From Ceratodon purpureus (lineage: Eukaryota > Streptophyta > Bryopsida > Pseudoditrichales > Ditrichaceae), in assembly GCA_014871385.1 (NCBI GenBank), contig CM026422.1:26024987-26088986 (forward strand): 64,000 nucleotides of DNA, given 5' to 3'. This document shows, piece by piece, positions 1 through 64,000 of the stretch (within the stretch, counting starts at the first letter, position 1; the number at the start of each line of letters is the position of its first letter). The translations under genes were made by a program, and so were the position numbers. The notes beneath the pieces are model-generated. The model made no database searches, was not told where the DNA came from, and saw only the letters and a program-made list of their open reading frames with translations.

Positions 1-186
1 CATTTAAATACTGGAAAAGGAAATTCAAAACATTTTTGATAGAACCTCACCGAACAAGGACTCAAGTCACGACAACTGATCCTTAGTAACCTCGTCAAGA
101 ATTGTCAGATTCAAATGAAAAAGTTCATGTTCCGAATTGTGAGCTACAGATACTACCTGTTAATTTAGGCTCCCATAATATCCATC

Positions 187-3100
187 TCATTTGTCTGTAC
201 CACGTCCCAATGATGTACATCCAGGTTGGTGACACACAGCCTTAATCTTTCCCAGCACAGCAGGAGACTTGAGAAACAGATTTCCACATTGGCATATCCA
301 TAACAGTGATGTTGAGTTGCATTCCATAACCTCCTCGACCAATAAGGGGGACCCATCTGCACGTCGGTTTAGTGGTGAAAATTGTTCTGCTAACTCCGGC
401 CTCCGAACTAAGATTTGTTGTCCGACACGAGAAGCTCTCCTCATCATCTGCGTATTCAGCACATCCATTTCTAACATAAGACACTATCCGCATCACAATG
501 TAAAGAACGCTGGAAGGACTTGACTGGCAGGTATAGAATCAAGTCAATTTTTGCTACAGCAAAGCAATATTACCCGCTGTTGAATCATTTGTTCCTGACA
601 CAAGAAAAGTGTCCATTTTTTATCTCGTGATAGGTGCTTTCGATTGATAGCAGCAGCCGTCTCCATATCAGCAAGTTCGGCAATATGTGAGGATGATTCC
701 TGCGATTCTGCAATTATCACTCACAACAAGAGGAGATTAAGCTCGCCCTAAAAGTCTGTTCCAATATATTTACCTACTCAAAAGAATTTGAGCTCCTTCA
801 CCTCCTCCAACATATTTCATGTTATATGAATATAAATTTTCCATCAATTATACCCCAATTGCCTGAATGGTTTGACAGATAATCAAATTCTACTACGTTT
901 TTTCAAGATTTGTCTCGTGCGTTACTTGCGATGTTCGATCCTAAAACAAAACTTTCGACAAGCCGCAGAATCAACAGGCAACTCCTGAGTCAGCGGAAAT
1001 ATATAGCTATAAAAAGTCACTTGCGGACAACAAACATAAGATAGAGACACAGAAACTAGTGTTCAAGTAATACCTCGAAGGCTAGCAATTAACTGACCCC
1101 ATTGAAACTTCTCCACTTGTTTCTTTTCAAAGTCCTCAAGTGGAAAATTATAGACTGCGCCTCGTGAGTCTCCTCGCAGCTTGTACGTACACCTGTTTTC
1201 AGAGCCTCCAAAGTCAGCTAAATTAACTTGAGTGATATATCGTCATTCAGATGCCGAAGCTCACTCAATGAACCCATCTCTACCCTGCAACACTAAATTT
1301 CAAATCGAAGAAACATAGACTATATGTAATCGACATGAACGAAGCAGCTTACATGTCAGAGGCGTGAGCGGCCAATTCCGCAGATGCAAATGTGCCAATT
1401 GCGAGGTAGGATCCTCCATAGCGTAGGAAGCTTTGCCACATCCCTGAAACTAACCTCCTGACTCCGTAGTCTGTAAGCAGCAAGAGAACATGACTAACTT
1501 ATATAAAATTTGCTGCTAATGTCCATATCTAACTTCTAGACAAAGAGGTTTTCCTGGGTACAGATTAATTCATATGGTTCTGAACTTACTAACCATCTAG
1601 AACTTTCAAGCATACACCAGAAAAATTCAAATAAAACGAATGGATATAAAAATATTAAAAATGGGACTGAATATGAGATTCAAAGCGGAAAAAACGAAGA
1701 AAACAAAAAAACGAAAATATTTATAAAATACTACAAGAAGACAAGTGCGCAACACGTTCTGTGTTGGTACGGAGAAAGCATAAATTGAACGTGAGGTAGA
1801 GGAGAACTCAGGGCGTACATGAGGGCAGTCTTCGAAGGCCAAATTTTTCGGCAACTGCTACCCACTCTATCGAATCTAAATGTTCCCGTATCTCGGGCGA
1901 TAACTCAGAATACGTCTTTGCTAAGTCTTTATGCAACTTATAAGCGGCTCTGCAAGAGTTGACGTTCAATAAATCAAACACCCCTGCACCATATGTTTGC
2001 AAAGCATCTTCGCACTGTTGCACAAACCAAGCGTTAGACAACAAACTAATAGAAACAACAACCGACTTAACCACCCTGTTTGCCTGATTATATAGTGGAC
2101 TCTATCTGTAGTAGAAAATCATATGCCATCGATTTCCAATACAATATATGTGCATATCGCATGAAAATTTGTGAGGAAACGCTCACATGTCATGAACCTC
2201 AGTTGCCTCAACTTCATTACTTGTAGTCGCCAGGAAAAGTGTGTCGCGCATTGTGCTTTCCACACATACCTCCCACTTCCCCTGTACAAATCGGGCTCCT
2301 CGAGCACCCAGATCAACTTCGGTCCAGTGCCATCACCACATTCTCAATAATGAGTTTTACGAGTAAAAAGCAAATAAATGGCTTGTCAAACTACGAGATA
2401 CAGAGGTGATGCTTTTAGGTCACCGTTCTGAAGAAGGGTTTGGGATTTATAATTAAATTGCAACATGATCAGGACGGTCTGCTAAGCCAGCAAGCTCAGC
2501 ATTCTCAGGATCGAAGAAATATATTGCTCCGACGTCATAAAACAAATACCTGAACTTGGAGGACGAGTAGCCTGATCTGCTAAAGTAGCTCGGACCTCTC
2601 TCAAAGTGAGCTTGGACAGCAGATCCTTCTCATTGTCTGCCAGAAATGTATTCAGCTTGGCACCTTCTCCACATAATTTATATGCAAAACTGAAAGGAAC
2701 CCGCTCAGTATCCAAAAACAATTGCACAAAAACGAAATTTTTTTATTTTTTATTTTTAAAAAGAGTATTAACACTGAGCTATGATCAAATGCCATCTAGT
2801 AGTCCATTGTTCTCTCGGAGAATACCATACATACTATCAATATCATCAACTGCTCTTGAAGGCTGTTTGGAGGCCAGAGAATCATAAATTGATACCCATG
2901 AAAGACTGCATTTTCAACACTGCTCGAATGCACATGAGAGACACAAATTTAAGAGATTAAGGTGGGCTAATGTATTAATAGTATGTGAATCTGAGGTAAT
3001 GTAATACCTGAGGTTACCTCTATGAAACACATTATGGTCTATGCAATACAACTATCTTTGTACAGATTCTAAACAAGTAAAGGTTGTCTTATCCAGGTCC

Positions 3101-5622
3101 TCTTGAAGCGTTCCTTGACTCAGCAAAGAAATACTTCACAAAAAAAGTCTATACCGCTTGTTGTGGAAGGAAATAACAATTTAAATTTAAATAAACAAAC
3201 GTTGTCTGATCTGATCATTGGGTACGGATGCCAACAATAACCACAACAGAATGTTGTGCATGAAAGTTTAGAGCAGAGAGAAAGCCTTACTGTCCTCTGT
3301 GAGAATAGCTGCTAGGCTCAAACCCTCTTTCATAAATTTACAAAGCACATGATATTGGAATTAATAAAATTGCTCCAAGAAACTACACGTTCCCGTTCAA
3401 GTCCTATGACAATACCTGTCATATGTTCTTACAGCAGCATCTACTGAGTTGAATCGCCCCAATTGTATCAAGGTCCCTCGATGCGCATAGTTTGCAGACC
3501 ACTTCCCAGGGGCAACTTCACGAACACCACGATATCCAGTCTTCTCTACAGCAAGTAGTCTGGAAGATCAGAATTGTGTTCTATAAAATGGTCCAAAACA
3601 AAAAAGTCCAGGACAACATATCCTCCACCAAAAATTGAAACCAAACAAGAGACTACAGCTGAAGACGAACACCACAAGACGACACCCACCGCAGAATCTG
3701 CTGGGGCTCACCCTGGGACGCAAATCCCATGATCATTGTTAATCCACAAAAGTAGTAAATGAAGCATAGATGAAGCCTCCAAGACAATTCACAAAACACG
3801 CTCTAGCATACGAACATGGCCGCAAACTCACTAGGTTTACGACGTTCATTGATTTTTAGACCCAGCTTGGAAATCAAAAAATTCCAGTCCATCTGTTTCA
3901 ATTCTGCTGCCGCATCCTCACTAAGATCATAGTTGAGTAGGCCATTACTCCCATGAAGCTTATACTCCACCCTGTAAAAAGCAGAGAGATCATATTTAGT
4001 ACAGTGACAGAAATATACACAAACAAAAGCAATGCTGGCCCCAAAACATTATTCGAAAGGAATACAGGCAATAGGATGATACCATGGACATCAATACTCA
4101 TTAGAATACGGTGTCAATGTTTTACAAATAATTTCTAATATCTACCTCCTATTAAACGAAGTCCACAAAATCATGCACTATACTGTCGGATATAGTCCTG
4201 GACTTGCAGGAATCGAAATTAAATGAGTGGTTCTAATCTCTTCGTAAAGGAATACCATTCTAATGAAAATACTGGCAAATCATGCAAACTCGCGAAATTA
4301 GTAGAAACTTACATGTCATATGCATTGACGGCGTCCATCATCGATGTGAAGTGACCCACGTAACGCTGCTTGCCAATCTTGACAGGAGTGTGCCACATAT
4401 CGTTCTTACAAAGGACTCCATGATAAGTCAGGCCCGCTGTTTTAGAAGTAGAGCACATAAAATTTAAGAAACCCGGAAATATCTCGATTGCAAATCACAA
4501 AGTCAAAATTGCACTACAAACTAAGATCGGACATGATTGTAAGGTGTAGTACAGTTGCAGGTAGCAGGGTGGAATTGAAGTGGTATGATTAGATGTCCGT
4601 CGCAACGTGCAAGTTCTGGGTTCCTTCTTCGAATCTCCATATACCACTCATTTGAAGTGCTTGAGCAAGAAAGACTACCACCCGTTCACTAAATGCGTGG
4701 CACTAAAGCACCAAGAAACCAATATTCAGACAGGGAAAGATGACAACAAGCTCTCGGAGTGGAACTCAAGAAATAATCATCCCTAACCAATCTACCTAAT
4801 TTGTGCGAGCCAAGCCTGGAACTCACTCACATAGTGTCGCCTTTGGCAATCCATTGAGCTGCAGATCCAGAACCAGGTCTTCCCACTCCAGTTCCTTTAC
4901 TTCCTCCTTCTCATTTTCCGAGAGATCAAAATTCGTTACAGCTTCATCTCCATAAAGTTTGTATTGAACTCTACAAATTCGAGAGATTCAACATAAATGT
5001 TCTGTAACTGAGAGACTTGATGCCTCTATCCCGCTTCAACTAGGCAAGCGTAATAGCATTCTCAAGATAAACTTTGTCTTGAAATTCATTTGTGTTGGTG
5101 AAAAGAAGAATGAAAAATGGCGTACATTACACCTGACTTGAGAAACGACAATGACTCACTTGTCATATGCTTTGGCTGCCTGCTCTTCCGACGCAAACAG
5201 AAGTTTAGCTTGACTGCTCCCCGGCTCGATGCAGGCTTCCCAGCGCCCTCGTATTTCACGCAGGCCTATGAACACCACAGTGTCATTAGCTGAACATGAC
5301 AGAGCTGAAGTGCGGAACCACAAGTATCGAGGAACGTGGAGAAGGCAGCAGAAGTAAAAGAATTGAGACCTTTGAAGCGTGAGTAGGGGGGAGCAGCAGG
5401 AATGGGCGAATGTGCGTGGGCGCTGCGAGTGGGAATGGGGGTGGGGGTGGTAGCGAGGTGGGGGTGGCAGCGGGAGAGGAAGACAGTGGGGAGGGGGTGA
5501 AGGTGAAGGTGAAGGTGAAGGTGAAGGTGAAGGTGAGTGGGAGGGGGAGTGGGAGTGGGAAGGGGGCCAAAGGAGGGCAGGGAGGTAGCCCTGCTGAAGC
5601 AAAGCGAGTCCAGGGAGACCAT
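187..5622 (-). CDS. Penta-AP2-like repeat protein with C-terminal Cys motif (13 exons)
   Basis: The spliced model is 653 aa. Exons: 5370-5622, 5160-5265, 4831-4970, 4313-4436, 3832-3971, 3416-3545, 2550-2689, 2187-2316, 1819-1949, 1353-1470, 1074-1192, 574-707, 187-483. The ATG at 5622 lies in a good context (CCACCATGG), and the stop is TGA at 187-189. Five AP2/ERF-like units follow at about residues 80-166, 167-254, 255-344, 345-431 and 432-510. Recognisable AP2 starts are FKGLREIRGRW, YHGVLCKNDMW, GYRGVREVAPGKW and YYGVRRLVSGMW. Each unit then reads A-x-D and (A/Q/E/T)YKL-x-G. Within each repeat an intron falls right after the AYD-type motif in phase 2, and introns between repeats are in phase 1. 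The tail (511-653) has CQCG and CHQPGC, possibly a zinc-binding cluster. Residues 1-80 are Pro/His/Leu-rich and may include a transit peptide. AP2 folds usually bind DNA, but repeat 4 is degenerate, so function is unknown. I recognise no named orthologue. The exon 1 donor (GTCTCA) and the exon 8 acceptor are weak. Confidence 0.8.
5496..5536. repeat. Hexamer microsatellite (GGTGAA)n inside coding exon 1
   Basis: About six to seven copies of GGTGAA on the plus strand. On the minus strand it is translated as alternating His-Leu in the N-terminal region of the AP2-repeat protein. Unit number could vary between individuals without breaking the frame. Confidence 0.85.
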
Positions 5623-5630
5623 GGTGGAGC

Positions 5631-5690
5631 CTGGGAGGGGAGGGGAGGGAGGGGAGGGGAGGGAGGGGAGGGGAGGGAGGGCGAGCGAGA
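5631..5690. repeat. GGGAG/GGGGA purine minisatellite
   Basis: Irregular GGGAG/GGGGA repeats start just upstream of the start codon of the AP2-repeat gene. The region is G-rich on the plus strand. It probably lies in the 5' leader or promoter. Confidence 0.8.
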
Positions 5691-5771
5691 GAGTGTGAGA
5701 GATGCTGAGTTAGGGTAAGTTGTGCAGAGACGGGGTGGAGCGGGGTGGAGTGGACACAAGAACGAGAGACA

Positions 5772-5773
<2 letters not shown>

Positions 5774-5806
<33 letters not shown>
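5774..5806. repeat. (CA)n dinucleotide microsatellite
   Basis: About sixteen CA units, roughly 150 bp upstream of the AP2-repeat gene's ATG. Open frames that run through it are repeat artefacts. Confidence 0.9.
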
Positions 5807-5807
<1 letters not shown>

Positions 5808-5809
5808 GC

Positions 5810-7615
5810 TAAGTTACAGCTACAGCCTACAGCTGCCGGGATGGATGGATGCCTGGCTGCATTCCATGTCACTCTCTCATTCCATGCAAGCAACTCCATC
5901 CACTTTTGCCCTAACTCAACTCCACCTCTTCATGGCCCTGGAAACCTCCCTCACCAACGGCAGGACACTTTTTCAGACTATCTCAATCATCCATTCAGGA
6001 TACACTACTATCATCAGTGGAACTTAATATTACACCGTCATCTTTTCACATGTACAAATCTAATCATTCATTCAGATGGCCTCCAAACTTCATTCACTCC
6101 CAATCTTACACAAAAAATTTGCATTCTTTTTAAAACTAACTTCCAATTTGTAAAAACTATCACTCTACCAATGATTCATCTATACATAGTGTAAATAGCT
6201 TAAGTTATTAAAATAACGTACATTTACCTTATTGAATAACTTTCTTATAAGTATGAAAATGGGCTCATTTCTCCTAATTTAAAAATATGTAATTAATATA
6301 CAAAGACTAGAAATACTAAATTATGCTATGGTCATTGAAGATTAGGATGTTAGAAAAAAAAACTTAACATCCACATTCATTTATGTTGAAATCTAACTTC
6401 AACTTTACCATAATATTCACTACAACGTTGGCTTGTTTTTCCTAATTATAAATGGATTTTTTTGAAGAATGCTAAATCTCTTTAGAAAATGTTCAACTTA
6501 TAGTAGCAAAGGTAGGTGCATTTGTAGGGAAAGAAGCAAAATTATAAGCGGGGCAATTTTATTTTATTGAAAATATAGGGAGAAATAATGGCATTCAATC
6601 AAGGCATGATGTAGCAAAATTTTGGAATTAGTAGTATGTAAATAAAAAGCATGCACTAGGTACAATCAAGAAGTAAACTTGCGTCCAAGATGAGTACAAA
6701 GTGAAAGCTCAAATTTTGTGTACGAATGGTATATTTTGGTAGATATAATTCTCTTTGCATTTTAAGACACTTCAACTAAGCTTATCAAATTTCAAGTTCA
6801 AAATAAATAAATTCTATTCTTGAGGAATTTTTAGAAATAATTTATATGGTTTCATATGGTATTTTTTTTGCAAACAATTGGCATTGATTTTTTAAATTTT
6901 GAATGTGGATGTATGTAGGGAATATCTATATGCACATCTTTTTCCTTTACAAGTGTCTCCAAAAAAGTTTTACAATTCCTTCTATAATTTTTAAAATATG
7001 AACGTGATAAAGCCCAATTGCTATAACAATAAATATAGTTTTCTTACAATTAGATTTTGGCATTTCCCCTTCATGTGGTAACTAAGTTTATATACTTGTA
7101 CTTGATGGTACAATTTCTTTGCCAAAATTTGATTAAAATAGAAGGATATATATTTTACAAATTTTGGTCATATAAGAACTTATGTTGAATTCTTACTACA
7201 AGCTCATTATTGTTATTTAATGAGATGTTTTTTAATATGAAAGATGTGTGCAAAAATGTTCTCTACATATGTATGCATTTGAATAAGAAAAATTCATCAC
7301 CAATTGGTTGCAATATATCATTATGTAAAACCATGAAAATTGACTTTAAAAAATCACCGAACACAGAATTCTACACTATTGAAATTTGGAATGCATGACT
7401 AGAAGTGAGTAAGAGTGCAATAACATTTTTCTCAAATAGATTATTTGCATTCATCTTGGACCCCACTGTACAAGCACAAGCAGCGAATGCTGGAAGCTCC
7501 TGCTTCTTACAGTGTAAACGACCACAGGATTGCATGAACACAACGGCAGAATTACACAGATGGACATGGATAACGCCACTTCAATTGCTAACAGCCAGGC
7601 AGCAAAGTGACATCT
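5810..7615. other. AT-rich intergenic region, no gene seen
   Basis: This separates the 5' end of the AP2-repeat gene from the 3' end of the RBM26/27-like gene. Only short chance frames are present. I see no RNA gene, no inverted-repeat element and no protein similarity. Confidence 0.6.
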
Positions 7616-10600
7616 TCATTTTACTGCCAAAAATAAGCTCTGATGACTGCACATAATGTTGATGATGAGCTCTACATCTGGTTTACTCTTTGCCAATTGA
7701 AAGTCCTAAAAAAGTAGAAACCAAAATGCTTACAAATTACAGAGTCTAAACTGCACTAAATGTCTACGATGACCTCGATTCTAATGAGGCATTCAAATGT
7801 TTCCCAGCGCAAAGTGGGATTCCAGAAACATTCCGAACTATTTTGACAGGTGCAAGTATGCTTGTTACATCTCAGGTGTCGGCTCTTTATGGCGTTACAC
7901 TACCTGAGTGGGACTTTGAAGAGCTTCATCTGTTGTATTTGCCTTACTTTCTATGTGATGCTGCTCCTCCACAGATACTTCTTCCGTAACTTCGTTAGCA
8001 TCAACTCTACTATTTATCTCATGGTCTGTCACAACGGCCTTGTTAGAAGGTACAGAACTTTCTGAAGGTCGATTGGTTGAGGAAGAGGAGACCCAAGCCA
8101 GATTTAAAGACTGGCCATGAAACCACCTACCCTGGGTCATAGCTCTTTCTGCACTTCGTCGAGTAGTATAACTTACCCTTATAGGGTTGTTCGTATTCAA
8201 TGGCTGTCCTAAGTCCATTTTGTGGCCATCTACATCCTCAACTTCCACGCTTGATAACTCACCAAATACTGCAAAATGTTCTCTTACAACTGCAACCTGT
8301 TCACATAAAAAGCATAAATCTTTAAACTCGGAAAAAATTATCAGTTTTCCACCTCATCAACTTGAGCATAAACCGTAACGTCATCCCGCTTATGCTGCGC
8401 TCACGCCGACATCTATTTCTTGCTAACTTCAACAAATCGAAAAGAAAGAACAAACTTACATCAGAGATAGTGGCTGGAAGGGGAGGCAGAACTCTAAAAG
8501 TAGTTGTGCGGTTATCAAGTTTAAATCGTGCAGGACCCCAAGCAGCTGTTGGGTGTCCTGCAGACACTCCAGAAGTTGTCCTAGGGCGAGGAGACCTTGT
8601 AGGCTTCAACGACACCTGTTGCACTCCCACCTGCGCAGCTTCGCTTGAACTGGTCTTTCTAAGGCCAGAACTAGCTGGAGAATTGCTGATGACGGTCTCT
8701 TTCGGGACTCTGACGTCGCCAGCATTATTCACTTTCTGTCGCTTACTAGCAAGCTCTACTACGTGATCTTCAGTTCCAGCAACTCCCTGAAGTCAATTCC
8801 AGAAATTCAGACACACAAACAAACAAAGCCATAACACCACCGAGCGTCCTACCTTCAAATCCTTAACAATAAAATCCAGCTAACACTGCTTGGAAACTGA
8901 AACTCTAACAAAGTCCACTTCCATTGAAAATCCACAAGATACCTAATAATCTCTCGTAACGAGACGCAACATGTGGAGGGTGGTCCACAAACGGGTTAAA
9001 CGCATATCGAAATAAAAAGAGATCCCACCATAATGACTAAGGTGCACGCGCACGATTTACCTGGCTAGCAAGCTTGTCAAGCTTCCGCCGGAAGTCGTCA
9101 CGTTTCTGAGCAAGAGCCTCTTGTTTTTGACGAATCTTCTCGCGCATAAGCTCAAGTTCTTCCTGCTTCTTTGATGCCATTGCTACTGGAGTAGGCAAGG
9201 GCGACGCAGGATCGTTTGAGGTAGTGGCTTTGTTGCTACCTTCTGTAATTGAAGGTCCTGACATGCTGGCAACCACTCCATTCAGACCAGTAAAACCCAG
9301 CTTTCCCCTACCCTTTACAAACTGTGCAGGATGACCACCCGTAGGCTCAGAGCCAGTGGTTGGCGACTGGCCAGTAAAAGAGGTGGAAGCGCCATTGTCA
9401 CTAGTGATACTATCCCGATTAGCCCATGAGAGCCGTATAAAGCGATTTCCCATTACAGCATCAGGGGAAGCCAGTGCTGATTCCGCTTCCTCGCGAGTAG
9501 CAAACTGAACAAAGGCTCTGTCACTGTGAGGCGGAATTCGGACATCCACAACACGCCCAAACTTTTCGAAATGCATGAGCAAGACTTCTGCACGATTTGA
9601 ATTGGGGGGTATACAGCTCACATAGAGTGTGCACTGAGCACGTTCTACACTGCGACCAGAAGCACGTAGCCCCGAGTTGGTCCCCTCTTTCGGGCGGTTG
9701 AATGGAGGACCTACCTCTGCCCACCCGGCAGCACCCCGTCCTCGTCCAGGATTTGCACTCATAATGGTGGCTCCATTGTCAGATTCACGGTCCCCCCATC
9801 TTCCTTGCTGCCACGAAACTCCTCTGCCCTGGCCCCGCTGTTCCTCTAGCTTCACCTCTAAAATTCCAGCACTTACGTCTACAGGTCCAATACGATCCCA
9901 TACAGTGGACCCTGCATCCACACCATGCAAACCGCTACTGTTTGTACCTCTACTACCACCATCATTTCCTCGCACATCCGGGTTCTTCTTGACTTCTACT
10001 TTCTCTTTTTCCACCTCGGTTTGTTCCGTCTGAAACGATGACAGCTTCCTAATCCTTCCCGTTGCCTCAGGTCTATCTTTATTCCAAAGAGGTTGATCAG
10101 GATCATACAAGTCGGGTTCTGCACCAGACGCTTGGCCATTCAACATAATTGGGACTTCCAGTGGGGGAACGCTTGGCTCCCGGCTACCTCGATTCCCCCG
10201 AGAACTTGAAGGTGCGACAGTAGGTAAAATAGAATTAGAGGCTGCCATTTGGCCAGGGGCCACAATCATACCTCGGCCGTTTGGAAGGTTCACAGGTAGG
10301 TTAAACTTGGAGAGGCTCTGCAGAGTGAGCCACAATTAGAACATCGGGTTGAAAGAAGGAAAATAACCCATTCTACTGAGCATAGACAACTGAGCTCCTT
10401 TCCTATAATTCTAGATGAGCACACCATAATACTCATAGTCGGCAACATAGCACTAAAACGCACAGCATGTTGCAGGTAAACATCTATTAAAACGAGAATT
10501 AAACAAACAGAACCTACTAAAGTTCCACCCTGTATGCTTCCGGACAATGCTAAAAGAAAACCAAACCAAAGATATGATAGGCACTATGCGTCTAACTACG

Positions 10601-12670
10601 CTATAGGAGTGATGCTGTATTATACCTGTACATCCTCGACAACAATGTGAGACCCGTGATCCATGGGACACAGATCTCCTCGCAGACAGAACCCTCGTTC
10701 TTCAAAATCCAAACACCTCGGTCGAACGGGTCCTAAGCCCATTCCCATACCTAGGTTCATAACCCCAGGCGGCCCTCGCCCAGCATGCGCGTGCTCTAAT
10801 GAACCAGCTCCCATACCACCCATGTGTCCGAACCCCCCTGGCCACCCTGCCCCACGGCCACCCAGGCCCCTCCCATTTGGGAAAAAACCTGCATTCGGAG
10901 GCAACAAAGGCGGTGCATCACCAAAAGGGGGCGGCATAGGACCAACCCAATTCCCAACCCCTCTGCCACGACCCATGCGTACGCTATCGAGCCGTAGGTT
11001 TGGTGCATCCCCTCGAAACGGAGGACCACCGCCACGCAGTAGACCTCGTTCTGACTGGTCTCCATTGCTGAATCGACCTCCTCCATCACGGCCTAATCGT
11101 CTTTCAAACTTTGAGGGTCTTTCGCGGTCAAATTGACCAACTCCTCTCCCATGCTCACCAGCTTGACGTTTGAGGTCGTTCGAGCCACCTCCATTGTAAC
11201 GAGAAACATTATGTTCGTCGACTCGATCTGTAGATCTTGATCGAGAGACTCGTCGTCGATGCTTGTGGTTGCGGTCATCATCACTACTCTCTTCTTCCTC
11301 CAATTCGTCCTCCCAGTCCTGCACGCCAGCACTCGGCAGTCTCTCCAAATGAGATGGTGATATCCTAGTATCCACCGCACCAGCAACAGTCTCTATGTTG
11401 TCCAGAGACTTGGCACCCTCTAAGTCTTCCATACTTGAGGGAATTCTTCCGTCGTCAAGAGCATTAAAGAGATTTACAACAAACGAGTTTGTTCCTGCAC
11501 CCACGGCTGGTACGAGATGATCAGTAAAAATTCCCTCTTCAAGCAGTACCAACCATCAGTATGTCAACAAATAGAGCGATCCTTGTCCGAACTTTACAGA
11601 CCGTGAACTCTATGAAGAAGCTCAACCATGAGGAGGAGATAGCTTGTCAGGCAACGCAGATTCAACTGCAGACCATGAACTGACCTACTCCAAGAAAGTC
11701 GTACAGCTGATCCACGCACAATGTCTGGAGTTCTTTCTTGGACCTATGGTTCTTTAATAATGCCGCAACATAGTCAGCAAGCAAAGTAGGATCTGCTTCG
11801 GTCCTGGACACCGTATTAAAGGTTGGATTCAGTCGTTTGAACATTCGTGAGGAAATTTTGAATGTTCACAAATGACATCCAGCAATAATAAGTCTCTAGA
11901 CACATTAACTGCTAATAAATTTCTTGATAAAAATGTTACACCAATCTACTCGACTTTAACTGTACACCAACATTACAAAATTGCCATTTACCTCCTGCTT
12001 CTCAGTGTATTATAATGTAGCATGATCGGGTTGATATAGTTAAGGGATCAAACCTCTAAGTATATCCAGCAACCATGCGCTCAGCCTTACAATATGCTAT
12101 ACGACCGCTCTCGTTCGGTTGTCTACGGATCGAAAGCAGTCATAATCGTTTGCACGTTTGTCTAGCGTACCCTATTACATACTGATTGCATTGCATCCTG
12201 TGCGTCAAGTGAAATTCATATCCGAATTTCTGCGGTTCAAGAAGTAATCGGCCTGGTGTGATAGACCAACTCACAGGAAACCAGCATGTACGTACGAACC
12301 TACAACCGTTCGCGTATGTGCACGGAAAATATCTTAATCATGCGAGGTGCGTCCAGATAGAAGGCGTGAAGCAGGAACTACTGATGTCTCGTGACTTAAA
12401 ATTTAATTACCAAAAAATTGCCCGCCCGTATGTGCCCTCCCAACTGCAGACACAGTATCCGGAGTGAGAAAACAAAAATAGCCAGTGGCACACCCTGCCG
12501 ATAGCTGTCCTGGAGAATTGAACTTGTGTGACCCCTGAGATGCCTCGAGAGCGAGCGAGGAGAGGAAGCACTCGAAGGAGAAGAAACAGTAAGGAAGGAT
12601 AAAAAGGTACTCACAATGGTTTGAGGTGTTGGATCAAGTAGTGATTGAGAGGCGTGTCGTCAATCTTCAT
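7616..12670 (-). CDS. RBM26/RBM27-type CCCH and RRM RNA-binding protein
   Basis: The model has seven exons and 1050 aa: 12615-12670, 11685-11803, 10626-11536, 9061-10317, 8460-8786, 7904-8296 and 7616-7705. All joins keep frame. Domains: a PWI-like N-terminus (ADPTLLADYVAALLK, YDFLG, then FVVNLFNAL in exon 3), an RS/RG-rich stretch, a CCCH finger at about 332-351 with C-x8-C-x5-C-x3-H spacing, RRM1 at about 590-665 (LYVSCIPP, RAFVQF), a charged coiled coil at about 741-781, and RRM2 at about 875-960 split over exons 5 and 6. This order matches animal RBM26/27 and the plant CCCH/RRM proteins of the C3H41 type. Animal members work with the nuclear exosome targeting (PAXT) machinery in RNA decay; a similar nuclear role here is inference. 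The last exon (29 aa after a TTTTTTAG acceptor) is tentative; translation might instead end differently. Confidence 0.85.
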
Positions 12671-12859
12671 GCTGGTTTCCTCGCGGCCCCTAAAGAAGCT
12701 TGGTTGTGACAATCCCCATGGGAGAGGCAACGACGACGCTAGCCAGACGCCAAGCCATAAATGTCGCGAGAAGCCGGCATGGCGGCAACAGAAAAGGAAG
12801 GAGAGACAGGGAGGGAAGGGACAAGAAAAGACAGGCGACAATCAGAGCAGCGGAACAAA

Positions 12860-12995
12860 CGCAGGAATGAAGGGGGAGGGAGGGAGGGAGGGAGGGAGAG
12901 AGGGGGAACGGGGGTGGGGGGCAGGGAGTGGGAAGCGGTTAGAGAGGGAGGGGGAGGGATGGAATCATGGGGGGGAGGGGGGGGGGGGGAGGTTG
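12860..12995. repeat. Purine-rich GGGAG repeats and G tract upstream of the RBM26/27-like gene
   Basis: GGGAG-type repeats lead into a G-rich tract near 12969-12992. It lies about 190-325 bp upstream of the start codon and resembles the purine tract upstream of the AP2-repeat gene. Long open frames on either strand here are compositional. Confidence 0.75.
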
Positions 12996-13350
12996 GAGAC
13001 GAGAAAGAATTGGGGAGCAAGGTGGTATGGGAGGGGCACAGCGTTGCCAAGACACGCAAAACGACCATGCGAGAGAGCCAGCGAGGGAGAGCGAGAGCGA
13101 GAGCGAGCCAGGTTAGGGATGAGCACCAAACCCTAATGTGGAATCACCAGGCTCTGTCCGCTCTCCCAGGCTCAGGCTCAGGCTCAGGCGCCTCTAAGTT
13201 TACTCTAAGTTAGTGTGCTCTACTCTACTCTACTGGACTCCGCTGCCCCCTCCCCCTCCCCCTCCCCTCTGCACCCGATGACCACCCCGGTCCCCAACCC
13301 CACTTCACTTTGCGCATGACGATACTTCCCCACCCCACTACCAAATCTGG

Positions 13351-13596
13351 CCCTAATTATAAACTAGCCCTCAATGATGAGGGCTCCAAGCAGGGCCCCT
13401 TCTAAACTACTTTGTTGATAAAAAAATAATTAACTAAATGGCTCCTTATAACCAATATTAGGATTCTTGGTTCTATTAAAAATATTAAAATTACTTCAAA
13501 GATGTTGTAGGCCCCTCAAAATCAAAAATGGAAATAGGAAGAGGAAGGAGAGAGCCCCCTCTATTATTGGCATGAGGGTGAGCTTTATTGCAAGGG
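13351..13596. mobile_element. Diverged MITE, same family as the element at 29.6 kb
   Basis: The ends are imperfect inverted repeats: CCCTAATTATAAACTAGCCC on the left, and GAGGGTGAGCTTTATTGCAA then GGG on the right. Inner sequence is related to the 29599-29918 element, for example a CTATTAAAAATATTAAAATT stretch against CCATTAAAAACATAAAAATT, and an AGGAAGGAGAGAG tract. I could not find a convincing target duplication, so this copy is older or truncated. Confidence 0.65.
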
Positions 13597-15602
13597 ATTT
13601 GGAAAAGCTCTCTTGGTTTTTCCCTCCAACTCCCCTTGAAAAAATTTAGGTAAGTTTTTTTTTTTTATTAAATTTTTGGCTAAATCTATATGGTTTGTTT
13701 TTCTTTGGTGCTGAGATATTTAAAAATGCAATTTTAGGTTTCTTGCAAATTTGGTGTGGAAGTGACATAGCCTGACTTAACACATAACATTAGAAGCCAT
13801 GTATATTGGTGGTAAGCTCAGGCTTTCATAGGCAAAGTAGTCCTGATGGTTTAGGCCACAGCTTCGTACATATTTTGAAAGTCTCAAATTCTTTAAAGGC
13901 TTTTTAAATCTTTAAATTTGCTCCTCTTTGTGTGCAATCTTTTATAACCCCTAACTTTCCTTGTGTTTTTGGAAGCTTGAAACCTCAAAAGTGCAATTTT
14001 TTACCTATATGCACTTCCAAGGGTGTAAACAATTTTTTAAAACGTTTTAAAGACTTTCAACCGTAAGATATTGAATCTAAGCCTATTTGTGGTTTTAGTT
14101 CCCAAGATTGACTGTTGGATGATTATCGTTTTCAAGATCGTCACATTCAAAGTTTGTGGAAAAGTTTTTTTGGGCATTGCTGGAGAAGCATTGCTTCCAC
14201 GGTGCAAAGGGAGACTTGAAGATAGTTACCTCAAAAAAATTGATCATATTTTTTTCCATGTAGCTACGTAGGTTAGGTATGCTCATGCAAAATTTTAGAG
14301 ACTCAAAACGCTTTTTAGACCTTCATGCAAATTATTTTATATAATAAAGTATAAAATTGACAAAATAGTAAATCATGCATTATAAAAACAATTTGTGAGC
14401 TAAGTAAAAAGTGAACGGTGAACAGGTACCTTTATAAATTTGTGATTTTCAAAAAACACGATTTTTAAAAAATTCAAAATCTCGAATTTTGACAAATTTT
14501 TAAAGGAAAAACTAAAAAATTATTAAAAACATTGAAGCTTGTCTTTGTAAGTTTTGGAGGCTGCCCTTCTTAAATTGGTAAACTTTTTTACTTGGGTCAC
14601 TATGGAATTTAAGTAGTGATTTGGTTATGAACATATTTCAATTTTTGTTTTTTAAAAAGACCTAATTTTAGATTGCCCTTTTTGGACTTGAAACCTAAAA
14701 TTTCTAGATGAAGGTTCTAAAATTGGAATTTGGCTTCAAAATTTTTACTACAAAGACCTTACCATAAAGGGAGCATCTAACAAAAATCTTGAAAAAAATA
14801 TTACTTTTAACCTCCCCATCGAGGCTATCCAAAATTGCAAAAACCCATTTTGGGTTTTAAGGATAGTTACGAGATAAATGATTAATTGTCCAAACCAAAC
14901 GTCTCTCTTTAAATAAAATAAGTTTTTGAATGATTCAAAAATAGTTATGTTCAAGGATTGGAAAACATGTGACATATAGATTGGTATTGTCATTGAATCT
15001 ATTCTTATTAAAGATGCTCTATGACATATCTCAAGAAATACATGACTGTTAAAAATATGTAGATGACAATTGAAAAGGTGATAATCCTTGCATCTCTTTG
15101 AAACACTTGATAAAATGAAGAATCCAAAAGTAGAAAATGATAATGGTTATTCAAGTTTTTGGTTGCATCATCATGGTAGAGTCATTTTTATAGTGACAAA
15201 TATAATTGCATATGAAGCACAAATTTTTAATGATATTGAAAATTGGAATGCTACCTTCACTAATGGTGCAACATTGATTTTTCACTCACATTGATCTTAA
15301 TTTATTAAAAGCACTTTCTTGAAATTTATTTTAGCAAGGACCACAACACCTCTATTTGCCATGCTTGTGCTTCATTATTTTCCAAAGTCTTCAATTATTA
15401 GTGTACAATTCTTCAAGATTTTTAAACAACGTTCTAATGTTTGATTTGCAAAAGCCTAAGGCTTGGACTACCTCTAATCCTTAAGCTCTGCTTATTGCTT
15501 GATGATAATTATCGCCACCATTTCTAAAATTCACCCATTTCCTGTGATTTTGAAATTCAATCTACTAATACCCTGGAGCACAAATGTCCTGGAGCATGAA
15601 TG

Positions 15603-15665
15603 TTACCATTAATTGCAATTGTATTACCATTAATTGCAATTGTATTACCATTAATTGCAATTGTA
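15603..15665. repeat. 21-bp tandem repeat, three copies
   Basis: Three consecutive copies of a unit beginning TTACCATTAATTGCAATTG. The copies are perfect by eye. It sits in AT-rich intergenic sequence with no gene nearby. Confidence 0.9.
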
Positions 15666-18600
15666 TTAGCACGAGAAGGTGGCCATGATATTCATCTCAA
15701 TCAGGTACTTTACAAGCTATTGAGAAGGAAAGGAGTGCGCAAAGAAGAGAGAGAGGGTGTCCCTTTTAATTCAACTATTTTAAAAATTGACGCACCTTGT
15801 TTTCATCTCCGATTGCCAACTCAAATTCACTTGTGCTCTTATTGGCATCTTATCTACATAAATCAATTGCCAATCATTGCTAAAGAAGATGATAGTTGCT
15901 CAAATATTCCCATCGGTGCAATGCTTTCGGTTTATAAAATAGTTTTATTTTAGAATAACTAGAAACATTTATAGACATTTACAAATACTTAATACTTCAA
16001 TTAAACTAGTCTTCAAAACACCTTGAGAAGTCTTTAGTAATTTTAATTAATTAATGCAAAACATTCCTAATATTTTGTAATTGAACATTGCAACCTGCCA
16101 ACTCTACGATTAAGAGACTATTATAATATTGTAATACTCATAGGCTATTGTAAAACTACTAGGTTACCATAAAATATAGCTATTATAAAACTAAAAAGTT
16201 AGTGCAAACTGAGGGGTGCCGCAAGAATGGTATCACCTTATATGAATAAAAGAAAAATGTTAGATACTCAATGACAATCAAGAAAAAAGTATTATAAAAT
16301 TAAGAATTTAAAATACTGAAGATAACTACAAATAATTCTTTAATGAAAAGTACTAAACTACCTTCAAATCTTTGACATAATTGTAGTCACAATGCTTCAA
16401 TAAAAAGGGCCATTACAAATACAGAAGTTATAGCCTAATGCTAAATCAAACACAAACCCACTTATAATACTAGCCTAGTTTTACAAAATATTGCAAATTG
16501 AACATTGATACACATATCAAAGTACTGATTTTATCTAGAAAAATGTTTTAATAAAATTATCATAATTGATAATAAAACACACTAGCCTCTTCAACAATAT
16601 TTGGGCTTTGATGATGCTTTCTAGTAGATTTAGAATCTTTGGATGGATACATCTTCTAGAAAAACAAAGTCAATCAATAGAAACAAAACAAAGTAAAAAG
16701 TAGCAGCCATTAACCTACAAAAATAGAGTCAAAATTTTATTCATACAAAAAATCACATTAAATATCAAAAACCTCAAGATACATGAGATCACTTTTGAAG
16801 CTCCTATTGAATCAACAATTGGGTTGCTATCCACGGCTACTACTAACTTGATGTCCACATGTTGTTTGTTGTTGGCTGGTAGCTTAAATTTTGCATGCGA
16901 AATGATGGCTCCATCATTTTGCACGAAACCAAGTCGACAATCACTAAATACACAAAACAATCAAGTGAAAGCTTAGAATTCACATACTAAACAATCACTA
17001 CAAATATTTTTAAAAAAAAAACAAATGTTTTATTACCTTCGTTTTTTTTTTTTTTGAAAAAAAGGACTTTAGAGTGGTTACTTCAATTTCCAGATATGAT
17101 ACGTTGAGATGTATATATCTGAAATTTTACAAGGTTAGTGTTGACATGGTGGTACAATTTGTTAGTAAGGTGCCTTAGTAACAAACATTTCCTTATTGGT
17201 TAGAATTTGTGCCTTTGCCATGCGTGAAATGCCCATCATCTGTGGTGTCTTCTTGGTGAACTTTCTGTTACCAATAATGATTCCTGCATAAACTCAGATC
17301 CACAAATAAATAATTAGCTAAAGTTACAATCAATGAAATCTTAAAAAAAAAAATAACAACTTAAATAAAAAAATTACCATGCAACAAGAACTTAGGGTTA
17401 AATTTACTTACCAAAGGTCAACTTTACACACCGCCTTCTTGAAAGTATTTTTTTCCACAACATGCTTCAAAAACCACACTTTGTTTTTTGGCTTGAAAGT
17501 TGATTTTGCTATAAAAAATAATAGATGATGATTTCCTTCATATCTCTCATCTCTACTAAAATTAAGCCATCTAGCAAACATATGCTTGAAATTATCTACA
17601 ACATCTGGATCTGAGCAGTCTATACTAGGTCTAATACTATGCTTTTAGCAATGCTCAATATCCATCTTGTAAGTTTTGGGCATACTAGAATTGTATCTGC
17701 AAAAACAACAATGGATAAAAAACACTTAGCAAATTTTAAGTTTGTAAATAAATCAACAAAAAGTAGCAAACATAATTGAATAAACAAAAACACAACAAAT
17801 TTCAACCAAAAATTGTCAAAGTAAAAAATCTAATACAAAAATTACAATACCTTAAAAACTCAAGGCCACAATGTGTCAACATCTCAAACTGCCCAATGTG
17901 CATTGCACGTACTTCATTATAACTTTAGAGAATTACATTTTTACAAAAGAAGAATATTAATTGCAAAGTGAGACCAGCTAGGTTTAGAACAAAAGGAGCA
18001 ATGGAATTCAAAACTAGACTTTCTTGAGGTCTTGTAAGCACATCCGAAGTAGAAGTCTTCAGTTCTGGTCTTTGCAAAAAATACCGCTTATTAGACTCGA
18101 TTCTTGCAAACTTGACTCTTCAATTTCTGGCATCCAATATTATGTTGAAACTTGGTTCAACATTTGAGGATTGTTAAAGTTGCATCTCTTGTTGCACGCA
18201 AACAATCTAGCCAATGGCCCATTTCATATTCTAAAGCATGCAAAAAAACAAACTCTAATTATAATAAAAAAATTTACAAATACAAAAAAAACAAACTCAA
18301 AAAAACAAACATAAAAATATACATTTATCAAAACACATAAATATAAATAAAAAAACATAAGTATTAAACTTGCAATGAAGGAGAGTAGAGAGTGTTTTCC
18401 TATTTCATAATTTGTAGTGCAAAGTCGTGAAGAAGCTCCATGAAGCTCCATATCCTTATCCTCTAAATACTCCCTCGATGATTTTTTCGGTGGATATTCC
18501 TTTGAAACCCCTCCATTCGTCAAAAGCATTTCTTGCCCACGTCCCAATATGTGCTTATCGGCGTTCACCTTCCGTAGCGCTATTCTTCAACTCTTTTGTA

Positions 18601-21499
18601 TCTAGATCACAAAAACAATTGTTTTTCAAAGAAAAGCTTGCAAAAGAAAAAACAAATATCATAAACTTTAAATTTTTTAAGACATCAATAAGAAAACATA
18701 AAAAAAACCAAGAGATACCACCTTGATTTCTAGGATTGCTAGTTTTATCACTTTGATTGTAGATTTCATCCGTCCTAGCTTTATCTTCATCCTAAGAGAA
18801 GTTGCCGCTTTGAAGGATGAAGATGTTATTTGAATCATCTTCATTATTCCAATAATATGATTCTCAAGGCCTGCACTCCTCTTTGTCATCTTTTGTAGAC
18901 TTCAGAAAGATGTCTTCCTTCTTCACATCCAAAGCTTTTGGCAAATCATCCATTTCAGCAATTCCAAAAGAAGAAAAATAGAATGATACGAACAAATTCA
19001 ATAAACGAAAAAGCAAAACATCACATTAAATAAATATAAAACTAACATAAACTAGAAAAAATACCTTAGTAAAATTGACCTACCTTAGGGTCTCAAATGA
19101 AATCATAGACTAGCTTCATCCAATTTTTTGCTTCACTGAAACTAAAACTATACATAACTCCCAAATTTGTAATAAATTCAAAACAAACAATTATAGTTAA
19201 CAAAATATGCGTTACCGTACACATACTACGGCTTGAGGCCGCATATATACTTTTACCTTCATCTAAGTAACCAATTGTGGGAGTCTAAAACTCCCACTTG
19301 TTAGTCCTTACTAAAAACATTTGTTAAAAAGGTAGCATTGGGCTCAGATAATTAGTTAAGTGAGCTGTTGTTTGGTGTGATTAGATTATAAGGTAAACAA
19401 TAAAATTAGAAAAAATGACTAAGTAGTTAATTAGCATTAGGATGGTAAAATGACCAAGGCTTAACTAACTGATTTATGTGCTCCAACAGACAAAAATGAG
19501 TTATCTTGGGAAAGCCTCATGGTGTAAAAATTAAAATTACCATTAGAAATAAATTAGAAATAAGATACTAAAATATAAAAGAAGAAAAAAACAACAAAAA
19601 TATTGTCTATCCACCCTCGCCTTGGTCTACCTCTGTCTTAGTCTACCCAAGCCCGGTCTACACCAATCTTGGTCTGGCATGGTTTACTTTTAGAAAAATC
19701 CTAATCTCTCTCAAAGTAAAAGTAATTAGGGTTTCTTAACTCTTCTTCTTATTTTGTCTTCTTGAGAGCATATGTTAAGAGGTGCTTTGAAAAGTTTCTA
19801 GAAGAGTTTCTTTTTAGAAAAGGTAAAGAAAGGGAAGCCATATGTATAGAAGAAAGGATTATGAAGCTTTTAGGAAGGAAATAAGGAGATTTTGAGAGAA
19901 AAGGATTTTAAGAGAAAAGCATCTACTAGGGTGGAGGAAGCAAGAGGAGTTTTTGAAGCAAGAAAGAAGTCTTGGAGCACAAGGAGGAAGAAGCTTGGAG
20001 CAAGAGGAAGCATTTTCAAGAAGAAAGGAGAGGTTCGAACATAGGATTTTAAACTAGGGTTGCAATATAAGATTTCAAGCTAGATCGGGTGGAAAGTGGT
20101 AGAAGCTTGTTTAAGAGGTCTAAAGAGGTACTTATTAGACAACAATCTTGTTTGTGCTTCTTTGTGTATGTGTATCACTTGTTTGAACTCTAACTCTTTA
20201 CTCCTCCAATAAAAAGTCTTGATATTTTTCTTCTTGCTCTAAAAATCCCTAGTTACATCTCTTATTTGTGGCCTCATGTGTTGTAATTGCAAGATTATTC
20301 TCTCTCTTTCAACTCTAGTCTATTGCCTTCCCTTCTTCTCTTCTTTTTTCCCCGGTGCTACCTTACCAATTCTGCCATAATTCCGAGGTAGTCTTCTTGG
20401 AGTGTCTTGTTGTTAAGATGCTATCTTTTCTTCTAGTGTCATATATGTGTGGATAATTCTATCCTCAAGAGTGTTCATGATGTATTTGACCAATCACAAG
20501 TTTGTTGTTTGTTTCTCGGTCTCTAAAAAACAGTTGTAGAGTCTAATATTGTGATTGTAGTAGGGTTGTTTATTAAAATACTAAAGGATTTTCAGAAGCT
20601 ATCTCTGCCCGGGGAGTACTAGCACTTGTAAAGGTGGATCCTTAGAAGTTGGAAGGAATATCAAAGGGGAGCTAGTAGACCCATCTTTTTCTTTCCAAGT
20701 TGAATCCCAGTTAGAGCCATGAGATCTGTGAATATCTTCACCATCTAAGGTTCCACTATAAGATCATCTCATTTTTGGTGATGTCTTCTGCAGACGCAGA
20801 ATCACTTTTGTGATATCTTCAAGACGAAAGGATGTCTTCTACATCTTCTGGGTCGTGATGCGGCTTAGGAGGCATGTAGACATCTGTGTCTTCTAAAAGA
20901 CGTGAAGATGTCTGGGAGACGTAGATATCTTTTGCGGATGTCTTGAAGGACATCCAATGAGACGTCAAAGTGCTACGTTAGCATAGGATTCCGGTTTGAC
21001 CATGCATAAATGTCATAAAGTTATGCGTGTGCGGGGTAGAATGCGGCATAGATGTAAAAAAAGACAACACAATGTGTAGTGTTTTGAATGAGCAAAGGAA
21101 AAAAATCTTCATCTTACATAATATTGTTTCATTTTTTGTTCATTAAAAAAATATTTTACAATTTTGAAATGTTTATTTTACAATATTAATATTCTAGTAT
21201 CAATAGTTGTCATTAGTCCATTTTTTAAATGATATGAAATGATAGCATTATAAATTTAAAATGATTATTTATAAATATATAATTTAGTATAATTTATTGA
21301 TATATAATAAGAGAATATAATATTGTAAAAAATAAATTATTTTATAATAATTCAAAAATAATATTATACTAAAATATTAATATTAGAATATTATTATAGA
21401 ATTAGAATAACGTTGCTTCCAAAAATATCATCTTATAATAAAAGTCAATTTTTTGATATTAATGAATGAAAAGACACATGGTATTGTTCATTTAATCCC

Positions 21500-21646
21500 T
21501 AAAGTTGAAAGGCGTCAAAAATAGCCTTTTCCAAAAAAGGTGTAAGTTTTCTAGTTTTGATGTAATTTAGGGGGAGATATTCGTAGGATCTAGTATCTTA
21601 CTTGTACATGTACATGTACTCCAAATCTTAGATTCAAAAATAATGT
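21500..21646. repeat. Direct repeat, left copy
   Basis: Shares about 100 bp with the copy at 23222-23380, including GTGTAAGTTTTxTAGTTTTG, ACTTGTACATGTA and CTCCAAATCTTAGATTCAAA. Both copies have the same orientation, about 1.73 kb apart. They could be remnants of LTRs or of two copies of one small element. Confidence 0.7.
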
Positions 21647-23221
21647 TGAATGAAAATCCTGGGTGATATTTTCTTGTAGATGTTGTTGAAGGTGTCTACT
21701 TTTATAAAATTGTAGCATCTAGATTTTTTGGATTGAACTAGCACATTCTATTTTTTCATATTGCGTTGTTATGCCTTTGAATTTGAAGGGAATGTATATG
21801 TTGTTGTCTTTATGTGAATAGTACGTATAGTCATGTATCTAGATTAATCCCTAAAGGGCCCTGAGGACGGAAATGTCCTTGGCTAGGATTGTAACATGGA
21901 TTGAGGCACCTTGCAATGCATATTACTTGAAACAACCAAAAAGCAAAAAAAGGGCCCAAAGATGAAGAAAATTGTGAAACCTTCCCAAAAAAAATTGGAA
22001 TCACTATGTGTATTCTATGGAGTCTTTTGTGCCCATTTATACGTATTTGCAGCATATATAGGCGGTGGTAGTGTTGCTCTAAATTACTCCAAAAATTTTG
22101 GAAAAAATATATATCATTTATAGTACTCACATTGTCTCCATCACCGCCCTATTGGCAACGCCCTTATAGTACTCACATTGTTTTCCACAAAGGGTCAAAC
22201 TCACTTGACAAAATGGTTGTTTTTGGGCATTACCCAAATATCAGTTCTTGCAAAAATTCAATGAGGCATATCTTTTGTTTGTTGATAATGGTCAATGATA
22301 GTGGTGTTGTTTCAAAATCCATTGGAAAACTCTTCATCGATGTCTACATTACCTATCCATTTATAAATATTGGGTGTTTTTGAGGCCATGATTTCTAGAT
22401 TACTTTTCTTATCATTATATTTCATAATTTGTTTTTTTGGAAAATCTGAAAGGACGTTGGTTTGATGTGTCAAACATAAAGGGCCATTTGTCTTGTTGGT
22501 AGTAGTATGGTGTGGCAGGGGCGTGTTTGTATCACTAATTGAAGTACATTTTGACAATTGATAAATATATATTGGGATTCATTTAGAAATTGAGAATTGA
22601 GAATTTCGAGGGTTTTTACAGATAACCATCATTTCAACTTTTAGGATATTTTGATGTCAATGAAGCTTTTTGGCAATAGTAGGCCCAAAAGGATACCTGT
22701 GCTATGCCCTCCACTTTCCCTTCTCCATATTTTTGGACTGATTACTCGTGGTTCTTTGAATAAGCCATCTATGTAGTAAGTAAATTGTAGGTGGAATTTC
22801 AATGGTAGATTTGTTTGTCGCTGCAACATTCCACCACTACTACTACTATTAGTTGTCCCCGGTGGCAGTGCCCTATTGCATCCAACGGTTTGGTGGTTTT
22901 GGAAGTTGGGAAACGAGTATGTCATTATCCGAAATAATAATGGATTAGGTGAGTTTGGACCTTTTTTTAGTGTGGAACATAGCTATTTGGAGAGGGATAG
23001 GTGTAGAAATTTGTGAGTATGTGTGTTATTTTAATTGAGAGGTTGTGAGTTCATTTAATTGTCCATAGGTTCCAATGTTTTAATTTTGATGGCATATGCA
23101 TAGTAATTGTACTGTTGAGAATGTCGAGAATTCTGAGTATAATGACTTTAGTTCAAGGAGTTTTCTAGGTTCTCTCTATATGATGGTGTAGATTCTCTAT
23201 ATGTAATGGTATAACTTCTAA

Positions 23222-23380
23222 AGTCGAAAGGCCTGAAAATTGCCAAAACCCTTCAAAATAGTGTTTTAAAGCAAAAGGTGTAAGTTTTATAGTTTTGATG
23301 TATTTTGGGGGGAAATATCTGTAGAATCTAGTACTTTACTTGTACATGTATGTGTACTCCAAATCTTAGATTCAAAACCC
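23222..23380. repeat. Direct repeat, right copy
   Basis: Partner of the repeat at 21500-21646. It is diverged by scattered substitutions and small insertions. The region between the two copies has no recognisable gag or pol coding. Confidence 0.7.
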
Positions 23381-24282
23381 TTGTTGTTATTAAAATCATA
23401 ATATACAAAGTTGAAGCAGTCTCGGACTTAAAACTCATTTCATTAGAAAATCAAATGAAGAAGTCAAATTTTGGAAGAACATATATAAAATGGATGAAAG
23501 AACATTTTATGTCCAATTTCATAGGATTAGTGTTGAAAGAATTGGCTGCAAGAGAATTTTTATATGCTGAAATATGAAAGAAAAAAGAAAATGTGCAAGG
23601 AACAATTGTTGTAAAGTGGTTACAACAATTTTTGATCCTTTAGAGTTTACTTTTAAATAAGTCTCTGGTTTTTTTTAATTTTTTTTTAAATTTTGTGATA
23701 TCTATACTATTAAAGAATATGATACCAACCATTTGTAAAATGAATGTAAGTTTTATTAAAATACCATGATTTTTCTTTAAATATATTCTTATTATCTCTC
23801 TTCAAACAACTGATAGGCATAGAAGAATTTTGTGGTTTTTTAATTGAAGTCTTGATACAAACAAAAGGATTTAGTGAAATTCTTGGACAAACTAAAAATA
23901 AATTTAGCTACCTTTGAGAGTGAAGAAAATGTGTGCCGAGCACACCAAAAATTTGGAAAAGAAGAAGAATTGAGTTTGTATAATTAAAAAGAAAAAATGA
24001 ATTTTGAATTGATTTGAATGAGTAAAGGATTTGAAAGGGAGCAAATATAAAGAATTATATAGATGAGAGAAATAGAATAAAGAATGGTATGACAATGAAT
24101 TATGATAGAAAAGAATGCGGAGAAGACAAGTGTGCAGAGAGAGAGAGAGGAGCAATGATGGTAGATTCCGATGATATGAAATTGAAAGGTGATATGTAAG
24201 TTATGTAAGCGAAGAAAACGGGGACCGTCATGGAGGGGGAGGGAGGGAGGGAGGACTGGGCTTGTGGGCTTGGAGCTAGCTA

Positions 24283-24566
24283 AGGTTGACACACCTATAG
24301 TCGACACATGACCAATAGCCGATATCTTCTAATTCCTAGATTATGAAAGAACAGATGTACCTCACTTGTTTATATCGGTTATTGGTTCGGAAGTACTTTT
24401 CACTTTGAAAAATTGTACAAATTTCAATATTGAGAGATAATTCATGAAAAAATGCTCATTCTTCATGAACATTATTTTCCTATGAACCAAAAATATCTCC
24501 TTGTCGATAACCCAAGCTTTGATATGCTAAACTGCTTTAAGTTGTCGGTTATAGGTGTGTCAACCT
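24283..24566. mobile_element. MITE with 17-bp matching ends and TA target duplication
   Basis: The left end begins AGGTTGACACACCTATA, and the right end is its exact reverse complement (TATAGGTGTGTCAACCT). The TIRs continue imperfectly for about 8 bp more. The element is flanked by TA at 24281-24282 and 24567-24568. Inside the ends is a second inverted pair, CCAATAGCCGATA and TATCGGTTATTGG, so half of the element could fold into a nested hairpin. A TA duplication suggests Tc1/mariner-like mobilisation. No transposase is encoded. Confidence 0.7.
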
Positions 24567-24606
24567 TAACTTAGGTGCTGGCCATCTCAGGCAGCCAAGC
24601 CCAGGA

Positions 24607-24708
24607 CACAGACAGACAGACAGAGAGAGCGAGAGAGCGAGAGAGCGAGAGAGTGTGTGTAACTTAACTTATGTGAGAGAGACTCAGAGCGAGCGAGTGA
24701 GTGGTCTT

Positions 24709-24744
<36 letters not shown>

Positions 24745-24789
24745 TGCAGTGCAGTGCAGTGCAGTGCAGTGCAGTGCGGTGCGGTGCGG
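24607..24789. repeat. GACA/GA and GCAGT microsatellites upstream of TPST
   Basis: A compound tract: GACA and GAGAGAGC repeats (24607-24660), (GA)n at 24712-24741, then GCAGT pentamers grading into GCGGT (24745-24789). It lies in the likely 5' leader or promoter of the TPST gene. Frames crossing it are artefacts. Confidence 0.9.
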
Positions 24790-24984
24790 GAGCCCAAGTT
24801 GCATTTTTGGACTCCCCGAGTCCTCCATCCCATCCATCCACGCTCCACCCCAACCCTACGCCACTAAGTTACGGCACTGCCCGCACTGCTCTGCCACCAA
24901 CCAACTTCGGTTCCAACCCCTCTTCCTCTTCCTCGTCCTCTTCCTCCCCCATCCCTCTGGCTGCCCCATCGCCATCCTTCCGCT

Positions 24985-27276
24985 ATGCCATCCTCCACCC
25001 GTGGCCACGTCCTTGCTCCTCCTTTTCTGCTCCTCTCCTGCTGTGCGTCTTTCTCTTCTCTTCTCTTCTACTTCCCTAACCGGCTTTATTCCATTTTTCT
25101 TCCTGCTTGCGCTCACTTGTTCGTCTTCTGCGTGCCTTCGTCCGTCAATCAATCAATCCCCTCATTCATTCCTCTCATACGTTTGTTCTTGTGGTGTTTT
25201 GGTTCCAGTGTTTCTAGCGTGTCACCACACACAGCTCGTAGCCGCTTCTACGGCATCGTCATACGATCGTCGCTCATGTGAGGCAGCAGTGCTCGAATGG
25301 TCAGCCAAGGAGAAACTTGCTTTGAACAACCAGTTGCACCCGGTGCAACACGAGGGCGTGAAAATTCTTGATCTTCTCTTCTTTTTGCATATCCCTCGAA
25401 CTGGCGGTCGTACATATCATCAATGGTACAGTGTCCCTGCAAGACTATTCAATTGTATATTCTTATCCCTTGCAATCTTGTACATGTCTTATGATCTGAT
25501 TTTTTGAAGCGTGTGGTGTTGATTATGCCTCTTGAATGCCTGAACCACTGAACTACTCGAGCTAGATACTCTGCGCAGTATTAATTTCTGTAGCTTGTAA
25601 TTCTAAATATACTATGAGGCGCTTCTTCTATAGTAACATTAGGTGGCACAACGAGGTTTCCACAGGTAGAGCACAGCTGTGTAAGCAGAGTGTGTGTTTC
25701 TCTTCCCAGCATAAGCTCCACTCTAATGATGAGATTTGGTCTTGTCTCGACCAGCTTCTTGAAGAATCTGTATTTGCCAAAGGATCGGTGTCCTCGATCT
25801 TACGATAAATTGCGGCTGGACTTGAGGTTATTGCATACCCAACTCCTCAAATTGTTCCTTCTTTGTGGGTTTTGGATGGTCCTAATGTCAAGATGACCGT
25901 AATTTTTCGATGTCAGCATTTTCTGATTTGTATAGTGGATATTTCGTGACGTGGAATATTCGAGAGGCGAGGGATTGCCTGTTTCTTCCGTCTTCCGTTA
26001 CACGTGGTACCTGCTACTGTCTTGAGCACCATGGTGGTATGGGTTAGTTTTACTGCGCTGCACTCTGCAGGATAATATTTTCTTTTTGCTTTCGACACTG
26101 TTCCAAAAACGTTGTGTGTGTCAAGCAAGGTCTAAGAACTTTTGCGTGTCCTCACGATTTTCTTAATTAAGACGACGTTTGGGGTTTCAGCCGACTAATA
26201 GGTAGGGTCAGGGGTTGAGGGTGCAGCCAGCCTAGTTGCAAGCTTTTGTCTTCACACGATGACATGAGCATTCTGAACAAGATACCAAGCAGGACGTCTG
26301 TTGTAACTAATATGCGAAATCCAGTTGATCGAGTGTTGAGCACATACGAATTTTCAGTGGAAGTTGCGGCTCGTTTTTTGCGTCTAAAATCAATCAATTC
26401 ATCCCGTAGCCCTCTACCCCGTGCTAATTCTCCTTCAGAACTCGTGAGCACTCTCACTATCTGGCCTTGGAAGTACTTGGTCCCCTTCATGCAGCATGAT
26501 ATTTTTGCACGGGTAAGATGACAATGACATATTCATTCCTACTTCTATTTGCTCAATTTGGACGCTTTATCAAAGATATCGATTATGCTTAGAATGTATT
26601 ATTTTTGTGCATAGGATTTAGCTATGAATTGATGAACGTTAAAGGCAGTTTTCCTTGAATGTAGGGAAATAGTCCAAAATAGTCCTCTTTTTGCTTAGAC
26701 ATTTTGGCTTGCATTTCTCTCAATTTGGTGAGAGGTGCGATTAGATTCAAGAGATATATGTGCTACGTATCTATATGAAATATGGCTAACTCTTCTTCTC
26801 ATTCGCACTCCAAGATGAGCAGATTTTGTTCCTTCGAGGGAATATTTTTGCTTTTATCACATATGCATGATGTGCTGAATTGATTCTAGTTTTCATCACA
26901 TTACCAGTTGTGTGCACTGGAGTTTACGAAACGCTGATTGTCTTTTCTGAGTGGCAGCGTGATGCCCGGCGAGAAGGGAAGGTGGACTGGCCTCCATCAA
27001 GCAATACAACGTACGATGCACCTACAATTACCATGCCTTTAACTGAATTCATTCATCATCCAGTCGCGCACGAACTTGTTCATAATGGTGCTACATTTCA
27101 GGTCTCCACAACTACTTGGACAACTCATCATACTTACAGAGTTTGTTGTGCAAGAATGGTTAATATTTTCTTATTAAATGCATCCTGGAAGTTTCTATGG
27201 TTCCCACAGCTTTTGCACCAAGACATAGCACTAGAGTTCGTTTTTTTTGTTTTGTTTTGTGTGTGTGTGTGTGGGG

Positions 27277-27319
<43 letters not shown>

Positions 27320-29189
27320 GAGGGGAGGGTTGGTTGCATCGGGGATTGTTTAGATAACGTGATTTTATGGTACAGGTTGCAGGGTTGACGAATAATTCAT
27401 ATGAGGAAGGTTCCGTTGTGATTCGAAAATGTATCAGTCAGTATCCTAAACTTGGCTATCAAGTGCTTGATGTTGCCAAGGTATGGTTCTGAGCTTCAAA
27501 AAGGGTTCCAAAAGCAAAATAGCAACGTCATGATTTGTTGGCCTAATTTCTAGATAATGATAGGCATCGTCTGAATCGTTTTTTCTGATGAAATCTTGTG
27601 AAGTTGTGACGCAGAGGCGATTAGATTCTATGTTGTTCGTAGGCTTAACAGAGAAGCACCAGGAGTCGGCAACAACCTTCTTCTCGCTTGTGGGTGATCA
27701 AGTTCAAGTTCAATCTGAAGCACTGAAAGGGATTTTGGATCCAAATACATCTGTTCCAGGTCTGATTATCACCTTGAATTCATTTTTTATTTGGATATAG
27801 TTATTTTCTGTTCAAGTTGGACTACTTTCACGAGGTAGCTGTACAGTACACTAGGTCGCCGCCATGGAGCGTTATAGTGCTGACTGACAAAGACAGTGCA
27901 GGAGAAGAATCCTCCGAATCTTTTGCTCGCGGCGTATAAGTCCTGCCTTACCAGTTTGCGCTCCTCTCATGCCGTTCGTCGAGCTTCCACCTTACAGCTG
28001 ATAAGCCCTGTCAGATATTCTCAAGAGGTTTGTAATCCCTTCTTTTGTATGTAAAGCTCTGTAAAATATTTGGGTACTTTTTAGTCGGCTTAACTTGGAT
28101 GCATTTTACAGTGATTTTTCTTTTTCTGCCAAGTATCTAGTTTACAGACTAAGATGAAATATTACATGGATACATATGCTCTATTGCAGTGGCTGACAGT
28201 TCCAGTGTCATAACGTGCTGAAAACATTTTTCTGCAGAATAATTTAATGAAATTGTCTATTCTTTTAATCGTCATTCAGATTTTTATGTACTAGAAAATT
28301 CTGGTTCATTGGTTAATCGTTTACTTCCAGTCTATCCTGGCTGTGCTGCCATTGATCTGCTGGAATATGATTTTCATATGCTGGAATATGACTCAGCTGT
28401 AGCAGAAGGTTCGGTAGTTTACTTACAGTTTTGTTCATATAGGAATCACCAATTTCTGGGTATTTCTTATATAATGTGTTCTTGAACGGCTGAGGTTCTT
28501 GGAGATAGTGACTTTCTTACATCGTGCATGTACAGGAGAGAGATCTTATACCATCTTCTGTGGTGGATAAGATTATTTATTTGAACAAACTAGACATGGA
28601 GCTTCACGAATATGCCAAGTTTCTTTATGCCAAGCAACAGAAGCGATTCGAAGCATCGACATCACCTCAGGTTATATTTATGAACAGTATGAATGATCAG
28701 GATGGTTTTCTGCCTGGTGCAATTTAAACAAATAAAATTGTGGAGATTTTAAGTACGCAGTGATTGGTGTACGCAATGTATTGTGTCGCTTTATCATATC
28801 AATTTTAGGGCCTGCTTTTAAAATATTAGAATTGAGGTAGGTCAGTTCGTAGCTGTTGGTTGATTAAATTTCTCGTTTTCCCGCACTCACCATCTCTGAA
28901 TTACTAATCACGAAGACACTGGTTGTGGCTTATTTCAAGTAGGTTTTGTATTTTAGTGAGTGGAAATATCAATATCACAGAGGGCTAAGTTGCGATGTGT
29001 TTTGGTTGGATGCAGATTAAGGAAGGCCAGATCGTCGTTCTATCGATGTTTCTTGTTCTTTGCATCACGTTGAGTGTACTTCTTTTGGGATTTGCACTTA
29101 TGCTAAGGGTTCGAAATAGGGTAGGGAATGATTGGGTACCGTTCTGGTTACGGCGCTTAGCATTCATGCAAGCTCATGAAAAGCTCTAG
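24985..29189 (+). CDS. TPST: Tyrosylprotein sulfotransferase (plant TPST type), 5' end tentative
   Basis: TPST transfers sulfate from PAPS to tyrosines of secreted peptides in the Golgi. Supported exons: to 25425, 25755-25826, 26227-26512, 26958-27101, 27376-27480, 27615-27759, 27897-28027, 28536-28670, 29016-29189. All joins keep frame. Key features: the PAPS-binding motif FLHIPRTGGRTYHQ at the end of the first exon, CPRSYDKLR, the 3'-phosphate region MRNPVDRVLSTYEFSVEVAA, LVHNGATFQ and RRLDSMLFVGLTEKHQES. The C-terminus has one membrane helix (VVLSMFLVLCITLSVLLLGF). This layout fits the plant enzyme, which is a type I membrane protein related to heparan-sulfate 6-O-sulfotransferases. The 25425 exon frame has no upstream ATG. 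ATG 24985 opens a hydrophobic signal-like leader in another frame, so a short 5' intron is likely but not placed. Confidence 0.85.
27278..27318. repeat. G41 homopolymer in TPST intron
   Basis: An uninterrupted run of 41 G follows T-rich and GT repeats in the intron between the exons ending at 27101 and starting at 27376. It may be collapsed or extended by the assembly. Confidence 0.85.
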
Positions 29190-29598
29190 GTAGGAAATAG
29201 ATTAATGCCATGTGATTCGAAGATAAGATGCGAAAAGAGCCTGCAGGTGGTTGTGTTTGTCTTTAAGAACAACATTTCTTGCTCGATTGGTGATCTCTTC
29301 TGCTCTCAATCTAAACTCTTTCTAAACATGCAGCTTGAGATACTTTTGAATCAATTCTTATGGCAAATATTTCATGACAGTTTGTAATCCTTCTGTTGAG
29401 AAAAGATCTCCAGTCCCTCGAATAGTATACCCTTTCTGTGGAGTTATTTTTTTGTCATTGAAGTAATTTCTATGAATTGCGTCAATTTCTTCGGCATGAA
29501 ACAGCTCACATGGAGCTGAGAATCTTCCACTGTGACAGCTGTCACAAAGCTGTCACAAAGCTTGACAAACATATATTCATTTCTAGCCCTAACATTTC

Positions 29599-29918
29599 CC
29601 CTTGCAATAAACCTTGCCCTTGTCTTAATGACGAGGGCCCCCCAACCAGGGTTCCCATTGGAGGGGGCAAAAATCCTCCTATATTTTGCATGTTAATGAA
29701 AAAAAATTAAAAAATTAAAGAAATATATATAAACTAACTAAAATTAATTTGGTGGGTCCTTCTAGTCTAATTTGGGGTCCCGGATTCCATTAAAAACATA
29801 AAAATTACTAAAAAAAGGGCTGCATGACCCCTAAAAAAAGATGAGGGAGGGGGGAGGAAAGAGAGGAGGGGGAGGGCCCGCCTCGTCATTAAAACGAGGG
29901 CGAGGTTTATTGCAAGGG
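29599..29918. mobile_element. 320-bp MITE with about 43-bp TIRs and a perfect 9-bp target duplication
   Basis: The left end begins CCCTTGCAATAAACC and the right end finishes GGTTTATTGCAAGGG. The match extends inward to TTAATGACGAGG and its complement. The element is flanked by TAACATTTC at 29590-29598 and again at 29919-29927. Nine-base duplications are typical of Mutator-like transposases, so this is probably a MULE-derived non-autonomous element. There is no coding capacity. A diverged relative is at 13351-13596. Confidence 0.85.
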
Positions 29919-29929
29919 TAACATTTCTA

Positions 29930-32900
29930 GCCCTAATTGTGTGACTACTGTCCACTACTAATTGAATGCTCTCTCCAATCACATGGCCAATCATGCTACT
30001 TTTGACTTATTAATGGAGTAACTCTAGATATTTTTAATTTACAAAATGGAGTAACTTCTCCTCGAAGACTACAACTTAAGTTATATATACTATTTCTTGA
30101 CAAATCACTGTATTAGAGAGATCATACCCTTGTAGAAGAGAATGCTCCTTGAGAATGTAAAGTTTTTTTTAGTTTATTGCTCAATGTTGAAATCACCATA
30201 ATTTTCTTTTTAAATACCAAGATTATAATATTCAACCATGTATTTTGAAAATAAAGAATATATAAAATAATTGAAAAACATAAAGAAAAAAGATTGATTG
30301 AATTAGTTATAAAGTAATTTTGATGATTTAAGACTACATGAAGTTATGGAATTTTGCTTCATTATATAAGAGTCCTAGGAAAATTCATACAAATTTCATA
30401 ATGAATCTTTAAAATTGAAAATAATGTGGCTCAACTATAGTATAAGTTGGAGAGATTTATATCAAATAATCATCTCATATAATATTGACAATTCTATGAA
30501 ACTGGTTACTATAAATTGTTAATTTGATTGAATAAGATTATGAAATTTATAGATTATAATATAAAATTGGATGAGTATTTTAGGGAATTAAATTGATCAA
30601 TAAAATATGTATTTATGTATGTATGGTATTCCTTCACATGGTCTCAAATCTTACACCTTCACATGGGCTATGACATATTCAAATTTGGCTGGAAGTGACA
30701 AACAATTTGATTTTCTATTGCAAATATTATGACATGAAATATATTAATGAATTTTTTTTTTAATTATTAACGTATTCTAAGATATAGATTGGATTCTTAA
30801 ATATTATTTTTAGTATAATTAGAATAATTATTGAAATAAGTCTTATTCATATTCTAACATCTTCTGCCATTGTCATTATTATCATAATCATAATAATTAT
30901 CAAGTAAAAAGATTATTTATAAGTCATTGGTCATCTTGTGCTTAACTAAGAAATCTTCCTTTATCGATTGTCCATAAGAGAGAAAGAGAGAAACTTCGGT
31001 CTCCGGAGGAGACCGACATGAATTGAGTGTCTGTTCGATCCACCCCCAAGCCAGAGTCCACAGGACAAAGGTATTGTCCATAAGATTTATGCTTTAAGGC
31101 TTCAAAATCCTTCATGATTTTTCAAACTAGAGCTTGGATTGACAAGTTTGATTGAAGGTTTTTGGTTATAACCAATAATCAACAATTAAAAATCTCTAAT
31201 CAAATCGGTTAAGGCTTTGTGATGTAACAAGTTATTTTCCATGCGCGGTGATTGCTAAGTCATGCGTTCATTGTCCCTTGGAAAGAATCTTCATCATTTA
31301 TAAGTAGTTCGAGTTCAAACCCTTATGGACTATTTTGAGCAAATGTGAGGTATGTAGTGATTTTGCATTACTAATTGAGCAATTGTAGGCATAAAAAGAG
31401 TTGTACCAACCAACAACCTACGACGAGTGGAGAAGATACAACGATGCAGTTTGCTAAAATAAATAAGGTGACTGGAGTTTCTATATTTTTTTCAATTATT
31501 TAAGGTGAGTATTTAATGATAGAAGTAAAGAATTAAAAACCCATTGGTAGTAATATCAAGAGCCCAATGGTGGTTGAACAATTTATGAAATCAAGAAGAA
31601 AGGCAACTTCATTGGATTTGAAGATTACATAGCAGAGGAGTGCACTAATTGGATAAAGCGGTTTGAAGTAGGCTTTAGAATATAACTTTTTGTGCTCAAA
31701 ATTGTGTTTAAATTCAATTTAATCATTTCAATGACACCAACTTAATTCTAAGATAGACTAGTATAATCAATAAAGAAGAAACCTCTACACACCTCATAGT
31801 TCAAAAATAAAAATAGTAATAAGTCTTCAATTAGATGAAAAAGCTTGTCTACGTTTCAATTGATAATATGAAGGCCTCCAAAAGAAATACACCCCATATA
31901 ATATGAAGAGGAAATTATTGTATTTAAATATAAAAGATCAAAAATTATAAAATAAAGTTAAATAAATAATTTGTTTTACCTTTCCTGTATTAGGTGCCAA
32001 AGAAAACATAGTCAAGCATGTTTCATGCTTGCTATGATGTAAAATAAAATGTATATAGTTTTTAAAACCAAATTATGCAAGCTTTCTTTGTCTTTTGCCT
32101 ATATCAGTTATTGAGAATATCAGAAAGCATAATTTAGTCGAAATAGTCTTCAAAAATGAATAGGAAGCCCACTTCAAATCAAATTTTTATGAGTTGAAAT
32201 CCCCATGAAATTGTTAAGGTGTCATAAAAGCCACAATGTTAGCTACTTGAGCCAAGCCAACATGTGTTCTAAATGCAAAAAAATTCAAATGTTAGCATTA
32301 AAGCCCTCTTGGGTAGAGTGAAGAGTTAAGACTTTGTTTAATCTAATTAGACTAGACAGATTAAAGCTTGACTTTAAATCAATTAAATGACCAAATTAGG
32401 AAATAATGCTCAATTTATGGAAAGGGGCACATTGACACAAGTTCTTTTGTTATAAATCAATGCAATGATAACAATCATTACTTTAAATAATGGCTCACAT
32501 TAACTACTTTAAATAATGGCTCACATTAACTACTTTAAATAATGGCTTAATTTATTGTACATTTTAGTAGATTTAATTTCTGACAAAGAAAAACTGTTTT
32601 TTTTGCATTTTCTGGTGGAATGCCTTACTATGCCATAAAGCCTTGGAACAACTTGCTGTAACCCAACACCAGTTTAGGTGTTTTGCTTGATTTATTGTTA
32701 GTTTTACATTTCACATGCATGAAGTCGTTATTCATGTCCAGTCCACCATTCTAAACGTCTGCTCCCATCGACCCTTCATTTGCCGTTAGAGACAAATAGA
32801 AATTCGTGGCGGTGCTTCCGATGTGTCAGTGATCGCAAACCGGTACTGTACTCACGCACGACTTACCCCCTTGCATTCTATGGCCTAGTGAACATGCACG

Positions 32901-33437
32901 TGGTTCTTCAGTTCTTGCAAGAAACTTCCCATTGCACCATATAATGGGCACATCTCAGGTCACCTACAAATCCTGCAGTGTAATATGACGACTCGACAGT
33001 CATCCACAAATCTTCAGAAAAAAACCACACCATAGAAACATGTATCTCATCATAGTTCTGTATACAGACGGACCGGAACGTCAAAAAAAGTTCCTTATGG
33101 CTTCAAGTGCAATGATACACAATAATACTGAACATTCTCAACAAACCTCCGGTGTATCACTGCATTGATCAGTAAAAGCAGCATGTGTATTAAACTAAAA
33201 ATCCAATCTGTAAAATTACTACATTAAGTTCAAACGATGCGATAACAACTTTTCCATAACTTGGATCTCACTATCGATAAAAGAATCCTCTCCAAGCAAA
33301 ATCGAGGTCACAAATTTCCGTCTATATTTCCAAAACCAGCAGGACATCTAGCGGGCTATAGAATCCAAAGGAGTTACTTATCCCGCATCTTATCAACTAC
33401 CATCCCCACTCATCATAGTTCTCATTTCTCTTTCTCT
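29930..33437. other. AT-rich intergenic region between TPST and RID3
   Basis: About 3.5 kb between the convergent 3' ends of TPST and RID3. No supportable gene or RNA gene was found. It contains a short tandem repeat at 32481-32548. The last few hundred bases include the RID3 3' untranslated region. Confidence 0.6.
32481..32548. repeat. 26-bp tandem repeat, nearly three copies
   Basis: The unit contains CTTTAAATAATGGCTCACAT. The copies are identical by eye, which suggests recent amplification. Confidence 0.85.
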
Positions 33438-36400
33438 TTATCTATCTCCGCATCTAATCGAAGGCCGATGATAAAGTCTTTCCCCGTCTTTATCGTCATC
33501 TTCATCTCTCTCCTTATTTCCCCCCATAAGCTCATCTACACAGAAGCAGTATAACTCCTGATGGAGTTGTTGCCATTGCTGACCATTATGCAAAGCCCGG
33601 CGTAATTCCGATCTTAGCCTTTCTAATTCCATTTGCATTGCTGCCGTAGACCCTCGTTGCTGTCCAAAACAATCTCCATTTCAGTGCATACTCTTTGAAT
33701 TCTCAAAACAAACTCTTACAACAACAGGTCAAGTTTACAGAAACTGAAAGTAGCAACGAGAAAGTACAGATTTCTGAGATACGTACAGATATAAATTGTC
33801 GTCAATCATAACATGCAGAGGAATTACATAAACCATAGCACAAGAGAGGAACCATAACTAGGAGGCAGGAACGAAGACTCGTATCAAGAGGTGAACTAAC
33901 CTCTAGCTCTTGTATTTGACGCTCCATGGCTGCAGAACTATATGAATGACCTTCGAAATCCTCCTCTTCTTGATAAGAAGCTGGAAGCACAACCAATGGA
34001 CCTTCCCAAGGGTTTGGCTCATGCGACACCGCATCTGACGCGATGTATTTACTTAAAGGAGCCACTGGAATCGTTGGAATTTGCCTATTCAGAGATCGCC
34101 CCTGCTGCGTGCCATGTTGCAACAGAGGAGGTCTTGGCAATACTAGCAAGCAATTGATAGGTCCTGGATAAGTCTCCAGAAAAAGACGTCAGCGAAACTT
34201 CATGAAAAAAGTAATCTCAATGATTTCAATTGACTAGACAATAATCGCAAGAGAAAGACAATAGTTCAGCTGGTTAGCGTTCATGTGGAGGTAGAAATGA
34301 TTTAATATAAGCATTCAAAACATAAGGTTAACCATATGCTTAAAAATAAATTGGTATGAAGTGCATATTGATACAAGACATAAAAAGTTTCTTGATGTGC
34401 TTCATGCATGAGATTAAAAAGGACCGTACCTTTGTTGTGTGTAAACGTTCTTAAAACTTGTTTGCTTGTAGTGTCCCAGAGGCGCGCTGTGCAGTCCTCA
34501 GATCCAGAAACTAAAGATACTCCATCCATACTGAAGGCTAGTGAAGTAACTGCTCGGCTGTTCAGATGAGAACAAACAGCTCATGTAATAAGCATGATTC
34601 GGTTGACTCCATCAATCAAATAACTGATGGATACATGAAGAAATGAAATGAGATCTGATCATTACCATCGACAGCCAAGATACTAAGGTCATTTTAGTAA
34701 AACGTGGTCATGTGAGTAAATAAAGTACTTCAGAACAATTATGGCGTACAAATGTAACTAAAAATGATTAAGTAGCAACATCCCGTTACCTGTGGCCAAT
34801 AAGAGCAGCATCAGTGCCAAGAATTCCATCGGCAAGAATGCCAGACGATATAGGTACTCCAAAATTTAGGGCAGTGATAAAAATTCTGCCGTCTGCACCA
34901 CCCGCATAAAGCGCATACTCTCCAGGATCTAAGACAACAGCATTTAATGCTGTCGGAAAAACTATTGACCTTAGTAGAGTTCCAAGAGCAAGGCTCCAAA
35001 TCTGTGAACATGCAACCCTGAACAAATTAAACCAAGAAGAAAAGGAAAAGAGATTAATTGAAGAGCTAGACTAACAGATTTAGATGACACAGGTGCAAAT
35101 AACACAACACGTTTGTACAGCTTTGCAACTTCGTTAATTTTAACAATTCGATTCCACAGAGCGCAAAGGGTTACCACATGAGAATGCGTTTAACATGCTG
35201 CAGGAGGGGATCGTTAAGAAGTATCAAAAGATCACCTTGCAAGTATGGTCCAAAGAGCAAGAAACGACAACAGCGTTAGGGCCACCAGACCCTGCAAGAA
35301 GTCCCGTCACTGGTAAGGTGTGATCAGACCACCCATACATGGCAGCAACTTGTCCCTCTGCTCCTTGATTATCCTCTCCCATATCCAATACCCTGTAAAA
35401 ATATGACAACAATCAGCACCATACGAGATGGACAAGACAACAATTCAATCGCAAAAACAGATATGGATACCAGAGTCGATAGTTATAGAACAGGAAGAGG
35501 CATGTTCAACTGCAAGAAAGAACGGAGACAAACAGACTCATACTTTTTGTTTAGGCCATTCCGGAGTTGCTCGATCCAGTCACTACTCACAAGTTATGCT
35601 CTAGACTCTGGCTGGAATAACAATCAAGGAAATGAACCTGAGAAGAGGCCAGACATTGATGAGACCGTCATCCGCTCCAGAAATGAGCAGTGAATCGTCA
35701 TCAGAAAAAACTAAGCAACTAACGTTCTTGTAGTGAGCTGGCCAAAGCCTTAGCAACTGCCCGGTCGCCACCTAGCACACCAAAATCGATCAAAAGAAAA
35801 TCAGCATAACCTGATCAAGCAGATTGACAAAGCTTAGGATAGGCACTGAATGCAAAGCACAATCCAACAACCACTACAAAATCAACGTACACGCCCGAGC
35901 TCTTGCTTTTCACATGCGATTCATATCGGCTCGTGATGATTTCTTCTGAGATTTGAACATTAGAAGCACAAATTAGAAAACCCACCTCCCAGAAATAGAT
36001 TCGGCCAGACGCACCACCGCCGGCAAGGTACGCTCCATCACTGGTGCAGGCAAGAGGGCCAATAGGCTCCACCGGATAGCTCTTAAATGCGACTTGGTTC
36101 TGCTCTCGGAATACAGACATGGAAGTCAAAGACGGGAGACAATCACATCACAATCCTGCCAGTCTCTAATGCACATTATCCTTACAACGTAATCCGAGTG
36201 AACATAGTATACAAGAGTAATTTCATTAAAACTCTGCTGAGCGCCGAGACACTGTTACTTGTGCTGAACATGTCTGAGTGCTCTACGTGAAGTGCCCTTC
36301 TCACTCTTAGACATGACGAGGTCGAAGCATTGATTTTAGTTAGAGACGACAATCATAATTCACTCGAAGAATAACCTCATCAACAGAATTCCTACAACCT

Positions 36401-36888
36401 ACCCATGATACCCTAGAACGTTGTAGAATTCTATTGAACAATGTCTTTATCTTCTAAGAGAGAAATCTTGATTTGGCAACCTTCTTGACCTCTGTGTGTT
36501 TGAGGATTCCTGTAATTCACGTCCATCCACCACATTATCATCTTTTGATATTGCCTTCCCCTAATTTACTGGAAACAGAAGCCGAGCTTGCCGAAAGCGC
36601 GCGTTCATTCCAGCTTTCTATTGATGGGGTGATTTTTGCGAGGGCAAGTGCAGTAGAGGCAAGGCTCACCTTGTGCCAAGTCCAGAAATGAACGGCACCA
36701 CCACCGGCGGAGCCAGGTTTGTGGAGCTGCGCGGCGGCCAGAAAGTGGGATCCGACGGGGGCGAGCGCATTGCGGGGCGTGGCGCAGGTGCGGAGGTGCG
36801 AGATCAGGACGCCGGAGTGCAGGTCCCAGAGCGTGACCCCCGCATCGACCCCGGAGCAGCACACCACCACCTCACCTGCTCCCTCCAT
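33438..36888 (-). CDS. RID3: WD40 protein, RID3 / Ipi3 (WDR18) orthologue
   Basis: The model has eight exons and 482 aa: 36670-36888, 35986-36099, 35638-35771, 35236-35392, 34790-35001, 34430-34557, 33901-34163 and 33438-33659. Every junction keeps frame. WD-repeat signatures: GVTLWDLHSG near the N-terminus, AGGGASGRIYFWE, LLISGADDGLINVWPL, VVSCSLDHTCKIWSL, YALYAGGADGRIF and LVSGSEDCTARLWD. After the propeller come GPINCLLVL, PLSKYIA and a C-terminal coiled coil (MERQIQELE, LERLRSELRRAL). This matches Arabidopsis ROOT INITIATION DEFECTIVE 3 and yeast Ipi3, a Rix1-complex subunit needed for pre-60S ribosome maturation in the nucleolus. Arabidopsis RID3 is about 440 aa, so the slightly longer C-terminal tail here is divergent. 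Telo-box repeats lie about 280 bp upstream. Confidence 0.92.
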
Positions 36889-37165
36889 CGTCCTCCCCTG
36901 ACCCCCGCCCCACCTGATCCGCAGTGCTCCCTCGTCTCCTATGTGGCGTGCAGGGTCGCAATGATCCCGTTGCTTGCGCTCCGAACACGGAGACTTGCGC
37001 TTGCACTTCCCTGCCCTGCCTTGCCTAGCGTTGGGTTGCCTTGCAAGTGTGCCTAATAGCCTTCTTCGTCAGCACCTGCAATGAAATGGAATCGGCGCCA
37101 CTGTGAGCTTGAGCACCTGACCCTTGGGTCCTTGTGCTCCTGCATGAGCAATGTGCTTTGGTCCT

Positions 37166-37187
37166 TAAACCCTAAACCCTAAACCCC
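37166..37187. promoter_or_regulatory. Telo-box cluster upstream of RID3
   Basis: Two to three overlapping AAACCCTAAA units lie about 280-300 bp upstream of the RID3 start codon. Telo-boxes (AAACCCTAA) are an established promoter element of plant ribosomal-protein and ribosome-biogenesis genes, which fits RID3's role. Too short to be a real interstitial telomere tract. Confidence 0.6.
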
Positions 37188-37189
37188 TC

Positions 37190-40100
37190 GGTGCACTCAT
37201 CAGTGTGAGTCCGCTCCTCTGTTCCTGCTCCTCCACTACAGTCAGTGCCGTCTTCTACTGTATCACCATGATACTCCAAGTTAAGCCAGTAACCTTAAAT
37301 CGTCAAGTACCTAATTTCGACTCCTATAATTTCACCTCAAAGTGATTGGGAATGAACCTAAACTTGACCACAATTTCACTAAAACTTTACTAGAACCAAT
37401 GACATGGAACCAATGAGATGGAACCAATGACAAGTTTTGTCAAGGTGTTTTTTTCTTTTTTTTTTTTTTTTGGATAAGTCTACAGTTTTGATTAGGTGTC
37501 TACAACACTTGCACTTCAAAAATTTGTGTAATATTGCTCATGTGTTCAAAATTTTTGATTCCAAGAATCAATCCTTTGTCTCCAATTTTCTAACACATTC
37601 ATGGTTTCACTTCATGCTCTTTGCACTCTCCAATTACCAATTCCCTCATTATATCGGTTTAGATATTACTACCTTACATTATTCTCTCCATGCATCCAAG
37701 TTGATGGCGACAACATTTCCTCTTTCCACCAATTCCCCTTTGCTACGCACCCCTCCGTGTGATCGGAAGAGCCATTATCTGACCTCCCCAACCCATAGTA
37801 ATGCCGCATTTTCATTGCCATCGATACTAGACATGCTATTGTGGCACTCCACTACTGTGCACTATATACAATACATTTGTTTTAATCCATAAAGGACCGA
37901 GGGTATTTTGATCAGTGTATAATACACTCCACTACTGTGCGCTGTACAATACATTTTTTTAAACCCCATTAGAGACGGAGGGTATTTTGATTAGTGTACA
38001 ATACAGTCGTTTTAACCCTTAAAGGATCAAGGGTATTTTGATCTAACTTAAATATGTTGTAATATATGATTATCACAACATTGATGAAATTCATTTCAAA
38101 ATAAAATATGTGAATTGTAATGATTAGAAATTAAATATAAGATTTGAAAGTTCAAATATTATAAATTTCAATCTTCATTAAATATTTTCAATTCCTAATC
38201 AACCATGACCATTTCTCACCAAAAACACTCCAAAAATTGTCACTTTTGAAGCTAAAGAGAATGAACCAAAACTATATCTTTCTTTGCATTTACAACCATA
38301 GAATTTTACTTAGTACTTTTGGAAGATCATGCATAAAAAAATTTAGTAAATTTGACCATATGAATTAAAAGATTTTGGAGTTTGAATTAACCCCTAAATT
38401 CTTAGACGTTTGAAATGTCGCCGTCCGCTATTTGGGCACGTGATTTAGAAGTAAGTTATTTTTGTAAAATCATCAAATTTTGAGTGCAAGTTTGATTTTT
38501 TAATTCAAACTTGGTGATGTAATTTATTTATTTATAATTATTTGTTTAGCAAAAAGTTATGAATACAAAGAAGTCAAAAATCTCAAATACGGCAGACAGG
38601 GACCAATTAGGGAACTTCTGCAGTACTCCTCCTTCTAGAATTTCTGATGACTAGCTGAAGTAGGGCATGGGAAAGGGCAGCTTGTGTCTTTATCAGATTA
38701 TCCCAAATAATAGCATGACATCATCCTTCACATCTCATCGGTGCAAAAAAAATTTAAGAGGGCATGCAACTTCAGATTTCATAGTGCCGTGACAGTCTTC
38801 AGTGGACGCCCTCTGACAAATAACAACATCAGCTAAACTTGCAAGATGTGAGATCTTTAATCACACAGATTTCAACAAAATCCAAAGGACACCATATTTG
38901 TTATTTTGGAAGATATTGTTGAATTTGGCAGATAACCATGGAAAGAAATTTCCGGAATAATGCCTTCCCATTAATCTTGACCTCACCTAAAAACAACCTT
39001 AATGCATCTAAAACATGGTAATGGTAGAATGATGATTCACTCATTTAGCTCAACCATACCTAAAAGCAATTACATGAGTGTTAGAAAGGTAAACTACAAT
39101 TTCTAATGGTGACTACCCATTACCATGCTTCATACGTTGGTTCTACTTAATGTATAGTAGAACTATATAGAAGTTAAATATTTGAGTCAACAAACTGTTT
39201 CCATGAGATACATGCATCCCATGCATAAAGAAATTTGTAATGAACAAAAGAATAGTTTTTAATCAAAATATAATTACATATCATAACAAAGATGGTTACA
39301 TTAAGCGTCTATTAATTGTGTGCATTTGCGCTATCCTCTATGTACTAAATAACCAATTACAGAGTCCCCCCGTAAGCCTCAATTCTTGATTTGATGAATG
39401 CTCGTTGATGCTGAAGTATCCAAAACATACTGTCAATTTGGACCATTGGACTATCAAGAAGATGTTGCAACTTCTGCCTATGTCTCTAACCAATCATGGT
39501 CTCAGGAAGAGAGTGGTGGTGGGAACTGGATTACGGATGTTGGGTATCCACCAACTTCCTTGACCTGGGTCCTCTTTTTGTAGATCCTAACCTCGGCACA
39601 TGCAAGGCAAATTAATGGGGAAATAGTAAGGGTGGGGAGTATGTGAGTTTAGGTTAGATCGAGCTAAAATGAATGAGTGAGTTGGTTTAGATCGGATCGA
39701 GCTTAAATGAACAAAGGCTGCATCAGCAACTAAAGATTGCAAAGGAAGAGATGTGAAAAACATACATTTTAGGTCAGCACAAGCTAAACTAGGGACATCA
39801 TGTGAAGCAAGTATGGATGCGAACATCAACAAAAAGCTAATCCATTACATAAAGCAAAACAAATTAGTAGAGAGCTACATGCAACGACATAAAAAGTGAC
39901 CTTTGTCGAAGGAGGTGATGGAATATCCTTCTCAGTATTATAAAATGAATGCTTTGTAGGTATACAACCCTACTGTTTTGGAGAGAGAATTTGAATCATA
40001 GTATATGGGCATATAGGCAAAGGGGATTTAGACTCTTGGGAATCAAGAAAAGGGCAATGGGGCTGTCCACAACTTCTTCATCAACAGCCATAATTGAATA

Positions 40101-40584
40101 GTCCATCATGGACCGCGTTGTGGCAACGGATTGCAACAGAAGCCCTTTGCTTGGTAACGAAGGCCCACTGTCATAAGCATCCCTCAAAGATCCAACGAAG
40201 ATTAACATGCAAACTGCAAAGATAATAAGAACATTTGGAACAAAAATCCTCAATGATCCAAAAATGCACGTTTGTACAAACAACATAAATTGAACACAAA
40301 GGAATCAAAACAATGATGCCTAGATCATATAAAAAATTGGCATATACTTATCAAAGTTTTACATATATCAATAAAATTAGTATTTATTGATTACTTCACA
40401 TTAGTGTCACTTATGGCCTAGAGCCGACACGAGGATGAAGACTGGCTTAATTTATTCCTATTTCTGATAGCCTCGTAAATCTCAACATAGTGACTACACG
40501 TGTCAAGGTCATCATAATACATTTTCTGTCCAAAAGGATGTGCCGCCCGATATCTTTTGAGAGACCCTAAGAAGCAGTGAAGGC
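37190..40584. other. Intergenic region upstream of RID3
   Basis: AT-rich sequence with no supportable gene. It contains three diverged copies of a roughly 70-bp unit ending GAGGGTATTTTGATxAGTGTA between about 37850 and 38045. Frames near 39.4-40.3 kb were inspected and not recognised. Confidence 0.5.
37850..38045. repeat. Diverged tandem repeat of about 70 bp
   Basis: Three copies share GGGTATTTTGAT preceded by TTTTAA-rich sequence and ACAATACA. Two copies also carry CACTCCACTACTGTGC. Purpose unknown. Confidence 0.7.
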
Positions 40585-41228
40585 CTAAAGATATGGCAAA
40601 AGATCTGACAGTAACACCGAATCGCGTCCGGCATTGACGTCATTAGAAGACCAAGTAGGGAGTAATAGGACGTCATTAGAAGACCAAGTAGGGAGTAATA
40701 GGACGTCATTAGAAGACCAAGTAGGGAGTAAGAGGACATTGTCAGCCATATTAAGACATTGCTTAATTGGACTATCGTCAACAAAAAGGATGTTGGCATT
40801 GGTATAGAGGCCATCAAAATTACTGAAGAGACAATCTAATAGGGATTTAAGCAAGATGTCATTTGAGTTCCGGGCTCCTTTATGAATATTGGACAACGTT
40901 GCAAATCTACGCCTATGGAAACTCTTTGACAGTCTTCTTGACCTAGGATCCTTAGCGGCATGATAGGATGTATTGGACCAAATATGTAATTGCAGATCTC
41001 TGTCGTCTGTGTTGATGTCTTCATCGAACCCCACAGGGTCATAGTGGCAAACGATGACAACTGACAAAGGAATTTTGCACTATCGGGCCTCACCGGAACA
41101 AGCTTCGGGCCTACAAGAGTTGGTTTAGATGCTGAGAACAAAGTAAGCTCACGGTTTGTAAAATCCTTTCCGTTCCACGAAGGAGTAGTGGAGCAGAGAA
41201 TTCCATTAAGGTCGACGATAACTTTCAA
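40585..41228 (-). pseudogene. FCP1/NLI-like (HAD) phosphatase gene, frameshifted
   Basis: The minus strand begins MKVIVDLNGIL, which resembles the FCP1 nucleophile motif but with the second Asp replaced by Asn. It continues with VPVRPDSAKFLCQLSSF and TLWGSM, then moves to another frame around 40.90-40.95 kb. The second frame holds RRRFATLSNI, FSNFDGLY and ILFVDDSPIK, the later HAD motifs. Active FCP1-type phosphatases remove phosphate from Ser residues such as those of the RNA polymerase II tail. The lost Asp and the shift argue that this copy is inactive. A 33-bp tandem repeat at 40636-40734 expands its 3' end in frame. An intron could explain the frame change, but no convincing splice pair was seen. 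Confidence 0.6.
40636..40734. repeat. 33-bp tandem repeat, three copies, within the FCP1-like gene
   Basis: The unit starts GACGTCATTAGAAGACCAAG. Being a multiple of three, it repeats LLLPTWSSNDV in the minus-strand frame directly after the last phosphatase motif. Confidence 0.9.
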
Positions 41229-43410
41229 CCAACCTCTCTGAGAACGCGTCGAGTCAAGCTAAAAAGCTCAATTGTATCAATTACAAGTTTTTGGTACAAA
41301 AATGCACATTAACATGAGTTGCGACGGTATTAACATCTCAGCTATAAAATGTCGAGTTCAAAACATCTAAGTTTGAGAGGGACTTGAAGATGTCTCGAAC
41401 CATCTTCCTGAGTCTAAGTGCAATCGGGAGAACCATTGAGTGGGCTCGACATACGATCACTCATGTGGACATTGGGAGAAAGACGGCCGGACTGAGGCAC
41501 TCATGTAGGATCATTGATACTTTTTAGGATCATCGGCGTCAATTCGAGAGCACGAGGCCTCTACTTGAATATGCGTGATAGGAGTCCCATGCGCTTCCAG
41601 ATGAATGGTCGGTTGAACTGCTGCCGGAGCTCCTAAGTTTGCCATCATGTTCTTCAAGATGCCGTCCACTGTGGCGTTCATTTGGAAAGTCATTTGGTTA
41701 GTGATTTGGGCAATTTGGCCGCCACAAATTTTCTGACTAAGCTGCCATCCTCCCCTCTTGTTGCTTCTCCTATACCTCAGCCGTCTGAAATCTCAGGGGA
41801 ATGTCTGAGTTGTCAGGGTTGGCCCTGACCATGCCTAATGGAGACGCGCGCTCTAATGTTGTATTGATACTCCTCCTTTTTGCCAATTGTCTTCTATTCC
41901 TAGAGCCACCACCAAAGGTTGGTGTTGACTAGGGTCTTCCTTTGCAGGGAGCCTGCACATCCAACTCCGGAAAATTGAGCCGCTGACGCACATTGCCTAA
42001 TCCCATGTCAACTTCTGATCCTGTTTGACTTAGAAGATCACCGCAATGGCCCTTGTTATTAGAGCTGCTGTAGATTGTGCTGGAGGATGGAGTAAATTTT
42101 CTGCCTTGGAACTTCTTCATCGCCCATCAAATCCTCATTCTCCTCTTGAGCCTTGGCCTTCCCTTTTAACAAGGCCTTACCAAGTATAGGAAAGCATCTC
42201 TCGTCAACCTAATAACCGTCAATATAGAAATCAAGCTGGTCAAGCTCCAATCCAAGAGGCTTAGCTTCGCTCAAGTCATTCAAGTCACTATCATCTGCAA
42301 TAACAAAGGCGTCGAGAACGAGCATGTAGAACAACCAAAAACATAGTATACGCAATTTCACTCGAGTCGAGTTAAAGTGCAAGAGTAGGACTAGAGATAC
42401 CTACTGTGAAGCATACTGTAAAGGAACTGAATAAGAAGCAATTCACTACAAGAATTTTTGTGACCTGATTGACTATGATCTGACAAAATTTTGTTAACTG
42501 CTTTGTCAATTAGGAGACCCTGATTTGGTCACCTTGTTGACAAAATATTGTCAGTTTTGCTGTCAATTAGGACATGGTTAGACGTCTGCAGCACATGTGG
42601 TTGAACCCCAGCGCCACGCTAGATTTATGAATCCATATTACCTAGAAGATAAAATTAGTTTACTTTCACGTTTAATTGTGGAAATTTTGTGGAATTTGCA
42701 AAGCTTTGATTTTCTCAAGTACAAGTGGTCTTATTAAGACTGACCATGTATCTTGATTACAAATATGATTGTTATGCTTTTATGTAGGTGGAAATCATCC
42801 AAAAGATTTATGCGTGAAATTACTATATTTGACATGGAAAATCAATTTTCATAACACATGCATGCACATTAGATGAAAGGATTTCAATTTGTCAAATGTT
42901 CTGAAGCATGATATAAGGTACAATGTTCTGTCATGGTATTCTATGTGAAGCATGCTGTAATCTTAAAAACTAAAACTCACTACTGTACATTCTATCATTG
43001 ATCCTAAAATGTTTCAAGTCTAAGTCCAAAATATGATTAGTTGTCCTGTCCAGGTATCAGCTAGGAACTGCCATTCAATTCCTTCAACAGTTAACCATAA
43101 AATCTCCCTGACCCTTCACCAGCAAAGCTCTTGAGAGCAACGGCACCGAGCAACCAAAAGCCGCAGGTCTAGAACCGCCGCCTCCACGTACACTTTGAAG
43201 AGAAAATTGAACGAACGGCCACAAGCTCGCACAGCCACCGTCAATACGTTTTTGCATTTCAAAATACATTTCCTGCATTTCCTTACGTCATCCCTCTCAA
43301 ATAATATAAGATAGTTAATAATTACATGACAAGACCATTATAATTGTTCAACGTAGGTGTATTTCCATGTTATTACCTGTTGAGCTCCATAGAAGCACGT
43401 AATTGAAAAT
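41229..43410. other. Region between the FCP1-like pseudogene and the CACTA element
   Basis: Short minus-strand frames at 41511-41693 and 41929-42120 could be 5' parts of the FCP1-like gene or old transposon coding, but neither is recognised. The rest has no supportable feature. The three bases CAT at 43411-43413 are the left target duplication of the CACTA element. Confidence 0.4.
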
Positions 43411-43439
43411 CATCACTAGGGCAGAGATGCGTCAAAGAT

Positions 43440-44717
43440 AACGCCGTTTAACGCGGTTTTTAACGCGGTTTAACTTGGATTTTTTGACTAGTCCAAAGTG
43501 ACGCGCCCTGTCACATAGGTCTTTTGATTATGACGCGGCGCGTCATGGCACGTTAAAACGTTTTAACGTGCGCACGTCATCTCTGTTAAACCACGTTACT
43601 CGGAATTGCCAGAAGTTACCTAGGGTCAGTAAATTGAGGGAGTTACTTTTTGCCACGTGAGCATTTCCCGCTGTTTTTCATTCCACGTTGGAGTTTACGT
43701 GGATATTTCCCTCCATTGTCCATTCCACGATAGACATTGCGTGGCAGTTGACGTGGCACTTGATTTCAATGGTTGAGATGGTGACACGTGTCATGATCAC
43801 GGATCGGAGAATATTCCCGGATGCGTTTATGGTGTCGGGTTTCATATGTTTACAAAAACGGTTTATGTTGACGGTTTTTGTGTGTTTACGTAAACGTAGT
43901 GTGGACGTTCATTGTAACGTGTTTGGACGCTGATAAACGCATGTTTCACGTATTTGAATGCATTTTAAAAAACGCATGTAGATGGAAGTTGACGTTCGCG
44001 GTGTCAACTTTTTGTGACATCAAAGTGAAATTCGGATGTTCACACAAATGAAACGCGCTGTAACACACAAATGAAACGCGCTGTAATACACAAATGAAAC
44101 GCGCTGTAACACACAATTCCGTAACACGCGTGTAACACAGTTCACTGAAACGCATTTTAATGTTTATCCAGACGCATTGCTCATGATCATTGTGACACAT
44201 ACAAACACTATTAAACGTGAGCGATAACGTTCTGTAACGCAAGAGAACGTCATTCAAAACACAAACGAAGCGTCAATTAAAACACAATTAAATACGCTGT
44301 AACATACAGCTCAACGCTCTGTAACACACAAATGAAACGCGCTGTAACACACAATTCCACGCTATGTAACATACGGTTAAACGCTTTGTAACACAAAATG
44401 AAACACGTTATAACGTCGTTAAGAACGTGCATATCACATCTAGAAATATGCATATAAACAGCAGTAAACGGAGCATGGGTGTAAGAATGTGCACTTCACT
44501 GTGCGCACAAAGAAGTGTGCTACAATATGAAAAATCTGGATTGCATTTAAAACAATACAGATACAGTGAAGAGTATGTCAAATACACCACAACCTAAAGG
44601 CTACTTGCTGAACGTAGATGCGTACAGCTTTCTACCAAAATCAATGGATCCACCTCCTGGAGATGCGGTTGACATGTAAACAAAGCAAATCGAGCGTACA
44701 TCCCAAGAGTCATGCTC
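43440..44717. repeat. Left sub-terminal repeat region of the CACTA element
   Basis: Dense short motifs in several variants: TTTAACGCGGTTT near the end, CATTCCACG, and AACGCxxTGTAACA. A 23-bp unit containing AATGAAACGCGCTGTAA is tandem about three times at 44037-44131 and reappears at 44330-44353. Such regions are the expected binding sites of TNPA-type proteins. Confidence 0.8.
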
Positions 44718-44722
44718 AGTTC

Positions 44723-45150
44723 TATTGATGTTAAAAGAAGAAGAGAGTTGGTTGCTCTAACAAGTGTAGCAAACAAAGTAATACAAACAATAAATGGAGT
44801 GAGATATGAGCTTCTTTCGAAGCTCTTTACTTATAATACTTGGTTGCACATCTCTAAGGGACTCTCAAGGGACATTCCAAGCCACTTGGAAGTCCCTTTA
44901 GGACACGTGGCACTCATGGCCGCCCCTAAGACTTAGCCACCACCCACTTGTCCTTCCAACCTTATCATTGACTTGGCTTAGTCAATGCAAGTGGGCTGGT
45001 CCTTATCTCTTCACATACTCATGCCACATGTGCACCATGTGGTAAATCACCTCTCTCCCTTTTCTCCCCTTTTACTCCCCCCCTTCTAATTCTACCTCAT
45101 TGCAAACTCTATTTACAATGCCTTAACTACGAGCTACCTAAACTCCAACA
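44723..45150 (-). repeat. Copia 3' LTR
   Basis: 428 bp. On the minus strand it begins TGTTGGAGTTTAG and ends TCAATA. It is preceded on that strand by the polypurine tract. Confidence 0.93.
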
Positions 45151-48100
45151 CTCCCACTTTGCGAGTAGTTACCTTCTCGCAATCCCATGGCCTTTGCTAA
45201 TCGATGGTGCCTCTCCTTCGCAAGTGCCTTTGTCAACACATCTGCCACCATGTCCTCCGTTGGGCAATACCTCAAGCTTATATCGCCGCTCTCCAACTTC
45301 TCTCGAATGAAGTGATGTTGAACATCAATGTGCTTCGTGCGTGAGTGGTGTGTGGGGTTCTTTGCCAATGCAATGCACCCTTGGTTATCACACATGATGG
45401 TCGTTGCATCAACATGGACACACCCGACATCACTTTAAAGCTTGCGAAGCCAAATGGCTTCCTTGGTGCTTTGGCTAGTGGCCATGTACTCCGCCTCCGT
45501 TGTGGACAAGGCAATTGTTGGTTGCCTCTTGCAATTCCACGAAATGGCACCATCTCCAACGAAGAAGACATACCCCGTTGTTGAACGGCGCTCGTTTGTA
45601 TCTCCCGCCCAATTCGCATCGCAATAGCCTCTTAACTCCATGTTGACGCCTCCAGGGCACAACTTGAACTCCAAGGTACCTTGCAAGTACCGCATGATGC
45701 GCTTGACCGCACTCCAATGTGATGGACCAGCCCTAGACATGAATTGGCTCACCATGCTCACCGCAAATGCAAGATCGGGCCGTGTGGCCACCATGGCATA
45801 CATCAATGAGCCAACACCCGCCTTGTATGGAATTCCCTCCATCTCACCTTCAATGGCCTCAAACTCCTCCAACGAGAGCTTCATCAACTTCACATTCACA
45901 TCAAGTGGAGTACCAATGGGCTTGCAATCCTCCATGTTGAATCGCTTGAGCACCTCCCTGATGTACTTCCTTTGGCACATGGTGATGGTGCGAGCCTTGC
46001 GGTTCCTCTCGAATGCCACTCCAAGGCAATACTTCAACTCACCGAGATCACTCATTTGGAACTCCCCCTTGAGCTTGGCCTTGAGCCACTCTAACTTGGC
46101 ATGATGGCTAGCCAAGATGATCAAGTCATCCACATACACAAGCACCATCAACAAGAACTCACCCGTTTGCACGATGTACAAGGAATGATGCCCTTCACAC
46201 CTTGTAAAGCCCTCCTTGATGAAGAAGGAGTCAATGCGTTGGTACCATGCCCTTGGTGATTGCTTGAGCCCGTACAAGGACTTCTTGAGCTTGCACACAA
46301 GGTGCTCCATGCCCTTCTCTTCAAACCCTTGAGGTTGGCTCATGTAGATGTCTTCCTCCAAATCTCCATTCAAGAAAGCGGTCTTGACATGCATTTGATG
46401 GATCTCCAAGTCCAATGCGGCTCCAAGTGCAAGGATGCACCGAATCGTGTTGAACTTGGCCACGGGAGCAAAGGTCTCATGGAAGTCCACTCCCGCAACT
46501 TGTAAGAACCCTTTGGCCACCAATCTTGCCTTGTGGCGCACAACTTCTCATGTAGCATCCTTCTTGGTGCGAAACACCCACTTGCATCCAACACTCTTGC
46601 GGCCCTTTGGAAGGGGAGCCAACTCCCACGTTCCATTAGCAATGAGGGAGTCATACTCTTCTTGCATGGCCGCCTCCCACTTGCTTGCATCCTCCGATTG
46701 CAAAGCCTCACACAAACTCAATGGATCTTCAAGGTTGGCCACATTGGCCCGTTCCACTTCTTGTTGCGGCAAGATGTGGTTCTTCCACCACTCTCCAAGT
46801 GGACGCCGTTCTCGTCTTGGATAGCGACTGCCTCCCTCTCCTTCACCTTCTCTTGATGACGATGTTGGTGAATGCGCCTCGCTTGTCTCCTCCTCCTCTT
46901 CTTCTTCATCCTCCTCCTTGTCCTTCTTGGCATCCTCATGGTCACTAGAAGAAGTTGGCTTGGAAGATTCGTCCACCAACACCAACAAAGGTTACCTCAC
47001 TACTCCCACTTGGACTCATCTCCAAACCATCACCAATAGTAGTGCTCTCCTCATCAAACACAACATCACCGCTCTTGATGATTTTCCTAGTCTCAATGCA
47101 CATGAGACGATAGGCCTTGGTTCCCTCACAATAGCCAAGAAACAAACACTTGGTACCCTTTGCATCAAGCTTACCTCTCTTTGCATCAACCACCTTGGCA
47201 TAAGCAATGCATCCAAACACACGCATGTGTGCAATGCATGGCTTGCGGCCACTCCAACCCTCTTCTCGAGTGATGCTAACAAGAGCACGAGTAGGGCACC
47301 GATTGCGAATGTACACCGCATTGGCCACCGCTTCCGCCCAAAATGAAAGCTTGAGCCGTTGAGCATGAAGCATGCTCCTTGCCATCTCCACAATGGTGCG
47401 ATTGGCTCGCTCCGCAACTCCGTTTTGTTGTGGTGTGTATGGTGTTGATGGTTGTCGTTAGATGCCATGCTTCTTCAAGTAGCGTTGGAAGGCCTTGGAG
47501 ATGAACTCCCCTCCATTGTCCGATCGGAAAACCTTGATCTTGTGCTCCGATTGCGTCTCCGCAAGTGCCTTGAACTCCTTGAACTTCTCAAGGCACTCTC
47601 CCTTGGTCTTCAAGGTGTACAACCACACCCGCCTTGAAAAGTCATCAATGAAGGTCACAAAGTACCTTGCACCACCCATGGATGTGGTCCTCATAGGACC
47701 GCACACATCTGAATGCACAATCTCCAATGGCTTTGACGCACGTGTCCCTCCATCCTTTGGAAATGGTGCCCTATGTTGCTTGCCTTGCACACACCCTTCA
47801 CAAAACGACATGGACAACTCATCTTTGCCAAGGTTCATGCCGCTTACCATGCTTTGAAGAAAGCGCACACTCCTTGCATTCAAATGGCCAAGTCGCCGAT
47901 GCCAAAGCTCCATTGCACCACTCTTCGGTGATGATTGCGCCACCTTTGCCGAATCCGCTTCAAAGACCTTGATGAAGGTCACTTGATACAAGTTGCCTTC
48001 ACGAGGTGCCTTTGAAAGCACATTGCCATTTGGAGCCTTCAATGTGCACCCCTCCACATTGAATAGCACCTTGAATCCACTAGACACAAGCTTGCTCACC

Positions 48101-49194
48101 GAGAGCAAGTTTGCTTGCAACTTGGGCACATGAAGGACATCCTTCATGGTCACCTTCTTCAAACGCCCTTTTTCAAGCACCTCAACAACAATGCAACCCA
48201 TTCCAATGGCTTGCACAACACTATCATCACCCAAATGCACATTGCGTGGTGGAATTACCTCATAAGTGTCAAATGCCGCCCTATAAGGTGTCATGTGCTT
48301 TGTAGCACCCGAATCCATGATCCACTTGCATATGGACTTGGAATAGGGTCCATCTTGTGTTGCAAAGGCGTAGTCATCTTCATCCTTTGCATGGTTGGCA
48401 CCCTCCTTGTCTTTGGCTTGGTTTGCATTGTCCCGCTCCCACTTCTTTGCCTTGTAGCAATGCCTTGCAATGTGGCCCGGCTTGCCACAATTGTAACACA
48501 CCTTGGGCTCTCCCCGTGAGAATGAGCTACTCCCCTTGTTTTGCCTTGATACCAAGGCCGCATCATCTCCATGGACCTCCTTCTCCTTGCGCTTGGACAC
48601 TTCATGCATCATCCTTGCCGTCACAAACTCCATGGTAAGGTCTTCAAACCGCAAGGTCTCCAAAGCCGTGATCAAGTTCTCAAAGGAAGGTGGCAAGCTC
48701 TCTAGCAAGGTCATGACAACATCGTCATCTTTGACGGGCACATCCAAACAATTGAGTTGATCCGCAAGGTCTCTCACATGGTTAATGTGGGTAAGCTTGT
48801 CATCACCATCTTGCATCTTGATGGTGAAGAACTTGCGACGAATAAAGAGAATGTTGGACAAGCTCTTTGTCTCATGGATGTTGCACAATGTCTTCCATGC
48901 TTCGGTTGGCCCTCTGCAATTCCGAATGTGGGCAAGTTGGTTGTCCACCAAATTCAGCCCTATCACGGACATGGCCTTCTTCACACGGCGATTGTACTCC
49001 TTGATAACCTTTGGATCCATCTTGATACCCTCCTCATCGTCGTCTTCACTTGGTGGAGGCTTCTCTGTGCCTTCTACAATCTCCCAAAGGTCCATAGACT
49101 CCAACACCATCTCCATCTTGAACTTCCAAAGGCTAAAGTTCTCCCCCTTGAACTTGTCAATGGTCCTAGCACTCTCATTCTCAAATGTCGCCAT
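45138..49194 (-). pseudogene. Copia Gag-Pol polyprotein, broken
   Basis: ATG at 49194. In order: Gag (UBN2-like, ENFSLWKFKMEMVL), a CCHC zinc knuckle (CYNCGKPGHIARHC), protease (DSGATKHM), the GAG-pre-integrase motif (LWHRRLGHLN), the integrase core (HSDVCGP, FIDDFSR, DNGGEF), RT (VYVDDLIILASH) and RNase H (TTEAEYMA, TKHIDVQHHFIRE). The frame is broken by in-frame stops at 47458-47460 (after the integrase core), 46548-46550 (between integrase and RT) and 45435-45437 (within RNase H). There is also a frame change near 46985. An acidic Glu/Asp-rich spacer follows integrase. The element cannot make a full polyprotein. Confidence 0.93.
45151..45161 (-). other. Copia polypurine tract
   Basis: CAAAGTGGGAG on the minus strand, directly next to the 3' LTR start (TGTTGG). 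This is the expected place for the plus-strand DNA primer. Confidence 0.75.
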
Positions 49195-49740
49195 TATGAC
49201 ACTCAATATGCCATGATCAACCCTTCTAACGTCTCGATGTGCACTATTGCACCTCTACACCCACTTTGAGCCCCTTCTAGACTCAAGTGTGTTTCTACAT
49301 ACCTCCACACTCACATAAGCCCCTACAAGGCTCTCATACTCATGTAAGCACCTCCCACTAGCAAATCAGCCCTTATAAGGCCCTAGTGTGTGAGTGCACA
49401 CTCCAATCAATCAAATTGAGTCCCTTCTAGCTCAAATGTGCAATGGTTCACTTCAAGCACTCAAGTCCTCTCACAATGAACTCAAATGCAAACCTTTGCA
49501 CCTCACTCAAGTATACATCCCCTTTCTTTGCTCCTACATGGAAAGATGGCCTTGAATGACTTCAAAGAGCATCACCTAGACTCCGATGTGCATCTTATGC
49601 ACCTCAAACACTCAAATCAGCACCTTTAGAGAGCAAGCAAGCACATCCACAATGTTTGAACACTTACAAGGTCCAAAAGCTTTGAATGAGCACCTCCACC
49701 ACTCTTGCAACTCTATGTGCCTCCCCAAATCTCCAAATCA

Positions 49741-49911
49741 ACCCTTGTGCACCTCAAAGGCTCCAAATGAGCTCCTTTGCACCTCCAAGGCTCCAAACAA
49801 GCACTTGTGCACCTCCAAAGCTCTAAATCAGCCCATGTGCACCTCCAATGCTCCAAATCAGCCCTTGTGCACGTCCAATGCTCCAAATCAGCCCTTGTGC
49901 ACCTCACACAC
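49741..49911. repeat. 33-bp repeats in the Copia leader
   Basis: About five imperfect copies of a unit with CTCCAAATCAGCCCTTGTGC, between the primer site and gag. The plus-strand frame through them is an artefact. Confidence 0.8.
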
Positions 49912-49979
49912 ACAATGCCTTACAAGACCTCCTCCAAACTACTTAGCAACCAAAGAACTCTCACTTGCAACTCACATGA

Positions 49980-49993
49980 GTGGGCCCATAACC
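49980..49993 (-). other. Copia primer-binding site complementary to initiator tRNA-Met anticodon arm
   Basis: The plus strand reads GTGGGCCCATAACC, which is identical to the anticodon stem-loop (CAT anticodon) of plant initiator tRNA-Met. The minus-strand RNA would therefore pair with that internal tRNA region. It abuts the 5' LTR exactly. Drosophila copia is known to prime from a half-tRNA cleaved in this same arm. Confidence 0.8.
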
Positions 49994-50421
49994 TATTGAA
50001 GTTAAAAGAAGAAGAGAGTTGGTTGCTCTAACAAGTGTAGCACACAAAGTAATACAAACAATGAATGGAGTGAGATATGAGCTTCTTTCGAAGCTCTTTA
50101 CTTAAAGTACTTGGTTGCACATCTCTAAGGGACTCTCAAGGGACATTCCAAGCCACTTGCAAGTCCCTTTAGGACACGTGGCACTCATGGCCGCCCCTAA
50201 GACTTAGCCACCACCCACTTGTCCTTCCAAGCTTATCATTGACTTGGCTTAGTCAATGCAAGTGGGCTGGTCCTTATCTCTTCACATACTCATGCCACAT
50301 GTGCACCATGTGGTAATTCACCTCTCTCCCTTTTCTCCCCTTTTACTCCCCCCCTTCTAATTCTACCTCATTGCAAACTCTATTTACAATGCCTTAACTA
50401 CGAGCTACCTAAACTCCAACA
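49994..50421 (-). repeat. Copia 5' LTR
   Basis: 428 bp, the same length as the 3' LTR, with about eight substitutions by eye. It is flanked outside by AGTTC and inside by the primer site. Confidence 0.93.
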
Positions 50422-50531
50422 AGTTCTTCTTGATCTACGTGGCCAACATAATCAAGGGAACGGTGAGGTCACTGCAACATATCAACCAAACAACCCATGT
50501 AATGGAAAAGGATCATTGAGCGCATACCCGT

Positions 50532-50771
50532 TTAAAGCATTTCACCGGCAGTGCTACTTTCTGTCCCGTCAACTTCACCGAACCCCCACCTTCTTCCTGT
50601 ATACACAACTGCGTCATCATCAGGGTAGAGGAAAGAAATGGCCTGGACCAACGCCTTCAAATGGGATCTACTTTTCTGCTCAGTTCGTGATTCGGATGCC
50701 CGAGCCCGTAGACGAATGAAGCGCTCCTCCGTATTGGAAAACACCGCCCCTACGCTTGCATCAAAACCCAT
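50532..50771 (-). other. Possible 3' exon or remnant of the CACTA TNPA-like gene
   Basis: An 80-codon minus-strand frame with no known motif, between the Copia element and the TNPA-like exons. It may be a terminal exon cut off from the gene or simple by-product sequence. Confidence 0.25.
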
Positions 50772-51053
50772 ACTGCACTAAAGGAGAACACTGTCTAAAG
50801 TAACGCTGTTTAACGCAGTTTAACGCACATGTTATCCGAGGGTGACATACACGTTAAACCACGTTAAACCGCGTCAAACATTACTTGTGCATCAAGGTGA
50901 GGGAGTGTGAAAACTGACCTGTTGTTTGTTGTTAAATGCAACTTTCTTAGGCAACTTCCTTGTATCCTCCTTCGAATTCTGATTCTGTCGAGGAGACTTG
51001 GCCGATTCCTTCACTAGAGACTTGAGTTTCTTTGCACCAGCTCGTGTTGTTGC

Positions 51054-54000
51054 TCATCCATGTGATGCCGCGTTGGTGGCGTTGGAGTCAGGAGCGGCAG
51101 TAGTGGCGTCACCAGCGCCTCCCACTGCCTTCGATGGTTCTTCAACTGGGGCGTCCAGGAGTCTCATGTCTGTCGCAAGCCAGCGAATGAACCAGCCTAT
51201 GGCTTGATTCATAGAGAAGACGTTTTCATCCTCCACAGGACACTGAAGCTCGTGGTCGTCTTTGAGGCTGGACTGCACCTGGACGGAGAACTCATCATCT
51301 TCTATGGTCATGCAATGGATAGACTCTCCAGGCAGTCCATGCAACACTCCTGCTCCAACAACTTCGGACTCGGAGTCGTCACGAGGTTTGCTCAACAATT
51401 GAACCGCCACTCCTTTCGCAAATCCACCCAACAATACAAACAAGGCATTAAGTGAATTAACAAAGACTCGGTGCAACACGTATGTGTAGACTGCCTCCCT
51501 CATGCCGCATGTCACTTTAAACGCAACTTCATGCCACTTTAAACGCAAGGTCATGTCAATTAAAACGCAAGGTCACGTCAATTAAAACGCAAGGTAACGT
51601 CATTCGAATCGCAATGTCACGTCATTAAGAACATAAAGTCCTGTCATTTGCAACGCAATGTACTGTCATCCGAAACGCAACTAATATCAACTGAAAAGTG
51701 GTCTACAGATTTAGAGGCAGAGTTCCTACCGAGTAGACACTAGGCTAGTGACATAGCTAACTCAAAAACGATGGACTTCAGATACTGCTAAAACCAAGGC
51801 TAGAATAGAGAGTTCAAACATCCTACTAAATTATGGAAGAAACTGAAACCATCTCATACTTGATCTTGAGCAGCAAAGTCAGTGGAGAGCTGTGCCATCG
51901 TCTCCACAACCTGGTGCTCCTTTGCTGTTTCAGAGGGGACCTTCTCCTTCTCGGGTGCCTGTGTCATGGAGTCGAAGTCGAGCAAGTCTTCGTGGACACT
52001 CTGGGCAGTGGGGGTTGGGGCGCTCTCTCCTGTCTCGGTACCTGGATTCTTGACGTGCTCTGTGTCGGTGTCCATGGTCGCCCCCTCCGAAGCGTCATGG
52101 TCCATGGCCGCCCCCTCCCCTATCTCGGTAGCTGCTTCGGCGACCTCCTTACCTGTCACTGAATCTGGGTCCACCTCCTCCTCTGGCTCCATGCCTGTGC
52201 CTTCAAGAGCATCCCCCGACTCTGTGCGGCCCTCTGAGGCCTCCGCCGTCCCCAGGTCTTCCATCGCTGCACTGACCTCCTCCTTGTCCACCGTCCTTCT
52301 CTTCGTGCTCTTCTCCTTGGCTGCTGTCCTCTTCTTCTTCTCCTTCAGCTTTGTCACCTGTTGAAGCTTGGCGTGTAACTGGTAGAGCATGTCTTCTACT
52401 TTCTTCAACCTCTCGTCCTGGGCCGCATACAAGTCCTCCAGCTTCTCCATCCTCCCACATTCACAGTCACGACTCTCTGCTGCCTTCTGCTTCTTCACCA
52501 GTAAGGCTTCCTCTCTCTCACGTTTCCTCATGGCCTTCACCTCATTTGCAATTTCCTCGTCCGTTGGCTTCCAACCAAGCTGAATACTCTGCACAAGAGT
52601 CCCACATTCCGTCCATTTCTCTCCCATAGTCATTTCATTAACAACAACCATGTCAAACCAGATACATAGAAATCATAGATAACTCGAATTCAGCCCGCAT
52701 AGAACTCAGTCACATGACAAACCTCTCACATGCGTTTATTATGACACAGAAACATGTTTATTTAAACGTGCTGTGACACAAGTAAACAGGTCAAGTTAAA
52801 CGTCCCTTAACATCCCTTTCCTACCAATTGACGACTCTCCGAACACATCAATCATGAATTCAGAAGTTACAGTGAGAAGATGGACTTACCAATGCCGACG
52901 GCCCGATACCGCCGCTAAGGACTGCGTCCAGTTGTTACCATTCTTGGACGGCCTCCCAAGAGATATGCTCGACATTATGAGCGACTTCTCTTGCACTGTT
53001 GGGTCGTCTTTCAGTTCCACTAACTTCTCCCAATGCTCCAGAGCTATGTCGGCCGGCGGAGCACGTCCCTCCTTGATGAGCTGGTTGAGTTGGTATTTGA
53101 CCCGTGTGACGCACCTCGACATCCGGGTGTTGAACCAGCTCTCACTCAGTTCGTCTGTCTCGCTGTAGAACTCGAATTCAGCCCGCACTCTTTGAAGCAA
53201 CGCCCTCTTTGCCGCCACCGTCTGTCCGTGCCAGTAGGGAGTGGCGGTCGGATCTAACCGTCTTGCAAACTTCTGGAGCTCCCTGCCCAGCGTTGGCTCG
53301 TGGGCGCCCACCGGCTTGCCGCGACGGTCTAGCTTAATGCACAGCGGCTCTTTAGGCTGGTCATCCTCTTCCTCCTCTTGATCCTCCATGTCTTCTTCTT
53401 CCTCCATGTCCTCATCCTCGAACTCTTCCTCTTCCTCCATCTCTTCATCCTCGAACTGCTCCTGTGATTGAGACCCGGAGCTGCGCACAGCCGTCCTAGT
53501 CCCAGCCCGTGCAGGTCCTTTTCCTTTGTTGCCGTGGATGCCGTGCCCAGAAGATGTGTCCGTGCTGGCAGCGCGCCATGGCGGAGTAAGGTCGTCGCTG
53601 TGCTCCAGCGAATGCCTCTTGGATTTAGCCGGTATCCTCCTCATGTCTCCTACAGGTTTAAATAGGTTTAGTAGTTACTAGGTAACTTGGATTCACATTC
53701 AGAACACACAGAATTATAAGGTACATAAATCAGAACTTGACCAAGCTACAACCACAACCATACCATCCAATTCGAAAGAGTGTTACATTTTCAAACCACA
53801 CATAAGTGCACTGCCAAGTAACTGTCATTAGAAACGCAAATCCATGTCAATTAAGACACAAGGTCATGTCAATAAGAACGCAAGGTCACGTACCTGTCGT
53901 TAGAAACCCGAAACCACAATCATGAGAAACGCGATGTCTACTGATTTGAAAATAAATGAAATATGAAAAATTAAAAAATTAAAAAAAATAATAAAGTCGG

Positions 54001-55182
54001 GATCATAAAGACAGAAGAGATAAAAATTCAAGTCATACAGAGTAGAGAGAAGAGAGTAAAATAGGACGCAGTTAAAAGAAGAAAAGAGCAAAATATAAAA
54101 GGAACAAAATCTGAAACAACGGAGATCAGAAACAAAACGGGGTGTGATGCAAAAGATGAAGTGATGAAAGCCAAAAAATTAAAAAAAAAAAAAAAATTAA
54201 AAAAAAAAAAAAATAGAGGAGGAACTAACTCTGAAAGTACAGAGATCAGACATAGAGTAGGAGGCTGCTTAAAAAATGAAGTGAAGAACTCAAAAAAGAA
54301 AAAAAATAAGAATTTAACAACAAGGGAGCAAAATGGGAGAGAGAAGAAGAGAATACATGGGAACTGACGAAACGAAATAGACCTCAAGAACTAAACTTCT
54401 ATAGACACCAGACACGACAAGAAGACATGAAGGTAGAACATCGCGTTTCGAGTGACGTTCAATCTGACATTCTAGTGCGTTTTTCATGACGTTGCGTCAC
54501 GTTTAGAAAGACACTCCATCACGTTTTAGATAACGCACTATCACGTTTCACAGGACGCACTACCACGTTTCAGATGACGCACACACATGACGAAGGACTA
54601 GTTCACTCAACCAAACAAGTGCATTCACCGTTTCTAAACATACCCCCTGAAGATCGCCATCAATTCACCACCAGATATGCTTAAGAATGGGAAGTCTAGA
54701 TGATCTCAATATGATCGAACAATACCTCACCCTCCTAAACCAATCCCTCGCACATAAAACTAACCCAGCACTCACAACAAACACTCTGCACATCGCACAC
54801 CTGAACCCTAAATCCAGCTTACATCCAGAGCCCGATCTGCCATCCACCCGCAGGACTCCAACACACATGAAAAGAAAAAAAACTAACACATGAACATGTG
54901 TCCAGAAACCAAAATCCTGTTAGATCTTCCTCACACTCATCAAAGCCGTGTGCAGGCACAATGGAAACTTTAAGCAATGCAGCAATCAAAAAAGAAGACG
55001 ACACCCTCCGAACATGAAGTGAGCTCAAGGCAAGTGAGCCCAAAATGAACTCAAGAAAGCCAAAAACAAAAACAAAAAAAAAATAAGAAAAAAAAAAACA
55101 ACATGGAAGAGGACTGAACTCTGAGACTAATAACCCGAAGGCACAGAATGTGAGGCGGAGCCCAAACTGAACTCAAGAAAGC

Positions 55183-55226
<44 letters not shown>

Positions 55227-55906
55227 AAGCAAAAAAACAACATGGAAGAGGACTGAACTCTGAAACTAGTAACCCGAAGGCAGAGAATGTGACGCGGAGC
55301 CAAAAATGAACGAAAGAAAGCCAACACAAAAAGAGGAAAAAAAAAAAAACAATGGAGCAAAATGGGAGCGAGAAGACGAGAATATATGAGTATTGAAGAA
55401 ACGAAACAGACCTCAAGAACTAAACTTCCGTAGACACCAGACATGATAAGAAGAGATGAAGGTAAAACACGTTTTTAATGACCTGGCATCACGTTTCCGG
55501 TGACGTTCAAGTTGACCTTCTATTACGTTTTTCATGACGTTACGTCACGTTTAGGAAGACACTACATCACGTTTCAGATGACGCAATATCATGTTTTGTA
55601 GACACGAATGACCACACAGTCGAGTAAACGCATTGGGAGAAGCACGAAGGTTTAGGGTTTAGGTACAGTGCAATTCCCAGAAGGAAGGAGGCACGTGCGT
55701 AACAACTTACCTGCAGGTTTGCGTGGCTGAGGTGCTGGTGAACCCCTACGACCTCCACTGTGTGCGTGCTTGGGAGGACGCATTGCTTCACCAGCCTCTC
55801 GGTCCATCCAAGAGGGCTCCACGCGCCCAGGTCCTCCTTGACTCCGACTCCTCTTTCGACCCCTCCTACCGTCGTCCTCCCACTCCTCCATCGCTGATCG
55901 CTTCAC
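51054..55906 (-). CDS. CACTA TNPA / Transposase_24-like protein, exons partly joined
   Basis: Likely exons: about 55711 to 55906 (basic, KRSAMEEWEDDGRRGRKRSR), 52890-53649, 51860 to about 52650, and 51054 to about 51450. The 52890-53649 exon has a strong TAG acceptor and a GTAAGT donor. It begins MRRIPAKSKRHS, carries a long Glu/Asp tract, and then a region with a conserved Trp and YQLNQLIKEGRAPP, ending near SLGRPSKNGNNW. This resembles the Transposase_24 domain of En/Spm TNP1/TNPA proteins, which bind sub-terminal repeats. The next block has a coiled coil (MEKLEDLYAAQDERLKKVEDML) and a Lys-rich nuclear-type stretch. The join between the two largest blocks is unresolved. The intron at 53650-55710 is full of A-rich repeats. 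Confidence 0.5.
53930..55560. repeat. A-rich duplicated repeat block in the TNPA-like intron
   Basis: Units of about 130 bp contain ACTCTGAAACTAGTAACCCG, AGAATGTGA and CTCAAGAAAGCC followed by A tracts. A larger module (GAGCAAAATGGGAG through ACGTTCAA) occurs near 54330-54460 and again near 55350-55510, about 1.03 kb apart. The longest A tract is 42 A at 55184-55225. Confidence 0.75.
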
Positions 55907-56154
55907 CCCTTCCCCGGAAAGAGCTGCTCGGAGCGCTCGGACTGAAGTAGAATTGGGTCTAGAATAAACCCTAGAAGGTCACTACCGCCACGCTTCAAAC
56001 AACTCTTTGCTTTGCTTACGGGTCTGTGAAGATAGAACAGTCAATTGAGGGTCAGCACGACTAATACTAACGGTCTAGGGTTTTCAGAGTCGCTCAGGGC
56101 AATTGGAGAGAACACATGAGAGAGAGACAATTCAGATAATCCAAGGAGACTTAC

Positions 56155-56466
56155 TAGAGCTCTCAGATTTGTTGGCGGCTGCGGTGCTTCAGAAGGAGTC
56201 GCCTCGAGAGTTGGGCGCCGCCATGTGCTTCGGCGTGGCACAGAGTTGAACTCCTCCTATTGTTGTCTCCCCCGATCGCGATTCAAGGCTGGTGCACTGG
56301 ATGACTGGATGGAGGAACCTGCATGAGCACTAGGAAACAGTGAGTTGCAGAAGTCCTGATCCTGAAACCCTGCCTCTTTCAAATGCAATGCCACCTGGAT
56401 CGTGTTCCTCGTAATTCTCTCATCACGTAGCTGTTCGTAGTGAGGAACTAAATTAGCCGCCTCCAT
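56155..56466 (-). pseudogene. Probable first exon of the TNPA-like gene, with in-frame stop
   Basis: ATG at 56466 gives MEAANLVPHYEQLRDERITR, an N-terminal pattern seen in plant transposon-borne proteins. The same frame continues after a TAG at 56257-56259 into a Pro-rich segment ending at a CTA|GTAAGT donor (56155). If this is the true first exon, the gene is disrupted. A downstream start is the alternative. Confidence 0.45.
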
Positions 56467-56639
56467 GTCTGCAGGGATCATCACGATCAATTGCGAATAG
56501 CGGCCGCCATAAGTGAGGTGGAGTAGAGGGCCCTATTTCCGTGACGGCGGTGGTGACCAGGTAATTATTCTCTATTTCCGTGACTGCATTCAGAACTCTG
56601 AGCCTTTGTGTGCCGTCTACAGAAACGTGTTATAACGTG

Positions 56640-57510
56640 AGTTTACGTCATTTGAAACGCAACGCATGGTCATTAGAAACGCGATGTAATGTTTTTTGAA
56701 ACGAGACGAAACGTCATTTGGAACGCGATTATAATAGGAGAACAACTAACTCAACTATCACTCACAATCTCTGTCTATTTTTTTAATCTCAATGCATGTC
56801 GTGTCCATGCACAATTATGTGCACGGTTTTGGTTTGTAATACATGCACTAGCCATGGAATGTTCAGTAGTACTTCATCTGCTCATAATCTATCATCCGCA
56901 AGACATTTCTGATTTGGTGACTTAGTTCTAATGGTGTTTGACTCGTAGTATCAGAATGAAATCGCAGCACTAAGTTTGGTATTTGTGAACTGAAGAGTCT
57001 AAAATCCTGAATTAGAATGAATTCTCAGACAAGAATTACTAAATTTATACTAACACGGAGCTTTAACTCTGCAGCTTACGCTGTTTTTTTAGCTCGGTCT
57101 TCAAAAAGTCCTCCGAAGTGGACAAGGATAACATCATCCAGTTGCAAAGACCCTCAGTAGTAAGGTTTGTTAATCCAGAGCCTTCAAAGGATGTATTATA
57201 TAACATTTGTGCCATATGTTTAGGGACACTTGAAATAATCTCTATGTTCTCCTAAATGACTTTTTACAACTTCAAGGACAAACCCTCATGTGAACCATAA
57301 AAATGAACTCCGCTACTACACTTGATGTATAAAGATAAGTTAGAATACAGTCATGATACAACGTCATCTGAAACAACATACAACGTCATCTGAAACCAGA
57401 TACAGTGTCATCTGAAACAAGATACAGCGTCATCAGAAACGTTGCTGAACGTCATCTCAAACAAGACACAACGTCAACTGAAACGTTGCTAAACGTCATC
57501 TGAAAACACA
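56640..57510. promoter_or_regulatory. Divergent intergenic region with ACGTCAT tandem array
   Basis: This lies between the divergently oriented TNPA-like and TNP2 starts. Positions 57361-57510 hold about seven copies of a roughly 22-bp unit, ACGTCATCTGAAACAAGATAC, with drift. Isolated copies (CATTTGAAACGC, CATTAGAAACGC) are near 56650-56730. These match the element's sub-terminal motif family, so a TNPA-type protein could bind here and regulate both genes; that is inference. Confidence 0.6.
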
Positions 57511-57571
57511 CATTAACATCACTAAACCCATGAACGCAAATTGCTAACCTCTGTTTGCCTTGCGTACAGCC

Positions 57572-60500
57572 ATGGTATCCCCCAATCGGAGACGCAAATG
57601 GAGATCAACTGCGGAAATAATTCATCGCCATGAACTTCAATTTGCTGCAAGTAGGGATGTCCCAATAACGAGATGGTCATGCCCGTGTACATACTGTCAT
57701 GGAGGCCGACGTTTGCATGTGCGTGCTATAACACGGCATCTCACCTCTTATGGCCGCGACCAATTTCTGAACCACTCCATGATTGGCGGGGATCCTCCAG
57801 GGGGGTACCCAGAGCATGGGGCTTGGTACTACAGCAACAAGGAATGGACACAGGACAATGTCTGCAGCAATGAGGAAGACTTTCAGCAGATTCCACCCGA
57901 AGACACAGATTGTGAACCACATGGCCTCCACGATGTACAGCAACAGTTTGAGGACGTCATTAGAACCGCTGAAGAGTTAGAAGAGCTGACACGGGACTCT
58001 GAGAACATGGAGAGAGACGATGAACATCCCCCGGATTTACCTGACCCCACAATTGAGGCTTTGAAATTATTGTCTGCACAGGCCTCACGCCCACTTTATT
58101 TAGGCAGTTCTGTGAGCTTGAAATCAGCAGTGTTGTTTCGATGACATTGTGCACCACGCATGGAGTGAGTCGGAACTTCGAAACTGAGTTGCTTCACTAT
58201 CTGACAGTGGAGCTGCTTCAAGAAGATAATGTGTTGCCTACAAACCATTACCAAGCGAAGAGGATGCTGCAGGCACTTGGACTCGCATACAATGTAATAC
58301 ATGCCTGCCCGTCAGGATGTGTCTTATTTTGAGGAGAACACAGCGATTTGGAATCGTGTCCCAGTTGCGGAAAAGGAAGATACAAAGAAGGTACAAAGAC
58401 AACTCTGATGAAGGTTATAAGACACTTTCCCCTACTTCCGAGGTTGAGGCGCATGTTTGGCTCTCCTGCAATTGCAAAGCTTCTGAAATGGCATTCAGAG
58501 CGTGGGGTGACCACGAACAGCAATGGCGAGATCGTAATGGAGACCGTCATTGACAGCCCCGCTTGGAAACACGTTGGAGTCATAGATCCCACATTTCAAG
58601 CGGAAAACCGAAACGTACGCATCGCACTGTCACTTGATGGAGTGAACCCTTTCTCGGTTCGGAGTACCTCACATTCAACGTGGCATGTTCTCTTGGTTAT
58701 TTACAACCTGCCACCGTGGTTGGTGACAAAACGGTTTTTCATCATGATGAGCATTTTAATATCCGGCAAGGAGTCTCCAACAGACAAGAATTTAGATATC
58801 TTCATTTCTCCTTTGTGGGAGGATTATAGCAGCTATGGGAGGGAGTAGAAGCGATAGACGCTTCAGCTGAAGACGTGCAAAGAAGATTCACTCTTCGCGG
58901 TATACTTTTATGGACTATTTCAGATTATCTTGCTTATGGTTTGATTTCTGGACAGCAAACTAAAGGATACAAAGCTTGCACCGTATGCGGCCCAGACACT
59001 GTTTCTAGAAGCGCTAGAGGCCCCAAAGGTGACAAGATAGTGTACGAAGGTACACGCCAGCGTCTTCCAGAGGACCATGCTTTTCGTGAAGACCTGCGGT
59101 TCAATGAGCTTCAAGAGAAGGAGGTTTCCAATTCGAGAATGTCTGGCAAAGATGTTTTAGAGTTTGCAGTAGAGAGGGAGTCATACCTTGCCTCGGGAGG
59201 AAGGGCAGAGGGTCCAGAGGATCCTGTGAGGACCCACGGGGTGAAAAGGCTTTCAATACTCTTTACTCTCCCGTATTGGAAGGTGGGTGCTCTGAATTGC
59301 TCTGTTTCATGTCTTGCTCGTCTTTCTTTGTCACTAGGCATCCCAGTAAACATGGGAGATACACCATAAAACAAGTGAAAATAGTCATTCACGTTTTTAA
59401 GAAACGCGCTCGTCTAGAAATGCGTTGACGTCAAATTGTGTTATTCAACGTCCCAATAAACATGACCGACTGACTGCTGAAAGTTTTTCCACGCTTTAGA
59501 TCGCTACGGTTCTCTTCCAACTCAGATACATACAAATTATTTACAACCTACCACGCCTATTCAATGTGATGCAGGACTTGCTCATACGACACACACTGGA
59601 CGTCATGCACTGCGAGAAAAACCTATGTGAAAACATAGTGAAGACGTTGTTTGGAGAGACGGATTTTCCACGAGGACGGCAGGACTACAAAGACGTGGGA
59701 GTCAGGCCTGACCTATGGCTGAGACGAACACACGGTACAGACGGGCGACTCTTCATGCCGCATGCGCCCTACGTACTCTCTTCGCAGGCGAAGGCAGACA
59801 TGCTCGCTGTGATAGCATCAACAAGGGTGCCCACAAATTATTCTTCCGCAATTCATAAACGAGTTTCTGACGGGAGACTCAGGCTTCTGAAATCCCATGA
59901 CTTTCACATCCTCATGCAACAGGTAGTTTAAGTTCACCTTTACTTGTACCAACTTTGCGTTCAGAACTGTTTAATGTGGAAATGCTACCTCGCGATGTGT
60001 TTTTTTCTTTTCGTCAGAATGTTCACTTCAATGATCCAAAATATCTACGTTAAAGGAAACCGTTAAAACACGCGTTAAAACACGTCCTTTGTGACGCAGC
60101 TCTGATGTGGTGCGCGTATAATTTAACATGATGGCAATATGAGCTCAATCTTTATTTCTGGAAAATAATCCTTCAGGTCATGTCAATTTTCAGATACTAC
60201 CCAATTCACTACGGAATGTTGAAATGAACGCAGCCGTTCGGCTGTGTATTATGAGGGTTAGCAGAGTATTCCGACGCCTGTGCACTGGCTCAGTGGATAT
60301 GTCTAAAGAAAAAGAGTACATTGAAGACGCAAATGAGACGCTTTGCATGGTTGAGCGAGAGTTTCCTCTAGGATCCATGGTCATCATGACGCACCTACTT
60401 GTGCACCTCATGGAGGAGCTCTTTATATGCGGCCTAGTTCACACCCGCTGGATGTATCCAATAGAGCGATACATGAAGACCCTTAAGGATTATGTGCATC

Positions 60501-61952
60501 AAAAGCAGAATCCATAAGGTAGCATGGCAGAGGCGTATTATATGGAAGAAACCCTCGGATTTTGTTCAGAGTATATGGAACGCTACGGGGCTACATCTCG
60601 AAGAGTCTGGGATGCAAACGAAGAGCAGTCACTGTATGATGAGATGGTAGATGGCAAGGGAATAAGACGCCCTATGTCTCGGACTCTCTGTGACTGGATT
60701 CACAGCTTTGTGATCAGAAATGCTGGCACACTTCAGTACTACAAAAGGTACAATCATATATACTCCACGATAATAGCATTTCCAGAATCTTACTTACAAT
60801 TTAACATGTCTAAACGGGGGTTAACTTGCCTGAACGTGATTTAACGTGCCTAAAACGTGGGTTAACATGTATGCAACGTTTTTAGTAATGTGTACATTCA
60901 GGGCATCGTTATAGTCCTTGTCTTTGGTGACTACTATGTCAGTCTTGAAACAAGAAAATGCGTTAAAATGTCACGTTAAACTACGTCATTTTCCCCAATG
61001 CTTTCCTATAGTGAATTGCACGGACCATGTTCAATTCTTTTCATGTTTGCACACACTACTAATGCATTTTGCACACTGCAGGGTGTATGAAGTAGAGCAG
61101 AATTCCAGGAGCAAAGAATGCTGCTTGAGAAATCGCGCAAGACGTGGACAAAGAAGACGGAATTCCTTAGACATTCCTTCACAGTTGAGGCCTTTGGCCC
61201 CATTTCCGGATTGGTTGAAACAAACCGTTGAAGCCGATCGGAGAACACGCTCTCGGACCATCGATCAAACCACTTATGATCTGTCGAGACCCCCCTTGCC
61301 CACTCCAACTGCTTATCGATCAATGAAGGCTTATGGCATGCACCTCCGCTGTTGCTCAGTTGCACCTTCCAGGACTTCTATGGACAGTGGAGTACATCCA
61401 ATATTCACCGACGATGCAGGAGAAGAGACGGAGGAGTATGTAGGTTGGGTTGAAGAAATACTGGAATTAGAGTATAGGAGCACGTGTGTCGTTGTTCTTC
61501 TCTGTTCATGGGTCAAAGGAAAAATGGGAGGCGCTTCACCAACAATGAAGCGGGATCAACATGGAATTCTGTCCATGAATTTTTCGGCAAACTGCCTTCT
61601 TCCTTTGGGTCCCCACTCTTTCGCGTTCCCCATTCACACACATCAAGTGTTTTTTATGGCGGACCAGGGGCCATGGAAAGTGGTGTGCAAGGCAAATGTT
61701 CGAGGCAGCCGCAGAGGTTGTGCCTTTGCTGCAGAATACGACGATGTAGAGGCACAATTACCCGACTCAAATTCACCACATGCCAATAACACAGAGCTGT
61801 GCAAAGGAGAGCCTTCACATTTAGACGTCTCAGCTTACGGGTCCTTTGTAGAAGAGCAGGAAGGCGAGCCAGTGGCAGCGGAGGGAAGTGATGAGGATGA
61901 CGACCGGATCCTGGGTGATTCATCTGATAGTGAGTTTACATCAGAGGATTAG
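57572..61952 (+). pseudogene. CACTA TNP2-type transposase, several inactivating breaks
   Basis: From ATG 57572 the N-terminus has a transposase-associated Cys/His motif (CPCTYCHGG). It continues with NHYQAKRMLQALGL, HACPSGC, CPSCGKGRYKEGTK, LDGVNPFSV and YNLPPW, then DYLAYGL and TKGYKACTVCG, all diagnostic of TNP2. Exons 59575-59922 (LDVMHCEKN, LKSHDFHILMQQ), 60194-60747 (RLCTGSVD, HLMEELFICGLV, RWMYPIERYMKTLK) and 61082-61952 (DUF4216-like; acidic tail, stop 61950-61952) complete it. Breaks: a frame change near 58075-58085, an in-frame TGA at 58330-58332, a frame change plus TAG near 58820, and TAA at 60515-60517. The protein would catalyse cut-and-paste transposition of CACTA ends if intact; here it is not. 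Introns carry the same ACGT repeat motifs. Confidence 0.9.
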
Positions 61953-62943
61953 GCTTCCTACAATGTCGTTATGAATTCCACACTATGTTTCTTCGTAAAT
62001 GTCTGGACGTGTTTTGTAACAACTATTAACGCGGTCTCTGTTTCAACTAACATGCGCGGTACATCAGATATGCACTGTCACGTTTTTTGTAACACATCTT
62101 AACACACTTCCTGTTCCAAGAAACACATGCGTCACTGCCTCCTAGTCTCCCAAATTAAATATTGTTGGTCAAATACTGCATTGCATGTTAGCCAACCCTT
62201 CCACGCACACGTTCCACATCACGGCACGCATTCCACGTCAAATAGGTTTGTCATGTTTTTTGTAACACATCTGAACGCACTTCTTGTTACAAGAAACGCA
62301 CACGTCAATGTTGACAGCCCCCACGGGCTCTCAAACATTGCTTGACAATCAAACCCTAAACCTCCCACGTCAGCCTATCACCCTACAACGCATTCCACGT
62401 CAGCACAGTCATTCCACGTCAGACTTCTCGGTACGTTGTTTTAACACACTTGAACGTGGCGCATGTTACCTATGACGCCTCAATGTTATAAGAAACGCGC
62501 TGCTCTGGATACTACTATGGTCAACCATAGTCAAAACTACCTTCCACGTCAGCCATTGACTCTTCAAGCATTCCACGTGAGCGCACTCATTCCACGTCAG
62601 TCAATGTGTTACGTTTTTTTTAACACATTTTAACGTAGCACCTGTTAAGATTGACGTCCTTCCTGTCATAAGAAACGTGCTGACGTGGAGACTTACTATA
62701 TTTAGTCGTATCTAAAGTTCCTTGAGGTAAAAAAGTAGGTGATAAAATTACTGCCCAACAAGAACGTGTCCGTTTAATTTAACGTGATGCCGTTATTTTG
62801 AACGTATAAATTTTATTTGCGTTTCACCCATATCCTCTTTGACGCAGTGACGTTATTGGTGACTTTTTCACGTTAAAACGCTTGACGCGCGCCACGTTTA
62901 ATTGGATATTTTTTCCACACTAATTCAGGATAGTGTGGATTTA
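61953..62943. repeat. Right sub-terminal repeat region of the CACTA element
   Basis: Repeats of CATTCCACGTCAG, GTTTTTTGTAACACAT, TTTTAACACA and AAGAAACGCGCTG/AAGAAACGTGCTG fill about 1 kb before the right TIR. CATTCCACG also occurs at the left end in the same orientation. Confidence 0.8.
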
Positions 62944-63185
62944 CGTCATTTTTGACGCATCTCTGCCATGGTGCATGGTGACATCATACAAGCAGAACCA
63001 ATTGATCAGAGTAGCAACACACTAGATAGCTACACCTTTCACATGCGCAAGAAAGATCTGTACAAACAACAGTGACGAACATCAAGACGATTATCATTTT
63101 TTGAAAACTTTAGGAATGCAACGGCCTTGCAACTCTTTTTATAACCGTAAGTTGATATTTAGAAGGACCAAGACTAAGAACTCAC

Positions 63186-64000
63186 CTTGGACATAATAAT
63201 CTATGGAATAGCACCTATTCCTAAAGAAAATGTTGCAATATATACCTGCACAAAAAAAAAAAACAGAGACCAATGAAGCAGTTTGAACAAACAAACTCGC
63301 ACCATATTTCCAAAATCATGGCTAGCATGGAATGAGGATAATTGCGCTTGAACTAAGGCTCACAAGTTGCGCATTTATTATACCAGTATACAAAGTGTTG
63401 ACAGTATTTTGCAGATGGTCAAGCATAAAATGGAATCCATAACTCACCAAAAACATGTGAGCACAAATTTGTATCAGCAAGAAATTCATAGAGACACACC
63501 TTTAGGTGCACATATAATTTCTCCATTCTCAACACACACTCTCCATCATACGCCTTACTGAACTACAATACTCAATATCTACGACATAAAAATCTTCTTG
63601 AATGGACCAACCATTGATAATGAACTCTAGAATTGCCACCCATAAGTTAATTTTAGTACTCTGTACAGTGTCAAATTCAATATACGATTCATATATTTGA
63701 ACTAAGAGGCGTATGAACTCTTTAAATTTGGTGTTAGATTACCATGAGCAATATACGCCTTCTTGCTTCATCCATCAGCCCAGCTACAGCAAGAGTCATA
63801 AGGACCTGCAAAAAAGTAATAAAAAGAGTTGGATGACCCCTACTTCTGTCCCAATTTGGTAGATTTTGTGTGCTCTTTCGTCTAAACAGATGTCAACAAG
63901 AAGGTTAGTTTTGCGCACCAAGAGAAATAGTTTTGAACAAAAAGAATTGCTTTAGGTTGCTTAACTTAACAATTGGCAGAGCATTTGAGGCTTCCATAGC
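63186..64000 (-). pseudogene. ERD6-like sugar transporter remnant, extends beyond the window
   Basis: The exon at 63186-63245, between a TGCAG acceptor and a GTGAG donor, encodes the ERD6-like signature FSLGIGAIP, then TAG (63201-63203) where Trp is expected, then IIMSK. The exon at 63743-63805 encodes VLMTLAVAGLMDEARRRILL, matching the MDxAGRRxLL loop of the major facilitator sugar porters. A possible further exon (AMEASNALPI) ends at 63971. ERD6-like proteins are tonoplast H+/sugar symporters. The expected coding between and after these exons was not found, so this is a decayed copy. The CACTA element sits about 210 bp downstream. Confidence 0.6.

Follow-up and report, generated by a model that had tools for sequence, protein, structure and literature searches.

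A gene of the moss Ceratodon purpureus with five tandem AP2-type units, whose product may be other than an ordinary transcription factor

Introduction

AP2 domains are the accepted hallmark of plant transcription factors, and plant proteins with more than two of them are known and have been little studied. The window analysed here, a stretch of 64,000 nt from Ceratodon purpureus, contains a predicted gene in which five diverged AP2-like units lie in a row. The locus raises the question of whether these units are AP2-type at all, how the row was built and whether a protein of this kind acts in transcription. The five-AP2 protein may be something other than an ordinary transcription factor.

Results

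Gene model

The gene was rebuilt from the sequence on the minus strand, a strand that the preliminary description had left unnamed, with an ATG at 5622 and the end of the stop codon at 187. A total of 13 exons were predicted (Table 1); every intron has a GT donor and an AG acceptor, and all exons are open with compatible phases. The predicted protein is 641 aa long and includes five units of 79–90 residues. A preliminary description had given a length of 653 aa, which was not reproduced, while its exon lengths for both unit halves were identical to those found here. The five tandem units at a spacing of about 79–90 residues that it had claimed were recovered, with lengths of 82, 88, 90, 87 and 79 residues for units 1 to 5. 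The join of exons 12 and 13 is the least certain stretch of the 641-aa model. For unit 4, inspection by eye showed no clear pyrimidine tract at the chosen acceptor and an alternative, in-phase acceptor 18 nt farther downstream. No match was found in the whole window with Rfam at gathering scores.

Table 1. Exons of the predicted five-unit gene, with positions in the window.
Feature	Position	Strand	Content	Evidence
Exon 1	5370..5622	-	Start codon and 84-residue leader; terminal FK opens unit 1	
Exon 2	5160..5265	-	First half of unit 1, up to AYD; 106 nt	
Exon 3	4831..4970	-	Second half of unit 1; 140 nt	
Exon 4	4313..4436	-	First half of unit 2, YHG ... AYD; 124 nt	phrog_99 match and half-domain model
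Exon 5	3832..3971	-	Second half of unit 2; 140 nt	
Exon 6	3416..3545	-	First half of unit 3, YRG ... TYD; 130 nt; unit with the best Pfam score	
Exon 7	2550..2689	-	Second half of unit 3; 140 nt	
Exon 8	2187..2316	-	First half of unit 4, most diverged; 130 nt	
Exon 9	1819..1949	-	Second half of unit 4; 131 nt	
Exon 10	1353..1470	-	First half of unit 5, YYG ... ASD; 118 nt	
Exon 11	1074..1192	-	Second half of unit 5; 119 nt	
Exon 12	574..707	-	Tail, without reported Pfam match	
Exon 13	187..447	-	Tail and stop codon; Cys pattern W-x-C-x-C-G-x16-C-x4-C	

Homology and AP2 identity of the units

Comparison of each unit with a profile of the other four (leave-one-out) produced scores of 33.8–68.3 bits. 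The per-unit maximum of 2,000 shuffles per unit was 7.2–15.1 bits and none equalled the real score. When compared singly with an AP2 profile, units 1, 2, 3 and 5 scored above all 5,000 shuffles; unit 4 alone reached 12.3 bits, which was equalled by 1 of 5,000 shuffles and is marginal. The lack of an AP2-like score in units 2–5, which the preliminary description had named as counter-evidence, was thus not observed for units 2, 3 and 5, which exceeded every shuffle. On sequence comparison the five units are shown to be mutually homologous and AP2-type, and unit 4 appears to be AP2-type mainly through its kinship with the other units.

The search with the Pfam AP2 model (PF00847), which had been suggested as a check, was passed narrowly by the whole protein at 34.0 bits (cut-off 33.3), with three reported stretches of which the best-scored was unit 3; no single unit passed the cut-off, and units 2 and 4, when searched singly, escaped Pfam. 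Other profiles bore out the claimed AP2-like nature of the units. The joint unit profile had its best match in the PDB with WRI1 (1.5e-18) and also found ERF096, TEM1 and AtERF1, and phrog_99, annotated as HNH endonuclease with AP2, matched the whole protein over four stretches (8.2e-30) and unit 2 (1.4e-6). NCBIfam gave a single match with an E value of 0.079, under its cut-off. Structure prediction, also suggested earlier, covered the first half-domain of unit 4 and that of unit 2, and these models of only 42 and 40 residues had no Foldseek match at E up to 0.001.

Intron positions

The inner intron lies exactly 2 nt past the codon for D in the AYD-like motif, in phase 2, in all five units. 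The preliminary description had placed it after an A-x-D motif; the phase and the site held throughout, whereas the motif itself, AYD, AYD, TYD, VHD and ASD in units 1 to 5, fits A-x-D in three of five. The entry intron is in phase 1 in all five units, as had been claimed for the introns between units, but its exact position is common only to units 2, 3 and 4 (−17 nt relative to the codon for G in the YRG-like motif) and differs in unit 1 (+1) and unit 5 (−5). Use of the alternative acceptor of unit 4 would bring its entry intron to +1, the position seen in unit 1. With phase 1 introns on either side of a unit, tandem duplication leaves the reading frame intact. The claimed internal duplication of a two-exon module is supported by the homology of the units, the AP2-type profiles and the nucleotide-exact inner intron, and repeated duplication of this module is the reading of the array that the data favour. 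An inner intron placed to the nucleotide in five units offers a clean case for tracing how such an array grows through exon-pair duplication.

Relatives and intron parallels

The profile search of the genome produced 39 matches, of which 13 were the gene's own exons; the remaining 26, with E values from 0.0048 onward, fell on AP2 domains also listed for the genome. No close paralogue was found by this search with 38 candidates scored, which a very distant one could escape. Inheritance of the inner intron from an AP2 gene elsewhere in the genome was considered and rejected for the families sampled. A pattern scan of selected AP2 loci, excluding those of the present gene (L009–L021) and a phage locus (L069), gave 32 distinct AxD sites (identical last 20 residues counted once, the pattern being absent in some loci), in a sample biased by 20 loci picked for a Pfam match that stops near the inner-intron site. 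None of the 32 had a GT 2 nt past the D, so no shared inner intron was found in the families covered. A donor 4 nt past the D, in phase 1, was present in 7 sites, 23 were uninterrupted without either donor, one was uninterrupted with a GT at +4 and one was a false pattern match. By eye, the reading frames of one moss AP2/ANT gene (L074) end after NFP and after LGTYS, and its intron breaks thus differ from the AYD site of the present gene.

Scans of two non-plant collections, viral_contigs and genome_contigs, with exact 8-residue patterns that detect close relatives only, matched 3 and 7 stretches, respectively, and no confirmed relative. Matches to phage AP2 comprised 55 records and were weak, with a lowest E value of 0.05 among the best 15 of the 55.

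Contact residues and leader

Of the four ERF DNA contacts R150, R152, R170 and W172, at most one is retained per unit; WRI1 R2 retains none. The extension behind each unit has a helical look by eye. Its identity with the AP2/ANT linker was considered and is not established, because the alignment of the unit profile with WRI1 R1 stops at position 73 of 86.

The 84-residue leader contains 1 acidic residue, 18 S/T, 17 P and a His-Leu repeat. Acidic residues are scarcer in it than in every one of the 31 AP2/ERF frames compared from this genome, and its S/T content is inside their range. The acid-poor composition hints at organelle import, and the leader may direct the protein to the chloroplast or the mitochondrion; judged by eye, its character would suit the plastid rather than the mitochondrion.

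Discussion

Comparison with known multi-AP2 proteins

The preliminary description recognised no named family with this layout. Proteins with three AP2 domains have been reported in Physcomitrium, Marchantia, Taxus and Ginkgo (TcA3Bz1, Gb_05581, Marchantia PTQ32953.1 and five Physcomitrium proteins), with repeats termed highly variable (PMC6781369); CsuAP2-007 of the alga Coccomyxa has been described with seven (PMC4982375), and an ERF clade of Solanaceae has more than three (PMC11508751). Since such proteins are published, the novelty is smaller than claimed: plant and algal precedents exist for more than two AP2 domains in one protein, and the five-unit array adds a further variant.

Compared by description only, the three-AP2 subgroup resembles the present protein in having more than two AP2 domains and variable repeats and in its presence in mosses, and differs in its three domains and in the B3, zf-C3Hc3H or Agenet of some members, none of which Pfam reported here; zf-C3Hc3H occurs in only two of the five Physcomitrium members, and those two lack B3 (PMC6781369). 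With five units the protein falls within that subgroup's definition of three or more AP2 domains, and Pfam alone reports three stretches. CsuAP2-007, also compared by description only, shares a long AP2 array and the green lineage but is algal and has seven domains (PMC4982375). The AP2/ANT family, including WRI1, likewise has tandem AP2 domains, two where five are found here. ERF/DREB proteins have one AP2 domain with conserved contacts, RAV proteins combine AP2 with B3, and Soloist has a single AP2 domain; here there are five units with at most one contact each, and no B3 was reported by Pfam. A five-unit array in which a standard domain model misses units such as 2 and 4 would suggest that AP2 domains may be undercounted in early land plants.

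Possible function and alternatives

The reading tentatively preferred here, still unproven, at less than even chances and only just ahead of a nuclear regulator, is that the protein serves as an organelle nucleic-acid-binding scaffold. A nuclear gene without close paralogue would encode a row of five AP2-type domains, with a helical-looking extension behind each; a module with an inner phase 2 intron and outer phase 1 introns would have been multiplied by tandem duplication, and the copies would have diverged later. Less surely, exon 1 would encode an organelle targeting sequence and the mature protein would work in the organelle. The AP2 row, its ERF-type DNA contacts mostly gone, could form a scaffold that binds nucleic acids at several points or supports assembly, with RNA the likeliest partner, as for AP2 proteins of the Toxoplasma mitoribosome. 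Those mtAP2 proteins have an AP2 fold outside canonical DNA binding and a mitochondrial leader and are a possible functional analogue; they are small subunits of a parasite ribosome, and kinship with the five-unit protein beyond the fold is unsupported (PMC11652630, PMC11742926). A narrow literature search met no plant organelle AP2 protein, which does not imply absence from print. A more speculative extension, rather unlikely as a whole, is that a land-plant organelle protein consists almost wholly of AP2 domains, whose five tandem folds act outside transcription through multi-point organelle RNA or DNA binding as an independently evolved counterpart of the Toxoplasma proteins, and that bryophyte "three-AP2" factors may include five-unit kin with two units undetected. 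If the organelle reading is true, the AP2 fold may have non-transcriptional work in early land plants.

A contender almost as probable, likewise short of even chances, is a regulator that binds DNA in the nucleus, namely a transcription factor with several AP2 domains akin to the bryophyte and gymnosperm proteins reported with three. On this reading the surveys that reported those proteins would have overlooked some units, as Pfam misses units 2 and 4 when each is searched singly. The role of the AP2 domain as a mark of plant transcription factors, the three Pfam stretches and the closeness of the unit profile to WRI1, an AP2-family regulator that itself lacks the ERF contacts in R2, all speak for it, as do the five Physcomitrium proteins with highly variable repeats (PMC6781369). 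It is countered by the loss of most ERF contact residues, by a leader poorer in acidic residues than all 31 AP2/ERF frames and by the absence of B3 and zf-C3Hc3H among the Pfam reports. Gene decay or a wrong choice of exons, with some units non-coding or unjoined in the transcript, would agree with the strong divergence of unit 4 and its acceptor without a clear pyrimidine tract, but is improbable given 13 of 13 open exons with GT-AG borders and compatible phases, a homology score in every unit and an inner intron that is nucleotide-exact five times. Still more improbable is a captured relic of a phage- or plastid-type HNH/AP2 homing endonuclease rather than a derivative of plant AP2/ERF: phrog_99 matches the protein more strongly than Pfam AP2 does, but it also matches ordinary plant AP2 proteins (WRI1 3e-20, AtERF1 7.8e-8, a moss RAV-like protein 5.8e-11 and a moss DREB-like protein 1.1e-6), no HNH was reported by Pfam, and the phage matches are weak.

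Descent from a Soloist-type gene (Arabidopsis At4g13040, APD1), in which a single AP2 domain and its helical extension were multiplied, concerns origin and not function and is unlikely. Soloist shares a divergent AP2 domain, and its extension presumably has a stretch like NFELSEE..ELK..SWEEFL behind the domain, near NFDLSENEKEEVKELEWEDLV of unit 1, which is a lead and not a test. These strings had no match in the literature search. A comparison of plants reportedly gave one Soloist copy in each (PMC3022922), and the five-unit gene has no close paralogue; against this descent, another report gives no Soloist for Physcomitrium (PMC4982375).

C-terminal tail

The tail encoded by exons 12 and 13 had no significant family match in profile searches, and when compared alone with the genome it matched itself and then only stretches with E values of 0.475 and 6.7. 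B3, zf-C3Hc3H and HNH were not reported by Pfam in the whole protein, with a limit of E 10 for B3 and with HMMER filters that discard most matches above 0.1. By eye, the Cys pattern of exon 13 is zinc-ribbon-like, and the Cys-rich tail may bind zinc.

Gene model and intron-exon layout

The five tandem AP2-like domains which the preliminary description had placed at 187-5622 were found to be present, and the gene was rebuilt there on the minus strand with 13 exons whose phases are compatible and whose introns run from GT to AG. The product was 641 residues long, compared to 653 in the first model. The start codon context was CCACCATGG. The intron described at the same place in each unit was also recovered; this inner intron was in phase 2 in 5/5 units and always followed the D of the AYD-like motif by exactly 2 nt. 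The entry introns preceding the units were all in phase 1 (5/5). Relative to the G codon of the YRG-like motif they were positioned at -17 nt in three units (2, 3 and 4), compared to +1 in unit 1 and -5 in unit 5. Since phase 1 introns flank a unit on both sides, its copying would keep the reading frame. Overall, the gene model is well preserved, with a two-exon module repeated five-fold.

Homology among the units and origin of the inner intron

In leave-one-out tests, where a profile of four units was run against the fifth, units 1 to 5 scored 68.3, 49.2, 42.5, 33.8 and 47.0 bits, while the highest scores among 2,000 shuffles of each unit were 15.1, 8.7, 10.2, 7.2 and 11.7, respectively, and the real score was reached by 0/2,000 in each case. 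Pairwise alignments showed that 9 of 10 unit pairs scored above all 1,000 shuffles; the exception was the pair of units 4 and 5 (z 4.5), whose score was reached by 4/1,000 shuffles. The similarity among the units exceeds that of shuffles, and together with the five-fold module it favours the proposed repeated duplication of an exon pair. Units 2, 4 and 5 each aligned best with unit 1, which was not taken to show an order of duplication.

The inner intron of the module was not found in the other AP2 genes of the genome that were compared. Among 32 distinct AxD sites, which were pattern matches in other AP2 loci from a sample partly chosen for cuts near there, none had an intron 2 nt after the D and seven were cut 4 nt after it in phase 1. 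By eye, one AP2/ANT gene was cut elsewhere than the array units. The inner intron would thus either have arisen before the module was duplicated or have come down from a lineage outside those compared.

Genome setting and known multi-AP2 proteins

The genome searched was 362.5 Mb in 151 contigs, with the window in contig C2; contig C6 was 110.5 Mb and the other twelve of C1-C13 were 16-29 Mb. Pfam AP2 matches numbered at least 87. A whole-protein search of the genome found no close paralogue: behind the exons of the gene itself came 26 ordinary AP2 domains, the best at E 0.0048. The tail (exons 12 and 13) had nothing besides itself below E 0.4. Three other AP2 loci (L071, L072 and L073) had open frames each with two strongly diverged tandem AP2 domains. 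L072 belonged to a group of four matches within 30 kb on contig C3 (16885706-16914869), two per strand, which did not differ in score or frame length.

Three-AP2 proteins are reported from Taxus, Ginkgo, Marchantia and Physcomitrium (five in the latter), some also carrying B3 and zf-C3Hc3H (PMC6781369), and a protein with three AP2 domains and a B3 from pine (PMC11122039). A seven-AP2 protein is reported in Coccomyxa (PMC4982375), a Solanaceae ERF clade with more than three AP2 domains (PMC11508751), and further counts are two to four (PMC13158899) and three (PMC8672199). The wording "five AP2 domains" was absent from the papers found by a phrase search on tandem or five to seven AP2 domains; no report of a five-AP2 protein was found in the literature searched, but the kind is known and little studied. 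Pfam gave three stretches for the five units, which suggests that surveys based on models of this type may have undercounted relatives.

Putative function

The 84-residue leader, nearly coextensive with exon 1 and partly formed by a His-Leu repeat, had 1 acidic residue, 17 prolines and 18 serines or threonines. Across 31 AP2/ERF frames of the genome, each started at its first ATG and excluding the loci of this gene, the first 84 residues had 4 to 17 acidic residues (0/31 as low as the leader), while the serine and threonine count of the leader was not unusual (range 6 to 19). Organelle presequences are typically without acidic residues; the His-Leu repeat is a caveat to reading the leader as one.

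The DNA-contact residues of AtERF1 are R150, R152, R170 and W172 (PMC3602543). One equivalent was kept in each of four units and none in unit 2, while all four were kept in 20/26 moss domains. Toxoplasma has four AP2 proteins that function in the mitoribosome after import into the mitochondrion (PMC11652630, PMC11742926); they are termed RNA binders (PMC11652630) and described as contacting rRNA as scaffolds with extensions, not via canonical DNA-binding features (PMC11742926). Based on the acid-poor leader, the lost contact residues and this precedent, a putative organelle nucleic-acid-binding scaffold was tentatively ranked first, with slightly less confidence once the serine and threonine comparison was considered. 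A putative nuclear multi-AP2 regulator, ranked just behind, is a slightly less favoured possibility, and the argument from contact-residue loss is weakened by the R2 domain of WRI1, which like unit 2 keeps none of the four, yet WRI1 was solved with DNA according to the structure title. The possible organelle role is an interesting and testable side of the gene.

Other features of the window

Features of the window and exon lengths of the array
Feature	Position	Strand	Details
Array exons, units 1 to 5		minus	ten exons: 106+140, 124+140, 130+140, 130+131, 118+119 nt
Tail exon	187-447	minus	W-x-C-x-C-G-x16-C-x4-C, zinc-ribbon-like; weak phrog_35899 match (E 0.064)
Open frames, probably the neighbouring gene	7898-11555	minus	RRM (9040-10335); CCCH zinc finger by eye (in 10623-11555)
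Sulfotransferase-like gene fragments	24701-27350	plus	by eye
WD-repeat gene fragments	35818-37068	minus	by eye
Copia-type retrotransposon	44722-50292	minus	gag, integrase and reverse transcriptase domains
Two diverged repeat families	54294-55469		147 and 139 nt, 83% and 86% alike
Perhaps an En/Spm-type transposon	57548-61949		on the plus strand; long open frames either side of Transposase_21 (tnp2) match
Transposase_21 (tnp2) match	58830-59366	plus	

Within the sulfotransferase-like and WD-repeat fragments, Pfam at E 0.001 gave no match in the single frames 24701-25504, 26871-27350 and 36541-37068. The Copia-type element lay between two direct repeats of 300 nt whose sequences agree at 98% and which resemble portions of its LTRs. 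The two diverged repeat families sit in a strong AT skew (0.39 for 54001-56000).
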